A stretch of DNA of 64,000 nucleotides from Microbacterium sp. BR1 (GTDB lineage Bacteria > Actinomycetota > Actinomycetes > Actinomycetales > Microbacteriaceae), in NCBI RefSeq assembly GCF_002812725.1, contig NZ_NMUN01000003.1, positions 124,001-188,000 on the forward strand. Reading direction: 5' to 3'. The notes under the pieces were generated by a model. It saw only the letters and a list, made by a program, of their open reading frames with translations. It searched no databases and was not told the origin of the DNA. Below are positions 1 to 64,000 of the stretch, piece after piece (position 1 is the stretch's first letter; every line of letters begins with the position of its first letter). Position numbers and translations under genes: made by a program.

Positions 1-21
1 TGCCCTCGGCCCGGCCTCACT

Positions 22-70
22 CGAGGACTTCGGCTTGAGACGAGGAGCGCTTGGCTTGAACTTTCCTCTC
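22..70. repeat. weak copy of a dispersed imperfect palindrome
   Basis: The left arm begins GAGGACTTCGGC and the right arm ends in TTTCCTCTC, so the outer arms can pair. It resembles the better-formed elements at 1043-1108 and 58610-58674 in its left arm only. It lies just past the stop of the DUF559 gene. Bases 1-21 hold nothing recognisable. The copy assignment is uncertain. Confidence 0.3.
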
Positions 71-85
71 CCCGCCCCGAAGCCC

Positions 86-913
86 TCATGCGATGTGCAG
101 GTTCTGAGCGACAGCGGCGAGAATCTGGCGCTCAACGAGTGGCCACCGATCCATGATCTCGACGTAATCGAAGCGCAGGACGGTGAACCCCGCGAGGCGT
201 AGTCTCCGATCGTGCGCGATATCGGCGCGGCGCTGCGCTGCTTGGTGATACGCGAATCCGTCCAGCTGGATGACGAGTCGTTGCCCGATGAGGAGATCGA
301 CATCATGACCCAGCAGCGGAACCTGTTGCCGGGCCAGGATGCCGAGCCTCGCGAGCCGATGAACGACGAGTGTCTCGAGTCCGGAGTCGGACGCGCCACC
401 GGCTTCTGATGCGAGTGCTCGCGCGGCACGCGTCGTCCACTCAACCGCCTGCAGATGCGCGACGGTAACAAGGCGCTTGTTGATGGCTGACTCCCAGATC
501 GCCAGCGCGTCCAGGTGCGGCAGGCAGGTCGCCACGCGGGCGAGGACATTCTCGATGGCATCCAATGGCGACCTGGGGAACGCGTTCACCGGACCGATAT
601 TGCGATGGGCCACGAAGCGCGACACATCTCGCCCGGCATGCGGGTGGACCGCCAGGTGCACACGGTCGGGTGGACGCGGAACCCAAAGCCCGAGCATCCG
701 TGCTGCGGATACGCACGTCAGACGCGCGCTGGCGCTCATCGCGGCCAGCAGTTCGTTGTCGACGCCCGGAACGTGCAGCCATTGTCGAGCGGTGACGAGG
801 ACGAGCGCCGAGCGCAACGCCTGTTCGATGCGGTAGCGCGTCCATCCCGCCTCGATTGCGTCAGCGCGGTGCGCCCACCCACCGCGCGCCCTGAGCCATG
901 ACGGAAGATCCAT
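86..913 (-). CDS. DUF559 (endonuclease-fold) protein
   Basis: A protein of about 275 residues with a C-terminal DUF559 domain, a small fold related to Vsr-type and other PD-(D/E)xK nucleases. The end shows the family pattern: a conserved Glu in SGLETLVVHRL, then the core VIQLDGFAYHQ followed by RRADIAHDRRLRLAGF and a final FDYVEIM segment. The N-terminal part (WLRARGGWAHRADAIEAG) looks like the winged-helix or AbiEi-type antitoxin-like domain often found in actinobacterial DUF559 proteins. The start at 913 is chosen because family members usually begin just before the WLRxRGG segment. An in-frame GTG at 1012 would add 33 low-complexity residues. No toxin partner is adjacent, so the role is unknown. 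Confidence 0.7.
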   Translation of the reverse strand: MDLPSWLRARGGWAHRADAIEAGWTRYRIEQALRSALVLVTARQWLHVPGVDNELLAAMSASARLTCVSAARMLGLWVPRPPDRVHLAVHPHAGRDVSRFVAHRNIGPVNAFPRSPLDAIENVLARVATCLPHLDALAIWESAINKRLVTVAHLQAVEWTTRAARALASEAGGASDSGLETLVVHRLARLGILARQQVPLLGHDVDLLIGQRLVIQLDGFAYHQAAQRRADIAHDRRLRLAGFTVLRFDYVEIMDRWPLVERQILAAVAQNLHIA

Positions 914-1042
914 GCCGACATCGTTGCGCTCGCGCCGGGCTGTGATTGCCCCGCGGATGCGAACGGGGGACGATCGACGTTCCGTCGCGACGGGGGAGGG
1001 AGCGTGGGCCACTCCACAGGGGAGTCGATCGGCGCGTGCGCG

Positions 1043-1108
1043 AAGGAGTTCGGGGTGAGAGGAGGGCTCTCGAGCTGCGATGCTCCTCGCGCCGCCCGGA
1101 AGTCCTCC
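1043..1108. repeat. dispersed imperfect palindrome, upstream of birA
   Basis: The left arm at 1043-1065 contains GGAGTTCGGGGTGAGAGGAGG and the right arm at 1083-1108 contains CTCCTCGCGCC and GGAAGTCCTCC. The arms are imperfectly complementary. The same arms recur at 58610-58674. It lies between the divergent DUF559 and birA genes, so it could be a REP-like element or a regulatory hairpin. Confidence 0.45.
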
Positions 1109-1133
1109 GGCCGCGCCGCGTCCTCTGGGCGCC

Positions 1134-1139
1134 TAGCCT
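1134..1139 (+). promoter_or_regulatory. putative -10 hexamer for leaderless birA
   Basis: TAGCCT lies 6 nt before the birA ATG, with no ribosome binding site between. A transcript starting 6-7 nt after the hexamer would begin at the start codon. No clear -35 is visible. Confidence 0.45.
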
Positions 1140-1145
1140 GAAACC

Positions 1146-1958
1146 ATGACCCTGCACGCAGAGAACTTCCGACGGGCGGCCACGGTCGCCACGCGTTTCG
1201 CCATCGCAGAGCGAACGGGTTCCACGAACGCCGATCTCGTGCGCGACCACGCACTCGACGCGTCCGCCTGGCCGCACCTCTCGGTTCTCGTCACGGACGA
1301 CCAGACCGACGGACGTGGCCGGTTGGGCCGGGTGTGGTCGGCGCCGCCCGGATCCGCGCTCGCGGTCTCGGTCGTGCTCGATGTGGGAGATCTGCGCCCG
1401 GCCGACCGGGGGTGGGTGCCGCTCCTCGCGGGTGCCGCGCTCACACGCGCCGTCGCGGCACAGCTCACGGCGCTCCTCGGCCCCACGCACACGGTGAGGA
1501 TGAAGTGGCCGAACGATGTGCTGGTCGACGGCCGGAAGATCAGCGGCATCCTCGCCGAGGTCGTCCCGGGGATCCCGGACACCATCGTGGTCGGTGCGGG
1601 CATCAACACGGCGATGACGGCCGAGCAGCTACCGGTGCCCACCGCGACGTCGTTCGCGACCCTCGGGGTCAGCATCACGCCGGATCTCGTCGACACGGTG
1701 CTCGCCGACTACCTCGCCGCTCTCGGTGAGCTCATGGGTGCGCTTCTGCTCGAGGACGGAGACGCCGTGCGCGCCGGCGTCCACGCCGAGGTCGAGGCGC
1801 TCTGCGGGACGATCGGGAGCGCCGTCCGCGTCCATCTGCCGGACGGGTCCGAACTCGTCGGCGAGGCGCTCCGGCTCGGACCGCACGGCGAGCTGGTCGT
1901 CCGCAACGGGCCGGACGAGACATCCGTCGTCGCGGGTGACGTCGTGCACGTCCGCTGA
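1146..1958 (+). CDS. birA: biotin--[acetyl-CoA-carboxylase] ligase
   Basis: Catalyses ATP-dependent transfer of biotin, through biotinyl-5'-AMP, to the lysine of biotin carboxyl carrier domains. The 270-residue protein has the biotin-binding signature GRGRLGRVW at about residues 56-64, KWPNDV at 120-125 and the GRKISGIL segment with the conserved Lys near 131, then the small C-terminal BPL_C domain (residues about 220-270). It has no N-terminal helix-turn-helix, so it is the group I monofunctional type and not a repressor as in E. coli. The ATG at 1146 is preceded by TAGCCT at 1134-1139. The next gene, a PH-domain membrane protein, follows BirA in many actinobacteria. Confidence 0.96.
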   Translation: MTLHAENFRRAATVATRFAIAERTGSTNADLVRDHALDASAWPHLSVLVTDDQTDGRGRLGRVWSAPPGSALAVSVVLDVGDLRPADRGWVPLLAGAALTRAVAAQLTALLGPTHTVRMKWPNDVLVDGRKISGILAEVVPGIPDTIVVGAGINTAMTAEQLPVPTATSFATLGVSITPDLVDTVLADYLAALGELMGALLLEDGDAVRAGVHAEVEALCGTIGSAVRVHLPDGSELVGEALRLGPHGELVVRNGPDETSVVAGDVVHVR

Positions 1959-2007
1959 CGAAGCGCACGGCACCGCGTGGGATGCGTCCGCCCGTGCTCG
2001 CGACCGG

Positions 2008-2013
2008 CAGAAT
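2008..2013 (+). promoter_or_regulatory. putative -10 hexamer for the PH-domain gene
   Basis: CAGAAT lies 6 nt before the ATG at 2020, the same spacing as TAGCCT at birA and purE. It deviates from TANNNT at the first base, so the call is weaker. Confidence 0.3.
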
Positions 2014-2019
2014 GAGCGC

Positions 2020-2598
2020 ATGACCCAGCCGACGACCTACGGCAATCGCCTGCCGGCGCCGCCGCCCGGGATCGCCGCACCCGAGCGCCTGGTCGCGCGC
2101 ACGCGGGGGAGCGCGCGCCGGTTGGGCTGGTCGGCGTTGGTCCTGGTGGCCGTAGCGGGGGCCACGGGTTGGTTCTACGACAACCTCCCCGCGCCGTTCG
2201 AGAACTGGATGCTGCTCGCGGCCGCCGGAGTCGTCGTCGTGCTGCTCGCGGTGTTGCCGTGGATCGTCTGGCTGAGTCGGACGTACACGATCACGACGCG
2301 TCGAGTCATCGCGCGCCGGGGCATCGTCTCCCGCCGCGCACGTGAGCTCTCGCACGCGCGTGGCTACACGATCGGCCTGCGCCGCGGACCGATCCAACGG
2401 ATGTGGCGGGCCGGCACCATCACCTTGAGCAACGGGGTGGACGAGCCGCTGCGCCTCGTCAACGTGCCCGATGTCGTGCTGCTACAAGAGGTGCTCGCCG
2501 ACCAGATCGAGGTCAGTCAGATCCTGGCGCATCGCGATGCCCAGGGCATGGCGATCGACGAATCGGCGGCCCCGCCCCGCCCGCCTCTTCCCGCCTGA
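2020..2598 (+). CDS. PH domain-containing membrane protein (bPH2/DUF304 type)
   Basis: A 192-residue protein with a proline-rich N-terminus, two predicted membrane segments (about residues 36-53 and 62-86) and a cytoplasmic bacterial PH domain. The domain opens with YTITTRRVIARRGIVSRR, the typical first strands of this family, and continues with an IxLRRGPIQRMWRAGTITL-like core. The function is unknown. In mycobacteria a gene of this type lies directly beside birA and near purK/purE, as here. The ATG at 2020 lacks a ribosome binding site and may be translated from a leaderless transcript. Confidence 0.8.
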   Translation: MTQPTTYGNRLPAPPPGIAAPERLVARTRGSARRLGWSALVLVAVAGATGWFYDNLPAPFENWMLLAAAGVVVVLLAVLPWIVWLSRTYTITTRRVIARRGIVSRRARELSHARGYTIGLRRGPIQRMWRAGTITLSNGVDEPLRLVNVPDVVLLQEVLADQIEVSQILAHRDAQGMAIDESAAPPRPPLPA

Positions 2599-2682
2599 AC
2601 GGCCAGCGGGGCCCTGTCGCGTGACGCGGTCCGTCCGGTGACAGGATGGAAGCGCACGTCGAGCCATCCTCGAGGGGGAACC

Positions 2683-3816
2683 ATGACATACCGCGTCGGA
2701 GTCGTCGGCGGTGGGCAGCTGGCACGCATGATGATCGCCCCGGCGGTCGAGCTGGGGGTCGAGATCCGCGTTCTGGCCGAGGCGGAGGGGATGTCTGCGG
2801 CCCTCGCCGCGACAGCGGTCGGCGACTACCACGACGCCGACACGGTGCTGGCATTCGCGCGGGAGGTCGACGTCATCACGTTCGACCACGAACACGTTCC
2901 GCAGTCGGCGCTGCGCGCGCTCGTCGATGCCGGTGTCGCGGTGCACCCGGGTCCCGATGCGCTGCAGTTCGCCCAGGACAAGATCCTCATGCGAACGCGG
3001 CTGGCCGAGCTCGCGGTTCCGCAGCCCGACTGGGCCGCGGTATCGGACGCCGACGGGCTGCAGGAATTCGTCGACGCACACGGAGGCCGCGCCGTCGTTA
3101 AGACCCCGCGCGGTGGATACGACGGCAAGGGCGTGCGTGTCGTGAATCACGGCACGGAGGCCGCCGACTGGTTCGCCGCGCTCGCCGAGGATGCACACGG
3201 CGGACGACTTCTCGTCGAAGAGCTCGTGGACTTCCGGCGCGAGCTGGCGCAGCAGATCGCTCGAAGCCCCCGCGGTGAGATCGTCGCGTACCCCGTGGTC
3301 GAGACGATCCAGCGCGACGGGGTGTGCTCCGAGGTCCTCGCCCCCGCACCGGGCGCGGGTGGGCGGCTGGAAGATGTCGCGAGCGCGATGGCCGGCGACA
3401 TCGCGGAGGGGCTCGGCGTGACGGGCATGCTCGCCGTGGAACTCTTCGAGACGACGGATGAGCGCCTGCTGGTGAACGAACTCGCCATGCGGCCGCACAA
3501 CAGCGGTCACTGGTCCCAGGATGGCGCGCTCACCAGCCAGTTCGAACAGCACCTGCGCGCGGTCCTCGATCTGCCGCTCGGCTTGACCGCGCCGCACTCC
3601 CCGTGGACCGTCATGGTCAATGTCCTCGGCGGACCCGCCGAGGGCGGTCTGGCCGAGAGGGTTCCCGCGGCGATGGCGGCGCATCCGGGCGCGAAGATCC
3701 ACCTGTACGGCAAGGATCCGCGCCCCGGACGCAAGGTCGGTCACGTGAACGTCGCGGGCGACGAGCTCGACGAGGTCGCCTACGAGGCCCGCGCCGCGGC
3801 AGCACACTTCGCTTGA
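2683..3816 (+). CDS. purK: N5-carboxyaminoimidazole ribonucleotide synthase
   Basis: Converts AIR, ATP and bicarbonate to N5-CAIR in de novo purine synthesis, feeding PurE encoded next. The protein is 377 residues, the usual family length, and has the ATP-grasp order: N-terminal VVGGGQLARMM (about 7-17), DKILMR before the ATP-grasp core, KTPRGGYDGKGV in the ATP-binding loop, and the Mg/ATP segment LVNELAMRPHNSGHW, which is diagnostic of PurK. The ATG at 2683 is chosen because a strong ribosome binding site (GAGGGGGAA, about 2672-2680) ends just before it. The stop codon lies inside the first unit of a 22-bp tandem repeat. Confidence 0.96.
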   Translation: MTYRVGVVGGGQLARMMIAPAVELGVEIRVLAEAEGMSAALAATAVGDYHDADTVLAFAREVDVITFDHEHVPQSALRALVDAGVAVHPGPDALQFAQDKILMRTRLAELAVPQPDWAAVSDADGLQEFVDAHGGRAVVKTPRGGYDGKGVRVVNHGTEAADWFAALAEDAHGGRLLVEELVDFRRELAQQIARSPRGEIVAYPVVETIQRDGVCSEVLAPAPGAGGRLEDVASAMAGDIAEGLGVTGMLAVELFETTDERLLVNELAMRPHNSGHWSQDGALTSQFEQHLRAVLDLPLGLTAPHSPWTVMVNVLGGPAEGGLAERVPAAMAAHPGAKIHLYGKDPRPGRKVGHVNVAGDELDEVAYEARAAAAHFA

Positions 3817-3873
3817 GCGCGCGGCGCAGTTCGCTTGAGCGCGCGGCGCAGTTCGACTGAGCGCGCGGCGCAA
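3808..3873 (+). repeat. 22-bp tandem repeat, three copies, starting inside the purK stop
   Basis: Units at 3808-3829, 3830-3851 and 3852-3873. The first two are identical and the third differs at two bases. Each unit carries TTCGCTTGAGCGCGCGGCGC or a close variant, so the last codons and TGA of purK (3814-3816) belong to unit 1. The unit length is not a multiple of three and lies between purK and the purE promoter. Confidence 0.85.
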
Positions 3874-3897
3874 CGGCATTCTTGCAGGAGCGGGGCC

Positions 3898-3903
3898 TAG
3901 CCT
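3898..3903 (+). promoter_or_regulatory. putative -10 hexamer for leaderless purE
   Basis: TAGCCT lies 6 nt before the purE GTG at 3910, the same hexamer and spacing as at birA. No ribosome binding site lies between. Confidence 0.45.
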
Positions 3904-3909
3904 GGTCGG

Positions 3910-4425
3910 GTGACCCGGCCGCTGCATTCCTCCGAGGCGCCCATCGTCGGCGTCGTCATGGGCTCCGACTCGGACTGGCGCGTCATGAGCGACGCCTCCC
4001 AGGCCCTCTCGGATCTGCTCATCCCGCACGAGGTCGAGGTCGTCTCGGCGCATCGCACGCCCGACAAGCTCATGTCGTACGGGCGCGCGGCGCGGGCGCG
4101 AGGCATCCGGGTCATCATCGCGGGCGCCGGCGGTGCCGCACACCTGCCCGGCATGCTCGCCTCGGTCACGTCGCTGCCCGTCATTGGAGTGCCCGTTCCT
4201 CTTTCGACCCTCGACGGACTGGACTCGCTGCTCAGCATCGTGCAGATGCCCGGCGGTATCCCCGTCGCCACGGTGTCGATCGGTGGCGCGAAGAACGCGG
4301 GACTCCTCGCGGCCCGCATCCTCGGGTCATCCGATGCCGCTCTGGCCCACGCGCTCGACGACTACGCACGGCGTCTGGAGTCCGAGGTCGAGGAGAAGAA
4401 CCGGCGGCTGAAGGAATCGTTGTGA
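3910..4425 (+). CDS. purE: N5-carboxyaminoimidazole ribonucleotide mutase
   Basis: Class I PurE, which moves the carboxyl group of N5-CAIR to make CAIR for purine synthesis, working with PurK encoded upstream. The 171-residue protein shows [10 protein letters not shown] (about 17-26), the catalytic SAHRTP motif (46-51) and [12 protein letters not shown] (71-82), all part of the active site of this octameric enzyme. The GTG at 3910 follows a TAGCCT hexamer. The stop overlaps the start of the LCP gene by GTGA, so translation of the two is probably coupled. Confidence 0.96.
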
Positions 4426-5861
4426 GCGTCGCCGCCCCCACCCGGCTGCCACGCGCCACGCCCTCGCTGCCGCCGATCGTCAACCAGCTTCCGCTGAGAT
4501 ACCCGGACTCCGGCTCGGCCGACTACATGCGTCGCCGCGCGTGGTGGCTCGTGGTGTTCAACGTGCTGGTCCCGGGCTCTGCCCAGATACTTGCGGGCAG
4601 CAGGAAGCTCGGGCGGTTCGCGCTCGGCGCGACGCTGTTCATGTGGTCGGTCCTGGTCCTCGCGGGCGTCGCGTCGCTCCTCTGGCCGTTCCTGCTCCTG
4701 TGGGTCGCGACGAACGGGATCGCCCTGTTGCTCATCCAGGGCCTCCTCATCGCGTACGCGGCGCTGTGGGTGATCCTGGCGATCGACACCTTCCGGTTGG
4801 TGCGACTGGTGAAGTTGCGCCCGCTCGCGCGTGTCGGTGTGTCGGCCGTGCTCGCCGGACTGCTCGTCCTCACATCGGGCGGCGCTCTCTGGGCCGCGGA
4901 TGTCACGGGTACCACTCGAGGCACGTTGGGGTCGATCTTCGGTCTGGGCGGACCCGCCGTGCCGCCGTCGGACGGCTACTACAACATCCTTCTGCTCGGT
5001 GCCGACAGCGGCGAGGGACGCGACTCGATGCGCTACGACAGCATCTCGGTCGTGTCCATCAACGCGGACACGGGTGCTGCGACCATCACCGGCATCCCGC
5101 GCGACATGCCCGGGTTCCCGTTCGCACCGGGACCGATGCTCGACCTGTACCCGGAGGGGCACACGAACCACCCGGACGCGAAATGCGGCTGGGGTTCGGG
5201 AATCAACCAGCTGCGCACCGAGGTCGAGGTCTGCCGGGACGGTGACGCCCTGTACCCCGATGCGCGCGCCGCCGGCTCCTCCCCGGCGATCGAGGCGACG
5301 AAGGATGCCGCGGAAGGCATCCTGGGCATCGAGATCCCCTACTACGTCTTCATCGACATGCACGGCTTCGCTGCTCTCGTCGATGCGCTCGGCGGCGTGG
5401 ACATCACGGTCGAACAGCGTCTGCCGAAGGGTGGCGGACCCGCGTATTCCGGGCAGTCGGCCGAGGACTGGGCGATCGGATGGATCGAGGCCGGCCCACA
5501 GCACATGGACGGTGATACCGCGCAGTGGTACGCACGTTCGCGGTACACGACGAATGACTGGGATCGCATGAAGCGCCAGCGCGAGCTGCAGGCCGCGATC
5601 CTGGCCCAGTTCACGCCGAGCAATGTCCTGAGTCGCTTCAAGGATGTGGCGGTCGCCGGCACCGCGATCGTCGAGACCGACCTTCCCGAGTCGATGCTGC
5701 CGTACTTCGCGGACCTCGCCCTCAAGACGAGAGAGCTTCCGATCACGGCGATCGAGTTGACGCCCGAGGGTGGCGTCGACGCCGAGCAACCCGACTACGC
5801 CTACGTGCGCGAGCTCGTGCAGTCGAAGCTGCATCCTCCCACCCCGACGCCGACGCCCTGA
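4422..5861 (+). CDS. LytR-CpsA-Psr (LCP) family glycopolymer transferase
   Basis: LCP enzymes transfer lipid-linked wall polymers (teichoic acid, arabinogalactan, capsule) to peptidoglycan on the outer face of the membrane. The 479-residue protein has a cytoplasmic N-terminus with about four hydrophobic segments between residues 42 and 158, then an extracellular LCP domain from about 186. It shows [20 protein letters not shown], with the Arg/Asp residues that bind the pyrophosphate, and [11 protein letters not shown], the second conserved Arg-Asp pair near 227-228. The multi-span N-terminus is longer than the single anchor of most LCP proteins. The GTG at 4422 overlaps the purE stop. It is the likely attachment enzyme for polymers made by the island downstream. 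Confidence 0.93.
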
Positions 5862-5910
5862 CTCCGCGCCTGCCGAATTCTCGCCGCGTCACTCGGGCCG
5901 AACTTCCTCA

Positions 5911-5976
5911 CCTGGGGCGTCAGCATGACGCTGGGGCGTGGGGCCCCACGCCCCAGCGTGTTTCTGACGCCCCAGG
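5911..5976. terminator. nested inverted repeat, probable bidirectional terminator
   Basis: A perfect 16+16 palindrome (ACGCTGGGGCGTGGGG and its complement, 5928-5959) is enclosed by a second inverted repeat (CCTGGGGCGTCAG at 5911-5923, complement at 5964-5976). It sits between the convergent LCP and GT2-GtrA genes. No T-tract follows, as is common for actinobacterial terminators. The rest of 5862-6062 shows nothing recognisable. Confidence 0.65.
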
Positions 5977-6062
5977 TCGGCGCTGAAGGGGGCGACGACA
6001 CCGCGGGCGCTGAAGCGGGCGACGACACCGACGACACCGACGCTGTGGCGGAGGGGCTCGGG

Positions 6063-7205
6063 CTATAGCTCGCCGGGCTGCATCGCCTGTTCGTCGAGCT
6101 TCTGCGCGAGTGCGCGACGCCGTGACGGCGCGCCCTCGCGCTGCGGTGCGTAGACGACGAGGGAGTGGAAAGCGAAGCGCGCCACGAAAGCGACGGCGAG
6201 AGTGATGGCCGCCGCGAGCACGCTCGAGATGTGCCACGTCTCGACCAGGAGCGCCAGCACCGGGATGCGAATGAGCGCCTCGGCGTTGTTGAAGCTGAAC
6301 GACTTGGCGAACCTCAGCCAGCGCGCGGAGGCGTTCCCGAGCATTTCGCGGAAGACGAACCGCTCCTGCAGGAAGAAGTTGCCCAAGATCGTGACCTCGG
6401 CGGCGATCACCGCGGCCCACACGTAGCTCATGCCCACATGCGTCAGGCCCGCCATGATGCCGATGTTGGCGACGGCCCCGATGGCTCCGATCAGGGCGAA
6501 GCCCGACATCTTGCCGAACTTCAGCACCGAGAGCTGCGTGAGAAAACGCAGTCCCTGACGGACGGATGCCTTCGACGATCCGGCCGATCGCTCGGCGAAG
6601 TCGAACGGCACCTCGGCCAGGACGACGTCGTTGCGGGCGAGGATCTCCAGGAGGATCTTGAAGCCCCGTGGGCGGAGGCGGTCGAGGTCGAGCTGGGTTC
6701 GGTCGACGAGGAAGTAGCCCGTCATCGGGTCCGTCGAGTTGCGCAGGCGCAGCGGGAACATCGCCTTCGTCAGCAGCGTCGCACCGCGCGAGACCGCCGT
6801 GCGCATGGCATCCGCCAGCCCTGTCGCGTCTCCACCGCCGGTGTAGCGGGATGCGGCGACGATGCCGGCGCCGGTGCGCTGCCGGGCACGGAGCATGTCG
6901 GGAATGGTCTCGGGAGGATGCTGCAGGTCACCGTCCATCACGATGCAGATGTCCGACTCCGCCAGACGCAGGCCTTCGAGGACCGCCCCGCCCAGGCCCG
7001 CCGTCGGCGCGTCGCGGTGGACGAGTCGCACCGGTATCTGCGTCGCGGCAGCGACGCGTTCGACCGCCGCCGGGGTGTCGTCGGTGGAGTCGTCGACGAA
7101 GAGAATCTCGCGATCAAGCCCGTCGGTCGCGGCTTGGATCCGCCGAACCAGTTCAGCGATGTTCGGCGCTTCGTTGAAGGTGGGAACGATGATCGAGAGG
7201 TCCAC
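6063..7205 (-). CDS. polyprenol-phosphate sugar synthase (GT2) fused to GtrA domain
   Basis: The N-terminal half (about residues 1-225) is a GT2 domain of the dolichol-phosphate mannose synthase family: LSIIVPTFNEAPNI at the start, FVDDSTDDT, the metal-binding MDGD at about 90-93 followed by LQHPPE, and SRYTGGG. The C-terminal part (about 235-370) has four membrane segments of the GtrA family, found in proteins that move polyprenyl-phosphate sugars across the membrane. The fusion probably makes a polyprenyl-phosphate hexose, perhaps mannose or glucose, and helps present it outside for GT-C enzymes. The GTG at 7205 is chosen for its GAGGGG ribosome binding site; an in-frame GTG 18 nt upstream is less likely. 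Substrate identity is inferred from family only. Confidence 0.88.
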   Translation of the reverse strand: MDLSIIVPTFNEAPNIAELVRRIQAATDGLDREILFVDDSTDDTPAAVERVAAATQIPVRLVHRDAPTAGLGGAVLEGLRLAESDICIVMDGDLQHPPETIPDMLRARQRTGAGIVAASRYTGGGDATGLADAMRTAVSRGATLLTKAMFPLRLRNSTDPMTGYFLVDRTQLDLDRLRPRGFKILLEILARNDVVLAEVPFDFAERSAGSSKASVRQGLRFLTQLSVLKFGKMSGFALIGAIGAVANIGIMAGLTHVGMSYVWAAVIAAEVTILGNFFLQERFVFREMLGNASARWLRFAKSFSFNNAEALIRIPVLALLVETWHISSVLAAAITLAVAFVARFAFHSLVVYAPQREGAPSRRRALAQKLDEQAMQPGEL

Positions 7206-7310
7206 GGCGCACCCCTCGTTCACTCAGCGATCCCCGGACGGGGCCGTCATCGACGATGCAAGAATATCCCGCTGGAGGGACGCCAAACTGGGTCTTTCGT
7301 TTGCGTGGGT

Positions 7311-8057
7311 TCAGCGTCGTCGGGATGCGATCAACAGGACGATGATCACCACGCTCGCGGCCAGAGCGATGGCCGCGAGAAGCAGAAAGATCGCGGGGAA
7401 TTCTGCGAGGCCGGGCCATCCGGGGGAGTCCGGGGCACCCCCGGGGATTCGGACCTTTCCCTCCCGGTCGGGCGGGGTGGGATGTCCGGCTTGACCTTGG
7501 TTGTCGGGCACGGCCTGTGGGGGCGTGGTCGCACCCGGCGTCGCCGCCTGCGTCGCGTGGCTTGCTTCTCCCGGCCCTCCCGCCTGTTCATGGGGCAGAA
7601 GGTGGGGGATGCCGGGGGTTCCCGGCACATGGGGAGTACCGGGAACCGTCGGGGGGTGGTCCGGCGGGTTTCCGGTCACGGTGACGACGGCGACGAAGTC
7701 GCGCGAACCCGAGAAGGTGAGCACGTACGGGCCCGAGCCGAGCAGGGGGGCGACGAAGACCACCGACATCCCCCCGTCTGCGCGGCTCACGAGCTCGGGC
7801 GACCCGGTCGCCATGTCGAAGATCAGAGCATCCTCGGCGCGATGGCCCGTGACCTGCGCCCGCACCGTCTCGTGCGGGGTGAAGAACCCCGCCGAGAACG
7901 TCGCCACCGCCCGACCCCCGGGCGCGATGACCGCGGGCGCAATCCAGGCGCCGGGCGAGACCACATAAGAGTCATCAACCACGTGAGCGACAGCCCCACC
8001 GCCGGGGGAGGTCAGTGCAGCGAGCGCGAGGGCCGCCGCCACGACCAGCTTGATCAT
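7311..8057 (-). CDS. secreted surface protein with Pro-rich stalk and C-terminal anchor
   Basis: A 248-residue protein with a signal peptide (MIKLVVAAALALAALTS, cleavage likely after GAVA near 24), a domain of about 100 residues likely to be Ig-like, a Pro/Gly/Thr-rich stalk (about 130-205), a hydrophobic segment and a terminal Arg cluster (SRRR). This is the layout of a wall- or membrane-anchored protein, but no LPxTG or LAxTG motif precedes the hydrophobic segment, so it may be membrane anchored. The globular part resembles that of the neighbour at 8178-8735: both have a DDxYV segment near the N-terminus, an xFxAGxxxxxE strand and a DGxxxxxFxxPxxGxGxYxxTF strand. The ATG at 8057 has a GGGGAG ribosome binding site. 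Function unknown. Confidence 0.7.
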   Translation of the reverse strand: MIKLVVAAALALAALTSPGGGAVAHVVDDSYVVSPGAWIAPAVIAPGGRAVATFSAGFFTPHETVRAQVTGHRAEDALIFDMATGSPELVSRADGGMSVVFVAPLLGSGPYVLTFSGSRDFVAVVTVTGNPPDHPPTVPGTPHVPGTPGIPHLLPHEQAGGPGEASHATQAATPGATTPPQAVPDNQGQAGHPTPPDREGKVRIPGGAPDSPGWPGLAEFPAIFLLLAAIALAASVVIIVLLIASRRR

Positions 8058-8177
8058 CGAACTCCCCGTGTGGCCCAGCTGTCCGGCCACGCGCCTAGGT
8101 CTTGCCGACACGTTCGCGCATGGGGCGTCACGCCCCTGCCCGCCGGACGAGGCCGGGGAGGGGCGTCCGCACCGAGA

Positions 8178-8735
8178 TCAGGCGCGCCGGCGGCGCAGAA
8201 CCGTGAACGCGATCAACGCGGAGCCCACGACCAGCAGAGCCGCGCCGCCGCCGAAGATCCACGGCGACGTCCCGCCACCGGTGAGCGCGAGCGCCCGGTC
8301 GACTCCGGGGTCGTGGTCGCACGACGCGGCCGTGTCCAGGCCGTGACTGACGGTGATGGGCGCCGTGTAGCTCTGCGTCGCGCTGGTGAAGGTGATGTCG
8401 TAGACGCCTTCGCCGTCGACCGGGGGCAGGAAGGTCGCGGTCAGGCTGCCGTCGGCCGCCGCCTGGACGTTCGGGGTGAAACTCGCGCCGCTGACGCGCA
8501 GCCCGGACGCCGAGACCTCGACGGTCTCGCCGCCGAGCCAGTATCCCGCGCCGAACACGATGGTCGACGTATCGCACGGTCCGATGACCGGATTCTCGAT
8601 CGTGACCGAGGCCGGCAGAACGTACGGAACGTAGTCGTCGTCGGTCTCTGCAAAAGCGGCGGTGGGAGCGGCGAACGCCCCGACGGCCAGAATCCCCAGT
8701 GTCACGGCGAGCGCGACGAACTTATTCTTCAGCAT
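8178..8735 (-). CDS. secreted sortase-anchored surface protein (LAxTG type)
   Basis: A 185-residue protein with a signal peptide (cleavage likely at AFA/ETDDD, about residue 29), one domain of about 110 residues likely to be Ig-like, and a C-terminal sorting signal: LALTG at about 149-153, a hydrophobic stretch and RRRRA. LAxTG is the recognition motif of class E sortases of high-G+C Gram-positives, so the protein is probably linked to the wall. Two cysteines in the domain (about 54 and 139) could form a disulfide. The ATG at 8735 follows a GGGGAA ribosome binding site. It is followed by a related secreted protein on the same strand. No sortase gene is in this window. Function unknown. Confidence 0.75.
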   Translation of the reverse strand: MLKNKFVALAVTLGILAVGAFAAPTAAFAETDDDYVPYVLPASVTIENPVIGPCDTSTIVFGAGYWLGGETVEVSASGLRVSGASFTPNVQAAADGSLTATFLPPVDGEGVYDITFTSATQSYTAPITVSHGLDTAASCDHDPGVDRALALTGGGTSPWIFGGGAALLVVGSALIAFTVLRRRRA

Positions 8736-8845
8736 GATATTCCCCAGGCTCACGCGAAGCATCCGCGCGCTTCTGCTCCCCAGCGTCATGCGCGCGTTTC
8801 GATCGTGGGTCCGAGGACGGACGATCGAAGACTTCCCCAAATTGG

Positions 8846-8866
8846 TGTCAACTACCCCAGCTGACA
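8846..8866 (-). promoter_or_regulatory. possible promoter or operator for the LAxTG protein gene
   Basis: On the minus strand TTGACA (8851 to 8846) matches a -35 consensus, but the best -10 16-17 nt on is poor. The same bases form one half of an inverted repeat (TGTCA, 11 nt, TGACA), so an operator is possible. Weak evidence. Confidence 0.25.
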
Positions 8867-8879
8867 CTCACACACTACA

Positions 8880-10655
8880 TCATCCGTCACACGATGCCGA
8901 GATAAATTCCACGTTCGTAGACCTGGCCAGCGGAGTGCTCACGAGGTCCCACACCCGCTCGGGGTCGGACGCCACCGTTCCCGCGAACTCGACGACGAGG
9001 GTGTGCGAGCCACCTGCCGTCGTCACGAATTCCGTCTGCAGCGCCGTGCGATCGTCGTACTGCGCGCTCTGCACGCCGGGGCGGGCATCGTCGAACGAGT
9101 AGTCCTGCAGGGTCCACCCCTGCGGCCCGACCACCGTGAGTCTCGTCAACGTCTCGCCGATCGGAGTGTCGGTCAGACCGAAGCCGTTGACATAGCTCGG
9201 CAGGCTCGTCGCCGCGTCCGCGGGGATCGTGTTGGTCCAGTTGACCGTGACCCGCGCCGTGGGCGTGGCGCCGCATTCGTCGACCTCGAGCGTGACGTTG
9301 GGGTCTGCGTAGTAGTCGAGCTTCGCGCCGGTGAGGTCGTTGAAGAAGACCCCTACGCGCGTGGCGTCGTCGTCGGGAAGGAGGATGGTCTCGAGCTCAG
9401 ACCCCTCGATGCGTTCCTGTTCTTCGGGATGCGCACTCCACACGTGGAGGCGATGTTCGTCGAGCGCACGCTCCACCGACGTGAGGAGGTTCGGCAGGCC
9501 GACCTGTCCTGATGTCACGGATTCGAACAGCCGCAGCGTCACGGCGGAGAAGAAGGCATCCAGCACGGTCGGCTCTTGGATCTCGCGGTACGCGACCGAG
9601 AGCAGGATGTCGACGGCGTTGCCGGAGTCGAGCACGACCGAGCCGAAATCGAGGGGTCCCGTCGCCTCGAGGAGGTACCCGAGGCTGGTCGTGTCGATCG
9701 CGATGACGCCGTCGACGGCGATTCCGGTCGAGCGCTCGAGGAGGGCAGCGGCCGCGCTCGCCCCTTCCGCGAACGGCAGCGGCGACATCGTGTTCTGGAT
9801 GTATCGCCCAGGCAGATCGGCGAAGAGGGCGATCGTCGACGGGGAGAGCGGAATCACCGATTCCTTCTCGATCACGTAGTCGCCCGAGCTCAATTGTCGC
9901 TCGATGCCGACGCGGCCGTCCTCGACGGTGATGACGGCTCCCGCGCCCGGTATGCCACCGTACGTCCGTGCCTCGGCGTTGTTCAGCATCAGGAGCAGAT
10001 ACGTGCGGGGTCCGTCGGCGCCGAGCATGGCCGGGAACAGAGCTGCCGCCCGGTCGAGCGCGTCCACGGCCGTGGCAGCGGGCAGGAGTACCTCCGTGAG
10101 GCGGTCGACGGCCCCCGCGACGAGCGGCACGGTCGGCTCGGGCAGATCGCGCACCGTGTCGACGGATCGCTGAAACGCGTCGTTCGCCTTTTCCACCACC
10201 GGCGCAGCATCGACCAGGGGCGTGAGGTCCAGTCGACCTTCCGTGAATCCCAGTCGAGCGATATCTATGTCATCTGCGATGGCGACCAGCGGCGAGATCG
10301 CGGAGACCGCCAGGTCGTCGGCGATCTCGCTCACCTCGCGCACAGCGGTGAGGTTCGAACCCAGCCACGGCACGAACTCGGCCAGACGCCAGACCGGATC
10401 CGACGTCGCGTCGCGCGCCGTCCGCGCGTCGGCGGCGAACGCGTCGGCGGCGGCTGCGCTGGCGGCCGGGTCGCCCGCTTCGAGCAGAGCCGGGAAGGTT
10501 GCGGCGACCTCCGCCGCCGATTCGAGGCTGTCGCGCGCGATCTGCGCTCGCGACAGGGTCCACAATGCGGCGGCGGCGGTCAACAGGATGAAGATGCCGA
10601 CACCGACGAATGTCCAGAGGATGCGTCGGCGAGCGGTAGTGGTCACGCTCAGCAT
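8880..10655 (-). CDS. DUF4012 family membrane-anchored protein
   Basis: A 591-residue protein with one N-terminal membrane segment (about 12-33) and a large extracytoplasmic part. The core YLLLMLNNAEARTYGGIPGA is typical of DUF4012, a family often encoded in actinobacterial surface polysaccharide loci and of unknown biochemical role. Other family-like segments are the coiled Ala-rich region at about 40-190 and GVFFNDLTGAKLDYY towards the C-terminus. The ATG at 10655 has an AGGGA ribosome binding site. It is divergent from the GT4 gene at 10770 and heads a run of four minus-strand genes ending with the GT2-GtrA fusion. A role in wall glycan assembly is inferred only from genome context. Confidence 0.85.
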   Translation of the reverse strand: MLSVTTTARRRILWTFVGVGIFILLTAAAALWTLSRAQIARDSLESAAEVAATFPALLEAGDPAASAAAADAFAADARTARDATSDPVWRLAEFVPWLGSNLTAVREVSEIADDLAVSAISPLVAIADDIDIARLGFTEGRLDLTPLVDAAPVVEKANDAFQRSVDTVRDLPEPTVPLVAGAVDRLTEVLLPAATAVDALDRAAALFPAMLGADGPRTYLLLMLNNAEARTYGGIPGAGAVITVEDGRVGIERQLSSGDYVIEKESVIPLSPSTIALFADLPGRYIQNTMSPLPFAEGASAAAALLERSTGIAVDGVIAIDTTSLGYLLEATGPLDFGSVVLDSGNAVDILLSVAYREIQEPTVLDAFFSAVTLRLFESVTSGQVGLPNLLTSVERALDEHRLHVWSAHPEEQERIEGSELETILLPDDDATRVGVFFNDLTGAKLDYYADPNVTLEVDECGATPTARVTVNWTNTIPADAATSLPSYVNGFGLTDTPIGETLTRLTVVGPQGWTLQDYSFDDARPGVQSAQYDDRTALQTEFVTTAGGSHTLVVEFAGTVASDPERVWDLVSTPLARSTNVEFISASCDG

Positions 10656-10756
10656 TCAAGCATCCCTGACGGTGAAGTTGCTTCGCATCTGTCGTGGTGT
10701 GGATAGCGCGCGCCCGGCGCGCCGGGTCCGCACGGGCTTGCGCGAGGCTCGGCGAC

Positions 10757-10762
10757 TAGAGT
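10757..10762 (+). promoter_or_regulatory. putative -10 hexamer for the GT4 gene at 10770
   Basis: TAGAGT lies 7 nt before the GTG at 10770, with no ribosome binding site between, consistent with a leaderless start. Confidence 0.4.
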
Positions 10763-10769
10763 CGAACGG

Positions 10770-11873
10770 GTGACAGTTCGACTGCGGGTGGTGCTCGACC
10801 GAGTAGCCGGGACCAACGATCCCGACCTCACGATCGCGTCCGCAGAACTCGTTTCCGCTCTCGTGCACACGGCTCCTCGAGGATGCCGAGTGGCAGGCAT
10901 CGATGGCCGAGAAACGCCAAACGCCGTCCCGCCTGAGGGTCTGGTCGACGTGTGGCGGGCCCCCGTCGGACGTCGCGAACTCGCGACCGCCTGGCGGATG
11001 GGGGTGTCGCTCGGGGGATCCGGCGGGATGATCCACTCACCGTCGCTCATGGCGCCTCTCGTTCGGCACGACCGGACACACGATCACGATCAGACTGTCG
11101 TGACCGTGTGGAGCCTTGAGGCATGGACACACCCGCAGCGCCTCGACCGTGCTGATGCCGCCTGGCAGCGCGCCATGCTCAAGCGGGCCGTTCGATTCGC
11201 TGACGCCGTCGTCGTGCCGACCCACGCGATGGCGGCAGAGTTGGCCGAGATCGCACCGCTCGGAGGCCGGATCCGCGTGATCGCCGGCGCTCCGCGCACG
11301 GGCTTCCGTGTTCCGGCAGACGCACCAGGACGCGCGCGCACGCTCGGACTACCGGAGCGCTACATCGCGGTTGCGGGCAGTATCACTGACCCCGAGGGTC
11401 TGATACCGGCGCTGCGCGCGGCCTCCGACCTGGACGTAGATGTGGTGGTGGCCGGGGGAGGGAACGATGACCCGGCACGGGTCGGTGAGCTAGCCGACGC
11501 GAACGGTCTCTCCGGGCACCGTGTACGAACGCCGTCCTTGATCGATGCCTCCGATCGCGCCGCGGTCCTCCACGGAGCGCTCGCGGTGGTCGCGGCATCC
11601 GAGGCCCCCGTCTTCCCGTGGCGCGCGCTCGAGGCGCTCGCCGTCGGCGCCCCTCTCATCGCGGCGAAGACAGCGCAGAACGAAGAACTGGTGGGGGATG
11701 GCGCGTACCTGACTGCCCGCGGCGACTCGGACGATGTGGCCGAGGCGCTCCGGCGCGTGATCGAAGACGAGGACTTCGCCGCGCGCTTGCGCGTGCTGTC
11801 GGAAGACCGATCGCGGGCTTTTTCGTGGCGAGACGCGGCCGAGCGGGTGTGGCAACTCCACGCCGAGCTGTAG
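10770..11873 (+). CDS. GT4-family (GT-B) glycosyltransferase
   Basis: A 367-residue protein with a GT-B layout. The N-terminal half has an HSPSLMAPL segment and a DAVVVPTHAMAAELAE stretch, typical of the interdomain helices of mannosyl- and rhamnosyl-transferases of GT4. The C-terminal half has VVAGGGNDDPARV and ALEALAVGAPLIA. The usual EX7E catalytic motif is not intact: Glu is present in LEALA, but the position eight residues earlier is Pro in SEAPVFPW. Donor and acceptor are unknown. It is the first plus-strand gene of the accessory glycan region and may have a leaderless transcript. It faces the ABC transporter operon at its 3' end, with only 6 nt between stops. Confidence 0.8.
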   Translation: MTVRLRVVLDRVAGTNDPDLTIASAELVSALVHTAPRGCRVAGIDGRETPNAVPPEGLVDVWRAPVGRRELATAWRMGVSLGGSGGMIHSPSLMAPLVRHDRTHDHDQTVVTVWSLEAWTHPQRLDRADAAWQRAMLKRAVRFADAVVVPTHAMAAELAEIAPLGGRIRVIAGAPRTGFRVPADAPGRARTLGLPERYIAVAGSITDPEGLIPALRAASDLDVDVVVAGGGNDDPARVGELADANGLSGHRVRTPSLIDASDRAAVLHGALAVVAASEAPVFPWRALEALAVGAPLIAAKTAQNEELVGDGAYLTARGDSDDVAEALRRVIEDEDFAARLRVLSEDRSRAFSWRDAAERVWQLHAEL

Positions 11874-11879
11874 CGCGTT

Positions 11880-12620
11880 CTACGCCCGCATGTGCGCGAC
11901 GGCGTCCTTGCTGTCGCCGTCGAAGACCGCTTTGCCATCGCGCAGGAGGATCCCGCGTTCACAGAGATTCGACACCATGTCGAGGTCATGACTGACGACG
12001 ACGAGAGTCTTCCCCTCCTCGTGTAGCTCTCGGATGCGTGCGATGCACTTCTTTTGGAACGGCTCGTCGCCGACGGAGAGGATCTCGTCGATGAGGAGCA
12101 CATCGACCTCGGTGTGGATTGCGACCGCGAATGCGAGGCGAAGGAACATCCCCGACGAGTAGTGCTTGACCTCTGTGTCAATGAACTGCTCGATTTCGCT
12201 GAACGCGACGATCTCGTCGAAACGTGACTCGGTCTCGCGTTTTGACATGCCCAAGATCGCTGCATTCAGATAGACGTTCTCGCGCCCGGAGAGGTCGGGG
12301 TGGAACCCCGCACCAACCTCGATGAGTCCTGCAACGCGGCCGCGAATGCGGATATTTCCCGTGTCGGGGCTGAGGACTCCGGACAACATCTTCAGGGTGG
12401 TCGACTTGCCCGACCCATTGAACCCGAGCAGTGCGACGGATTCGCCCTGCGCGACCGAAAAAGATACACCGTCGAGAGCGTGAAAGTCGGTCGTCAGGGG
12501 CTTGCGCCGCACCGCGGCGAGAAACGTCTCCTTGATGGAGTGCGTGTGCCGCAGTTTGAAGCTCTTATGCACGTCCTCCACGAGGATTGCGGGGATAGGC
12601 GTGTCAGAGATCCTGGGCAA
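11880..12620 (-). CDS. polysaccharide ABC transporter, ATP-binding protein (Wzt/TagH type)
   Basis: The nucleotide-binding subunit of an exporter for lipid-linked polysaccharide; with the permease encoded upstream it would move a finished or partial glycan to the outer face. About 246 residues: Walker A GFNGSGKST, a GLIEVGAGFHPDLSGRENV segment typical of the O-antigen/teichoic acid exporter class, signature YSSGM, Walker B VLLIDE and switch VVSHD. It lacks the C-terminal carbohydrate-binding domain of long Wzt proteins. No ATG fits. A TTG at 12620 with GGAGGG five nt upstream gives the N-terminus MPRISDTPIPAILVEDVHKS and overlaps the permease end by 17 nt. A TTG at 12656 is the other option. 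Confidence 0.9.
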   Translation of the reverse strand: MPRISDTPIPAILVEDVHKSFKLRHTHSIKETFLAAVRRKPLTTDFHALDGVSFSVAQGESVALLGFNGSGKSTTLKMLSGVLSPDTGNIRIRGRVAGLIEVGAGFHPDLSGRENVYLNAAILGMSKRETESRFDEIVAFSEIEQFIDTEVKHYSSGMFLRLAFAVAIHTEVDVLLIDEILSVGDEPFQKKCIARIRELHEEGKTLVVVSHDLDMVSNLCERGILLRDGKAVFDGDSKDAVAHMRA

Positions 12621-13473
12621 AGCGGCCCTCCAGCTTGCGGAACACGAATTGCCCAATGATCAGAACGACAATAGAGATCGCGAGCGCGAGGAACGAGAAC
12701 TCCCAGAGGCCGGGCAGTGGCTCTGCGTCTCGTGGGTCAAGAGGCATCCAGACTCCGTAGTGGAAGAGCTCGACAGCGGGCGTCACCGGATTCAGACGGT
12801 AGAGGAAGAACAACCAGTCGGGGACCTTCGATGCGACCATCTGCCATTGGTACATGACGGGCGAGGCCCAGATTGCGCACATGAGGATGATGTCGACGAA
12901 CGCCTGAGCATCTCGAAAGCTAACGTTCACCGCTCCGAAGAGCAGCCCCAGCCCCGTTGCGAGGACTGCGACGATGACGAGGGCGAGGAGTATCGCGCCG
13001 ATGTGCACGACCGACGGTGCCCATCCGAAGAACAGCGCGATCACGATCACGACGACGATTTGGGGAAGGGTATTCACCGCGGCGACGAGCATGCTCGCAA
13101 CAGGGAACAGCTCGCGAGGCAAGTAGATCTTCTTTATCAGCGCGGAGTTGTCGACGAGGGATCGTGTGCCGTTCGCGAAGGCCTCGTTGAAGAAAGTAAC
13201 GATCGTGATGCCGGCCAGCAGATAGATCGGGTAGAAGTCGATGGCCCCGCTGAGGCCGAGGAAGATCCCCAGCGCAACGAAGAAGACGGCGAACTGTACG
13301 AGTGGCTTGACGTACGACCAGAGCCAGCCGAGGACAGATCCCCGATAGCGGATCTGAACCTCCTTGCGGACCAGCAATGTGAGGAGATACCGGCGGCGGA
13401 AGACATCCACCATCCCGAGGCCGGTGCCGGGTTCGCGAAGGGGCACCGCCGAGGAGGATTTGTCGACGCTCAT
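12604..13473 (-). CDS. polysaccharide ABC transporter, permease (Wzm/TagG type)
   Basis: The membrane subunit of the ABC-2 class exporter that pairs with the ATPase encoded next. The 289-residue protein has a cytoplasmic N-terminus, the amphipathic LLTLLVRKEVQIRYRGSVLG segment typical of Wzm proteins, then about six membrane segments. ALIKKIYLPRELFPVA and ASPVMYQ are conserved in the family. The ATG at 13473 is preceded by a GAGGGGAAG ribosome binding site. A second, different permease is encoded at 51280-52071, so this exporter probably serves a different glycan. Confidence 0.92.
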   Translation of the reverse strand: MSVDKSSSAVPLREPGTGLGMVDVFRRRYLLTLLVRKEVQIRYRGSVLGWLWSYVKPLVQFAVFFVALGIFLGLSGAIDFYPIYLLAGITIVTFFNEAFANGTRSLVDNSALIKKIYLPRELFPVASMLVAAVNTLPQIVVVIVIALFFGWAPSVVHIGAILLALVIVAVLATGLGLLFGAVNVSFRDAQAFVDIILMCAIWASPVMYQWQMVASKVPDWLFFLYRLNPVTPAVELFHYGVWMPLDPRDAEPLPGLWEFSFLALAISIVVLIIGQFVFRKLEGRFAQDL

Positions 13474-13595
13474 CGCTTCCCCTCAGGCCGGTCGGCGCAG
13501 TTACCCATCCGTCCATTCTAGATGTGCTCGGTCCGCGTCTCCGCCCGCGCGATGGATATCATGGGGCAGATGTGTCGGACGGGGAGGAACTCGTG

Positions 13596-14522
13596 GTGAG
13601 CGATGCTTCCGGTCTGCCCGCTCGCGTGAACATCGTCATGCGCACTCGAAATCGACCCGTCCTGCTCTCCAGGGCTCTCGACGATGTGCTCGGGCAGGAG
13701 TACCTCGGATGGGTTCTTACCGTCGTGAATGACGGCGGCGACCGTGCGACGGTCGATGACCTCGTCGAGCGGCGAGCGGGCCTCCGGGACCGGGTCCGGG
13801 TGATCCATAATGAATCGTCAGTGGGAATGGAAGCGGCGTCGAATCAGGGCGTCCATGCTGTGGAGAGCGACTTCGTCGCGATCCACGACGACGACGACAC
13901 TTGGCACCCTCTGTTCCTCTCCCGAACGTCGGAATGGTTGGACGATAATCCCGAATCGCCCGCGGTCTCCGCGCGTACGGAGATCGTCTGGGAAGAGATC
14001 ACGGGCCGGATCGTTCGGGAGGTATCCCGGGAGACGTTCCTGCCGGACCGCACGCAGGTGACTTTCTTCGATCTGCTCCGTTTCAACACCTGCGTGCCGA
14101 TCTCATTGCTCTATCGGCGCGAGCGGTTGGTCCAGGTCGGTCTGTTCGACGAGACGCTGTCCGCCACAGGCGACTGGGAATGCAACCTTCGTCTTGCGGC
14201 GACCGGCCAGCTCGGTTTTCTTCGCGAGACGCTTGCATTCTGGCATCAGCGTGCGGGACAGAGCGGTGACTTGGGTAATTCGGTCATCGCCGCGCGAGAG
14301 GCTCACCGGGATCTCGATCGACTCGTGCGTGATAGAGCGCTACGGGCATATGTCGGAGATCACGGAGCGGGACTACCCCTGTACCTGACGCGTTTCTTGG
14401 ACGATCGTTTCGATGAGATGAGGGAGCGCCTCGACCGGATAGAGCGGGCGAACGCCACTCGATTCCCCGAGCGCGTCATCGCTGCCGCCCGCAGGGTGCT
14501 GCGACGACGGGCGAATCCGTGA
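13596..14522 (+). CDS. GT2-family glycosyltransferase
   Basis: A GT-A fold inverting glycosyltransferase of about 308 residues. It shows VNIVMRTRNRPVLLSRALDDVL at the N-terminus (nucleotide-binding strand), VVNDGG, then VAIHDDDDTWHP with the DxD metal site, and a GLFDETLSATGDWECNLRL segment, which places the catalytic Asp/Glu region near the C-terminal third. The end is a helical, Arg-rich tail. The GTG at 13596 is chosen because GGGGAGG lies about 8 nt upstream; GTG codons at 13593 and 13572 are alternatives. The stop overlaps the next gene (GTGA), so both are probably translated together. Donor and acceptor unknown. Confidence 0.85.
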   Translation: MSDASGLPARVNIVMRTRNRPVLLSRALDDVLGQEYLGWVLTVVNDGGDRATVDDLVERRAGLRDRVRVIHNESSVGMEAASNQGVHAVESDFVAIHDDDDTWHPLFLSRTSEWLDDNPESPAVSARTEIVWEEITGRIVREVSRETFLPDRTQVTFFDLLRFNTCVPISLLYRRERLVQVGLFDETLSATGDWECNLRLAATGQLGFLRETLAFWHQRAGQSGDLGNSVIAAREAHRDLDRLVRDRALRAYVGDHGAGLPLYLTRFLDDRFDEMRERLDRIERANATRFPERVIAAARRVLRRRANP

Positions 14523-16654
14523 CCTCTGCCGACCTCGTGGCGATCGTGTCGGTGTGGAGACATGGACGCGAGGTGGTGTCCACGCTGCATTCGCTGGATC
14601 TGGCACGGCGCCGAAACAGAGGCTTCAGGCGGATCGTCGTCACATGTCCTGCGGAGCTCAGTGATCAGGTCCGTGACGCCGTTGCACGTTCGCGGGTGGG
14701 AGACATCGCGGTACACGCCGTCGCGGGAGACCCGACACCAATGGCATTGCGTGCAGATGCCGTAGCGGTGTGCGATGCCGAGTTCTTCGCCTTCGTGGAC
14801 GCGGGAGACCTCGTCGGCGAGCGTTGGCTGGACGCGGCGCAGGCCGCGCTCGTGTCGTGTCGGCGTCGAGTCATCCGGCCCGAGTTGATCATTACCTTCG
14901 GCCGACGCAGCGGATCCTGGCCTCAGCGGGAGTGGCATGGTGACGTGAGCACTGCTCGCCTGCTCGCGAGCTTCGACCCGTGGGCGGGGGTTCTCGCTGT
15001 TTCGCGGGATGTGCTGTCGGAGGTGCCGTTGCCGCGAACCGCGACTTCCAATCTCGCGGCGCGGATGTGGAATGCCGCGCTCATCCAGGCGTCGATCCCT
15101 CAGGAAACGATGAAGCGATCCGTCGCATTCGTCCGTGTCTGGGACGACCAACCCACGTGGGAGTCGGCGAGCGGTCCCGTCCTCGCTCAGAGCGCACTCC
15201 TAACGAATCGAGAAATCGCCGCCGCGAAGGTTCCGCGCCACCCACCGCGGAAACGGGTGCCGACCGTTCTCGCGAGGATCGCGCGTGTCGCGCGATCCAG
15301 CGTCCGTCCCTGGCGGGACGCCGCCGCTCGGTGTGCGACGCGCCGCCGAGCTGCTCGTAGGTTCGCGCCGGAGGTGCTGTCGGATTGGCGATCTCAGAAT
15401 GCCATTGAGCCGCTCCTGCCCTATCCGAGGCCGATGGTCGGGGAATGGTATGAAAAATGGGGCGCGCCGTGGCCGACTCGCCTCGCTCGCGAAGCGGACG
15501 CGTATTGGAACCTTCTGAAGGCTCTGCCGCCCCGCGTTGACTATCTCTTCTTCGCCCCGTGGGTCCGGACGGGTGGCGGGGATCGTGTGCTTTCCGCGTA
15601 TCTCTCTGCTGTCGAACGGCTGGACGAGGGGGCGAGCGTTGCACTCGTGACGACCGAGGACATCGCGTCGACTCGCCTTGATTCGCTGCCACCACGAGTT
15701 GCCGTCGTGCAACTCCGGGATGAGCTGATGGCGGGAGTCCCGCGGCAGGCGCTCGTCGATCGTATTCTCCCGCAGCTAATCGCTCAGCTTGCGCCGCACA
15801 CGATTCATGCGTTCAACTCCACGGTGGCGCTCGACATCTTCGAGTCCTACGGGCGTGCGCTCGCTCCTCGCTCAAACCTGTATATCTCGACGTTCGCGAT
15901 CGATCGAACGCCGGATGGCGAGCGGACGTCGGTGCTCTTCCTGAGATCGCCCGATTTCCTCGAACCCGTCACGCGAGTGTTGACGGACAGCGATGCGTTC
16001 GTGCAGCAGATGGTTCAGGAGCAGGGCTATGATCCAGCTGCTTTCATTGTTCAGCGTCAAGTGATCGCGTCTTCGTCTCGATCACGTCATGAGCCCGCTC
16101 GATTCGATCGCGCTCGTCCGCTTCGGATGCTGTGGGCGGGGCGGTTCGACGTGCCCAAACGCCTCGACGTCCTGGCCCGCGTGGCGACCGAACTGCGCGG
16201 CCGCGGTCTGCCTGTCGAGGTGGTGTTCTGCGGCGAAGAGGTGATGGGAGACCCGACGCTCGGAGCGACTTTGGCATCACTCGCGAAGTCGGGCGCCGAA
16301 CGTCGACCGGCATATGCAGCGTTCGCCGAACTTCCTCTTGCTGACTTCGACGTCGTGATCATGACGAGCGAATGGGAAGGGCTTCCGCTTGTCATGCTCG
16401 AAGCGATGGGATCGGGAATACCCGTTATTGCGCCGTTGGTCGGAGGGGTTGGGGAGGTACTGAACGACGAAACCGGGTACCCGATCGTGCGATTCGACGA
16501 TGTCGGAGCGTATGTCGAAGCGACCGAGTCGATCCTCACCGACTACGCGGCAGCGCGTGCTCGCGCATCCCGCGCGCGCGCTCTCATTCTCGGCGAGTTC
16601 TCGTCGGCGAGTTTCGACGCGCGCCTCTGCTCCGTCCACGGCTATTTGCGCTGA
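14519..16654 (+). CDS. two-domain glycosyltransferase (GT2-like + GT4)
   Basis: A 711-residue protein, the first of three consecutive large fusions. The N-terminal part (about 1-230) is GT2-like, but the metal site reads FVDAGD (D94, D97), lacking the middle Asp of the usual DxD. The C-terminal part (about 330-711) is a GT-B/GT4 domain with FFAPWVRTGGGDRVL at its start, LRMLWAGRFDVPKRLDVL before the donor site and an intact EX7E motif in SEWEGLPLVMLEAM. So the GT4 half looks active and the GT2 half doubtful. The linker is Arg/Ala-rich. It is coupled to the GT2 gene upstream by a 4-nt overlap. The sugar and polymer are unknown. Confidence 0.82.
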   Translation: MTSADLVAIVSVWRHGREVVSTLHSLDLARRRNRGFRRIVVTCPAELSDQVRDAVARSRVGDIAVHAVAGDPTPMALRADAVAVCDAEFFAFVDAGDLVGERWLDAAQAALVSCRRRVIRPELIITFGRRSGSWPQREWHGDVSTARLLASFDPWAGVLAVSRDVLSEVPLPRTATSNLAARMWNAALIQASIPQETMKRSVAFVRVWDDQPTWESASGPVLAQSALLTNREIAAAKVPRHPPRKRVPTVLARIARVARSSVRPWRDAAARCATRRRAARRFAPEVLSDWRSQNAIEPLLPYPRPMVGEWYEKWGAPWPTRLAREADAYWNLLKALPPRVDYLFFAPWVRTGGGDRVLSAYLSAVERLDEGASVALVTTEDIASTRLDSLPPRVAVVQLRDELMAGVPRQALVDRILPQLIAQLAPHTIHAFNSTVALDIFESYGRALAPRSNLYISTFAIDRTPDGERTSVLFLRSPDFLEPVTRVLTDSDAFVQQMVQEQGYDPAAFIVQRQVIASSSRSRHEPARFDRARPLRMLWAGRFDVPKRLDVLARVATELRGRGLPVEVVFCGEEVMGDPTLGATLASLAKSGAERRPAYAAFAELPLADFDVVIMTSEWEGLPLVMLEAMGSGIPVIAPLVGGVGEVLNDETGYPIVRFDDVGAYVEATESILTDYAAARARASRARALILGEFSSASFDARLCSVHGYLR

Positions 16655-16668
16655 GGCGATGTCGGTCG

Positions 16669-18909
16669 CTACCTGAGGTCTGTGGCGAGGGTCTCGCCGA
16701 CCGTTCGTGCGAAGGCAGCCCAAGAATGATGTGAGACCGCGAAGGCATATCCGTTCTCGATGAGCTCGCGACGGAACTCGATATCCGCCATCAGACGCTC
16801 GACTGCATCCGCATAACCCTCGATATCGTCCGGACCATTCGTCAGGAGTCCCGTCGTCTCGTGGACGATGATGTCGGGGACCCCGCCCACGCGTGACGCG
16901 ATCGCGGGCAGTCCAAGCAGGAGTGACTGCACCAACACAAGGGGTAGGCCCTCGGACTTCGAGGTGAGGAGTAGAGCATGGTACCGATTCGTATCGAGCG
17001 ATGCGAGGCCACCCGAGTAGGGCCCGCGGTAGATCGCTCCCGCCTCTTTCAAGTCGCGCAATAAAGAGGTTCCGGCGGGAGTCAGAACGCGTTGGCCCCA
17101 CACCTCGATGCGCGCGGGGATCTGCCGACGACGCAGCTCACGACTCAGCGCGACCAGGACGTCCGGGCGCTTCTCATCGTCCAGACGGTGAGGCCACAAG
17201 AGTGTGAACGGGGCCATATCCGAGAAGCGGTCATCTCGGTAGGCGTTCGTGTCCCGGTTCAATGCGGGTGTCTCGTCCATCGCTGGCTGCCGGTGCACGA
17301 GTACACGCTCGGGTGGAAGAGCGAGGATCTCCTCGATCAACATTTCGGTTGTGCTGTTGTCGGTCAGGAGCCCGTCTATCGCGTCGAGGTAGGTGCGCTG
17401 ACTGTCGTCGGTGATCGGGTTCACCGGGTACCCCTCGCCGATCCTGTCGAATGCAAAGAGCGTGGCGTACGCCCGTGTACCGTCCAGGATCTGGCCGTGA
17501 TGGTCCTGCAAGGCTTCGGTCACGTGGAAACAATTCACGGAGACGAGCAACTCTGGGCGCACGAGGACGATCAGCTGGGCGATAAGCCGACGTCGGATGT
17601 GCGGGGCCAACTCGAGCCAGCGCGAGTCGAGGTGGACATAGCTGATCGACTCGGGGATCAGCTCCCTGACGGTCCGCTCCTGGAGGAACGTGCCGAGTAT
17701 CGTTGTGCGATCGCGGAATCGGTCAGTGCCCGCTAGGGCCTTCGCGTAGTTCAGGGACACGATGTCCGCCCCACCGACTCCGATCCAGGGGACGGCGACC
17801 AGAGCGCCCCCGCGTCTGTCGAGCTGATCGAGCGCAGCTTCGAGGCACTCTGCGTATCCATCGTCCCTTGCGAGCCATATGGGTAGCTTCTGAAAGGAGT
17901 GCGCTGTCCAGGATACCGCTGGATCGATTTCGGCCGCTGCGCTGAGCGCAGCTGCGACGGCCGGCCGAACTCGATTCGTGGCGCGTTTCCCGGAACCCGT
18001 GACCGTTCGCATCACGCCGCGAGCTGCACGGTAGATGCCGTGCTTCGCTTCGAAACTCAGCCAGCGTGTCGACCAGCGCGCGAACGGCAGAAGGATCGCG
18101 TACGCGCGCTGCGGGAAGCTTCTGCGGTGAGGAGACGAGGAGGAGCCGGGTTGCGTACCTGGGATCGGGAGGTGCCGCTTGAGTCCTTCGAAGTCGAAGA
18201 CGGGCAGGATCGACACAGAGTGGCGGCTATTGACGCCGCCCTGTTCCCGCACTCGATAGAAGAACACCGTGTCGGGCGCTACGTCGTGCACGACGCCAGC
18301 GGCGCTCGTGTCGATATTCCACACCCAGTCTTCGGGGCCATAGCCTTTCTCGGGGGGCAGTGTGCGATAGGGATGCTCGAGGTATACGTCGCGTCGCGTT
18401 ACGGCCGAGGACGGCCAGAGGTTGTGCCTGATCAGGTCGCGGTACGACACATCGTGCGTTCGTGTGGACTCGGTACGCCAGAGGAGCGACCGCGCTCCGA
18501 AGCTCACGACATACTCCGGATGGATGATCGTTGGGGCGTCGCTTGCCCGCAGGAGGCGGAGCGCATCGTCGAGATAATTCGATGACACGAGGTCGTCGCC
18601 GTCTACGAAGGCGACGTACTCGCCCAGTGCTTCGTACGCTCCAGCATTCCTCGAGGCGCCCGACTCGCCGAGCGCAACCTCTATCATCCGCACGTCATAG
18701 CCGAGGTCCGAGAGCGTGCACCATCGCCGCGCTTCGGACAGCACGACGTCGTCGGCGTTGTCGCAGACGATCAGGAGTTCGGCGGTGTTTCCAGAGTCCA
18801 CAACGCATTCCAGCGCCGAAGCCACAGAGCGCAGCGTCGGTCGCAGGAGTCGGCCTTCGTTGTGCGCGGTGATCACCACAGTCAAATCCGGTCGCCGCGG
18901 CAGAGGCAT
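16669..18909 (-). CDS. two-domain glycosyltransferase (GT2 + GT4)
   Basis: A 746-residue paralogue of the proteins at 14519-16654 and 18992-21190. The GT2 half begins LTVVITAHNEGRLLRPTLRS and has an intact metal site FVDGDD (D103, D105). The GT4 half starts near 370 with VAVPWIGVGGADIVSLNYA and has TLLWPHRLDDEKRPDVLVAL, but the EX7E motif reads EGLPLVLVQ: the second Glu is Gln. This is the reverse pattern to the plus-strand paralogue. The ATG at 18909 is preferred over a TTG one codon earlier. It converges on the upstream paralogue with 14 nt between the stops. Function beyond glycan assembly is unknown. Confidence 0.82.
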   Translation of the reverse strand: MPLPRRPDLTVVITAHNEGRLLRPTLRSVASALECVVDSGNTAELLIVCDNADDVVLSEARRWCTLSDLGYDVRMIEVALGESGASRNAGAYEALGEYVAFVDGDDLVSSNYLDDALRLLRASDAPTIIHPEYVVSFGARSLLWRTESTRTHDVSYRDLIRHNLWPSSAVTRRDVYLEHPYRTLPPEKGYGPEDWVWNIDTSAAGVVHDVAPDTVFFYRVREQGGVNSRHSVSILPVFDFEGLKRHLPIPGTQPGSSSSPHRRSFPQRAYAILLPFARWSTRWLSFEAKHGIYRAARGVMRTVTGSGKRATNRVRPAVAAALSAAAEIDPAVSWTAHSFQKLPIWLARDDGYAECLEAALDQLDRRGGALVAVPWIGVGGADIVSLNYAKALAGTDRFRDRTTILGTFLQERTVRELIPESISYVHLDSRWLELAPHIRRRLIAQLIVLVRPELLVSVNCFHVTEALQDHHGQILDGTRAYATLFAFDRIGEGYPVNPITDDSQRTYLDAIDGLLTDNSTTEMLIEEILALPPERVLVHRQPAMDETPALNRDTNAYRDDRFSDMAPFTLLWPHRLDDEKRPDVLVALSRELRRRQIPARIEVWGQRVLTPAGTSLLRDLKEAGAIYRGPYSGGLASLDTNRYHALLLTSKSEGLPLVLVQSLLLGLPAIASRVGGVPDIIVHETTGLLTNGPDDIEGYADAVERLMADIEFRRELIENGYAFAVSHHSWAAFARTVGETLATDLR

Positions 18910-18991
18910 CAAGAACCCACTTCATCGATCGGAGAGCCCCGCGGGGCGAGTGTCACAGCATCAGCACGATTCTCCCACGAGTCGTCCCCGG

Positions 18992-21190
18992 TCAGTTCCC
19001 CGCCGATTCCCCGAACACCTCTGCTACGCGGCTGCGAAACGACGCCCAGGAGTGCTGGGCAGCGGCGTATTCGTATCCCTGTTCGATGAGCGTCCGGCGC
19101 AGAGCGGACGAACGAAGGCGTCGGATCGCGTCCACCATTTCTTCCACGTCTTCGGGGCCACGCACCAGCAGGCCTGTGCGCCCATCGATGACGATCTCTG
19201 GCACACCTCCTACTGCCGTCGCGACGACCGGGAGGCCCAGGAGCAAGGACTGGACCAGGACGAGCGGCAGGCCCTCCGTCTGTGAAGTGAGAAGCAGGAG
19301 GTGGTAGTCGGTGAGTGGGAGGCTCAATAGGCCGCCCGCATATGGACCGCGGTAGCGGATGCCTGCGCCTGCGAGATCTGTGAGGAGGCCGTCGGCCGCG
19401 CTCGAATCGACGACAGGCGATCCCCATACGTCGATCTCAGCCGCTATCCCATGGCTGTTGAGGGTTCTTGCGAGCTTGATCAGGGCATCTGGACGCTTTT
19501 CCGCATCGAGTCGGTGCGGCCACAGCACGCGGATCGGTTCGTCGTCCGCGAGGTCATCCGAGTATGCAGCGCCCCCGCGATCGAGGTCGGGAGTGACAGG
19601 GAAGGCGGGCTGAAGATGCACATGAGTCATGTGCTCGACGGTCACGATCTCCTTCAAACGCGAGGCCATCGTCGAGTTATCGGTGAGTATTCCCGCCGCC
19701 AGGGAGAGCGGCGCGCGCATTCCCTCGTCGGTGAGAGGGCTCGATGGCAACCCGGAGACGCGTCGATCGAATCCGAACATCGTCAGATAGAGGTCCGTGG
19801 CATCTGTGATCTGCTCGGGGAACTGCTGCATCGCGTCAGTGATGTGATGGCAGTTCACGGAGATGATCGATCGTGGGGCGAGAAACACCACCAGTTGGGC
19901 GAAGAATCGCTGACGCCAGTACCCATCGCGCTCGTCAAGCAGTGTCGGAATTTGAAGGAGCGAGACGCCGTCCGGCACTGCGTCGAGCACAGTTCTCGCT
20001 GGGTCCCCTGTGGTGAGAAGGACGACGCGTTCATCGTTCGCCGCGAGTTCGATCAACGCGCGGAGGTAGTTCGTCGCTACGAGGCCCCCTCCGCCGATTC
20101 CGAGCCAGGGCACGGCGACGAGAGTGGTTCGTCGGCCGTTGCCCTGCGATAGGAGGCGCTCGAGCAAGGCGCCGTGCCCATCGTCGCGAGGCCGCCAAAG
20201 CGGGAGCTGCGCAAGGTTCTCGACCGCCCAGGAGACTGCTGGGTCGAGCACGGTTGCTTCGCGAAGCATCTCGAGGAGTTCGGCCGACGGGCATGTGTCA
20301 GACGCGACGGCACCTTCTCGGTCTGCCCCGCGCTCGACGACTCGCTTCAGCGCGGCGCGCAGGCGCCCCGGCAGCGGGAGCCGTCTCGCGAAGCGAGCCG
20401 CACGATCGAGGCCGCCGTGCCGCGGTGTGCGGACGTGGGGATCGTGCGCGATCGGCGCGGTGTCGGGGTATCGAAGGAGTCCCGTCATGTCGATCGGGGG
20501 GAGGATCCGCGCAACCGCGTCGGCGGCATTCGTGGAGAACGTTTCGCGCTGCAGGTGCATTGTCTGGGCGACGGAGCGATGGTCGATTCCGGAGGACAGG
20601 GTGTCCACGCTCCACGCCCACACCTCCGCGTCCCGACCGTACGACGCGGGAATTTCCTTGAACGGCGCCGTGCTGAGCGTCCGCCGCCTTCCCAGGGCGA
20701 GGGATGACCAGGGTTGATGATGGATCAGGTCCGCGAGGGCGAGATCCTCGCGTCCGTGGGGGAGAAGGCGCACCTCATTCTTCCGACCGAAGCTCAGGAC
20801 GGCAGCGGCGTGGATGATGCACTCGCGATCCGTGGACATGGCCGCGGAATGCGCCCGAGCCAGAAAGTCGGGTGTCATCATGTCGCCGGAATCGATCATC
20901 GCAACTGTGGTTCCGGTGGCAGAACGGACCGCTTCGTTCCTCGCCCCGCCGCGTGTCGTGGCGTCGCTCCGGAGAATGTGTAGAGGGGAATCGTGTGAAG
21001 ACATGTGGGATTCGAGCGGCGGCAGTTTTATGCTCCTGCTGGTCGCGATGATGACTTCGCAGGAGAGCCCTAGCGCCTCAGCACGCGCGGTTGCGGCGAG
21101 CACGGAGTGGACAGTCGGCCGGAGAGAGCGCGTATCGCGATCTGCGATGACGAGGACGGAGACGTCGATCACATCGGAATTGGCGCTCAT
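18992..21190 (-). CDS. two-domain glycosyltransferase-like protein (GT2 + GT4), both sites altered
   Basis: A 732-residue paralogue most like the protein at 16669-18909, just downstream. The GT2 half has AMIDSGD where the metal site is expected (D100, D103, no middle Asp). The GT4 half starts with VAVPWLGIGGGGLVATNYL, has VLWPHRLDAEKRPDALI, and carries EGLPLVLVQ in place of EX7E. Both active sites therefore deviate, so it could be a scaffold, a partner of the neighbouring paralogue, or an enzyme using altered chemistry. The ATG at 21190 has a GAGGAGA ribosome binding site and is divergent from the GT-C-like gene. Gap to the next gene on this strand is 82 nt. Confidence 0.8.
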   Translation of the reverse strand: MSANSDVIDVSVLVIADRDTRSLRPTVHSVLAATARAEALGLSCEVIIATSRSIKLPPLESHMSSHDSPLHILRSDATTRGGARNEAVRSATGTTVAMIDSGDMMTPDFLARAHSAAMSTDRECIIHAAAVLSFGRKNEVRLLPHGREDLALADLIHHQPWSSLALGRRRTLSTAPFKEIPASYGRDAEVWAWSVDTLSSGIDHRSVAQTMHLQRETFSTNAADAVARILPPIDMTGLLRYPDTAPIAHDPHVRTPRHGGLDRAARFARRLPLPGRLRAALKRVVERGADREGAVASDTCPSAELLEMLREATVLDPAVSWAVENLAQLPLWRPRDDGHGALLERLLSQGNGRRTTLVAVPWLGIGGGGLVATNYLRALIELAANDERVVLLTTGDPARTVLDAVPDGVSLLQIPTLLDERDGYWRQRFFAQLVVFLAPRSIISVNCHHITDAMQQFPEQITDATDLYLTMFGFDRRVSGLPSSPLTDEGMRAPLSLAAGILTDNSTMASRLKEIVTVEHMTHVHLQPAFPVTPDLDRGGAAYSDDLADDEPIRVLWPHRLDAEKRPDALIKLARTLNSHGIAAEIDVWGSPVVDSSAADGLLTDLAGAGIRYRGPYAGGLLSLPLTDYHLLLLTSQTEGLPLVLVQSLLLGLPVVATAVGGVPEIVIDGRTGLLVRGPEDVEEMVDAIRRLRSSALRRTLIEQGYEYAAAQHSWASFRSRVAEVFGESAGN

Positions 21191-21285
21191 CCTTGTATTC
21201 TCCTCTCGGTCATGCGCCTGCGCACGTTCCTTCACGCGGTGCGAGCGCTCGCCGAGCCACTGAGTTCGCAGTGAGGTCCATCGGA

Positions 21286-21291
21286 TATCCT
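21286..21291 (+). promoter_or_regulatory. putative -10 hexamer for the GT-C-like gene at 21298
   Basis: TATCCT lies 6 nt before the GTG at 21298 and supports that start; no ribosome binding site is seen. A leaderless transcript is likely. Confidence 0.45.
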
Positions 21292-21297
21292 CGCGAT

Positions 21298-23247
21298 GTG
21301 CTGAATACCCTTGCCGGTTCTGTCGGTCTCGTCGTGCAGGCCGGGTTGTTCGCCGGTGTGTATCTCCTCGCCGCGCCGCGCCGTGGACGTGCTATTGCGC
21401 TGCTCTTCGCGGCGCTCGTCGCTGTCGACGGTTACGCTCTCATCCTTCTCGGGGCGATGGCGCTCGGGATCCCGTGGCAGGCTAGCAACGGAGTTCTGGT
21501 GCTGGCCCTCGTCGGTCTGGCCTGCTCTCCTTCTGCACGCGAGCGCGTTAGGCGTTCGCGTGCTCGACTAGGAACCCTCGTGCGTGCATCGTGGGGAGCC
21601 ATCGGAATTCTTGCGGGCGTCCTCGCAATACAGCTGCTCGCCGTCATCCTGGCTCCGGAGATGTCGATCGACGGTCAGCTCTATCATGGTCCAGTGCTTG
21701 CCCAACTCCTGCAGAGCGGCACGCTTTGGGGCTGGGACGCCCCCAATCAGTACATGTATTACACCGATCTCGCCATGGTGGGCACGCTCAACCTCGCCAC
21801 ATTTACAGGTACGACATGGTTCGACAACGGTGCCCAAGTGCCGCATCTGATCATCCTGCTTTTCGCACTGAACGTGGCTCTACAGGCGCGATTCCCCAGG
21901 GCGTGGGTGCGGTTTGCGATGGCCGGGTTGATTATCTCCGCGCCAGTCATCTGGATTCAGCCGCGCATCCTGTACGTGGATGTGGCATACGGTGCGGCGG
22001 TCGCCGCTCTGATCGTCCTGATCGCGACATCGCGGCGCGCGCAGTGGTGGGATGTGACGATCGCAGCGATCGCGGGCGCGTCCATCCTCGCGATCAAGCC
22101 GACCGGGCTGTTGACGGGTGGGCTGCTCCTCGCCGCGCTCGTCGTCGTGGCGATATGGAGAAGACGCCGTTCGCGACTTCCATGGCAACGCGCGGTCGGC
22201 GGTGTGGTAGCTGCCGGAGTCGTACCGATCATGCTTGCTATGGGCTTCTACTTTCGGAACCTCGTCTCCTTCGGAAACCCCGTCTACCCGGTCCAGGTGA
22301 CGGTAGGCTCCTTCTCGCTGCCGGGCATCATCGACCTCAGCGTCTTCGCGTCGGGCGATCGCGGGTCGGGGTTGCTCGATCTGCTTCGCTACCAGACGTT
22401 TGCGGAAAGCCTCTGGGACGGCGTCGTAAACGGAGTCACCAAACCCGACTACGACCCGCGGTCGGGCGGGTTCGCGTACATGCCTCTGTTCGTGCTCGGA
22501 ATCGCGGTGGCCATCGTCGTCGCGCAGATCGTCTGGCGAGCGCGGGATAGTCGTGTACCCATCGACCGGCGCGGCAACTGGGGAGTCCAAGCGGCCTTAG
22601 TGCTCATGAGCGCTGCCGTACTGATCGTCCAACCCGCGACTTTCGATACCCGGTACGTGATTGGGCCCGCGGCTGTACTGGCGGTGGCGGTCCTCCTGCC
22701 CACAACGTTGCGCACGACGCCGCCGATAATCGATATTGCGGCGGGCGCGGTCGCCCTCGTCCTCGCCATCGGGCAGGTGGCCTGGGCCGAGTCGAACATC
22801 CTGCTGGGCATGTCCACGATCAAGGACCTGCGAGGATTCCCTGCGGTATGGCAGCCCATTACCCCGGGGAATCCGTGGGGTCGGGGCGAGAGCATCTCGT
22901 GGCTGCCCGACGATCCGTCGCGTTGCTTCGACATTGTGCTGCAGACCTCGGGCGGTGTGAGCGCGGGCGGACTCGCCGAACGCACCTCCCTGTCCGCACT
23001 GCCATACGGTCTCTACGGTCCCGCCCTGTGCAATGTCGTCACGCCGGTGCAGATCGATTCATACGCGGACGGTTCGTTCCAGGCGCACCCGCTCCTCACG
23101 GCTGACTTCCTCCTCTTCAACGCCGACGACGAACAGAAGTGGAGGCAGCTGGCGCCGGGTGCGTCCGACTGCTGGATCGTCGTCGACCAGGTGCCGGGCT
23201 CCGAGACGTATCCTCAGGATATCGTCGTCATCCGGGCTGTCTGTTGA
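21298..23247 (+). CDS. GT-C-like multi-span membrane protein (copy 1)
   Basis: A 649-residue membrane protein with about a dozen hydrophobic segments and a C-terminal extracytoplasmic domain of about 110 residues. The first large loop has PEMSIDGQLYHGPVLAQLL, with acidic residues placed as in GT-C transferases that use polyprenyl-phosphate sugars. A paralogue lies at 31172-33136 and shares LWGWD, QYMxYTDLxMVG, NLATFTGT, RNLxxFGNPVYPV and QTSGG. Both end with paired cysteines (CNVV, DCW) that may form disulfides. The start is placed at GTG 21298 because it aligns with the paralogue and has TATCCT upstream. Likely role: adding or transferring a sugar outside the membrane; substrate unknown. Confidence 0.75.
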   Translation: MLNTLAGSVGLVVQAGLFAGVYLLAAPRRGRAIALLFAALVAVDGYALILLGAMALGIPWQASNGVLVLALVGLACSPSARERVRRSRARLGTLVRASWGAIGILAGVLAIQLLAVILAPEMSIDGQLYHGPVLAQLLQSGTLWGWDAPNQYMYYTDLAMVGTLNLATFTGTTWFDNGAQVPHLIILLFALNVALQARFPRAWVRFAMAGLIISAPVIWIQPRILYVDVAYGAAVAALIVLIATSRRAQWWDVTIAAIAGASILAIKPTGLLTGGLLLAALVVVAIWRRRRSRLPWQRAVGGVVAAGVVPIMLAMGFYFRNLVSFGNPVYPVQVTVGSFSLPGIIDLSVFASGDRGSGLLDLLRYQTFAESLWDGVVNGVTKPDYDPRSGGFAYMPLFVLGIAVAIVVAQIVWRARDSRVPIDRRGNWGVQAALVLMSAAVLIVQPATFDTRYVIGPAAVLAVAVLLPTTLRTTPPIIDIAAGAVALVLAIGQVAWAESNILLGMSTIKDLRGFPAVWQPITPGNPWGRGESISWLPDDPSRCFDIVLQTSGGVSAGGLAERTSLSALPYGLYGPALCNVVTPVQIDSYADGSFQAHPLLTADFLLFNADDEQKWRQLAPGASDCWIVVDQVPGSETYPQDIVVIRAVC

Positions 23248-23250
23248 CGA

Positions 23251-24363
23251 TCAATTGCTGCGCACCCGCATATGGATCTCTCGATATGCCAACTCCGGTC
23301 TGGGTGACAGATAGACGGAGTCGAGGATCTTGCGCGCGGACTCCTTATCGTAGGAGCTTTCGAGTGCGACGCGTATGGCGCGCGCGAGATCGACGCTATC
23401 GCCGGTATTCGCGACCTCTCCGAATCCCGTCGTCTGGATGATGGTGCGGACCCCGGGGAGGTCTGACGCGACGACCGGCGTGCCAGCAGACATCGCCTCC
23501 ACCTGCACAATCCCGAAGGCTTCGAACGAGTTGGTGGAGGGAAGGACGAAAAGGTCGAGCGACGCGTAGAAGTCTGCGATCTCGTTCTCTGCAAGGAATC
23601 CGAGAGATCGGACTCGTCCTTCGCTGATGAGCTCCTCGAGCCGCGCGCGATCATAGCCCACTCGCTCGCTTAGCCCTTCGAGCGGTCCCGCGAGGGTGAG
23701 GAGTATGTCCGAGGGAAGGAGATCGAGCGCATCCATAAGAGTGTCGATGCCCTTCTCGGACGTCGGTCTACCCAGGAATCCGATCTGCCGCCGGCCAGGG
23801 ACGGCATAGCGAGCGACGCCACCGCGGCGGTCCTCGCTGGTCGCGGGAACGGCCATGGAGCCCTTCCTCGCAAAAAGCCGATGCAGTCTCGAATGCTCGG
23901 CATAGTCTGCGCTCGACGTGCACACCACGGTGGAACGACGGATAAGGGAGCGGTGGGAGATGTCGAGCGCACGGGCCATGAGTGACATCGTGACGCCCCC
24001 CGAAGGTGCATCGCACTGATAGGTCACAACGGAAGGGCGCCGACGTAGTATCCATCCCAGAAGACCCGATTCCGGGAGTGGCAGATGGAAGTGTGTCGTT
24101 CCCGGCTTCTTGCGCACGCGCCATGCGGCGCGCAAGAAGCCGCTCGAGAAGTTGCCGCGCCCGAGAGAGAAGTTCCGTCGATACGCGTGGACGGTTACGC
24201 CCGACTCGACGTATTCGATGCTCGGGCCGGATTTCGCGACACAGTGCACATGGACCTCATTGCCCTGCCGAACCATGTCCTCGGCGAGAGCGGCAGCCAT
24301 GTTCGTCAGTCCGCTGACGTGCGGCTTGTAGTACTGAAGGAACACATCGATGCGGTGCTTCAT
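23251..24363 (-). CDS. GT4-family glycosyltransferase
   Basis: A 370-residue GT-B enzyme. It opens with IDVFLQYYKPHVSGLTNMAAALAEDM, the typical GT4 acceptor-side start, has THFHLPLPESGLL, a donor-site segment IGFLGRPTSEKGIDTLMDAL and an intact EX7E motif (FEAFGIVQVEAMSAGTPVV). The ATG at 23?24363 end is set by the GAGAAGGA ribosome binding site and by the ATGA overlap with the upstream GtrA gene. It is the last gene of the UbiA-HAD, GtrA, GT4 set, so it may build the acceptor, or use a product, of that set. Donor unknown. Confidence 0.88.
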   Translation of the reverse strand: MKHRIDVFLQYYKPHVSGLTNMAAALAEDMVRQGNEVHVHCVAKSGPSIEYVESGVTVHAYRRNFSLGRGNFSSGFLRAAWRVRKKPGTTHFHLPLPESGLLGWILRRRPSVVTYQCDAPSGGVTMSLMARALDISHRSLIRRSTVVCTSSADYAEHSRLHRLFARKGSMAVPATSEDRRGGVARYAVPGRRQIGFLGRPTSEKGIDTLMDALDLLPSDILLTLAGPLEGLSERVGYDRARLEELISEGRVRSLGFLAENEIADFYASLDLFVLPSTNSFEAFGIVQVEAMSAGTPVVASDLPGVRTIIQTTGFGEVANTGDSVDLARAIRVALESSYDKESARKILDSVYLSPRPELAYREIHMRVRSN

Positions 24364-24788
24364 CGGTCCTTCTCCTCTCTCGCGGATGGCTGCGTCGCTC
24401 GGAACACCCATTGGCGGTTGACGATGAACGTGGCGATGAGCAGTACGGCGGTAATTCCCACCTGAGAGGGGAAGGCAGGGAGGCCCCAGAGCGTGACCGT
24501 CAGGAAGAGGAGGAACGAGTTGATGAGTGAAACGGCCAGATTGACCACAGCGAACTTCGCCAACTCGCGGCGCCACATTCCGCGCGACCGCCACACGACG
24601 AGACGCTGGAAGATGAACCCGTTGATGATTCCGAGGCCCGCGGAAATCCAGTACACGGCCTGGACACCGAGTGTCTCGCCGAGGAACGTGTCGAGCAACC
24701 AGAACACCGCGAGCGTGAAGCCGACGTTGTAGATTCCGACGGCCAGATACCGTCCGCCTTGGCCTGCGAGGCGGACATGCCGACTCAC
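24360..24788 (-). CDS. GtrA-family membrane protein
   Basis: A 142-residue protein with four membrane segments of the GtrA family: GGRYLAVGIYNVGFTLAVFW at the start, a central GLGIINGFIFQRLVVWRS loop, FAVVNLAVSLINS and TFIVNRQWVF at the end. GtrA proteins are linked to translocation or handling of polyprenyl-phosphate sugars; Rv3789 of M. tuberculosis is the member next to the decaprenylphosphoryl-arabinose genes. Here it is coupled to the UbiA-HAD gene by a GTGA overlap at its start and to the GT4 gene by an ATGA overlap at its end. That context suggests it handles the lipid-linked sugar made by the upstream enzyme. Confidence 0.9.
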   Translation of the reverse strand: MSRHVRLAGQGGRYLAVGIYNVGFTLAVFWLLDTFLGETLGVQAVYWISAGLGIINGFIFQRLVVWRSRGMWRRELAKFAVVNLAVSLINSFLLFLTVTLWGLPAFPSQVGITAVLLIATFIVNRQWVFRATQPSAREEKDR

Positions 24789-26251
24789 GCGATCACTCGC
24801 GCGTAAGGGAGAATCGTCGCGGTCAAGGGGAGCGACGCGATGACGAACACGACCGCCATCACGAGCGCAGCCCCGAGGCTTGCGCGGTCGCGGAGCGCGA
24901 AGATGACCGGATCGTCGTGCATGAGGCCGCGGCCCGCCTTGAGCCACAGATTGGCGACCCAGAAGAACATCACAGGGATCACGAGCCAGAGAACCACCGG
25001 AGCGGCGTAGATCTCGCGGACGGCTTCGCTCTGGATGTAGATGGCGGTCAGGAGCGTCGCCGCCACACCGGAACCAGACCCGAGGGCCAGAATCGCATGA
25101 ATGTCGTCACCCGAGTAACCGCGACCGGGTATCGTTCCGCCGCCCTCCCGGCGCTCATGTGCCTCGGCGTAGCGCTTCACGAGTGCGAGCGAGAGGAACA
25201 AGAAGAGCGCGACGCCAGTGAACCAGAAGGAGAGCGCGATCCCCGTCACGACCGCACCGGCGACGATTCGCACCATATAGAGCAGGGCGAGGACGACGAC
25301 ATCGATCAGCGCGATGCGTTTCAAGACGAAGCTATACGCCAGGGTGAGCGCAGCGTATGTGAGGAGTACTCCGAGGAATGCGGCGCTGAGTGCGGTGCCC
25401 AAGACGATGGCGAGAATCGCGAGGATGCCCGCGACCACGAGTGCATGGACAGGGGATATCCATCCCGCTGCGAGCGGGCGTGCCCGCTTTCGCGCATGAG
25501 CGCGGTCCGCGCGGAGGTCCACCGCATCGTTCAGGAGATACACGGAAGCGGCCATCAGCGTAAACGCGATGAACCCGCCGACTGCAAGAGCGAGTGCGCG
25601 TAGATCAGTCAGCTGGTGCGCGGCCACGAGAGGGAGAAAGAGGAGGAGATTCTTCAGACTCTGGTGGATCCGCACCGCTCGGAGCCAGGCGCGCCACGGA
25701 CGTGGCCCCGGGTCGCGCAGGACCGCCGCGAACACGAGGTCCCGTGCCCACCGCGGGACGCCGGCGCGACGCGTGGTGGCTAGGTAGGCCTGATCGGCCG
25801 AGCGCCAGACGGCGCGGTCGGCCGGTGAGTTGCCGACGTAGTCGAAGCCCCTCTCGCCGAACTCGCTCACGAGAGCACGAGCCTTCTCGTGGCTCGTGAA
25901 GTTGAGGTCGCCTGTGCTCGTATACGCACTCTCGATCTCCGGCACGCGCGGCAGGAACGCGTCCGCAACGGCGGCGTCCGCGCCGGTGGCCAAAAAGACG
26001 CGTCCGCCGTCCTCCGCACGAGCAACTATCAGATCACGCACAGCCGAGTTGAGCGGCGCCGTCTGCACATCGGCGCGTTCGGTTTCGGCGAAGGCTCTCT
26101 TAAGAGCCACCTTGCCGCCACGGAACATCGCGACGACTGCTCGCAGCAGGCTCCGCGGATGCGCGAGGTTCGCGGCGATCGCCTCGTGCAACGTGTCGGA
26201 TCGAAGCAACGTGCCATCGAGATCGACGACCAGCGGCTTGATACTGTCCAC
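24785..26251 (-). CDS. HAD phosphatase-UbiA prenyltransferase fusion (polyprenyl-phosphate pentose synthesis)
   Basis: 488 residues. The N-terminal part (about 1-190) is a HAD domain: DLDGTLL with nucleophile D10 and D12, FLATGAD as motif II, a Lys in SHEKAR and a GNSPADRAVW motif IV. The C-terminal part is a UbiA-superfamily membrane prenyltransferase with RIHQSLKNLL, NDAVDLRADRAHARKRARP and YSFVLKRIALIDVV, close to decaprenyl-phosphate phosphoribosyltransferases (Rv3806c type). The likely reaction is transfer of phosphoribose from PRPP to polyprenyl phosphate, with the HAD part removing the 5-phosphate. DprE1/DprE2 homologues, which would make arabinose from the ribose, are not in this window. 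The GTG at 26251 is chosen over a TTG at 26260 because TAGATT lies 7 nt before it. Confidence 0.88.
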   Translation of the reverse strand: MDSIKPLVVDLDGTLLRSDTLHEAIAANLAHPRSLLRAVVAMFRGGKVALKRAFAETERADVQTAPLNSAVRDLIVARAEDGGRVFLATGADAAVADAFLPRVPEIESAYTSTGDLNFTSHEKARALVSEFGERGFDYVGNSPADRAVWRSADQAYLATTRRAGVPRWARDLVFAAVLRDPGPRPWRAWLRAVRIHQSLKNLLLFLPLVAAHQLTDLRALALAVGGFIAFTLMAASVYLLNDAVDLRADRAHARKRARPLAAGWISPVHALVVAGILAILAIVLGTALSAAFLGVLLTYAALTLAYSFVLKRIALIDVVVLALLYMVRIVAGAVVTGIALSFWFTGVALFLFLSLALVKRYAEAHERREGGGTIPGRGYSGDDIHAILALGSGSGVAATLLTAIYIQSEAVREIYAAPVVLWLVIPVMFFWVANLWLKAGRGLMHDDPVIFALRDRASLGAALVMAVVFVIASLPLTATILPYARVIA

Positions 26252-26258
26252 AGGATCC

Positions 26259-26264
26259 AATCTA
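26259..26264 (-). promoter_or_regulatory. putative -10 hexamer for the UbiA-HAD gene
   Basis: TAGATT on the minus strand lies 7 nt before the GTG at 26251. It fits the leaderless pattern seen at other starts and sets this start codon. Confidence 0.4.
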
Positions 26265-26362
26265 TTGCGCGCGCATGCCGCCTAACGCGCGAGCATGCCG
26301 CTTGCAAGCCTAGTCGTCGTCCCGGTAAACGGCTTCAACGGTTCCGACGAGGTTTGTCGAAC

Positions 26363-26368
26363 TAGAAT
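26363..26368 (+). promoter_or_regulatory. putative -10 hexamer for the CapD-like gene
   Basis: TAGAAT lies 44 nt before the ATG at 26413. Transcripts from here would carry a leader of about 38 nt including CGAAGG, a weak ribosome binding site. It is back-to-back with the UbiA-HAD promoter. Confidence 0.3.
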
Positions 26369-26412
26369 CTCCGGAGCGTCCCCGGCAACCGATCGAAGGT
26401 AGAGCAGTCTTG

Positions 26413-27780
26413 ATGAAACGAGTCCTGATCGCGGGTAGGGGCGCTGCCGGCAAGAGCTTGGCTGACGATACCGCGGCTGCTGGCGACATCGTCGTCGGAT
26501 ATCTGGACGATACGGCGACGGGGCCTGATGTTCTCGGGCGCCTGGACGAGGTGGGCTCCGTCTGCCAGCTACATCGCGTGGATGTGGTCTACTTTGCGAT
26601 TCCCTCCGCACCGAGCGATGTCGTGCGCGATTTCGTGGGGCGTGTGCCGCGCCCCGCCGTTGAGCTCGCTGTGATTCCTCGGACCTACCGGATCGTGGCT
26701 AGGGAACGGGTGGCGCTGACGGACCTGACCGATGTCGATGTGCTGGACTTCGTCGGTCGAGCGCCGGTGAAACACGACATGGTAAGTGCGCGGGAGCTCA
26801 TAGAGGGGCGACGGATCCTGGTGACGGGAGCGGGCGGCTCGATCGGTTCGCGGCTCGTTACGCAACTCCACATGCTCGATCCTGAGATCGTCGTGTGCGT
26901 GGACAGGTCGGAGCCGGCGATCTTTCACCTTGGACAGTCGCTCATCGACATTCCCAACTTCAGGTTGGAGGTCGCGGATGTGCAGTCCGAGCGCCGGATC
27001 GCGCAGATCATGGCACGTCACCGGCCCGAGGTCGTATTCCATGTCGCGGCATACAAGCACGTCCCCCTCATGCAGCAGAACGTCGTCGAGGCGTTCAACA
27101 ACAACGTCGGCGGCACGCTGAACGTCCTCGAGAAGGCAGCCGAGTGGGGTGTCGAACGAGCGGTCTACGTATCGACCGACAAGGCGGTTCATCCGACGAA
27201 CGTCATGGGAGCAACCAAACGCATCGGCGAACTTCTCCTCGCCGACTTGGCTCGGGGCGAATCGGCGACCAGATTCTCCGGTGTGCGCTTCGGCAATGTG
27301 TTGGAGAGCGAGGGGAGCGTCATGCAGACATTCCGTCGGCAACTTCAGCGCGGGCATAACCTGACGGTGACGCACCCTGAGATCACCCGCTACTTCATGA
27401 CGATCGACGAAGCGGCGCAGCTCGTGATCCAGAGCGCTACGACCGGACAGCAGGGGGATCTCTTCGTTCTGGACATGGGCGAGCCGATTCGGGTGTATGA
27501 CCTCGCGCGCGCTCTGATCGACGCCGTGAATCCCGCGTTGGAGATCGAGATCATCGGACTTCGGCCCGGGGAGAAGATGTACGAGGAACTTTCCTATCGA
27601 TCAAGCTCTGTCGATGCAACAACCCATCCAAAGATCTTCATCGTTACGGAGCCTGGCGAGCGGCCTCCAGGCGACGCGCTCGTCTGGGCTCGGCGGATGC
27701 TGGACCGGACTCGTGCCTACGAGATCTCGGATGACGAGTTGCGCGTCGAACTCCGATCGTTCGGCTTTTCGGCTCTCCAG
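26413..27780 (+). CDS. CapD/FlaA1-like nucleotide-sugar dehydratase or epimerase, soluble form
   Basis: About 456 residues with the two cytoplasmic domains of the CapD/WbpM family but none of the usual four N-terminal membrane segments. Residues about 1-130 form the first Rossmann domain (VLIAGRGAAGKSL). The SDR domain follows: ILVTGAGGSIGSRL, VVFHVAAYKHVPLM, catalytic STDKAV in place of SxxxYxxxK, and LRPGEKMYEEL. Such enzymes act on UDP-GlcNAc, as 4,6-dehydratase (inverting or retaining) or 4-epimerase; which one cannot be told here. The ATG at 26413 follows an in-frame TTG. The stop codon (TGA, 27781-27783) overlaps the GTG of the next SDR gene. Confidence 0.88.
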
Positions 27781-28637
27781 TGACGAAAAGCCCGAGGACG
27801 CCCGCGCGCGCGGACGTTCTCCTGGTGGGAGCCGCGGGGCCCATCGGGCGCGCGACGACTGAGCGGATGCGTTCGCGGGGTCTGAGAGTGGTGGCCACGG
27901 CGAGGTCCGGCCGACTGGAGCCGCTCGATGTGTCAGACGACGCGCAGGTTCTCGATGTGCTCGCGAGGTGGCGGCCACGCGGGGTGGTCTACCTCGCCTC
28001 TCCCGTGTTGACTCCGTCCGACGCGGACGCGAGGCAGCGCGCCGTGCGCGCGCTGCGCGACCTCGAGCGATTCCTCCATGCTTGCGCGGCGAACGATGTC
28101 GACCGCTTCGTCTTCGCATCGAGTGCCGCCGTGTACGGGGATGCCTCGCCGCGACGGTTGCGCGAGTCCGACCCTCTGCTCGGCACCTCGGCGTATGCGG
28201 ACTTCAAGCGGCGCGCCGAAATCGCTGTCGGCGGTTCCCGGCTCTCGGGCGCCTCGTTGCGATTGTTCAACGTCTACGGACCGCGTTGTCACGCTTCGCT
28301 CATCAACCGACTGGTCGAAGGGGAGCGCCCTTCGCTGTTGATGACATCGAGCTTCGTGCGCGACTACGTCGACGTGCGCGACGTAGCCGAAGCAATCGAC
28401 GCTGCGGTAGCGTCCCCCGCTTTGGGGCCGATAAACGTGGGTACCGGAATCGGGATCGACAATCTCTTACTCGCGGGATGGGCTCGCGATGAGTACGCAC
28501 CCGTCCCCGGCGAAGGGATACATTCTTTCAGCGTGGCTGATGCGACGCATGCCGAACGGGTCTTGGGTTGGACCGCGCGACGCCGAGTGGAAAGCGTCTG
28601 GAAATCCCTGGACACCACGACACGCGGCTGGGCGTGA
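27780..28637 (+). CDS. NAD-dependent epimerase/dehydratase (SDR) family protein
   Basis: A 285-residue extended SDR protein. The nucleotide-binding loop reads LLVGAAGPIGRAT, the active site has FASSAAVYGD and the YxxxK pair in SAYADFKRRAE, and LRLFNVYGPR follows, as in UDP-sugar epimerases and dehydratases. The C-terminal part is shorter than in GalE-type enzymes. It begins with a GTGA overlap with the CapD-like gene and so probably acts on the same nucleotide sugar, for example reducing a 4-keto intermediate. The exact product cannot be predicted. Confidence 0.82.
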   Translation: MTKSPRTPARADVLLVGAAGPIGRATTERMRSRGLRVVATARSGRLEPLDVSDDAQVLDVLARWRPRGVVYLASPVLTPSDADARQRAVRALRDLERFLHACAANDVDRFVFASSAAVYGDASPRRLRESDPLLGTSAYADFKRRAEIAVGGSRLSGASLRLFNVYGPRCHASLINRLVEGERPSLLMTSSFVRDYVDVRDVAEAIDAAVASPALGPINVGTGIGIDNLLLAGWARDEYAPVPGEGIHSFSVADATHAERVLGWTARRRVESVWKSLDTTTRGWA

Positions 28638-28689
28638 CGAACAGCGGGGAATCCACGGGTTATCGGCGCACCTATGCGAACCTTGACGA

Positions 28690-31143
28690 GTGAGTTCCTT
28701 TCTGCATATCCTGCGCGCGCGCGTCGCCGCAATCTCCGCGCTTTCGATCGCGGTGGCGCTCTTCGTTGGTCTGCCCGCGGTGAACGCCGAGGCAGGAGAG
28801 CTGTCTCTCAGCTCGCCCACGCTAGAATCGGGGATCACCAGCGCCGCTATCGAGTCAGCGGGCCGCGTTCAGACGGCGAACCTCGGCGCATTCAACCCGG
28901 GCCGCATCATCGACGACGCCCTGTTCTTCAACGGCTCCGCGATGACCGCGCGACAGGTCCAGGATTTCCTCGACTCCAAGTACCAGGGCTGCGTCGCAGG
29001 CTATACCTGCCTTCGTTCGTACCGTCTCGATACCTATTCCAAACCGGCCACGGCGTACTGCGGAGCATATTCCGGTGGCCCGTACGAATCCGCCGCGGAC
29101 GTGATTGCCAAAGTCGGTGCTGCGTGTGGAATAAGCCAGAAGGTCCTGCTGGTCACACTACAAAAAGAGCAAGGCCTCGTCACGCATTCCGCGCCCAGCG
29201 ACTTGCGTTACCGGAAGGCGATGGGGCAGGGATGCCCGGACACCGCCAATTGTGATTCTAACTATTACGGTTTCTTCAACCAGATATACGGAGCGGCACA
29301 GCAATTCAAGGTCTACGGTGTCTCCCAGAACTTCAAATACTACGCTCCGGGGAAGACGTGGAACATCAGATACAGCCCGGACGCCACTTGCGGTTCCTCG
29401 CCCGTCTACATCCACAATCAAGCTACCGCCAATCTGTATTACTACACCCCCTACCAGCCGAATTCTGCGGCCTTAGCTGCTGGATACGGCGAGGGTGATA
29501 GATGTTCGAGCTACGGCAACCGAAACTTCTACAGCTATTACACCGACTGGTTCGGCCCGACGCTCGGCAATGAGGTCGGCTCATACTTCCTGTCGTATTA
29601 CGCGTCGAATCGGGATTGGCTGGGTTACACGACGGGTCCCATGACGTGCGGCGGCCCGAATGGCGGCTGCTCACAGGCTTTCCAGAACGGCTTCGTGTTC
29701 AGCAGCACCCACTCGACAGCGACTGGCGTTCGTCCCGATGTCTTCGCGACATGGTCAAATCAGGGCCGTGAGTTCGGTTCCCTGGGATATCCGATTGCGG
29801 ATCGCCGCTGTGACGACATGGGTTTCGGCTCGTGTCGGCAGGAGTTCCAGGGCGGCTGGATTGTGTCGAGTCCCGTGGGCGGTATGCGTGTCGTGCTGAA
29901 CGACGTGAGGTACACCTGGTCGAACTGGGGCCGTGAGTACGGTGCTCTCGGTCTTCCACTAGGTGACGCGACGTGTGCCGGCGCCACATGTATTCAAATA
30001 TTCGAAGGTGCGTGGGTGGTTTCTAACCCAGCCGTGGGGACTCGGGTTGTACCTAACGCGGTGCGCTGGCTCTGGACGGACTGGGGACGCGAGGCCGGGA
30101 TCCTCGGCCTCCCCGTCGGGGACCCCTCGGTGCCTGGCGGCTCGAACTATGTGCAGGCGTTCCAGGGTGGTGTGGTGACCGTCACGAATGGCTCGGCCGG
30201 TTTGACGTCGTCGACGGATCCGTGGTTTGGGACGGTGTTGGCGAACGGCTGGTTGGGTTCTGGGGTGAGCGGTAAGTGGTGCGGTATGGCTGCGGGTGCG
30301 TGCTCCCAGGCGTTCCAGAACGGGTGGGTGGTGCACAGTGGTGCGGGGGCGTATGCGATGCCGTCGGCTGTGGTGTCGTTGTGGTCGAGTTGGGGTCGTG
30401 AGGGGGGTCTGCTCGGGTTCCCGACGTCAGGTCCTTCGGCGGATCCTGGGTCGGGGAATTACACGCAGGCGTTCCAGGGTGGTGTGGTGACCGTCACGAA
30501 TGGCTCGGCCGGTTTGACGTCGTCGACGGATCCGTGGTTTGGGACGGTGTTGGCGAACGGCTGGTTGGGTTCTGGGGTGAGCGGTAAGTGGTGCGGTATG
30601 GCTGCGGGTGCGTGCTCCCAGGCGTTCCAGAACGGGTGGGTGGTGCACAGTGGTGCGGGGGCGTATGCGATGCCGTCGGCTGTGGTGTCGTTGTGGTCGA
30701 GTTGGGGTCGTGAGGGGGGTCTGCTCGGGTTCCCGACGTCAGGTCCTTCGGCGGATCCTGGGTCGGGGAATTACACGCAGGCGTTCCAGGGTGGTGTGGT
30801 GACCGTCACGAATGGCTCGGCCGGTTTGACGTCGTCGACGGATCCGTGGTTTGGGACGGTGTTGGCGAACGGCTGGTTGGGTTCTGGGGTGAGCGGTAAG
30901 TGGTGCGGTATGGCTGCGGGTGCGTGCTCCCAGGCGTTCCAGAACGGGTGGGTGGTGCACAGTGGTGCGGGGGCGTATGCGATGCCGTCGGCTGTGGTGT
31001 CGTTGTGGTCGAGTTGGGGTCGTGAGGGGGGTCTGCTCGGGTTCCCGACGTCAGGTCCTTCGGCGGATCCTGGGTCGGGGAATTACACGCAGGCGTTCCA
31101 GGGTGGTGTGGTGACCGTCACGAATGGCTCGGCCGGTCTGTAG
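28690..31143 (+). CDS. secreted LGFP-repeat wall protein with lysozyme-like N-terminal region
   Basis: 817 residues with a signal peptide (MSSFLHILRARVAAIS, cleavage near AVNA/EAG, about 33). Residues about 65-300 form a conserved actinobacterial region with FNPGRIIDDALFF, many cysteines and LVTLQKEQGLVT, which resembles the Glu-containing helix of lysozyme-like muramidases. From about 300 on, the protein consists of LGFP-type repeats (WGREGGLLGFPTS, FQGGVV), a module found on mycolate-wall and related proteins and thought to bind the envelope. Three repeats of 104 residues (489-592, 593-696, 697-800) are nearly identical in DNA; a fourth stops after GSAGL. The start GTG at 28690 lacks a clear ribosome binding site. 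Enzymatic activity is inferred, not shown. Confidence 0.82.
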   Translation: MSSFLHILRARVAAISALSIAVALFVGLPAVNAEAGELSLSSPTLESGITSAAIESAGRVQTANLGAFNPGRIIDDALFFNGSAMTARQVQDFLDSKYQGCVAGYTCLRSYRLDTYSKPATAYCGAYSGGPYESAADVIAKVGAACGISQKVLLVTLQKEQGLVTHSAPSDLRYRKAMGQGCPDTANCDSNYYGFFNQIYGAAQQFKVYGVSQNFKYYAPGKTWNIRYSPDATCGSSPVYIHNQATANLYYYTPYQPNSAALAAGYGEGDRCSSYGNRNFYSYYTDWFGPTLGNEVGSYFLSYYASNRDWLGYTTGPMTCGGPNGGCSQAFQNGFVFSSTHSTATGVRPDVFATWSNQGREFGSLGYPIADRRCDDMGFGSCRQEFQGGWIVSSPVGGMRVVLNDVRYTWSNWGREYGALGLPLGDATCAGATCIQIFEGAWVVSNPAVGTRVVPNAVRWLWTDWGREAGILGLPVGDPSVPGGSNYVQAFQGGVVTVTNGSAGLTSSTDPWFGTVLANGWLGSGVSGKWCGMAAGACSQAFQNGWVVHSGAGAYAMPSAVVSLWSSWGREGGLLGFPTSGPSADPGSGNYTQAFQGGVVTVTNGSAGLTSSTDPWFGTVLANGWLGSGVSGKWCGMAAGACSQAFQNGWVVHSGAGAYAMPSAVVSLWSSWGREGGLLGFPTSGPSADPGSGNYTQAFQGGVVTVTNGSAGLTSSTDPWFGTVLANGWLGSGVSGKWCGMAAGACSQAFQNGWVVHSGAGAYAMPSAVVSLWSSWGREGGLLGFPTSGPSADPGSGNYTQAFQGGVVTVTNGSAGL
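30154..31140 (+). repeat. 312-bp tandem repeat, three full copies plus a partial
   Basis: Copies begin at 30154, 30466 and 30778, each starting CAGGCGTTCCAGGGTGGTGT and 312 bp long; a partial fourth starts at 31090. The copies look identical over long stretches. The partial copy runs to GGCCGG, where the other copies continue TTTGACGTCG but this one reads TCTGTAG and stops. The unit is GT-rich on the coding strand. Confidence 0.95.
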
Positions 31144-31171
31144 CTTCCGCCGTTGTCAGCTACATGTTTCG

Positions 31172-33136
31172 TTAGTTGCGTAGAGCACACGTGTTGGCGA
31201 GTACCGCATTCGCTTCAGGGAAGCTGCCTTCGAACGCGGGGATCGTGAGTATTCGCTGCCAGCACTGCGCGGAAGCGGGGTACGCAGCTTCCCAGAACGC
31301 CATGTCTCGTTCGTAGAGGACGAGATAGTCGGCAGTCATCAGCGCCGCCTCTGCAGCGCCCTGACGGGCGCCGTCGGCGACGACACCCGGGATTGTGATT
31401 CCGATCACCTCGTTGCACAAACGTGGACCATACAGGGGGTAGGGCAGAGCGGCGAACGGAGCATCGGTCTGCCAGCCGTTGGCGTCCAGACCACCCGAGG
31501 TCTGCAGCGCAATGGTCGAACAGTCATCGCCGAGCCAGGACGTCCGCCACCCTTGTCCCCACGGATTGCCGGGTGTGTCGGCTTGGAGATCCGCTGAATA
31601 GCTTCGCGTATCGAGTACAGATCGTAGCCCGGGATTCATATGCGTCTCAGTCCACCAGATCTGATTGCCCGCGAGTATCAGTGCGCACAGGGCGGCGATC
31701 GCATCGATCAACCGAGGGGGGCGCAAGACGGGGCTGATGGCGAGTGTTGCAGCGAGAATGCAGACCGTCGGGCCTATTACGTAGCGCGAGTCGAACGACG
31801 CTGGTTGGAGGGTGATCACTCCGATGGAGAGAGCCGTGATGATGATGGCTGGCACGAAGAGGTCTGCGCGCCATGCGAATCGTGATGTGCGCAGCACTCC
31901 CACGATCGCCTGAGCGATCAGGAGGGCAACTGCAAGAATCAAGATCCAGAGGGGGACGTAGCCGAAGCCGCCCTCGCGGGGGTCGTAGTCGAGTTTGGTG
32001 ACTCCATGCATCGCGCCGCTCGCGAGCCCTTCGGCGAAGGTCCGGAGACGGATGAGATCAACCAGCCCCGCGCCTCGGTCACCCGACGAGAAGAGCGAGA
32101 AATCGACGACTCCACGTAAGTCGAGTGGGCCGAGCGAGACCCGAACTGGGTAGACGGGATTGCCGAACGCGATGAGATTGCGCGCGTAGAAAGTCAGCGA
32201 GAGGAGGAGGGGGACCAGCGCTGCTGACGCATGGTGAAGCAGGAGCGGACCGACGCGCGCACGTTGCCGAACTCCCCGAACGATCACGGCGAGCACGAGG
32301 AACCCCAAGAGGAGAGCGCTCGTTGCAATCCCAGTCGGCTTGGATGCGAGGACGCCGGCGATCGCCATCGCGCACATCATCGTGTCGAGCGGACGCGCGT
32401 GTCGAACAACGGCAATCAGCACGATCGACGTCGAAATCGCTGCACCGTAGGCCAGGTCCACTAGGAGGGTTCGAGGCTGAAGCCAGATCACAGGAGCGGA
32501 GACGATCAGTATGGCCAGACACATGCGCACGGTAGAGCTGCGAAACCGCCGCTGAAACGCGACGTTCAGCACGAGCAGCAAGACGAACAGATGCGGAATC
32601 TGAGCCGCATCGTCGAATGCCGCCGTGCCCGTGAACGTCGCAAGATTGATGGCACCGACCATCGTCAGGTCGGTGTATGCCATGTACTGGCTGACCATGT
32701 CCCAGCCCCACAGACTCCCCGACTGCGAGAGCAGAGCGAGGATGGGGCCGTGGTACATCATTCCGTCACCGGACACCTCAGGCTTGAACGCGGCGATGGT
32801 CCAGTGAATCCCGAGGGCGGCGACGATGATCGCCAAAGCAGGCCAGTTCCTGCGTGCGTCCGATGGGATCATTCGCAGGCCATTGAGGACCGGCTCGCGC
32901 ACCGAACGCAATGCGAACGCGCCAACGATCGTCGCGGCCAGGATCACGTTCGTGACCTGCCACGGAACGTTCACGAAGAGAAGGGCCACCACGACAAGCG
33001 GATAGCCCACTATCGCCACAAGCGCCCCGTAGAGGGCAGCGAGGGCCGTCCCTCGTGAGGAACGCAGTGATGCGGCGACGCCGAACAGAAGTGCCAACTG
33101 GACGAGTATGCCCAGCGAGCCGAAGATGCCGCTCAT
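31172..33136 (-). CDS. GT-C-like multi-span membrane protein (copy 2)
   Basis: A 654-residue paralogue of the protein at 21298-23247, with the same layout: many membrane segments, PEVSGDGMMYHGPILALL in the first large loop, LWGWDMVSQYMAYTDLTMVG, NLATFTGT, RNLIAFGNPVYPVRV, and a C-terminal extracytoplasmic domain with conserved cysteines (CNEV, QCW) ending in LANTCALRN. It probably transfers a sugar from a polyprenyl-phosphate donor to a surface glycan. It is the last gene of the long minus-strand rhamnose/6-deoxyhexose operon, 73 nt after the fused rmlC-rmlD gene. The ATG at 33136 has no strong ribosome binding site. Substrate unknown. Confidence 0.75.
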   Translation of the reverse strand: MSGIFGSLGILVQLALLFGVAASLRSSRGTALAALYGALVAIVGYPLVVVALLFVNVPWQVTNVILAATIVGAFALRSVREPVLNGLRMIPSDARRNWPALAIIVAALGIHWTIAAFKPEVSGDGMMYHGPILALLSQSGSLWGWDMVSQYMAYTDLTMVGAINLATFTGTAAFDDAAQIPHLFVLLLVLNVAFQRRFRSSTVRMCLAILIVSAPVIWLQPRTLLVDLAYGAAISTSIVLIAVVRHARPLDTMMCAMAIAGVLASKPTGIATSALLLGFLVLAVIVRGVRQRARVGPLLLHHASAALVPLLLSLTFYARNLIAFGNPVYPVRVSLGPLDLRGVVDFSLFSSGDRGAGLVDLIRLRTFAEGLASGAMHGVTKLDYDPREGGFGYVPLWILILAVALLIAQAIVGVLRTSRFAWRADLFVPAIIITALSIGVITLQPASFDSRYVIGPTVCILAATLAISPVLRPPRLIDAIAALCALILAGNQIWWTETHMNPGLRSVLDTRSYSADLQADTPGNPWGQGWRTSWLGDDCSTIALQTSGGLDANGWQTDAPFAALPYPLYGPRLCNEVIGITIPGVVADGARQGAAEAALMTADYLVLYERDMAFWEAAYPASAQCWQRILTIPAFEGSFPEANAVLANTCALRN

Positions 33137-33209
33137 TGATGCTGTCGGTGCCTGGGCAAGGCATTCAGCCGCAGTACTGCCTCAGTCGGGACAACACGCG
33201 AGTTGCCCA

Positions 33210-34631
33210 TCAGACTTCCCCACACCATCGGGCAACGGCCTGCCCAAGACGTCGATCGAAGTCGACCGGTGAATAGCCAGTCGCCTCAATCTTCGAAAGG
33301 TCGAGTTCGCTGCTGCGCGGTCGAGGAGCGACCGGACCTTGGGCCTCGCGGTAGTACTCAGTGGTGGACACGGGCGTGACGCGATTAGCGTCGCCCCCCG
33401 CGAGAGAGAAGACCATGCGAGCGATCTCCGCCCAGGACCGCGGGTCGCCTGCACCCGTGAGGTTGTAGACGCCGAAGGGGGCTCCCGTCTCGACTAGATG
33501 GAGTATTCCAGTGGCAAGATCTTCGGTGAAGGTCAGGCGTCCCACCTGATCGTTGACGACCTTGGGTGCCACGCCACGCTGGGCCAGGTCGACCATTGTC
33601 CTCACGAAGTTCCTCCCGTCGCCGATGACCCACGATGCGCGTACGACGTAGTGCTTGGGAACCGTCCCCACTAGAATATCGCCCGCGGCCTTCGTCTGGC
33701 CGTATACACCAAGAGGACTAACAGGGTCGTCTTCGCGGTACGGTCGATCGGTCTCGCCATCGAAGACATAGTCCGATGAGACATGAACGAGCGTGAGGTC
33801 GTTCATGGCCGCGATCCTCACGAGGTGAGCGACCCCCTGGACATTCGTCGCCCAGGCCTCCCGTCGCCCATCTGGCGTCTCGGCGAGGTCGACTGCTGTA
33901 TACGCCGCAGCGTTGATGATGACTTCGTAGTCGCTCCACAGGCGGGCATGCAGCACCGACTCATCGGCGACATCGAACTCCTGCCGGTCCGCGAACTCGA
34001 CATCTTTCCTCGCATCGAGTGCTTGTCGGAGGGCGTGTCCGAGCTGGCCCTCCCCGCCCACGACCAGGATCTTGCGTCGAGCCACCGGAATCACGGCAGC
34101 CAGTCGTGGGTGACGCCTGTCCTTGGCGGACACCGCCGCTCGATCCAGCGCGATCGGCCACGCGATCGCCGCGGTCTCATCTTCGAGGTTGAGGAAGGTG
34201 TAGTGAGCGTCCGAGGACCAATGATCGTTCACCAAATAGCTGTAGGCGGTGTCTTCTTCCAAGGTCTGATAGGCGTTTCCCACCCCGCGCGGAACGAACA
34301 CGGCACGCGACGGGTCGAGTTCTGCGGTGAAGACGGTTCCGAAGGTCGGCCCGTCCCTGAGGTCGACCCAGGCCCCAAAGACGCGACCCGTAGCGACGGA
34401 CACCCACTTGTCCCACGGCTCCGCATGAATACCGCGCGTTGTGCCGATTGCGTCGTTGAACGAGACGTTGTTCTGCACCGGGCCGAAGTCCGGAAGGCCC
34501 ATCGCAATCATCTTCTCGCGCTGCCAGTTCTCCTTGAACCAACCTCGCGAATCGCCGTGGACGGGCAGATCCCACACAGTTAGTCCAGGAATCGGGGATG
34601 GAAACGCTGCGAGATGCTTACCGAACTCCAT
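33210..34631 (-). CDS. rmlCD: fused dTDP-4-dehydrorhamnose 3,5-epimerase / dTDP-4-dehydrorhamnose reductase
   Basis: 473 residues that carry the last two steps to dTDP-L-rhamnose in one chain. Residues about 1-180 are RmlC: DSRGWFKENW, the catalytic His in TTRGIHAEPWDKW (H69) and VPRGVGNAYQTLE with the conserved Tyr. Residues about 186-473 are RmlD: ILVVGGEGQLGHAL for NAD(P)H binding, SSDYVFDG, the YGQTK catalytic pair and VNDQVGRLT. The ATG at 34631 comes 8 nt after the rfbB stop. Fused RmlC-RmlD proteins occur in actinobacteria, so this is not a frameshift artefact. Confidence 0.93.
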   Translation of the reverse strand: MEFGKHLAAFPSPIPGLTVWDLPVHGDSRGWFKENWQREKMIAMGLPDFGPVQNNVSFNDAIGTTRGIHAEPWDKWVSVATGRVFGAWVDLRDGPTFGTVFTAELDPSRAVFVPRGVGNAYQTLEEDTAYSYLVNDHWSSDAHYTFLNLEDETAAIAWPIALDRAAVSAKDRRHPRLAAVIPVARRKILVVGGEGQLGHALRQALDARKDVEFADRQEFDVADESVLHARLWSDYEVIINAAAYTAVDLAETPDGRREAWATNVQGVAHLVRIAAMNDLTLVHVSSDYVFDGETDRPYREDDPVSPLGVYGQTKAAGDILVGTVPKHYVVRASWVIGDGRNFVRTMVDLAQRGVAPKVVNDQVGRLTFTEDLATGILHLVETGAPFGVYNLTGAGDPRSWAEIARMVFSLAGGDANRVTPVSTTEYYREAQGPVAPRPRSSELDLSKIEATGYSPVDFDRRLGQAVARWCGEV

Positions 34632-34639
34632 GACCACGC

Positions 34640-36507
<1,868 letters not shown>

Positions 36508-36583
36508 AAGAGACCAGCCTGCCACGTCGTGACAACGTCGTCCTCGACCGTCGAGGGCAGCTCTGGACGCGCCGTTCCGTGCG

Positions 36584-37504
36584 TCATCGTCGTCCCGCGA
36601 CAAAGTCGTAGATCGATTGCCGCCATCCGATGGTCGGTTTCCAGCCGAACTCGTCGCGCAGGCGAGCTGCGGAGCCGACGATGTTCGGTGGATCCCCGGG
36701 GCGCAAGCGCGCAGAGTCCACGATGACCCGTGGTATGGGGCGACCAGACGCGGCCGCGACAGCCGCAAGTACCTCGCGCCCCGAGTGCGATTCGCCGGAT
36801 GCCACGTTGTACAGCCGGTGTGCGTGTGTAGGAGCGAAAGCGAGCGTCAGATACGCTCGCGCGACGTCACGAACGTCGGTGAAATCGCGTTTCGAGTCAA
36901 GATTTCCCACGGTCAACGCTTCGCCATCGCGGAGATCTCGCATCGCGAGAGCGAAGTCGGGAACGATGAACCCGGGACCCTGGCCGGGGCCGATGTGGTT
37001 GAACGGACGCGCGACGACCGTGTCGAGTCCCCGGCGGGAGTAGTACTCAGATTGTGTTTCGACGAGAAGCTTCGCTACGGCGTAAGGGGAGTTTGCGGAG
37101 CATGGATCCGCTTCCGTGATCGGATGCCCGTCCTCGGGTGGGGTGTACACGGCACCCGAGGAGACGACGACAACCCGTGCCCCCTGCCCTGCATGGAGCA
37201 GCGCCTCGCACATCGTGGTCATAATGCCGCTGTTGACCGTCAAGTACCTTTGCGGCTGCCCGAATGACGGCCCGACTGCTGCAAGGCCGGCGAGGTGCAC
37301 GACGGCATCCGCGTGTTCGAGCACCGGCCATGTCGTCTCGAGGTCGGCGCGCAGGTATACCGCGGCGTGCGGAGAGAGGGCGTCGGACGGCTCCGGTTCC
37401 CGGCCGACCCCGATGACGCGCACCCCGTCCGCCGAGGCGAGCGCGGCCACGTGCGCGCCGACGAAGCCGTTCGCGCCCGTGATGACGAGCGTTGGTGCGC
37501 TCAC
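36584..37504 (-). CDS. GDP-6-deoxy-4-keto-hexose reductase-like SDR (Rmd type)
   Basis: A 306-residue extended SDR protein beginning [17 protein letters not shown], with VVVSSGAVY, the YxxxK pair in [11 protein letters not shown] and [20 protein letters not shown]. The last segment is characteristic of Rmd, which reduces GDP-4-keto-6-deoxy-D-mannose to GDP-D-rhamnose; close relatives make GDP-6-deoxy-D-talose. The GTG at 37504 overlaps the gmd stop (GTGA), so it is directly coupled to the enzyme that makes its presumed substrate. GDP-L-fucose synthase is less likely because the sequence lacks its usual features. Confidence 0.85.
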
Positions 37505-38511
37505 GCGGACGCTATCGACGCGGCGGCCGATTGCGTGGCGAGGTCGTGTGCCACCATACGGCTCACCAGCCCGGGGAAGTCGACCTTGCGGCGCCAGCCG
37601 AGCTCCTGTTCGGCCTTCGTCGGGTCGCCGAGGAGGATGTCGACCTCGGCGGGACGCATGAACTCGGGATTCTGCCGGACGTACGGGCGCCAGTCCTCGA
37701 TGCCGATCTCGGCGAACGCGAGCGTCAGGAACTCCTCGATCGAGTGCGTCTCGCCCGTGGCGAGCACGAAGTCGTCGGGCACGGAATGCTGCAGCATGCG
37801 CCACATCCCCTCGACGAAGTCGCCCGCGTAGCCCCAGTCGCGCTTGGGCCAGAGGTCGCCGAGCTCGATGTCGGGCTGCAGACCGAGCTTGATGCGTGCC
37901 ACGGCGTGCGTGATCTTGCGAGTGACGAACTCTACCCCGCGACGTTCGCCCTCGTGGTTGAAGAGGATGCCGCAGGCGACGAACATCCCGTAGCTCTCGC
38001 GATAGTTCTTCGCGATCCAGTGGCCGTACAGCTTCGCGACGCCGTAGGGGCTGCGCGGGTGGAAGAGCGAATTCTCGTTGTAGCCCGCACCGGGGCGGTT
38101 GTAGTCGAGCCCCCCGAACATCTCCGAGGTCGAAGCTTGGTAGACACGGGTACGTTCCGCGCGGCCGGTGATCCGCACGGCCTCGAGCACGTTGAGAACG
38201 CCCTTGGCCGTCACATCCGCCGTGAGCGTGGGGTTCTTGAATGAGTACCCCACGTGGCTCACGGCCGCGAGGTTGTAGAGCTCGTCCGGGTCGGAGGTCT
38301 CTACGGCGCGCACGAGCGATGTCGGGTCGGTGAGGTCACCCTCGATCAGGCGGACGTACGGCATCTCGACAGCGACGCTTTCGCGGCGCGGATTGTGCTG
38401 GCCCCGGATCAGGCCGTAGACCTCGTAGCCCTTCTCGTGGAGCAGCTCAGCGAGGTGCCCACCGTCCTGACCGGTGATCCCGGTGATGAGTGCGCGGCGC
38501 GTATCTGCCAT
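37501..38511 (-). CDS. gmd: GDP-mannose 4,6-dehydratase
   Basis: Converts GDP-D-mannose to GDP-4-keto-6-deoxy-D-mannose. The 336-residue SDR protein has ALITGITGQDGGHLAELL, AAVSHVGYSF, ASTSEMFGG with the catalytic Thr-Ser-Glu region, SPYGVAKLYGHWI as the YxxxK pair, ILFNHEGERRG and LGDLWPKRDWGYAGDFVEGM, all diagnostic of Gmd. The ATG at 38511 has an ideal ribosome binding site (AGGAGGAATTC). Its substrate GDP-mannose needs ManA (58723-59913 in this window) plus ManB and ManC, which are not in the window. Confidence 0.97.
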   Translation of the reverse strand: MADTRRALITGITGQDGGHLAELLHEKGYEVYGLIRGQHNPRRESVAVEMPYVRLIEGDLTDPTSLVRAVETSDPDELYNLAAVSHVGYSFKNPTLTADVTAKGVLNVLEAVRITGRAERTRVYQASTSEMFGGLDYNRPGAGYNENSLFHPRSPYGVAKLYGHWIAKNYRESYGMFVACGILFNHEGERRGVEFVTRKITHAVARIKLGLQPDIELGDLWPKRDWGYAGDFVEGMWRMLQHSVPDDFVLATGETHSIEEFLTLAFAEIGIEDWRPYVRQNPEFMRPAEVDILLGDPTKAEQELGWRRKVDFPGLVSRMVAHDLATQSAAASIASA

Positions 38512-38558
38512 GAATTCCTCCTGCTTGATAACCCTGACAGCATAGTCGGCGAGGCTCC

Positions 38559-39800
38559 CTACGCCGTGATGGGCGGGGTCTGGTCGAGCGTCTGCAGCGC
38601 CCGCCGACACCGTCGCCAGAGCAGTACCGTCGCTCCCATTTCGGTGAGTGCGTATCCGATTGCTGCGCCGACGGGTCCGATCATGAGCGCGAGCACGATC
38701 ATGGCCGGGACTCCGACCAGTGTGGACAGCAGCGTCGCGCGCAGGACCGCGCCGGCTTCGCCCGCAGGGTAGAGGATGTGCCGGGTCATGGAGGTGCGAA
38801 CGGAGAAGAACGCGAAGGTGAGACCCATCGCCAGAAGCACCGGAGTCGATGACGCTGCGGCCGCACCGAAGAGGATCGCGCTTACCCAGGCGCCGAGAAC
38901 ACCGAGGCCGGCGAAGCCGAGGAGCCCGACCAGCCCGTGCGCCGTCAGAGCAAGTCGCATACGACGGCTGCGTCCGGGCCCGTGCGCCTCCGCGATCCAG
39001 GTCTGCAGGGCGTTCGCGAGCGTCATCGGGATGAACTGACCGAGCTTGAGCATCTTGTCCGCCGAGGCGAAACCCGCCGCCGCGGAGACCGGAGCGGTGA
39101 GCGACACGAGTGGCGTCGGCACGGTCGAATAGACGCTCAGCCCGACATCGTTGAGCGCGACGGGCGAGCCGGACCGGAATAGCTCCGCGACGTCCCGTCG
39201 GCGCGGCCACGCCGCGGGGTGGCTCCTGAGAACGCGCAGTGTGAAGAGTCCCGTGCCGACCAGAGTGACGGCGATCCCGGCGATCGGATAGAGCTCGACG
39301 GGAGCGCCGTAGAGGATCGCCAGAGCGCAACCGGCGGTGACGGCGAGGCGCGGGAGCGAGTCGTAGAAGACGATGGAGAGCGGATGGCCGACACCCGCCG
39401 AGAACCATGTGAAGGTCAAGGCGATGAATGCCCCCTGAAGCCCCATCAGTACCGCGAGCCACGTGTGCCCCGGGTCCGCGACCACCCAACAGATCACACA
39501 CATGATCGGGAGGGCGAGCGTGGCGACGAGCAGGCGGACCACGAGCGATCCACGGTACAGCTCACCGCGCCGCGTGTGGTCACTGATGGAGATGAGCGCG
39601 GGGCCGATCGACATCCAGCCGTATCCGATCACGATCGATGCGAGCGAGCCGATCGACTCACCCGCTATCGCGCTCGCCCATCCGGCCGGCCCAGCCGAGC
39701 GTGCCACGATGGGCAGGACCAGGAGCGGCGAGATGGCGGCGATCGTCGGGACGAGGAAGAACAGGACGAGGCGCCGCCACAGGGGGGAATCGTCGTTCAT
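38559..39800 (-). CDS. Wzx-like lipid-linked oligosaccharide flippase (MOP superfamily)
   Basis: A 413-residue protein with about twelve membrane segments and little else, the shape of polysaccharide flippases (Wzx/RfbX). Recognisable features are LVLFFLVPTIAAISPLLVLP at the start, VALNDVGLSVYSTVPTPLVSL in the middle and an Arg-rich loop at about 290-300. It would turn an undecaprenyl-linked repeat unit to the outer face, an alternative to the ABC exporters. The ATG at 39800 overlaps the stop of the GT4 gene upstream (ATGA). The gmd gene starts 47 nt on. Sequence divergence in this family makes the substrate unpredictable. Confidence 0.78.
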   Translation of the reverse strand: MNDDSPLWRRLVLFFLVPTIAAISPLLVLPIVARSAGPAGWASAIAGESIGSLASIVIGYGWMSIGPALISISDHTRRGELYRGSLVVRLLVATLALPIMCVICWVVADPGHTWLAVLMGLQGAFIALTFTWFSAGVGHPLSIVFYDSLPRLAVTAGCALAILYGAPVELYPIAGIAVTLVGTGLFTLRVLRSHPAAWPRRRDVAELFRSGSPVALNDVGLSVYSTVPTPLVSLTAPVSAAAGFASADKMLKLGQFIPMTLANALQTWIAEAHGPGRSRRMRLALTAHGLVGLLGFAGLGVLGAWVSAILFGAAAASSTPVLLAMGLTFAFFSVRTSMTRHILYPAGEAGAVLRATLLSTLVGVPAMIVLALMIGPVGAAIGYALTEMGATVLLWRRCRRALQTLDQTPPITA

Positions 39801-40924
39801 CGACCGGTCCGGCTTCGCTCGGCCGCAGCCTGGATGACTCGCGCGGTCTGCTCCGCCGAACGCTCCCACGTGTATTCGCTGCTTCGCCGCACGCCGGCCT
39901 CGCGGCGCTCTGTCTGATCATCAGCGAGTGCGTCACGGATTGCCGCGGCGAAAGGCGCCGGTGAGGTCGCATCCGCATAGATCGCGACATCGCCGCCGAC
40001 CTCCCGCAACACGGGCACATCGTTCGCGAGCACCACGCACCCGCGGCGCATCGCGTCGAGCACGGGCAGGCCGAATCCTTCTTCGAGAGACGGGCACACG
40101 TACAGCGATGCGCACGCGTAGAGCGCCTCGAGCTGTGCTGCGCTCACCCAGCCCGGCAGGACGACGTCGCCTTGGAGGCGCAGACGTTCGACGAGCGGAG
40201 CCAGGGGGTCCGCGCCGCGACTGCCCGGAACGACGACGAGGGGGCGGTCGCCCTCCACGGTCGCAACGGCGCGCAGGATGCCCTCGAAGTTCTTGTGCGG
40301 GAGCCGGTTGCCGGTGCTCATCACGATCGGGCGGCCCGGACGGATTCCCAGCGCCGCGAGCTCGGACCACGGGTCGTCCGGCACGGACGGCTCGTTGGTT
40401 CCGTGCGCGATGACCGTGACGACTGCCGGATCGACTCCCATGTGGGCGATCACCTCGGACGCTGCGGTGTGCGAGCCGGTGATCACGAGGTCCGACGAGC
40501 GGGCGGCCCGTCCCATCAGCCAGGCCGTCACGCGAGCGAGCACACCGCCCAGACCTCCGCCATCGCGGAGGTGATAGGTCGCGTCGTGGGTCGTCGTCAC
40601 ACGGGGGACGACGGAACGGCCGAGCGGCGCGAAGTTGGCCGGGCTCCAGACGACATCGGCCCCGAGCCGCCTTGCGCGCCGGTCGACTGCCAGCACCTCA
40701 CCGGCCGCCCACGACAAGCGATCCGTCCCGACCCAGTCGACCACGTGCACCTCGCCGGGGAAGAACCCGCGTACGCGGTCCGCCCCTGCTCGATTCGTCA
40801 GCGCGACGAACTGCGCGTCGGGGAGCGCCTGCGGCAGACGCGTCGCGATCGCACGTGCGTACGTCTCGGTGCCCCCTCTCCGTCCGGTGAAGAAGAGCAG
40901 ATCCACGAGCACTCGGATCGGCAT
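39797..40924 (-). CDS. GT4-family glycosyltransferase
   Basis: A 375-residue GT-B enzyme. It begins IRVLVDLLFFTGRRGGTETY, typical for GT4 enzymes, and has VVWSPANFAPL, TTHDATYH, IVMSTGNRLPHKNFEGIL at the donor side and EEGFGLPVLDAM, where the second Glu of EX7E is Asp, a conservative change. The ATG at 40924 is chosen for alignment with the family start. It belongs to the set GT4 (42125), GT2 (40929), this gene and the flippase, all closely packed. Mannosyl- or rhamnosyl-transferase activity is plausible. Confidence 0.88.
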   Translation of the reverse strand: MPIRVLVDLLFFTGRRGGTETYARAIATRLPQALPDAQFVALTNRAGADRVRGFFPGEVHVVDWVGTDRLSWAAGEVLAVDRRARRLGADVVWSPANFAPLGRSVVPRVTTTHDATYHLRDGGGLGGVLARVTAWLMGRAARSSDLVITGSHTAASEVIAHMGVDPAVVTVIAHGTNEPSVPDDPWSELAALGIRPGRPIVMSTGNRLPHKNFEGILRAVATVEGDRPLVVVPGSRGADPLAPLVERLRLQGDVVLPGWVSAAQLEALYACASLYVCPSLEEGFGLPVLDAMRRGCVVLANDVPVLREVGGDVAIYADATSPAPFAAAIRDALADDQTERREAGVRRSSEYTWERSAEQTARVIQAAAERSRTGR

Positions 40925-40928
40925 CCGA

Positions 40929-42128
40929 TCAGCTCTCGATGACTGCGCCCGGGCGGGTCTCGCGGCGGGGAGTGGTGAGGACACCGGAGAAGAAGCTCAT
41001 CATCATCGTCTGGAACCCGAGGATCAGACCGAGCGCGCTGGGGATGGCGATCCGCACCACGTCTGCCGCATCCTGCGGACCGAAGTCGAGGCTTCCCCAT
41101 CGTGCGACCTGGACGACGCCGATCGCGATACCGATCAGGAAGAGAGCGAGTCCGATCAGCAGGCCGCGTTCGGCGGACCACTTCGCCACGACGGACCGAT
41201 AGCGGGGACTGGCCGGAAGGAATCCTTCCTGCGTTGCGAAGAGCTTGGTCAACCAGAAGAACAGGAGCGCCTGGTAGCCGATGACGCACAGCGCGCTCGC
41301 GTAGACCATCGTCGTCACGTCGAAACCGACTCCGGCGATCTCTATGCCTCCGAAGGCGATGATGCCGACGGCGATGGCACCGAGGAGGAATGCGACGAGG
41401 CCGGGGTACACGAACAGCCAGCGCGGTGCGAACAGCAGCAGGAATCGCAGGTGACGCCACCCGTCGTGCCAGCTGCGCAGATGCGGCGGGCGGGATCGTC
41501 CATCCTTCTTCAGGGTCGTCGGCACCTCTTCGATCCGGTACCGCGCGAGCGAGGCTTTGACCACCATCTCGGAGGCGAACTCCATCCCGGTGGTCTGCAG
41601 GTCGAGAGCGCGGATGCGGTCGCGATTGAAGCCGCGCATGCCGCAGTGGAAGTCGCCGATGCCGGGGCGGAAGAACAGCTGGCCGATTCCCGAGAGCACG
41701 GGGTTGCCGAGGTACTTGTGCAGAGGGGGCATCGCTCCGGGTTCGATACCGCCCTTGAAACGGTTGCCCATGACGAGGTCGGCGCCACCGCGCAGGCGCT
41801 CGACGAAGGCGTCCAGGTTCACGAAGTCGTAGCTGTCGTCGGCGTCGCCCATGATGATGAACCGACCGCGTGCGTTCTCGATCCCGTTGATCAGCGCGGC
41901 TCCGTATCCTCGCCGCGGCGCTTCGCTCACGCGCGCGCCGAGTCCTGTCGCGATCGCCTGGGAGCCGTCTGTGGACCCGTTGTCCGATATCAGGACCTCG
42001 CCCCGCACGCCGCTGCGCGACAGGAAGCTCTGCGCCTTTTCGATGCAGATGGCCAGGGTCTCTGCCTCGTTGAGGCACGGCATCAGGATGGTCAGTTCGA
42101 GCGAGTCCTGCTGGGCGGGCTGGGTCAC
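40929..42128 (-). CDS. GT2-family glycosyltransferase with membrane tail
   Basis: A 399-residue protein whose N-terminal part (about 1-230) is a GT2 domain: LTILMPCLNEAETLAICIEKA, VLISDNGSTDGS, GYGAALINGI, IIMGDADDSYDF with the DxD site, and DFHCGMRGFNRD. This is close to dolichol-phosphate mannosyltransferase-type enzymes. The C-terminal part has about four membrane segments (about 230-380), so it is anchored and may make a polyprenyl-phosphate sugar or a lipid-linked intermediate. The GTG at 42128 overlaps the stop of the upstream GT4 gene. Confidence 0.88.
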   Translation of the reverse strand: MTQPAQQDSLELTILMPCLNEAETLAICIEKAQSFLSRSGVRGEVLISDNGSTDGSQAIATGLGARVSEAPRRGYGAALINGIENARGRFIIMGDADDSYDFVNLDAFVERLRGGADLVMGNRFKGGIEPGAMPPLHKYLGNPVLSGIGQLFFRPGIGDFHCGMRGFNRDRIRALDLQTTGMEFASEMVVKASLARYRIEEVPTTLKKDGRSRPPHLRSWHDGWRHLRFLLLFAPRWLFVYPGLVAFLLGAIAVGIIAFGGIEIAGVGFDVTTMVYASALCVIGYQALLFFWLTKLFATQEGFLPASPRYRSVVAKWSAERGLLIGLALFLIGIAIGVVQVARWGSLDFGPQDAADVVRIAIPSALGLILGFQTMMMSFFSGVLTTPRRETRPGAVIES

Positions 42129-43342
42129 GTTGATCCTTCTGGGGTCTCGGCGCGGTGGTCGTCAGCTGTCCGCTGCGGATCGGGCGGAGATCCGAGTTCC
42201 GTGAGGATGCCGTCCACCGTGCGGGCGACGGTGCGCGTCGTGATGGCCGATTCGTACCAGGATCTCGCACTTCGACGGAGAGTCGTTCCGCCGCGGACGG
42301 CTCGCACGATCGTGTCGCCCAGATCGGACGGCGAGGTCGAGTCGGCGATGTAGCCGTTGACCCCGGCCTCGATGAGCTCGGTTGCGGCGTTTCCCGGGTC
42401 GGAAACGAGGACCACGGGGGTTCCGTGCGCCGATGCCTCGACGACGACGAGCCCGTACCCCTCGCGTCGTGACGGGTTGACCAGCAGGGCGGCACCGGCC
42501 ATGATCTCGTCGAGCCGCTCCTGGGACACGAATCCCTCCCGTTCGGTCCATGCTTCGCCGTTCACCGCTGTGATCGCATCGTCGACGGCCGAGGTGCTCG
42601 GGCCCGAGCCCAGGATCACGAGTCGTAGGTCGGGGATCTGTTCCCGGGCTGCGGCGATGGCCGCGGGGATGACTTCCACCCGTTTGTCCGGGATGTGTCG
42701 GCCGGCGTACACGGCATAGGGCGGCGAAGCGGCCTCTGGGCTGAACCGATTCGGCGAGTCGCCGTCGATCAGGCCGGGGCTGATCGCCAGGCGTCCGCGC
42801 AGGCCTTCCCTCTGCAGCTGCGTGGCGGTGAGTTGCGAATGGCAGGTCGCGATCGGTGTCAACCGAACGGCGATCCGCTGCAAAGCCCACGCGACCGTGC
42901 CGGTCACGCGGCCCGCATATTCGATCCACTGCGCTCGACCCCAGACCTCGAGATAGTCGACGACGATCCGGGTTCCGGAGCCCGCGAGCGCGGCCCGGGC
43001 GGCGAAGACGTTCAAGATCGGCAGACCGCTGACGATGATGGCGCGATATTCGCGTCGTCGGCGCAGGAGGAAGCGGAACAGCCCCCACGCATAAGCGAGT
43101 GCGGCGGACGTGCGGCGGACGCCCTTTTCGTCGTAGAGGCGCAGCGCTCCCGTGACGGGAATGACGGTGAAGGCGTCCTGTGCGGGTGCCTCGTCGGCCG
43201 GCCACTGCCTGGTCGTGAAGTAATCGACGTCGATTCCGCGGTGCTGCAGGTGTTCGGCATACGAGCGATAGACCCGCTCTCCGCCGCCGGTGGAGTGCGG
43301 GAAGAGGCAGTCGTAGGCGATCGCGATTCGATCTCGTCGCAC
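42125..43342 (-). CDS. GT4-family glycosyltransferase
   Basis: A 405-residue GT-B enzyme, the first gene of the long minus-strand operon running to 31172. It shows IAIAYDCLFPHSTGGGERVY at the start, IVSGLPILNVFAAR, AVYAGRHIPDKRVEVIPAA in the donor-side region and an intact EX7E (REGYGLVVVEASAHGTPVV). The C-terminus is short and unordered. The GTG at 43342 is the first in-frame start; the upstream 216 nt shared with the divergent GT4 gene hold no clear promoter beyond TACGAT on the other strand. Donor and acceptor unknown. Confidence 0.88.
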   Translation of the reverse strand: MRRDRIAIAYDCLFPHSTGGGERVYRSYAEHLQHRGIDVDYFTTRQWPADEAPAQDAFTVIPVTGALRLYDEKGVRRTSAALAYAWGLFRFLLRRRREYRAIIVSGLPILNVFAARAALAGSGTRIVVDYLEVWGRAQWIEYAGRVTGTVAWALQRIAVRLTPIATCHSQLTATQLQREGLRGRLAISPGLIDGDSPNRFSPEAASPPYAVYAGRHIPDKRVEVIPAAIAAAREQIPDLRLVILGSGPSTSAVDDAITAVNGEAWTEREGFVSQERLDEIMAGAALLVNPSRREGYGLVVVEASAHGTPVVLVSDPGNAATELIEAGVNGYIADSTSPSDLGDTIVRAVRGGTTLRRSARSWYESAITTRTVARTVDGILTELGSPPDPQRTADDHRAETPEGST

Positions 43343-43546
43343 GCGGTCTCAGCATTCTTCGGGGCGGAGCGGATGTTCCGCACTGATCTCTTCGACGAAA
43401 GCCGGGGCGTCGGGCATCCGCTCGTCGATCATGGTTCACCCGGTCGGCAGATCACCAGGACAGTGACACACTTTAGCCGATGGCGCTTGAGCGGCTCCTG
43501 ATCGAGGGAGCACGCGTGCTGCCCGGTCCACTGCGGGCGTCTCAAC

Positions 43547-43552
43547 TACGAT
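43547..43552 (+). promoter_or_regulatory. putative -10 hexamer for the GT4 gene at 43559
   Basis: TACGAT lies 6 nt before the GTG at 43559 without a ribosome binding site between. The rest of 43343-43546 shows nothing recognisable. Confidence 0.4.
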
Positions 43553-43558
43553 GGCCCG

Positions 43559-44617
43559 GTGACGATTGCGATCAACGGGCGGTTCGTCCTCAGCTCTTTC
43601 GGCGGGGCGCGCCGCTTCGCTTTCGAACTCACCGAGGGTCTCCACCGGCTCCGCGAGGACGTCCTGCTGCTGGTCCCGCCGGTGCCCGCCGGCACCGAGT
43701 TGCCGAACGTTCCGACGCGGACGATCGGTCGCACGTCAGGTCCGCTGTGGGAACAGATCGAGTTGCCGCTGTGGCTGCGGACCCACGGGCGACCTCTGCT
43801 GGTCAATCCCGCCACGATCGCCCCCGTCTTCCACTCGCCGCAGATCTCCGTCGTGCACGACATCGCCCCCGCGCTGCGACCGCAGGATTTCAGCGCTCTC
43901 TTCCGGCTGCAGTGGAAACTCGCGGTGCGATTCGGGATGCTGCGCCGAGGGCAAGGACTCGTGACGATCAGTGACGTGTCTCGCCGGGAGATCGCGGAAC
44001 ACTTCGGCGTCACCCCGGAGCGAATCGAGGTCGTGTACCTCGGAGCGGACGGCCCCGCCGGGGGAGTACCGCGCTCGACGTCCGATACGGCGTCGTCATT
44101 TCTCGTGTTCGGACGCCACGGCGCGGCGAAGAACATCCGCGCGGTCATCGATGCCGCGACGCACCTGCCGGATTCGTCACCGCTCACGGTGCGGTTCATC
44201 GGACAACTCGACCCCGCACTCGAGCCGTACGCGCGCGACAAGCGCGTCACCGACGGTCGTCTCGTGTGGCGAGGACGGGTCAGCGACGAGGATCTGGTGA
44301 ACGAATTCGCCGGTGCGCTCGGTTTCGTCTGGCCGTCGCTGCACGAGGGATTCGGTCTTCCGCCTGTCGAAGCGCAGCGGTTCGGTCTGCCGGTCATCGC
44401 CTCGGACATCCCCATCAATCGCGAGATCCTGGGCGATTCCGCGATGTACTTCCCCCCGATGGACCCTGCTGCGCTCGCCGCGTGCATGACCCGGCTCGCC
44501 GAGGACGCCGCTCTCCGTGGCGAGCTGCGTGAGCGAGGCCGAGAGAACGCCAGCCGCTTCACCTGGGACGAGACCGCGCGCGGTTGGGATGCGCTGATCC
44601 GCAGCCACGGCTCATGA
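43559..44617 (+). CDS. GT4-family glycosyltransferase
   Basis: A 352-residue GT-B enzyme with IAINGRFVLSSFGGARRFAF at the start, HSPQISVVHDIAPALRPQDF, TISDVSRREIAEHFGV (the helix preceding the donor domain), VFGRHGAAKNIRAVIDAA and an intact EX7E (HEGFGLPPVEAQRFGLPVI). This resembles mannosyl- and rhamnosyl-transferases of the WbdA or MtfB type. The GTG at 43559 follows TACGAT. It is divergent from the GT4 gene at 42125-43342 and is followed by a GT2 gene 63 nt on. Confidence 0.88.
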   Translation: MTIAINGRFVLSSFGGARRFAFELTEGLHRLREDVLLLVPPVPAGTELPNVPTRTIGRTSGPLWEQIELPLWLRTHGRPLLVNPATIAPVFHSPQISVVHDIAPALRPQDFSALFRLQWKLAVRFGMLRRGQGLVTISDVSRREIAEHFGVTPERIEVVYLGADGPAGGVPRSTSDTASSFLVFGRHGAAKNIRAVIDAATHLPDSSPLTVRFIGQLDPALEPYARDKRVTDGRLVWRGRVSDEDLVNEFAGALGFVWPSLHEGFGLPPVEAQRFGLPVIASDIPINREILGDSAMYFPPMDPAALAACMTRLAEDAALRGELRERGRENASRFTWDETARGWDALIRSHGS

Positions 44618-44680
44618 CGTCGTGCGCCGAACGGCACCGCTGAGGCGGGGTGTCTCCGTGATCGCACGAATCGGGGGAGA

Positions 44681-45571
44681 ATGGCCGACGTGAACCTCGG
44701 ACTTGTCGTGACGACCCTGGGACGGATCGATCCGTTGCGCGCCCTTCTGACCTCGTTGGTGGGGCAGCTCGAAGCCGACGACCGTGTCGTCTTGGTCACT
44801 CAGGGGCGTCATGACGAGGTGGTCGCGCTCGCCGAGGAGTTCGAAGCGCAGGGAGTTCCGGTCGTCGTCGCGCGGTCCGAGCGCGGCGCCGCCCTCGGTC
44901 GCAACACGGGCGTGGCGGCCCTGCCGGCGGGAGATTTCGTCGTCAACTTCCCGAACGACACGACCGTGTTCCCCGCCGGCGTCGTCGGCCGCATCCGCGC
45001 CGCAGTCGGCGCGCCCGACTTCATCGCCGGGGGCTTCACCTCCTGGGACGAACGAGGCCCGAAGACCGTGCTCCCCGCCGCGGGCACCGCCCTCGACAAG
45101 TGGAACGTGTGGAGCGTCATCGAGATGGGCATCCTCATGCGGCGATCGCTGTTCGACGAGGTGGGGGGATTCGACACGACGATCGGCCCCGGTGCGACCA
45201 CGCCCTGGCAGGTGGCCGAGGGCACCGACCTGCTGCTGCGTGCCATGGAGCGAGAGCCGGCGATGGCCGAGGAGTTCGTCTGGCTCCCACACGACGTCTA
45301 TGTCGAGGGGATCTCCACAGCGTTCGGGCTGACGCCGCAAGAGCGACGCCGGAAGATGCGAGCCTACGGACGCGGAACGGGTCGGGCGATGGCCGTGCAT
45401 CGCTATCCGCTGTGGTGGCGCGCGGCCTTCACTCTCGCGGGGCTGCTCTACGGGGTGCGCAACCCCCACCCGGTCACCCTCACCGATGGATGGCCGATGT
45501 TCGTCGGACGACTCGAGGGTTCGCTCGGATTCACCGTGGGCCAGCGCGCGATGGTTTCGACCACCCGCTGA
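44681..45571 (+). CDS. GT2-family glycosyltransferase
   Basis: A 296-residue GT-A fold protein. It has LGLVVTTLGRIDPLRALLTSL at the start, ARSERGAALGRNTG, then FPNDTTVFPAG at the place of the metal site, where Asn-Asp replaces the usual Asp-x-Asp. GILMRRSLFDEVGGFDTTIG and an EGTDLLLRAM segment supply the catalytic Glu/Asp region. The tail has a short amphipathic stretch with Trp-Trp (about 235-255). The ATG at 44681 has GGGGGAGA just upstream. Donor and acceptor unknown; it lies just before UDP-xylose synthesis genes, so a pentosyl donor is possible but unproven. Confidence 0.82.
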   Translation: MADVNLGLVVTTLGRIDPLRALLTSLVGQLEADDRVVLVTQGRHDEVVALAEEFEAQGVPVVVARSERGAALGRNTGVAALPAGDFVVNFPNDTTVFPAGVVGRIRAAVGAPDFIAGGFTSWDERGPKTVLPAAGTALDKWNVWSVIEMGILMRRSLFDEVGGFDTTIGPGATTPWQVAEGTDLLLRAMEREPAMAEEFVWLPHDVYVEGISTAFGLTPQERRRKMRAYGRGTGRAMAVHRYPLWWRAAFTLAGLLYGVRNPHPVTLTDGWPMFVGRLEGSLGFTVGQRAMVSTTR

Positions 45572-45620
45572 CGCTCGTGCGCGAGCACGTCGGTCGCCTG
45601 GTCGTCACGATGCGGGCGGG

Positions 45621-45626
45621 TAGGCT
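45621..45626 (+). promoter_or_regulatory. putative -10 hexamer for the UDP-xylose synthase gene
   Basis: TAGGCT lies 6 nt before the GTG at 45633, the same arrangement as at manA, and there is no ribosome binding site. Confidence 0.45.
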
Positions 45627-45632
45627 ACGTGG

Positions 45633-46574
45633 GTGTCATCTCGGATTCTCGTCACCGGCGGCGCCGGATTCATCGGCTCGCACCTGTCAGAGCGCCTTCT
45701 CGCCGAAGGCAATGAAGTCATCTGCGTCGACAACTTCTTCACCGGGGCTCGCGCGAACATCGAGCACCTGTTCGGCAACCCTCGTTTCGAGGTGTTGCGC
45801 CACGACGTGACGTTCCCGCTCTACGTCGAGGTGGACCAGATCTACAACCTCGCCTGTCCGGCGTCGCCCGTGCACTATCAGCACGATCCGGTCCAGACCA
45901 CGAAGACGAGCGTGGTCGGCGCGATCAACATGCTCGGCCTCGCCAAGCGGCTCCGCGTGCCGATCCTGCAGGCGTCGACCTCGGAGGTCTACGGGGACCC
46001 GGCCATCCATCCGCAGACGGAGGATTACTGGGGCAACGTCAACCCGATCGGTCCCCGATCCTGCTATGACGAGGGCAAGCGCGCTGCCGAGACCCTCTTC
46101 TTCGACTACCGCCGGCAGCACGACCTCGACATCAAGGTCATCCGTATTTTCAACACCTACGGTCCGCGCATGCACCCGAGTGACGGCCGGGTGGTGTCGA
46201 ACTTCATCGTCCAGGCGCTCCGCGGCGAGCCGATCACGATCTACGGTGACGGCTCTCAGACGCGCTCGTTCTGCTACGTCGATGACCTGGTGGACGGCAT
46301 GGTGCGCCTGATGGCGACGGGCCATGACGTCACGGGTCCGATCAACGTCGGCAATCCGGGCGAGTTCACGATGCTCGAGCTCGCGCAAGCGGTCATCGAG
46401 ATCACGGGAAGCTCGTCGACGCTGGATTACCGGCCGCTTCCGCAGGACGATCCGAAGCAGCGTCAGCCCGATATCTCCCGAGCCCGTGCGGAACTGGGCT
46501 GGCAGCCGACCATCGCGCTCACGGAGGGGCTGCGGAGCACGGTCGACTACTTCCGCGGCGTCCTCGCGGTCTGA
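45633..46574 (+). CDS. UDP-glucuronate decarboxylase (UDP-xylose synthase) family
   Basis: Decarboxylates UDP-glucuronate to UDP-xylose. The 313-residue SDR protein has [45 protein letters not shown], the catalytic [26 protein letters not shown] containing the YxxxK pair and [10 protein letters not shown]. Together [12 protein letters not shown] and SCYDEGKR are diagnostic of UXS. The GTG at 45633 follows TAGGCT. The gene converges on ugd with 1 nt between stops, and the two enzymes act in sequence. A bifunctional or shunted product (UDP-4-keto-pentose) cannot be excluded. Confidence 0.92.
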
Positions 46575-46575
46575 C

Positions 46576-47886
46576 CTACGGGCGCCCCATACCCAGGTAC
46601 GTCCACCCCGCGGCGCGCCAGGCCACCGCATCCAGGCAGTTGCGCCCGTCCACGACGATCGGATTCGAAACGAGCGCGGCCGCGCGCACGGGGTCCAGGT
46701 CCCGACGGTAGGCGTCCCACTCGGTCACCACGATGACGGCGTCCGCGCCGGCGAGCGCTTCGTCGAGGTCGCGCGCGAACGACAACTGCGGGTAGGCCCG
46801 CGCGGCGTTGTCGATCGCCGCGGGGTCCGTGACGACGACGTGGGCACCCAACCCCTTCAGGCCGACGGCCACGTCGAGCGCGGGTGAATCGCGGATGTCG
46901 TCGCTGTGGGGCTTGAACGCGGCGCCCAGCACCGCCACCTTCTTCTCGAAGAGGGTTCCGTCGAGCGCATCGACGACCATCTGCACGGCCCGTTCACGGC
47001 GCCTGAGGTTGATCGCATCGACCTCGCGCAGAAAGGCGACGGACTCGCCCCGGCCGAGCTCCTCGGCGCGCGCCGAGAACGCCCGGATGTCTTTCGGGAG
47101 GCATCCGCCGCCGAACCCGATCCCCGCACCGAGGAAGCGCCGGCCGATGCGGACATCGTGCCCGATCGCGTCGGCGAGTTGTGTCACGTCTGCTCCGGTG
47201 ACCTCGGCGATCTCGGCCATGGCGTTGATGAACGAGATCTTGGTCGCGAGAAACGCGTTCGCCGCCACTTTGACCAGCTCGGCGGTCGCGTAGTCGGTGA
47301 CGATGAAGGGCGTCCCGCTCGCCACCGCGGGGTGGTAGACGTCCCGGAGGATGTCGGCTGCCCGAAGGCCGTCGGGACCGCTCGGTACACCCGCCACCAG
47401 ACGGTCGGGTTCGATCGTGTCTTGCACGGCCCAGCCCTCACGGAGGAACTCCGGGTTCCAGACCAGCGTCGCTCCGGTGGGCGCTATCCGCTTCGCCAGG
47501 CGCTCCGCGGTGCCGACGGGGACGGTCGACTTCCCGGCGACGACGTCGCCCGGCTGAAGGTGGGGGATGAGCGCGTCGATCGCCGCGTCGACGAACGTCA
47601 GGTCCGCCGCGTCACCGCCGCGCTGCTGCGGAGTGCCCACACCGATGAAGTGCACCGCGGCCCCGGCAGCGGCGGCGATGTCGGTCGTGAACCGGAGCTT
47701 TCCGGCGTTGATGCCCTCGGTCAGGATCTCGGTGAGGCCGGGCTCGAAGAAGGGCGCTCGAGCGTTCGACAGCGCTTCGATCTTGTTTGCGTCGACATCG
47801 ATCCCGACGACGTCGTGACCGATCGATGCCATCGCGGCGGCATGGACGGCACCGAGATAACCGCAGCCGATGACAGACAGGCGCAT
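46576..47886 (-). CDS. ugd: UDP-glucose 6-dehydrogenase
   Basis: Oxidises UDP-glucose twice to UDP-glucuronate using NAD+. The 436-residue protein shows LSVIGCGYLGAVHAA (NAD binding), GVGTPQQ, KSTVPVGTA, NPEFLREGWAV, a central Lys in VKVAANAFLATKISF, GFGGGCLPKDI with the catalytic Cys, and VAVLGAAFKPHSDDIRDSP at the C-terminal domain. These are the usual landmarks of the family. The ATG at 47886 has AAAGG upstream. It faces the UXS gene end to end, forming a route UDP-Glc, UDP-GlcA, UDP-Xyl. Confidence 0.97.
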   Translation of the reverse strand: MRLSVIGCGYLGAVHAAAMASIGHDVVGIDVDANKIEALSNARAPFFEPGLTEILTEGINAGKLRFTTDIAAAAGAAVHFIGVGTPQQRGGDAADLTFVDAAIDALIPHLQPGDVVAGKSTVPVGTAERLAKRIAPTGATLVWNPEFLREGWAVQDTIEPDRLVAGVPSGPDGLRAADILRDVYHPAVASGTPFIVTDYATAELVKVAANAFLATKISFINAMAEIAEVTGADVTQLADAIGHDVRIGRRFLGAGIGFGGGCLPKDIRAFSARAEELGRGESVAFLREVDAINLRRRERAVQMVVDALDGTLFEKKVAVLGAAFKPHSDDIRDSPALDVAVGLKGLGAHVVVTDPAAIDNAARAYPQLSFARDLDEALAGADAVIVVTEWDAYRRDLDPVRAAALVSNPIVVDGRNCLDAVAWRAAGWTYLGMGRP

Positions 47887-47939
47887 GGAGGGACCTTTCG
47901 TTGAGAAAATGGGAGGGTAGGCCGCGTGTGCGAGGCTGC

Positions 47940-49868
47940 TCAGCAGCCCTCGACTCGGAAGAGGCGCGCGCTCGGTCCCTCCGAGTCGACCAGCACGAGG
48001 TGAGACGAGGTTCGGAGATCGTTCAGACCGGCCATCTCGACCCCCGAGTCGGGATTGCTGAAGACGTTGGCTGCGCCGAAATCGAGGACGTGCGTCACGC
48101 CGAGTCGCTCGATCGCCTCGCAGACGCCCGGATCGTCGTCGATATTCACGAGGTTCTTCTGAACGTAGAGTTCATCGTCGTCGCGGCTGCCGAAGACGTG
48201 CTTGTCGACGACCTGCCTCCCGCCCAGCGCATACGCCAAGGACGCGCCCGTCCACGGGTTGCCGAGGATCAGCGCGTCCTCGGGGGTCGTTTCTTTCAAC
48301 CTGTCGATCAGCGCCCGTTCCTGGCTGGTGAGGAGAGCCGAGGTCGAGCTGAAAGCGTATGAAGCGCGCGCGTCGTTCGCCACGGCCGTGACATTGGGGC
48401 CCACGCCGACGGAGAGGAGTGCTGCAGAAGCCGCGATCGAGAGCACCGCTCGAAACCATCGAGGCGCCGACCATCGGTGCAGGAGCCATTCCGCTCCGTC
48501 TACGACCGCGAGCACACCGGCGGTCACCACCGGGATACCGACGACCGGAAGCAACGCCGCCAGCCGGAACGAATCGTTGTACCAGGGATTGGTGATCAGG
48601 TCCCGGATGAAGGTTCCCGCCGGAAGGCCCGACGCGACGACGAACATGAGTGCCGCAACCGCGAAGGGAACCGCGACCCTCAGGTACGTCAGGGGCCGTC
48701 GTGCGATCGCGATGAACCCCAAGAGGATCAGGAGGGACGTCACCACGGTGATCGGGTACGCCCGGGGGCTGAGCAGCGCCGCCTCGCCGAAGGCCTGGGC
48801 GGTGCTCTGCCAGGCGCCCCAGCCGGACATCGCACTGCCTGTGCGCGCGAAGCGCCACAGCAGAAGTCCGCCCGCGGCCAAGCCTCCCGCGATCACCGCG
48901 GTCCGAACCCAGGTACGCCGCTCTCGCCTGTCAAACGCGGTTCTGAGCATCTCGGCGAGTGCTGCAGCCGCACCGAACGCGTAGAGGGCGAGAAATGCAT
49001 TCGGGTGCGAGAGTCCGACCGCGGCGCAGATCACGAGCAACACGACCGCAGCCCGGACCAGAGGTGCCCGGCCCGATGAGCGCAGGAGCAGGAACACCGC
49101 GGCGAGTCCCGCAGGGAGGATCGCATAGCCGGTCATGTTCGGGTAGAGCACACCGAAGTAGAGGAGCAGGATCGGGAACGCTCCGAAGCCCGTCGAGAGG
49201 GCCGCCGCGCTCCACAGCGCCGCCGCCCGCTCGCGGAAGACGACCGCCGCCAGTGCCATCGACGACGCGGGCCAGATGACCCCGGCGATGGCGAGGTTCG
49301 CGGCGTTGACGGCGACCGGGATGCTGACTCCGGTGGTCTGCGCGGCGAGGGTGACGTAACTGTGCCATCCGTTCGGATAGAACCCGATGTCGGACGTGCG
49401 TCCGACCGCGAATGCAGACGCGTCGGCGGCATCGAGGGTGAGTCGAATGGAGCCCAGATGAACGATGTTGTCGAACGTCTGCGAGATGTTTTCGGGGTCG
49501 CCGAACACGTAGACGAGTTGAGCGACGATGATCGTCGCCGCCAGCACCAGCCCGGCGACCGTAGAAACGATCGCGCGCACGGGCGGTCGCTCGACCGGTT
49601 CTCTCCCCACCCATCGGCGCAGCCCGAACGCCACCGCCGCTGCTACCGCCGTGACGATCGCGACGGGGATGACCGACCACGGTAGGCCGATCAGGGGGGC
49701 GAGATTCGCCGCGATCGCGACGATGGCCGTGGAAATCGCCGGCACGAGCAGGTACGGCGTGAGCGCACGGGGGTTCCAGCCGGCCATTCGGACGATGAGA
49801 CCCGGCAGGACGATGAGCGCGACAGCGACGCAGAACGGTGCAACGGCCACCAGCCAAGACCCGCCCAT
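47940..49868 (-). CDS. DUF6541-like multi-span membrane protein
   Basis: A 642-residue protein with about fourteen hydrophobic segments and a C-terminal domain of about 110 residues (from TSQERALIDRL). The region TFDNIVHLGSIRLTLDAADAS and YPNGWHSYVTLAAQ in the first large loop, and the ALILGNPWTGASLAYALGGRQ segment near the end, match actinobacterial DUF6541 proteins, which are probably GT-C-like enzymes of surface glycan assembly. The ATG at 49868 is preferred for its AGGAG ribosome binding site; a GTG at 49883 is the alternative. Function is inferred from layout and context only. Confidence 0.75.
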   Translation of the reverse strand: MGGSWLVAVAPFCVAVALIVLPGLIVRMAGWNPRALTPYLLVPAISTAIVAIAANLAPLIGLPWSVIPVAIVTAVAAAVAFGLRRWVGREPVERPPVRAIVSTVAGLVLAATIIVAQLVYVFGDPENISQTFDNIVHLGSIRLTLDAADASAFAVGRTSDIGFYPNGWHSYVTLAAQTTGVSIPVAVNAANLAIAGVIWPASSMALAAVVFRERAAALWSAAALSTGFGAFPILLLYFGVLYPNMTGYAILPAGLAAVFLLLRSSGRAPLVRAAVVLLVICAAVGLSHPNAFLALYAFGAAAALAEMLRTAFDRRERRTWVRTAVIAGGLAAGGLLLWRFARTGSAMSGWGAWQSTAQAFGEAALLSPRAYPITVVTSLLILLGFIAIARRPLTYLRVAVPFAVAALMFVVASGLPAGTFIRDLITNPWYNDSFRLAALLPVVGIPVVTAGVLAVVDGAEWLLHRWSAPRWFRAVLSIAASAALLSVGVGPNVTAVANDARASYAFSSTSALLTSQERALIDRLKETTPEDALILGNPWTGASLAYALGGRQVVDKHVFGSRDDDELYVQKNLVNIDDDPGVCEAIERLGVTHVLDFGAANVFSNPDSGVEMAGLNDLRTSSHLVLVDSEGPSARLFRVEGC

Positions 49869-49961
49869 TCCGACTCCTGTCACTGTTGACGACCGTCAGC
49901 AATGCTAACGGAGCGATTCCGGTGCATTGCTGAAGCAGGTCCCGCGGGTAGTCCGGGGTAG

Positions 49962-51164
<1,203 letters not shown>

Positions 51165-51266
51165 CTGTCGAGCGGCCCCGCAGACGCTATACCCGGAAGC
51201 GGGACCGAGTGCCGGCACGGCGTGTCGCATCCTCTCGCGGCGCGAAGGCCGACCCCGGCCCGGAAG

Positions 51267-51272
51267 TAGACT
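51267..51272 (+). promoter_or_regulatory. putative -10 hexamer for the wzm-like gene
   Basis: TAGACT lies 7 nt before the GTG at 51280, with no ribosome binding site between. Confidence 0.4.
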
Positions 51273-51279
51273 CGCATGC

Positions 51280-52071
51280 GTGACCACCGCCGCCGTCGGT
51301 AGCCCCGGCTCCGCCCGGCGATACCTGCACTCCCTCTGGCTGCTCTCGGCCCGCGATCTGAGGGTCCGGTACGCCACGAGCGCCCTCGGTTACCTGTGGT
51401 CGATCCTCGATCCGCTCGTGATGAGCGCGATCTACTGGTTCGTCTTCACGCAGATCTTCCAGCGGACGGTTGGGCACGATCCGTACATCGTGTTCCTGAT
51501 CACCGCTCTGCTGCCGTGGGTGTGGTTCAACTCCGCCGTCTCGGACTTCACGCGGGCGTTCAACAAGGACGCGCGTCTCGTGCGCTCCACGGCGATTCCC
51601 CGTTCGATCTGGGTCAACCGCATCGTCCTCAGCAAGGGTGTCGAATTCCTGTTCTCCCTCCCCGTGCTGGTCGCTTTCGCCATCGTCGCGGGCGCGCCGG
51701 TCGGCTGGGGGCTGCTCTGGTTCCCGGTTGCGATAGTCCTGCAGACGGCGTTGCTCGTCGGCCTCGGCCTGCTGGTGGCACCGTTGTGCGTGCTGTACAC
51801 CGACCTCGAGCGCACCACCAAGCTGATCCTCCGCGTGCTCTTCTACGCCTCGCCGATCATCTACAGCGTGGGCGACCTGCCGGGCATCTTTCCCCAGCTG
51901 GCGGCGTTCAATCCGCTGTCGGGCATCTTCACCCTCTACCGCGTCGGGTTCTTCCCCGAGGTGTGGGACACCCTCAGTGTCGTCGTCGGTGCTCTCATGT
52001 GCCTCGCCTTCCTCGGGCTCGGAATCCTGGTGTTCCGGGGGCTCGAACGACCCGTCCTGAAGGAGCTCTGA
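51280..52071 (+). CDS. galactan-type polysaccharide ABC transporter, permease
   Basis: A 263-residue ABC-2 class permease of the Wzm/TagG type. It has LWLLSARDLRVRYATSALGYLWSILDPL near the start (the amphipathic entry helix), about six membrane segments, STAIPRSIWVNRIVL and FYASPIIYSVGDLPG. Its place between glf and GlfT1/GlfT2-like genes matches the mycobacterial galactan exporter locus (Rv3781-Rv3783 with glfT1), so the substrate is probably a lipid-linked galactan. The GTG at 51280 is chosen for alignment and for the TAGACT hexamer. The stop overlaps the ATPase start as TGATG. Confidence 0.92.
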   Translation: MTTAAVGSPGSARRYLHSLWLLSARDLRVRYATSALGYLWSILDPLVMSAIYWFVFTQIFQRTVGHDPYIVFLITALLPWVWFNSAVSDFTRAFNKDARLVRSTAIPRSIWVNRIVLSKGVEFLFSLPVLVAFAIVAGAPVGWGLLWFPVAIVLQTALLVGLGLLVAPLCVLYTDLERTTKLILRVLFYASPIIYSVGDLPGIFPQLAAFNPLSGIFTLYRVGFFPEVWDTLSVVVGALMCLAFLGLGILVFRGLERPVLKEL

Positions 52072-52817
52072 TGGGCGGGGCAGCCATCGAGGTGCGCGAC
52101 CTCGGCATCCGGTTCCGGCGCAACCGCCGCGGACGTCGCAGCTTCAAGGACCTGTTCGCCGGGTCATCCCGCCGCGTTCGTCCGAACGAATTCTGGGCGC
52201 TACGAAACGTCTCGTTCGACGTGCAGCCGGGGGAGTCGATCGGCGTGGTCGGCCGCAACGGGCAGGGCAAGTCGACCCTCCTGAAGCTCGTCGCACGGGT
52301 ACTGATCGCCGACGAGGGCAGTGTGCGCGTCAACGGCGGCGTCGCACCGCTGATCGAGATCACGGGCGGCTTCGTCGGCGACTTGACGGTGCGCGAGAAC
52401 GTCCGCCTGACGGCCGGTCTGCACGGGATGTCCCGCGCCGAGGTCGCTCGGAGGTTCGACGGCATCATCGACTTCGCCGAGTTGCACGACTCGGTCGACA
52501 CGCCCTACAAGCACCTGTCGAGCGGCATGAAGGTGCGGCTCGCGTTCGCGGTCGTCTCGCAGCTCGAAGAGCCGATCCTGCTGGTCGACGAGGTGCTCGC
52601 GGTGGGGGACAAGGCCTTCAAGGAGAAGTGCTACCGCCGGATCGATGAGCTGCTGGCCGAGGGGCGCACGCTCTTCTTCGTCTCGCACAACGAACGCGAC
52701 CTGCGCCGTTTCTGCACGCGCGGTCTCTACCTCGACAAGCATCGGCTCGTGCTGGACGGCCCGATCGACGAGGTCCTCGACCGGTACAACGCCGACCACA
52801 ACAGCCCCCCGGCCTAG
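52071..52817 (+). CDS. galactan-type polysaccharide ABC transporter, ATP-binding protein
   Basis: The 248-residue ATPase paired with the permease encoded just before. Walker A reads GRNGQGKST (Gln where many have Ser), followed by VAPLIEITGGFVGDLTVRENV, signature LSSGMKVRLAFA, Walker B ILLVDE and FFVSHNERDL as switch. The N-terminal insertion (RRNRRGRRSFKDLFAGSS) before the Walker A is typical of this transporter class. It has no C-terminal glycan-binding domain. The ATG at 52071 has AGGAG about 5 nt upstream. It converges on the GlfT1-like gene with 18 nt between stops. Confidence 0.94.
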   Translation: MGGAAIEVRDLGIRFRRNRRGRRSFKDLFAGSSRRVRPNEFWALRNVSFDVQPGESIGVVGRNGQGKSTLLKLVARVLIADEGSVRVNGGVAPLIEITGGFVGDLTVRENVRLTAGLHGMSRAEVARRFDGIIDFAELHDSVDTPYKHLSSGMKVRLAFAVVSQLEEPILLVDEVLAVGDKAFKEKCYRRIDELLAEGRTLFFVSHNERDLRRFCTRGLYLDKHRLVLDGPIDEVLDRYNADHNSPPA

Positions 52818-52835
52818 CCGGTCCCTCCGACAGGC

Positions 52836-53834
52836 TCAGCGCGGCGCGGCCTCGAGCGCGGGCATCGGCTCCCACGACGCATCCCGCGCGATCTTGCGTC
52901 CATCGCGCAGGCCTCGCCACAGGTTGCTCGTCCCGCGCACGGTGTGCTCGACGAACACCAGGCGGATCAGTTCCTTCGCGAAGGTGAGGAACGTGCCGAC
53001 CGCGAAGCGGACAGGCCGATGGGCGCCGTGCGCCTGGAAGTAGTGCCGCATGTGGCCGCGGTTGCGCATGATGTAGTACCGATACGCGTTGCTGGAGGCG
53101 TTCAGGTGCCGCACGCCCATGTCCCACTGGCGGATCTCGCGGGTGCGGCGCAGCACGAACTCGTCCACGATGACCGCGGTCGTCTGTCGAGATGCGAGCC
53201 AGCCGTACACCGAGTCGTCCCAGTAGATGAAGAAGCGCGGATCGGGCAGGCCGATCTTCTGCACGATGTCGCGGTGGATGAACATCCCCTCGAAGCATCC
53301 GGAGTTCATCTCGCGATAACCCGACTCGTCGAAGCCCGCGGGGGCGAACGGGATCGGGATGCCGAGGGGGATCGACAGGCGGTACTGCCAGTAGAACTCG
53401 CTGCCGTCGTAGTCGTAGCGGCGCCCCTGGATGCTCTTGAAGCGCGGCGCCCACGCGCCCATGCGGGCGAGGCCGTCGGGCAGGACCTCGACGTCGTCGT
53501 CCATGAGCCACATCCACGTCGATCCGAGGTCGTACGCGACGCGCATGCCCTCGCTGAACCCGCCGGACCCGCCCGTGTTGGTCTCGAGGCGGCGGTAGAT
53601 GATCGTGGCGGGGATCTGCTCGCGGAAGGACTCGACGACCTCGGCGGTGTCATCGACCGAGGCGTTGTCGATCACGACGACACGGCCCGGGTGCGGGTCC
53701 ATCCGCACGATCGACGCGAGCAGCTTCGACAGCAGCGCGGAACGGTTGTACGTCACGATCGCGATCGTCGCCGATGCGGGGTCGAACGCCTCGCGCTCGT
53801 GGACGCTGGCTTCCGTATTCGTCGTCGTGGTCAT
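52836..53834 (-). CDS. GT2 galactofuranosyltransferase (GlfT1-like)
   Basis: A 332-residue GT2 enzyme, probably the initiating galactofuranosyltransferase that adds the first Galf residues to a lipid-linked primer. It has IAIVTYNRSALLSKLLASI, VVIDNASVDDT, NTGGSGGFSEGM (a segment shared by Galf-transferases), MWLMDDDVEVLP with the DDD metal site, and FFIYWDDSVYGWLASR for the catalytic Asp region. The ATG at 53834 overlaps the GlfT2-like gene by ATGA, so both are translated from one message. The glf and exporter genes converge on it. Confidence 0.9.
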   Translation of the reverse strand: MTTTTNTEASVHEREAFDPASATIAIVTYNRSALLSKLLASIVRMDPHPGRVVVIDNASVDDTAEVVESFREQIPATIIYRRLETNTGGSGGFSEGMRVAYDLGSTWMWLMDDDVEVLPDGLARMGAWAPRFKSIQGRRYDYDGSEFYWQYRLSIPLGIPIPFAPAGFDESGYREMNSGCFEGMFIHRDIVQKIGLPDPRFFIYWDDSVYGWLASRQTTAVIVDEFVLRRTREIRQWDMGVRHLNASSNAYRYYIMRNRGHMRHYFQAHGAHRPVRFAVGTFLTFAKELIRLVFVEHTVRGTSNLWRGLRDGRKIARDASWEPMPALEAAPR

Positions 53835-55741
53835 GATCGTCCCTCGAACGTGCCCTTCCAGGCGGCTTGCGAGCTCAGCTGCTCGGCATCCGCCCTGTAC
53901 CGCTTCGCCAGCGAGGACCACTCGCGGCGGAGGCGGCGGTGGAGCAGAACAGTATCCATCAGGAGCCGACGGTACTGACCGCGGTCGCGCGTGTAGACGT
54001 TCTTGCCCGACCCGTCGGCGGCGCTGACCAGGGCGCTGTCGAACTGCGGAACCCGCCACCAGTGGGCGTCGCCCTTGGCGAACTCGACCTCGGGGTGTTC
54101 CACGTTCTCGGGCCGCGGCTTGTGCAGCCAATGCGCAGCGAGCGTCCGGAGCGTGAAGATACGCAGGCGCATGCCCGTCGGACTGTCGAACTCGTGCGTG
54201 CGCTTGCGTCCGAACACCTGGCGACCGCGGCGGGCGCGCATCGGAACACCGGAGTCCTTGTGGATGATCGTCTCTGGGAATTCCGCGGCGAGCTTGCGCG
54301 CCGCGGGCATCGCGGTGGCGAGTCCGGCGCGCATATGGGCCGGTCCCGAGAGGATGTCGCGCAGCGCCCGGTGGCGAAGCGTGACCGGGTAATACTGCAT
54401 CATCATGAGGTGCTTCAGATCGACACGTCGGCTGTGGCGCAGGAGCGTGCCGCCCTCGGGCTGACCCGAGTGCAGCAGCGCGGCGACGATCCGATTGCGA
54501 GCGTGGAAGTACGCCTGCCAATCGAGCGAATCGTCCTTGCCGAGCCACGAAACGTGCCAGAGTGCGACGCCCGGAACCGAGACCGTCGGAAAGCCCGCCT
54601 CTCCGGCACGCAGGCAATATTCGGCATCATCCCACTTGATGAAGGCGGGCAGGGACAGCCCGACCGCTTTCAGTGTCTCGACGGGGATGAGGCACATCCA
54701 CCAGCCGTTGTAGTCGGCGTCGAGCCGCGCGTGCAGCTCGGGTGTCTGCCGCAGGTTCGCGACGCTGAAGTCGTGCGGCATGCGCTCCTGATTGAGCGTC
54801 CGCCACATGAACGGGGCTTCGTCGACGACTTCGGCCCAGGCATGAAGTTTCGGGCGATCCAGCAGGTCGAACATGTGCGCGCCGACGATCGTGGGAACGC
54901 TCGCGTACTGGCCGAAGACGATCGAGCGCCGGACGGACTCGGGCTCGATCCGGACGTCGTCGTCGAGGAGCTGGACGAAGCCGCTCTCGCCCGCGTCGAG
55001 CGTCTCGGACATCGCTCGGGCGAATCCGCCGGAACCGCCGAGGTTCGGCTGCCGGATGATCCGCAGCTTGTCTCCGAGTGCTTCGGCGACGCCCGGGTAC
55101 GCGGCCTCGTCCTCGACGTTCACGGTGCCCTGGTCGATCACCAGGATGCGGTCGATGAACTCCAGAGCCTCGGGCGCATCCGCGAGCGCGCCGAGGGTGC
55201 CGACGCAGTAGTCGGGCTTGTTGTATGTCGTGATGCCGAGTGTGGCGCCCCCCGTGCGGATGGGAGCCTGCTCGGTCGTCCATTCCGCGCCCTCGAGCAC
55301 GGCGTTCGAGTCGTCGGCCACGACATCGAACCAGATCCAGCCGCCATCGCTGTACTGGTCGAGGCGCAGATCGAACGACGAGGTGGCGTCCCCGGCCACC
55401 TCGCGCGTCTCGAGTCGCTGCCGCGCCCCCTGGCCGTTCGACCGGTAGACCAGCAGCGTCGCACGCCCCGTCGTCCGCACGGTCAGGCGGACATCGCGGA
55501 CGGGCGTCCAGTGCTGCCAGTACGAAGCGGGAAAGGCGTTGAAGTAGGTCCCGAGTGAGACGCGGCGCCCAGCGAGGATTCGTGCACGACGGCGATCGAG
55601 GATGTTGCCGAGGTGCGCGCGACTCGAGACGCGCACGGGCTGCTCGTCGACGACAGACCAGGTCTCGGGGTCGGCGTACAGCGGCAGGAGGTCCGGGTCG
55701 CGATCGAGGGGGAAGACGACATGTTGCAGGACGTGAGTCAC
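53831..55741 (-). CDS. GT2 galactofuranosyltransferase (GlfT2-like)
   Basis: 636 residues, about the length of mycobacterial GlfT2, the bifunctional polymerase that builds the Galf chain. The N-terminal part (about 1-160) is a beta-rich domain. The GT2 core follows: LGITTYNKPDYCVGTL, VNVEDEAAYPG, NLGGSGGFARAM, VQLLDDDVRIEPES with the DDD site, FIKWDDAEYCLRAGEAGF, and ALWHVSWLGKDDSLDWQAYF, which includes the His and Asp-Asp characteristic of GlfT2. A helical C-terminal domain ends the protein. GTG at 55741 has a GGAGAAATC ribosome binding site. It heads the pair with GlfT1. Confidence 0.93.
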   Translation of the reverse strand: MTHVLQHVVFPLDRDPDLLPLYADPETWSVVDEQPVRVSSRAHLGNILDRRRARILAGRRVSLGTYFNAFPASYWQHWTPVRDVRLTVRTTGRATLLVYRSNGQGARQRLETREVAGDATSSFDLRLDQYSDGGWIWFDVVADDSNAVLEGAEWTTEQAPIRTGGATLGITTYNKPDYCVGTLGALADAPEALEFIDRILVIDQGTVNVEDEAAYPGVAEALGDKLRIIRQPNLGGSGGFARAMSETLDAGESGFVQLLDDDVRIEPESVRRSIVFGQYASVPTIVGAHMFDLLDRPKLHAWAEVVDEAPFMWRTLNQERMPHDFSVANLRQTPELHARLDADYNGWWMCLIPVETLKAVGLSLPAFIKWDDAEYCLRAGEAGFPTVSVPGVALWHVSWLGKDDSLDWQAYFHARNRIVAALLHSGQPEGGTLLRHSRRVDLKHLMMMQYYPVTLRHRALRDILSGPAHMRAGLATAMPAARKLAAEFPETIIHKDSGVPMRARRGRQVFGRKRTHEFDSPTGMRLRIFTLRTLAAHWLHKPRPENVEHPEVEFAKGDAHWWRVPQFDSALVSAADGSGKNVYTRDRGQYRRLLMDTVLLHRRLRREWSSLAKRYRADAEQLSSQAAWKGTFEGRS

Positions 55742-55795
55742 GGGCGATTTCTCCGGGAGTGGGCGGGCGCGCAGGCGTCGTGCCGACAGTGCAGC

Positions 55796-57139
55796 CTACC
55801 CCGCGCGATCGAGCGGTTGCTGGGGGAGCGCCGGGGGCACGTTTGTCGGCGCGGCTGATCGGATGCCATCCCGCCACGACCGGCTGAGCCCCGCACGCAC
55901 GACGCAGACGACGAGCAGGAGCCACCCGAATCCGCTGAGCGTGAAGCTCTCGAACATCGAATCGACGAGCAGGGTGACCAGGATGAGCGGTGTCCAGGCG
56001 TAGAGGACGGAGCGACGCTTGCTCGCCACCAACCATGAGCGGACGACCGCGAGCGCGCACATTCCGGCGAAGAGCAGGAAACCCACCCATCCGGACTGCA
56101 GAAGCACGTCGAAGTACGCGTTCAGGGCGGTCGCGTGCGACTCGTTCGTGATGATGTTGATCGACGCGAACGGGAACTCGGACGTCGGCCACGGGCCGAA
56201 CCATCCCCAGCCCTGAATCGGGCGGAAGCGCACGTAGATCAGGATCGTGTCCCAGAGCTCGGCGCGAGTCGCGAAGTCGGAACCGGCGTTCAGGAGCGCG
56301 ACGATCGCATTCCGGAAGAAGTACGCGATCGTGCCGCCGAAGACGAGGAGTGCCAGCAGGGCGATCTGGAGGGTCCTTCGCTGCGCGGCGGGGGCGTGGC
56401 GGACGAGAGCCAGCGCGCCGGTGGCGAGGGCGACCGCGAGAGCGAGAACGAACACCGTCGGAGACGCGGACAGGATGGCGAGGAGCCCGCCGAGCACGAG
56501 TGAGAAGATCGCGAGGCCGCGCGGGATCGACCGGGTCCGCCACTCGATGACGAACGTGATGAGGGCGATCACCGCGACGAAGCCGAGCATGTTGCGCGTG
56601 CCGAAGATGCCCTGGACCGGACCGCCGAGGGCGATGTTGCCCTGGATGCCGAGGAATCTGATCGGTATGTCGAGCAGGATGCCGGAGAGGATCTCGAGGG
56701 CGAGCGACAGCGAGAGGAGGGCGCGGAGAGTGTCGCCGAGGGCACGCATGGTCTGCAGGGTGTCGCGAACGTGAGCGACCACGATCGCGAGAAACGCCGG
56801 TCCCGCGAGCACGAGCCAGCCGACGAGCGTTCGGGGGGGCTCCGTGCTCCACACGGCCGTTGCCAGCAGCCACACGAGGAACAGCACGAGAGTCGAGGGG
56901 ACGAGGCGCATCAGCACGAGCTCGTGTCGACGGCGGACGAGTATCGCGATGCCGACGGCGCACAGCCCCGCGACGATCGTGGCGTAGGCCGTGACCCCCG
57001 CCGTCCTCTGGATCGCGAAAGACAGCGCGATGGAGCCGAAGACGGCGAGCGTGAACGCGCGCGCGAAGGCGGCGGAGTCGAGTGCGTCCCAGACCCACTC
57101 GAGCAGGGGATGCCGAGGCAACCCCGCGGGATTCGTCAC
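55796..57139 (-). CDS. O-antigen ligase/polymerase family membrane protein (copy 2)
   Basis: A 447-residue protein with about ten to twelve membrane segments and a large extracytoplasmic loop. The loop region holds ATRAELWDTILIYVRFRPIQGWGWF, matching the Wzy_C/WaaL pattern in which Arg and a GxGxF turn follow the loop. It probably polymerises or ligates a lipid-linked glycan outside the membrane. The GTG at 57139 overlaps the stop of the first ligase gene (GTGA). A proline-rich C-terminus (NVPPALPQQPLD) is cytoplasmic. It lies 54 nt before the GlfT2 gene on the same strand, linking it to the galactan module. Confidence 0.85.
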   Translation of the reverse strand: MTNPAGLPRHPLLEWVWDALDSAAFARAFTLAVFGSIALSFAIQRTAGVTAYATIVAGLCAVGIAILVRRRHELVLMRLVPSTLVLFLVWLLATAVWSTEPPRTLVGWLVLAGPAFLAIVVAHVRDTLQTMRALGDTLRALLSLSLALEILSGILLDIPIRFLGIQGNIALGGPVQGIFGTRNMLGFVAVIALITFVIEWRTRSIPRGLAIFSLVLGGLLAILSASPTVFVLALAVALATGALALVRHAPAAQRRTLQIALLALLVFGGTIAYFFRNAIVALLNAGSDFATRAELWDTILIYVRFRPIQGWGWFGPWPTSEFPFASINIITNESHATALNAYFDVLLQSGWVGFLLFAGMCALAVVRSWLVASKRRSVLYAWTPLILVTLLVDSMFESFTLSGFGWLLLVVCVVRAGLSRSWRDGIRSAAPTNVPPALPQQPLDRAG

Positions 57140-58539
57140 GGGATGATCCGCTCGACCTGCTCGCCGCGCTCCATCGCGAGCCGGCGCTCGGTCGGGCCCT
57201 CGCCGACGAGCGGCGACTGCCCGATCTTGTGCGAGAGCATGACGACGAACAGCCAGCCCCACTCCGACAGGGGGCGGGATTCGGCCAGGCCCTGAACGAG
57301 CAGGACCGTCATGACGAGCGTGGGCAGCAGCGTGAGCGCCTGGTACGGCCGGTCGGCCGTCAGGTCCCAACGGGGACGGTCGATCGCGAAGAACCAGGCG
57401 CGCCAGATTAGGGCGACGTACGTCAGGATCAGCAGGCCGAGGCCGATGGCGCCGACCTGGAAGAAGGCGTCGAGCCACATGTCGTGTGCGTGGAACACGG
57501 TCAGATCGTTGACGACGATCCAGCCGTCGAACTCGGGCACCCACGGCAGCCATGGGGTCGAGAACCCCCAGCCCAGGACGGGATGCTCGATCGCTCGGGC
57601 CCACACGGTCTCCCAGATGTACTCGCGCCCGGTGAGGTCGCTCGACTTGCCGAGCAGCGCCAGCACCTGATCGCGACCGAACCATGCGGCGAGTGCCCCA
57701 CCGACCCCTATCACGGCGTAGGCGATGTAGAACTTGGTGCGCTCGCCGGGTCGCCGGGTCGTCCGCATGAGCAGGGCGGTCGCCAGCACGATGGCCACCG
57801 CGATCACGGCCAACCAGACCGTTCCCGAGCTCGAACGCCAGAGCAGGAACGCGGACAGCGCGATCCATCCGTACAGCAGGGCCTTGCGCGGCGCGCCCGA
57901 GGCGATGCGGATGGCGAAGACGATGATCGCGAGCAGCGCGGCGATCGCGAGCAGGTGTGCGTTGCCGACGATGCCCTGGATGCGGCCCCCGTCGAACAGG
58001 TTGTTGCGTGACCAGTCCAGCTCGGTGACCATGTCGCCGTCCCACAGCAGGAAGTTCGGCAGGACCGGATGCCGCACGACGAGCGAGACCCAGAGCTCGA
58101 ACAGGATCGACAGCGCCATGACCCACTTGAGGGCCGACGCGATCGCGCGCACGAGCTCGCGCCAGGTCAGTACGCTCGCGATGAAGAGTCCCTGGACCGT
58201 CGTTGCGGCCAGCAGCACCCATGTCAGGACGGTCGCATCCCGCCACGTCGACCAGATCACGGATACACCGGCCCACGCGACATACGCGAGAGGCAGCCAC
58301 GGGAGCTGTCGCCAGGCGATGACGGGACGCAGCACGGCCCAGAGTGCGCCGCTGACGAGCGTCGTGACGCAGACGAGGACGACGAGGCCGACGGCGCCGA
58401 GCAGGTTGAACCAGAACGTCGTCGCGAGCGCGATGAAGAGGACGAAGATCGTGTACCCGCGCAGCATCAGGTGGCCCGTCGATTCGCGGGTGGGCGCCGC
58501 CGGAGGGGCGCCGACGGGGTGTCGCGTGTGGACGGCCAT
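57136..58539 (-). CDS. O-antigen ligase/polymerase family membrane protein (copy 1)
   Basis: A 467-residue protein and first gene of the operon of four (two ligases, GlfT2, GlfT1). It has a similar layout to the next protein: many membrane segments, a large loop beginning WDGDMVTELDWSRNNLFDGGR and the ligase signature LTGREYIWETVWARAIEHPVLGWGF, with HDMWLDAFFQVGAIGLGLL after it. The role is probably joining or polymerising a lipid-linked glycan. The ATG at 58539 follows TACCCT by 9 nt on the minus strand; an ATG at 58572 would add eleven residues. It is divergent from manA. Confidence 0.85.
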   Translation of the reverse strand: MAVHTRHPVGAPPAAPTRESTGHLMLRGYTIFVLFIALATTFWFNLLGAVGLVVLVCVTTLVSGALWAVLRPVIAWRQLPWLPLAYVAWAGVSVIWSTWRDATVLTWVLLAATTVQGLFIASVLTWRELVRAIASALKWVMALSILFELWVSLVVRHPVLPNFLLWDGDMVTELDWSRNNLFDGGRIQGIVGNAHLLAIAALLAIIVFAIRIASGAPRKALLYGWIALSAFLLWRSSSGTVWLAVIAVAIVLATALLMRTTRRPGERTKFYIAYAVIGVGGALAAWFGRDQVLALLGKSSDLTGREYIWETVWARAIEHPVLGWGFSTPWLPWVPEFDGWIVVNDLTVFHAHDMWLDAFFQVGAIGLGLLILTYVALIWRAWFFAIDRPRWDLTADRPYQALTLLPTLVMTVLLVQGLAESRPLSEWGWLFVVMLSHKIGQSPLVGEGPTERRLAMERGEQVERIIP

Positions 58540-58548
58540 GGTGGATTC

Positions 58549-58554
58549 AGGGTA
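58549..58554 (-). promoter_or_regulatory. putative -10 hexamer for the ligase operon
   Basis: TACCCT on the minus strand ends 9 nt before the ATG at 58539. It fits the start-proximal hexamer series but with wider spacing. Confidence 0.3.
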
Positions 58555-58609
58555 CCCGTATCGGCGCTGCATCCCTCGGTGGGTGAGCGCGCCACACCGC
58601 GCGCGGCAT

Positions 58610-58674
58610 GAGGACTTCGGCGCGAGAGGAGGATGCGGCGGGCTCCGGGGTCCTCGCGCCGAGCTGAACTCCTC
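58610..58674. repeat. dispersed imperfect palindrome, upstream of manA
   Basis: The left arm GAGGACTTCGGCGCGAGAGG begins at 58610 and the right arm TCCTCGCGCCGAGCTGAACT begins at 58651, with a 20-nt loop. Inner arms GGCGCGAG-GGA and TCCTCGCGCC pair. The same arms appear at 1043-1108 and more weakly at 22-70. It lies in a divergent promoter region. Confidence 0.5.
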
Positions 58675-58710
58675 ACGTGCGTGCTCAGTCGAGGCGCGGG
58701 CCCGCCCGTC

Positions 58711-58716
58711 TAGGCT
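58711..58716 (+). promoter_or_regulatory. putative -10 hexamer for leaderless manA
   Basis: TAGGCT lies 6 nt before the manA ATG at 58723; no ribosome binding site is present. Confidence 0.45.
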
Positions 58717-58722
58717 TGTCGC

Positions 58723-59913
58723 ATGCTCGTGCCCCTCACCAATGTCCCGCGCAACTACGACTGGGGTTCGCGTGACGCGATCGCCCGTTTGCAGGGCCGC
58801 GAGGCATCCGGCCCGCCCGAGGCCGAGGTGTGGTTCGGGGATCATCCCGGTGCGCCCGCCCTCGTCGGCGACGGGTCGGGGCGCACGCTCGACGCCTGGA
58901 TCTCCGAGGAGGGCGCGGCGCGGGGCATCACGACATCCCTGCCGTACCTGCTCAAGCTGCTCGCGGCAAAGTCGCCCCTGTCGATCCAGGCTCATCCGAC
59001 CCTCGAACAGGCCCGAGCGGGTTACGAGAGCGAAGAGGCCGCGGGCGTGCCGCGCGATGCCGCGCATCGCAACTATCGCGACGCCAATCACAAGCCCGAG
59101 GTGATCGTCGCCATCGATCGGGACTTCGAGGCGCTCGCGGGCTTTCGTCCGGTCGGCGAGCTTGCAGAGATTCTGGATGCCCTGGGTGTGGAGGACCCGG
59201 ATGTGCGCCACCTCCGCGACGCGCTCGATGGGACCGAAGACGATGCCCGGCGGGCGATCACCACCTTCGTCGGCGCGCTGCTGACCGGTGAAGTCGGGGG
59301 AGCGGCCGCGTTGATCGCGGCCACGGCGTCCGCGGACGCCCCGCGGTTCCGGGACGACTTCGCCGCCCTGCGTCGCATCGAAGAGGCGTATCCGGGTGAT
59401 CCCGGCGTCGTCGTCGCCCTGCTCATGAACCGCATCGTGCTCGCGGAGGGTGAGGCGCTGTTCGTGCCGGCGGGCGTGCCCCACGCCTACCTGCGAGGTC
59501 TCGGGGTCGAGATCATGGCGGCGAGCGACAACGTGCTGAGGGGCGGCCTGACGCGCAAGCACGTGGATGTTCCCGAGTTGCTGAGTGTTCTCGACGCGAG
59601 TCCGGGACCCGTCGCGCTCTTGACTCCGGTAGCCGAGGCACCGGGTGTCGACGTCTTCGCTCCCCCCGTGTCGGACTTCTCGCTGGTGCGGGTGCGGCGG
59701 AACGATGCGGCCGATGGGGAGACGCCGGTCGAGCCGCTCGGAGCCGCGATCGCCCTCGCGACGCGCGGGCGTCCGACGATCATCGGATCGACCGGATCGC
59801 TCACGCTCGCGCCCGGGGAAGCCTGCCTGATCACCCCGGATGAGGCGACCGTGCGGATCGCGGGAACGGGCGAGGTCTTCCTCGCGCGGTCCGGTCGAGC
59901 GGTGTCGGGCTGA
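58723..59913 (+). CDS. manA: mannose-6-phosphate isomerase, class I
   Basis: Interconverts fructose-6-phosphate and mannose-6-phosphate, the entry to GDP-mannose and thus to mannosyl and GDP-6-deoxyhexose donors. The 396-residue cupin-fold protein begins LTNVPRNYDWGSRDAI, and has the zinc-site regions LSIQAHPTLEQA, NYRDANHKPEV and VPAGVPHAYLRGLGVEIMAASDNVLRGGLT. These are the class I ManA signatures. ATG at 58723 follows TAGGCT. In mycobacteria manA lies near whiB2, as here. Confidence 0.96.
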   Translation: MLVPLTNVPRNYDWGSRDAIARLQGREASGPPEAEVWFGDHPGAPALVGDGSGRTLDAWISEEGAARGITTSLPYLLKLLAAKSPLSIQAHPTLEQARAGYESEEAAGVPRDAAHRNYRDANHKPEVIVAIDRDFEALAGFRPVGELAEILDALGVEDPDVRHLRDALDGTEDDARRAITTFVGALLTGEVGGAAALIAATASADAPRFRDDFAALRRIEEAYPGDPGVVVALLMNRIVLAEGEALFVPAGVPHAYLRGLGVEIMAASDNVLRGGLTRKHVDVPELLSVLDASPGPVALLTPVAEAPGVDVFAPPVSDFSLVRVRRNDAADGETPVEPLGAAIALATRGRPTIIGSTGSLTLAPGEACLITPDEATVRIAGTGEVFLARSGRAVSG

Positions 59914-59998
59914 GCCGGGCGCGCCTCCGACCGTCGACACGCCCGGTCCGGCGCGTCGTGAACGTTCATCTCCGGATTGAGGGTTTACGATGCCGCGC

Positions 59999-60028
59999 TT
60001 GACCTGGAGCGAATGACAACGGTGTAAT
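59999..60028 (+). promoter_or_regulatory. sigma70-like promoter of the whiB gene
   Basis: TTGACC at 59999-60004 and TGTAAT at 60023-60028 are separated by 18 nt and match the consensus well. Transcription would start near 60035, giving a leader of about 43 nt with GGGAG before the ATG at 60078. The rest of 59914-60077 shows nothing else. Confidence 0.55.
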
Positions 60029-60077
60029 TAGTCCTACGCGATTGCGTGTGTGGGGGGACTAAGAGGTGGGAGACGAA

Positions 60078-60398
60078 ATGGCGGGTACGGAATATCGTTC
60101 CGGCGTTCCCGACAACTGGTTCGTCGACCCGGTTAATTTGGGGGTTCCGGGAGTTCGACGGCCTGTCGAGGACGAAGATCCCTTGTCGTGGCAGACGGAC
60201 GCGTTGTGCTCGCAGACGGATCCGGAGGCCTTCTTTCCGGAGAAGGGCGGATCCACGCGAGACGCAAAGCGTGTCTGCACGACGTGCGAGGTACGCGGCC
60301 AGTGCTTGGATTACGCACTGGCCAACGATGAGCGCTTCGGCATCTGGGGCGGGCTCTCCGAGCGCGAGCGCCGCAAGCTGAAGCGTCGGGCGGTCTGA
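60078..60398 (+). CDS. WhiB-family iron-sulfur transcriptional regulator (WhiB2 type)
   Basis: A 106-residue protein with the four cysteines that hold a [4Fe-4S] cluster, C44, C67, C70 and C76 (C-x22-C-x2-C-x5-C), followed by the family turn GIWGGLSERERR and a basic C-terminus KLKRRAV for DNA or sigma-factor contact. WhiB2 (WhmD) in mycobacteria and WhiB in Streptomyces act in cell division and septation. The gene lies next to manA as in mycobacteria. ATG 60078 is chosen because GGGAG lies about 5 nt upstream; a GTG at 60066 would add four residues. A well-formed promoter precedes it. Confidence 0.94.
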   Translation: MAGTEYRSGVPDNWFVDPVNLGVPGVRRPVEDEDPLSWQTDALCSQTDPEAFFPEKGGSTRDAKRVCTTCEVRGQCLDYALANDERFGIWGGLSERERRKLKRRAV

Positions 60399-60440
60399 CA
60401 CACGCGGCGCGTTCACCCCGGCGAAGGCGCGTCGCGCGCC

Positions 60441-60446
60441 TAGGCT
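60441..60446 (+). promoter_or_regulatory. putative -10 hexamer for the gene at 60456
   Basis: TAGGCT lies 9 nt before the ATG at 60456, similar to the manA and UDP-xylose synthase starts but with wider spacing. Confidence 0.35.
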
Positions 60447-60455
60447 GACGGAGTC

Positions 60456-63400
60456 ATGCCAGCCCGTGTTCATGCTCTTCTGGTCGTGCGCGTCGATGGC
60501 GCGGACGACCAGGCGATCGGGCACCTCGAACGCACCCTAGGGGCGCTGGGCGAGGGCACCCGGCGCCCGGACGCCCTGACCCTGGTCGTCTGTGGCCGCG
60601 TCGCCCCGCGGCTGACCGAGCTCGCCTCCTCAGCCGGAGTCGAAGCCGTCATCGAGGCTCCCCGCAATACCGGCTACGCGGGTGCGGTCCGGATGGCGAG
60701 CGTCCGGCTCGGCGACGCCGACGCCATCTGGCTTCTCGCGCAGGACACGGCGCCGGATGCGGACGCGCTTCGTCTCCTCGCGGGGTCGCTCGAGCTGCAG
60801 CCTTCGGTTGCCGCGGCGGCGCCGAAACTGGTCGCGTGGGATGCCTCCGACGCGATCGTCTCGCTCGGAGTGTCGATGACCCGATACGGGCGCACCGTCG
60901 GCCTCGTGGACGGGCGACTCGACCAGGGGCAGCACGACGGGGCGGAGGACGCACTCGGCGCGGACATCCGGGGGCTGCTCGTGCGACGCGCGGTGTGGGA
61001 TCTGCTGGGCGGCATCGACCCCGCCCTGCAGGGCGCCGACGAGGGGCTCGACCTGGGTATCCGCAGTCGCCTCATCGGCGGGCGGATCGCTCTCGTCCCG
61101 GCCGCGCGCATGGCGGTCGCGGGGGACGGCGTCGCGGGCGTGCCCGCACCGCGCGATGGTCGTCGCATCCGTCAGCGGGATTTCATGGCGCGAACGGCGC
61201 AGCTGCACCGACGGCTCGTCTACGCGCTCTCCGGGCTCGTGCCGCTGATCTGGTTGAGCATCCTTCCGCTCGCCGTCGCGCGGACGATCCTGCACCTCGT
61301 TCGCAAATCACCCGGCTCCGTCCCCGGCGAATGGCGCGCGAGCGCCCTGGCGTGGGCCCGCGTGGGCGGGGTCGCCCGCGCGCGCGGCAGAATCCGGGCA
61401 GCGGCCCGCGGCACGGGAATCCGGGTCCCGTGGGCGCAGCTCGCACCGCTGCGCGTGACGCGGGCGGAGCTCGTCCGTCGATTCGACGACCCGGACGACA
61501 CGGCCACGGAAGCCGATGTGCGCACCGATCTGAGGTTCTTCACCGGTGGCGGCGCCTGGACGGTGCTCGCGGCGCTCGTGGTCGGAGCGATCGCCTTCTT
61601 CCCCCTGCTCGCCTGGAGCAGCGTCGAGGGTGGTGGTCTGCTGCCGTTGCAGTCCACCCTGCACGGCCTATGGGCCGATGCGGCATACGGTCGACGGGAA
61701 CTCGGACTGGATGTCGTGGGTCCGGCGGACCCCTTCGCCGTGATCATGGCGATCCTGGGCAGCCTGACCCCCTGGAATCCGTCGACGGCCCTCATCGTCC
61801 TCTGGGTTCTCGCCCTCCCGCTCGCGACGCTCGGTGGCTGGTATGCCGCAACGCGCCTGACCGAGCGCTCGGGCTTGCGCATCGCGGCCGCGATCCTGTG
61901 GGCCCTCGCGCCCACCTTCCTGACGGCGCTCGTGCAGGGGCGTCCCGGAGCCGTTCTGCTCCACCTGCTGCTTCCCTGGCTGTTCTACGCCGGTGCGGTG
62001 GCGCGACGATCGTGGGGTTCGGCGGGAGTGGCGTCGTTGCTCCTCGCGGCCGCGGTGGCCTGTGCCCCCTCACTTGCCCCTGCGCTCGCCGTGCTCTGGT
62101 TCGCCGCACTGGTCACCGCGGGCCGCGGTGTTGCGCGTGTCGCGTGGCTGCCGGTACCGGCGCTCGCGATGTTCGCGCCGCTGATCTGGTTCCGCGGCAT
62201 CCGCGGCGGGGACGTCTGGGGACTATTCGCGGATCCGGGACTGGTGTGGGCCGCGCCGCAGGCCACGGCGGACGTCGCGGGTCGGGCGCTCCTGGCCGCC
62301 GGATTCCCGACACCGGACCTCGCCGGGTGGACGACGTGGCTCGTCGGTTCGGGCATCGACTCCGGGGCCTCATGGTGGCTCGTGCTGCCCCTCGCTCCGC
62401 TCGCGGCTCTGGCGCTGTTGTCGCTCAGCACCCCACGCTGGCCGGTCGGCGGGACGCTCGTCGCCGTCGCGGTGGTGGGGCTCGCGTCGGCGTTCTTCGC
62501 AGCCGGATTCGTCGTGCAGTTCGCGGCGGGTGAACCCGTCGCCCTGTGGCCGGGGAACGGTCTCAGCCTCGCCTGGCTCGGCGTCGTGGGGGCGGCGGTC
62601 GTCGCTGCCGATACGCCCCTCGCGCGTCCGATCGGGGCGCTGCGTCCGTGGGCGGTCTTCGTCGCCGTGGCGGGCGTCGTCATCCTGTCGTTTCCCGCGC
62701 TCTCGGCGACGATCCAAGATCGAGCAGAGCTGCAGAACGGCCGGTCCTCCACGCTCCCCGCCTTCGTCGCCGCGGTCGGGCGCGACGATCCCGATCTCGG
62801 CACGCTCGTGCTCACACCGCTGGCCGATGGGGCCGTTTCGGCTCGCGTCGTGTGGGGTGCGAGCGAAACGCTCGGCGGCCAGACGACGCAGCTGAGCACC
62901 GCGACGGTGCCGACCGCTTCCGCGGAGCAGCTCGCGGCGCTCTCGGCCGAGCTCGTCTCGCCGAGTGTCGTCGACGTCGCCGCCGATCTCGCCGCGCAGG
63001 GCATCGGCTTCGTCCTGCTCGGAGACGGCGCGGGCACAGAGGCATCCGACGCTCTCTCGCTCCAGGCGATCGCCTCGCTGGACGCGCGCGCCGGTCTGGA
63101 CGCCGTCGGTGACACCGCACGCGGCAAGCTCTGGCGGGTCGCCGACGACATCGAACTCGCACCGCGCGCGCCGCTCAGCCGCGCGGACGTCGCGATACAG
63201 CGCGTCATCGTCGCTGGTCAGGCGGGTATCGTCCTGATCGCGCTGTTGTTGGCGTTCCCGACCGCCGCCTCGCGCCGTGCCGCGAGGTCTCGTTCACGCC
63301 TGGTGGGGATGCCGACCCGGGCGGCCGGCGCGGGTACGTCCCGGCCGCGCCCGGCGCGCGTTCGTGCCGAGCGGACCGCGCGGACCGAGCGGACCGAGAA

Positions 63401-63626
63401 CGCTGTCGCGGAGCCGACCGAGGCCGGGCACGCCGAGCCGGAGTCACCGGAATCCGAGACGACGGCGTCCGGTTCGACAGAACCCGACGCGCAGCAGCCC
63501 GAGCCCGAGCCCGAGCCCGAGCCAGAGGGCGATGGTGCTGGCGCTGGCGCTGGCGAGGAGAGCATGACCGATCGAACGCAGGACGACCGCGCGACGCGCG
63601 CGTCGGACGGAGAGGATCGCGCATGA
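60456..63626 (+). CDS. large membrane glycosyltransferase (GT2-like domain plus multi-span region)
   Basis: 1056 residues. The N-terminal part (about 1-250) is GT2-like: VRVDGADDQAIGHLERTLGA, VIEAPRNTGYAGAVRMAS, IWLLAQDTAPDADALRLLAG, with a single Asp where DxD is usual, and GLLVRRAVWDLLGGIDPAL. Then follow about twelve membrane segments (about 260-970) and an acidic low-complexity tail (EPEPEPEPE and GAGAGAGEE) coded by short DNA repeats at 63498-63560. Proteins of this layout sit beside whiB and a DUF5719 gene in many actinobacteria; substrate unknown. The stop overlaps the next gene as ATGA. Confidence 0.82.
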   Translation: MPARVHALLVVRVDGADDQAIGHLERTLGALGEGTRRPDALTLVVCGRVAPRLTELASSAGVEAVIEAPRNTGYAGAVRMASVRLGDADAIWLLAQDTAPDADALRLLAGSLELQPSVAAAAPKLVAWDASDAIVSLGVSMTRYGRTVGLVDGRLDQGQHDGAEDALGADIRGLLVRRAVWDLLGGIDPALQGADEGLDLGIRSRLIGGRIALVPAARMAVAGDGVAGVPAPRDGRRIRQRDFMARTAQLHRRLVYALSGLVPLIWLSILPLAVARTILHLVRKSPGSVPGEWRASALAWARVGGVARARGRIRAAARGTGIRVPWAQLAPLRVTRAELVRRFDDPDDTATEADVRTDLRFFTGGGAWTVLAALVVGAIAFFPLLAWSSVEGGGLLPLQSTLHGLWADAAYGRRELGLDVVGPADPFAVIMAILGSLTPWNPSTALIVLWVLALPLATLGGWYAATRLTERSGLRIAAAILWALAPTFLTALVQGRPGAVLLHLLLPWLFYAGAVARRSWGSAGVASLLLAAAVACAPSLAPALAVLWFAALVTAGRGVARVAWLPVPALAMFAPLIWFRGIRGGDVWGLFADPGLVWAAPQATADVAGRALLAAGFPTPDLAGWTTWLVGSGIDSGASWWLVLPLAPLAALALLSLSTPRWPVGGTLVAVAVVGLASAFFAAGFVVQFAAGEPVALWPGNGLSLAWLGVVGAAVVAADTPLARPIGALRPWAVFVAVAGVVILSFPALSATIQDRAELQNGRSSTLPAFVAAVGRDDPDLGTLVLTPLADGAVSARVVWGASETLGGQTTQLSTATVPTASAEQLAALSAELVSPSVVDVAADLAAQGIGFVLLGDGAGTEASDALSLQAIASLDARAGLDAVGDTARGKLWRVADDIELAPRAPLSRADVAIQRVIVAGQAGIVLIALLLAFPTAASRRAARSRSRLVGMPTRAAGAGTSRPRPARVRAERTARTERTENAVAEPTEAGHAEPESPESETTASGSTEPDAQQPEPEPEPEPEGDGAGAGAGEESMTDRTQDDRATRASDGEDRA
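63498..63560 (+). repeat. short tandem repeats coding an acidic and Gly-Ala tail
   Basis: Repeats of CCCGAG followed by repeats of GGTGCT/GGCGCT encode Pro-Glu and Gly-Ala runs at the end of the membrane glycosyltransferase. Length may vary between strains. Confidence 0.7.
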
Positions 63627-64000
63627 GGGCGACGGGCTGGCTTCGGGCGCTGACGACGAGCACACGGGTGCTCATCGGGGCGTTTCTCGCGGTCGTGATC
63701 GTCGTCGTGGTGATCGCTGCGGTCGGATTCCCCGTGCCGGGACTCACGCGAGAAGCGCTGCGCATCGTCGATACTCCGACGCCCTCCGAGTCGGTGGCTG
63801 TCTGCCCGGGACCCTTGCTGGCCACCGGCCGTACGTTCGGGGCGGCCGGCGACGTCTCGGTCGCGGGCGAGGCATCCGTCGTGTCCGGGGCTCCGGAGGG
63901 GAGCCCGCGCGAGGATTCTCTGTCAGCGCGCATCGGCGAGGGTCCGCGGGTCCTCCGGCTCGAGCCGACGGGCGACGTACCCGCCGCCCTCGCGGCCGCT
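63623..64000 (+). CDS. DUF5719 family protein, 5' part (runs off the window)
   Basis: An open frame from ATG 63623 to the window end gives 126 residues with no stop. It begins MRATGWLRALTTSTRVLIGA, a cytoplasmic start with one membrane segment (about 16-36), then extracytoplasmic sequence with SVAVCPGPLLATGRTFG, the segment typical of DUF5719 proteins. The ATG overlaps the upstream stop (ATGA), so both are coupled. In related genomes this gene follows the whiB-linked glycosyltransferase. Function unknown. Confidence 0.75.
   Translation, partial: MRATGWLRALTTSTRVLIGAFLAVVIVVVVIAAVGFPVPGLTREALRIVDTPTPSESVAVCPGPLLATGRTFGAAGDVSVAGEASVVSGAPEGSPREDSLSARIGEGPRVLRLEPTGDVPAALAAA

Follow-up and report, generated by a model that had tools for sequence, protein, structure and literature searches.

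A trio of GT2-GT4 fusion transferases with putative pseudo-GT-A domains in a Microbacterium cell-envelope glycan locus

In animals, glycan polymerases are known to include pseudo-transferase domains. In the EXT1-EXT2 heparan sulfate polymerase, for example, EXT2 is described as carrying a pseudo-transferase domain that has kept its place in the complex and lost its donor-site residues (PMC9675754). The residues on which single transferases depend have been probed by mutation: in TarS, substitutions R75A, D91A, D93A, D94A, and E177A are reported to abolish activity and D178N to lower it severely (PMC5156392), and in WsaF, E333A is reported to reduce activity, not to abolish it (PMC3898925). The window analysed here, i.e., a stretch of 64,000 nucleotides from Microbacterium sp. 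BR1, contains three complete ORFs, side by side, that encode fusions of a GT2 half with a GT4 half. No report of such a bacterial trio was found among the open-licence full-text papers listed on inactive or pseudo glycosyltransferases, on this domain pair, or on the wall polysaccharide of the genus, which is weak evidence. The ORFs and the relevant genes of the same stretch are as follows:

11880..13473, minus strand: ABC exporter of the same locus (ATPase 11880-12656, membrane part 12604-13473)
13524..14522, plus strand: stand-alone intact GT2 (PF00535, 9.7e-19)
14519..16654, plus strand: copy 1, 711 aa; GT2-GT4 fusion with a putative pseudo-GT2 half and an intact GT4 half
16669..18912, minus strand: copy 2, 747 aa; GT2-GT4 fusion with an intact GT2 half and an EX7Q GT4 half
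18992..21235, minus strand: copy 3, 747 aa; GT2-GT4 fusion with a putative pseudo-GT2 half and an EX7Q GT4 half
33210..36768, minus strand: dTDP-rhamnose genes (RmlCD fusion, RmlB-like, RmlA-like)

The initial annotation had placed the trio at 14519-21190; its start stands, and its end is an internal ATG of copy 3, an alternative start within an ORF that runs to 21235. Copies 2 and 3 are 38-40% identical and copy 1 shares 26-28% identity with each of them, which makes all three paralogues. AlphaFold2 modelled copies 1 and 3 with confidence (pLDDT 86.6 and pTM 0.85; pLDDT 85.3 and pTM 0.83). Plasmid carriage was considered and rejected: of 72,556 plasmid records, none gave a match (E up to 1e-20).

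The GT2 (GT-A) halves differ at two catalytic sites:

14519..15229, plus strand: degenerate GT2 (GT-A) half of copy 1, without a PF00535 match; homology by hhalign
14798..14809, plus strand: DAGD of copy 1, with Gly instead of the metal Asp (TarS D93)
15041..15073, plus strand: where copy 1 has lost the GPED base motif
18325..18339, minus strand: GPEDW of copy 2, intact ED base motif (TarS E177, D178)
18592..18603, minus strand: DGDD of copy 2, intact metal motif (TarS D91, D93, D94)
20618..20635, minus strand: RDAEVW of copy 3, with the ED-motif Glu present and Val instead of the base Asp
20882..20893, minus strand: DSGD of copy 3, with Gly instead of the metal Asp

The motif states first noted for the three copies (FVDAGD with EX7E in copy 1, FVDGDD with EX7Q in copy 2, MIDSGD with EX7Q in copy 3) were recovered exactly. 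The ED base motif, absent from that annotation, reads GPEDW in copy 2 and is altered to NLAARMW in copy 1 and RDAEVW in copy 3. The GT2 half of copy 2 matches PF00535 (8.6e-14) and carries both the DxD metal motif and the ED base motif. Copy 3 matches PF00535 at 6e-06, and Pfam finds no GT2 in the N-terminal half of copy 1 or of its orthologue in genome G1219. Both halves are nonetheless homologous to the intact GT2 halves of the family (hhalign probability 99.1, E 7.9e-19 for copy 1; probability 99.95 for copy 3), but both lack the catalytic DxD and ED motifs, as do their orthologues. The altered states exceed what chance would give. Elsewhere in the genome, the third motif position, read by eye, is Asp in 21 of 22 GT2 matches, His in one, and Gly in none; these are the 25 PF00535 matches minus copies 2 and 3 and the sub-threshold L120, with the sub-threshold L119 included and copy 1, which PF00535 does not detect, outside the count.

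The same division runs through the family. Equivalents of TarS R75, D91, D93, D94, E177, and D178 are all present in 5/5 members of the copy-2 lineage. Of the 15 other GT2 halves in the family, 14 have those of R75, D91, D93, E177, and D178, with Asn at the D94 place in 10 of the 14. By comparison, the D93 place is Gly or Ala in 3/3 copy-1 and 3/3 copy-3 members, none of these six having Asp at the D178 place. The numbers 75, 91, 93, and 94 were checked against the printed alignment; the GPEDW of copy 2 presumably corresponds to E177/D178 by GT2 convention, the phmmer alignment ending before that site. Of the solved structures, 5tze, which we take to be TarS and which is consistent with the residue numbers, comes first for the intact GT2 halves in profile comparison (E 3.4e-11) and second, after 9jma, in the single-sequence search. 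Foldseek and VIA-align, run with the whole models of copies 1 and 3, gave lists whose best 50 matches were taken up by folds of the GT4 half; a GT-A fold of the dead GT2 halves is predicted from their homology and the confident models.

The GT4 halves, of the retaining GT-B kind, have these features:

15539..16651, plus strand: GT4 (GT-B) half of copy 1 (PF13692, 1e-15)
16373..16402, plus strand: WEGLPLVMLE, intact EX7E of copy 1
16927..16953, minus strand: EGLPLVLVQ, EX7Q of copy 2; Gln in 5/5 copy-2 members
19250..19276, minus strand: EGLPLVLVQ, EX7Q of copy 3; Glu in both orthologues

All three copies match PF00534 or PF13692 above cut-off and retain the glycine loop, the Arg, the Lys, and the first Glu. 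Models of copies 1 and 3 yielded GT-B fold matches, such as HepE 4xsp_A for copy 1 (VIA-align Z 31.7, 341 aligned, rmsd 3.1). The second Glu of EX7E, which is usual and not universal (Asp also occurs), is present in copy 1 and missing from copies 2 and 3 of the window. Among the other GT4s of the genome, read by eye, this residue is Glu in 18 of 19, Asp in one, and Gln in none (24 PF00534 matches minus the three copies and L137 and L144, the last two showing no motif in the printed stretch), and given this absence of Gln the GT4 half of copy 2 could be impaired. However, we do not regard copies 2 and 3 as having dead GT4 halves, because EX7Q is fixed in copy 2 with the other landmarks intact, the copy 3 orthologues carry EX7E (2/2), and the second Glu contacts the ribose, its loss in WsaF only lowering activity. 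The GT4 half of a G1089 paralogue, which lacks several landmarks at once, shows how different a truly dead one looks. A second-Glu mutant of TarM was sought in the literature and none was found. Thus, of the complementary active-site loss initially proposed, the GT2 part stands for copies 1 and 3 and extends to the base Asp, whereas dead GT4 halves in copies 2 and 3 do not follow; nor is alteration in both halves the state of the copy 3 lineage. Between copies 2 and 3, the EX7Q falls where conservation is highest (80% in a 30-residue window vs. approx. 40% overall). Recent gene conversion was considered as its common source and rejected, since identical residues mostly differ in synonymous codon (same codons in 15-26%, windows starting at residues 639-659).

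The full trio was found in three genomes only: two others of the same genus, G1219 and G1402, carry all three lineages in a corresponding, rearranged glycan locus, where orthologues of the dTDP-rhamnose genes adjoin copy 1. The order, phylum, and genus searches scored the best two candidates per genome, and all copies were re-sought in seven genomes. The family alignment omits L036 (Arsenicicoccus, GT2 part only, 33%) and L043 (G010, separate GT4 and GT2 ORFs); the G1385 gene, spread over several frames, enters the GT4 tree with its GT4 half only, and G1058 and G1034, which are without the GT4 C-terminal part, enter the GT2 tree only. Copies 1 and 3 group with their G1219 and G1402 counterparts (GT4 tree, 100/100 and 97/99). 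The GT2 tree unites the copy-2 lineage (89/87, not starred), and the GT4 tree leaves it unresolved. Branches are long for the GT2 halves of both copy 1 and copy 3, the copy 1 stem measuring 3.45 vs. 0.41 in the GT4 tree, in a GT2 tree made unsure by the long branches of G980, a G1089 paralogue, and copy 3. Homologues thus do not vary randomly at these sites, the outcome that would have spoken against the initial proposal: GT2 loss is common to the orthologues of copies 1 and 3 (3/3 each), and copy 2 is intact in 5/5.

Between the window and G1219, identity is 0.38 in the GT2 half and 0.57 in the GT4 half for copy 1, 0.29 and 0.50 for copy 3, and 0.50 and 0.45 for copy 2; in this contrast, the difference from copy 2 has z -4.0 for copy 1 and -4.5 for copy 3, with domain identity counts rebuilt from rounded fractions. 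The dN/dS of the dead GT2 halves, from the single genome pair G1219 vs. G1402, is 0.185 (bootstrap 95% 0.11-0.28) for copy 1 and 0.245 (0.14-0.43) for copy 3. By these measures the dead halves are under purifying selection, yet evolving faster than their own GT4 halves.

We consider it probable, at roughly 60%, that the three transferases are GT2-GT4 paralogues encoded in a cell-envelope glycan locus, with one live GT-A half, live GT-B halves, and two retained pseudo-GT-A domains. Residue states, conservation, selection on the dead halves, and the shared locus come from comparison; which halves are active is what we infer. Copy 2 would be the sole copy with a working GT-A site, and copies 1 and 3, in which the metal-binding Asp and the base Asp are gone, would keep their pseudo-GT-A domains as structural modules or as modules that bind an acceptor or a partner. 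The GT4 halves would be kept as transferases, with EX7E in copy 1 and EX7Q or EX7E in copies 2 and 3, the Gln probably still contacting the nucleotide ribose or tuning donor choice. The trio would then provide one GT-A and up to three, probably three, GT-B activities, and its product may be an ABC-exported, rhamnose-containing wall glycan. The dead halves might hold partners, either each other or, for copy 1, the stand-alone GT2 (13524-14522). More generally, the sequences suggest that apparently dead enzyme domains can be retained for another job, e.g., holding partners together.

A tentative variant, compatible with this explanation and about half as probable, is that copy 1, the stand-alone GT2, and the ABC exporter form a module of their own, with copies 2 and 3 serving another step, so that the paralogues never meet. 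The stop of the stand-alone GT2 shares 4 bases with the start of copy 1, and it is a possible candidate partner of this copy. Its close relatives occur in 4 of 18 stretches searched (G1219, G1402, G233, and G1385), all with copy-1-type genes, and are missing from the searched Root166 and G1089 stretches that carry copy 2. However, no such relative was found in the L039, L042, L082, L083, L092, and L093 stretches despite their copy-1-type genes, and all three lineages lie within about 20 kb in G1219 and G1402.

Much less likely, copies 1 and 3 have GT2 halves that are functionless and decaying after duplication, the proteins being kept for their GT4 half. Their faster evolution and the shortened or degenerate halves of other family members (G980, G1058, G1034, and G1089) are in keeping with decay, but not the dN/dS values well below 1, the full length preserved in 3/3 genomes for each of copies 1 and 3, or the confident models.

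Slightly less credible again is the arrangement first proposed, in which the halves complement each other within one complex, with only the GT2 half active in copy 2, only the GT4 half in copy 1, and copy 3 as an inactive scaffold. The states of copies 1 and 2 are indeed fixed in their lineages (3/3 and 5/5), copy 3 of the window is altered at both motifs, and copy 2 of G1089 adjoins a paralogue, of unsure tree placement, that has lost the key residues of both halves (in its GT4 half the loop, Arg, Lys, and first Glu are all gone together), so that apparently inactive partners exist in the group. EX7Q by itself, however, is weak evidence for the death of a GT4, the copy 3 orthologues have regular EX7E motifs, and the partners are not always together. 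Unless the G1089 paralogue is taken for a copy 3, each genome with copy 1 or copy 3 has both (3/3), but G1089 has copy 2 without copy 1, and in Root166, searched with the other two copies at E up to 10, copy 2 is the only one. Its occurrence by itself in Root166 makes an obligatory complex of all three improbable.

Least probable of all is that copies 1 and 3 have GT2 halves still active through an altered or metal-independent site: Asp or Glu at the first and Asp at the fourth motif place in 6/6 members (acidic residues that might fill the metal site, viewed on sequence only), the R75 Arg in window copies 1 and 3, the ED-motif Glu in window copy 3, PDQ and PDE close to the place of the lost PED in copy 1 of G1219 and G1402, and the purifying selection would fit it, but the Arg is replaced in 4/4 orthologues (V, V, L, F), the metal and base Asp are jointly gone in 6/6, and single changes are reported to kill or nearly kill TarS (PMC5156392).

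Among known systems, the closest in family and domain order are the single-copy actinobacterial GT2-GT4 fusions G094, G180, and G243, together with G233, G070, G029, G667, G569, G1291, and G1292, which have the same order and an extra C-terminal domain. Unlike the trio, they have neither half degenerate; 8/10 keep all scored positions except the D94 place, which is Asn in 10/10, with, in addition, EX7D in G243 and a glycine-loop Ser in G667. With the trio they form a natural series, from intact enzymes present as a single copy, via paralogues in which one half is dead, to one seemingly dead in both, and such a bacterial series would allow the question of why dead transferase domains persist to be asked directly. 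The staphylococcal wall teichoic acid transferases TarS (GT2) and TarM (GT4) are separate proteins, whereas the corresponding halves are fused here. For both copy 1 and copy 3, the GT4 half has TarM 4x7r among its best fold matches (Z 31.3 and 32.2), but at 16% identity in the fold alignments TarM implies nothing about substrates. The rhamnosyltransferase WsaF resembles copies 2 and 3 as a GT4 with a departed EX7E that is still active, although, as described, it is without the first Glu, not the second, and without a fused GT2 (PMC3898925). GtfA/GtfB was dropped as a parallel, its source stating, in the part available, only that both are needed for a stable product.

The CHSY-CHPF chondroitin polymerase is described as pairing an active bifunctional transferase with a mainly stabilising paralogue (PMC12748766). 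CHPF is inactive, whereas a plausible GT4 site remains in copies 1 and 3, and the G1089 paralogue matches CHPF more closely than these copies do. By analogy, the nearest parallel of the trio is animal EXT1-EXT2, which likewise consists of paralogous two-domain transferases (PMC9675754) and with which it shares paralogues bearing a degenerate but retained domain. EXT1-EXT2 belongs to other families and has another domain order; its complex has been shown, whereas that of the trio is only supposed, and the trio has three paralogues and two pseudo-domains. It is possible, though less likely than not, that the trio represents a hetero-oligomeric bacterial glycan synthase of bifunctional paralogues, with one live GT-A site, at least two pseudo-GT-A scaffolds, and, in G1089, a subunit dead in both halves, i.e., an independent counterpart of EXT1-EXT2 and CHSY-CHPF.

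The three neighbouring GT2-GT4 fusion paralogues, here copies 1 to 3 (each with its orthologues forming a lineage), lie on contig C3 of a 3.8-Mb genome in which a search with copy 2 as query found no further full-length member; a related protein adjoins copy 2 in another genome of the genus, G1089.

14519-16654, + strand: copy 1, ORF with N-terminal GT2 and C-terminal GT4 halves
16669-18912, - strand: copy 2, ORF with N-terminal GT2 and C-terminal GT4 halves
18992-21235, - strand: copy 3, ORF with N-terminal GT2 and C-terminal GT4 halves
L087 (stretch from G1089) 12730-14862, - strand: G1089 paralogue, 710 aa, beside copy 2

The trio is surrounded by genes for an ABC exporter, GT4 enzymes, an LCP-type protein, and UbiA- and GtrA-type membrane proteins, together with Polysacc_synt_2, epimerase and dTDP-rhamnose genes, and a stand-alone GT2 overlaps copy 1 by 4 bases. 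Because of this gene set, we infer that the locus product is a wall-attached, ABC-exported, rhamnose-containing glycan. A GT4 of the window (10770-11873, + strand) carries PVFPWRALE (PX7E) instead of EX7E, resembling the proline-rich PHPSYPPLE of WsaF, a possible rhamnose signature according to its authors in the available part of PMC3898925. A second glycan gene set (36584-44617; GDP-mannose dehydratase type, Polysacc_synt, several GTs) has counterparts in G1219 and G1402 (same genus) that directly adjoin copy 2.

The initial annotation had proposed complementary loss of active-site residues across the trio. The motifs are as it gave them, and a residue table of six GT2 and six GT4 positions (28 rows; GT2 half in 27, GT4 half in 24) indicates that the pattern is real and conserved in homologues. 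Using TarS numbering, the GT2 positions are intact in 5/5 copy-2 lineage members, and 14 of 15 other members keep the equivalents of R75, D91, the metal-binding D93 and the ED base motif (E177, D178), with Asn (10) or Asp (4) at the D94 place. The exception, the G980 fusion (L086 2320-4521, + strand), has a GT2 half that degenerated independently (RASD, ED missing), and its GT4 half carries DX7E. The case for dead GT2 halves in the lineages of copies 1 and 3, the strongest part of the proposal, is firmer than claimed, as D93 is replaced by Gly or Ala and the D178 place is not Asp in 6/6: D93 is Gly in 3/3 of the copy-1 lineage, with a gap, Gln or Glu at D178, and Gly (1) or Ala (2) in the copy-3 lineage, with Val (1) or Ala (2) at D178. 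The preceding Glu is retained in window copy 3. According to the accessible portion of PMC5156392, each TarS counterpart is essential or nearly so by mutation. Counting against complete loss are the first (Asp or Glu) and fourth (Asp) motif places, kept in 6/6, and the R75 Arg, present in window copies 1 and 3 and absent in their four orthologues.

The complementary part of the proposal, under which the GT4 halves of copies 2 and 3 would be dead, is unsupported: all 11 members of the three lineages retain the glycines of the loop, the Arg, the Lys and the first Glu. The second Glu is E in 3/3 of the copy-1 lineage, Q in 5/5 of the copy-2 lineage, and Q (1) or E (2) in the copy-3 lineage; 12 other GT4 rows have E (11) or D (1), and Gln occurs in 0/19 other GT4s of the same genome. 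This Gln is common to copy 2 members of 44-65% identity, and conservation between copies 2 and 3 is highest in the stretch that holds EX7Q. Over their last 180 residues (16669-17208, 18992-19534), these two copies encode a shared residue by the same codon in only 14-33% of cases per 30-residue window, below most of their other windows. In WsaF, as far as the available text of PMC3898925 goes, the first Glu of the motif is wholly missing, the Glu matching the second binds the nucleotide's sugar ring, and E333A only lowers affinity and activity; its authors assign this Glu to recognition, not catalysis. EX7Q is thus probably not a loss of GT4 function.

In the GT4 tree, copies 2 and 3 and the G1089 paralogue form one group (100/99), and copy 1 is placed apart, among fusions bearing an extra domain (99/98). 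Since copy 1 stands apart, copies 1 and 3 probably lost their GT2 sites in two events. Window copies 1 and 3 each group with their G1219/G1402 counterparts (100/100 and 97/99, GT4 tree); the copy 2 members are united in the GT2 tree (89/87) but form no resolved group in the GT4 tree. Over the long term, the GT2 halves of copies 1 and 3 evolved faster than their own GT4 halves. Nonetheless, dN/dS between G1219 and G1402 (0.185 and 0.245 for the dead GT2 halves of copies 1 and 3; 0.125 for the intact copy 2 GT2; 0.12-0.21 for GT4 halves) indicates that they are still constrained. For window copies 1 and 3, AlphaFold2 gave models (input alignments of 22 and 23 rows) that are confident over most of both halves.

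Strong relatives are rare and patchy across the genomes searched. With larger groups represented by samples and the own genome included, they were found in 7/299 genomes of the family (copy 1 query, E up to 1e-20), in 3/396 of the order and 4/396 of the phylum (1e-40), and in 8/366 of the genus (family profile, 1e-30). All three lineages occur in G1219 and G1402, at the corresponding locus with rearranged gene order, and Microbacterium sp. Root166 has copy 2 without copies 1 and 3. The window's genome appears to share the genus of Root166, whose copy 2 relative occupies the position of the match in G1225, a genome recorded under that same genus. The G1089 paralogue has lost key residues in both halves: the R75, D93 and E177 equivalents (D178 is retained), and the GT4 loop, Arg, Lys and first Glu, with only sub-threshold GT4 traces in Pfam. 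G1291, G1292 and G1385 (same genus) each have one different fusion bearing an extra C-terminal domain. Such a part, of approx. 400 residues, is seen in fusions of L038, L039, L042, L082, L083, L092, L093 and L094, with a stretch like SNFGDILQ common to L038, L039, L042, L083 and L092-L094; Pfam gave no match for that of L039, and these parts may resemble polysaccharide pyruvyl transferases. L084 (7450-10541) and L085 (7553-10643) encode two tandem proteins of 513-522 aa, each with an intact GT2 half and a truncated GT4 part. In G010 (L043 8256-10503, + strand), two overlapping ORFs encode GT4 and GT2 separately and in reversed order, perhaps a split relative.

As an alternative to a trio complex, the partner of copy 1 may be the stand-alone GT2 coupled to it. 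Close relatives of this GT2 occur near copy-1-type genes in G1219, G1402, G233 and G1385; none was found in the other stretches examined that bear copy-1-type genes. The trio would best be read as having a single live GT-A site, two retained pseudo-GT-A domains and as many as three GT-B sites. In principle, this arrangement is comparable with EXT2 and CHPF, as described in the available parts of PMC9675754 and PMC12748766, respectively.
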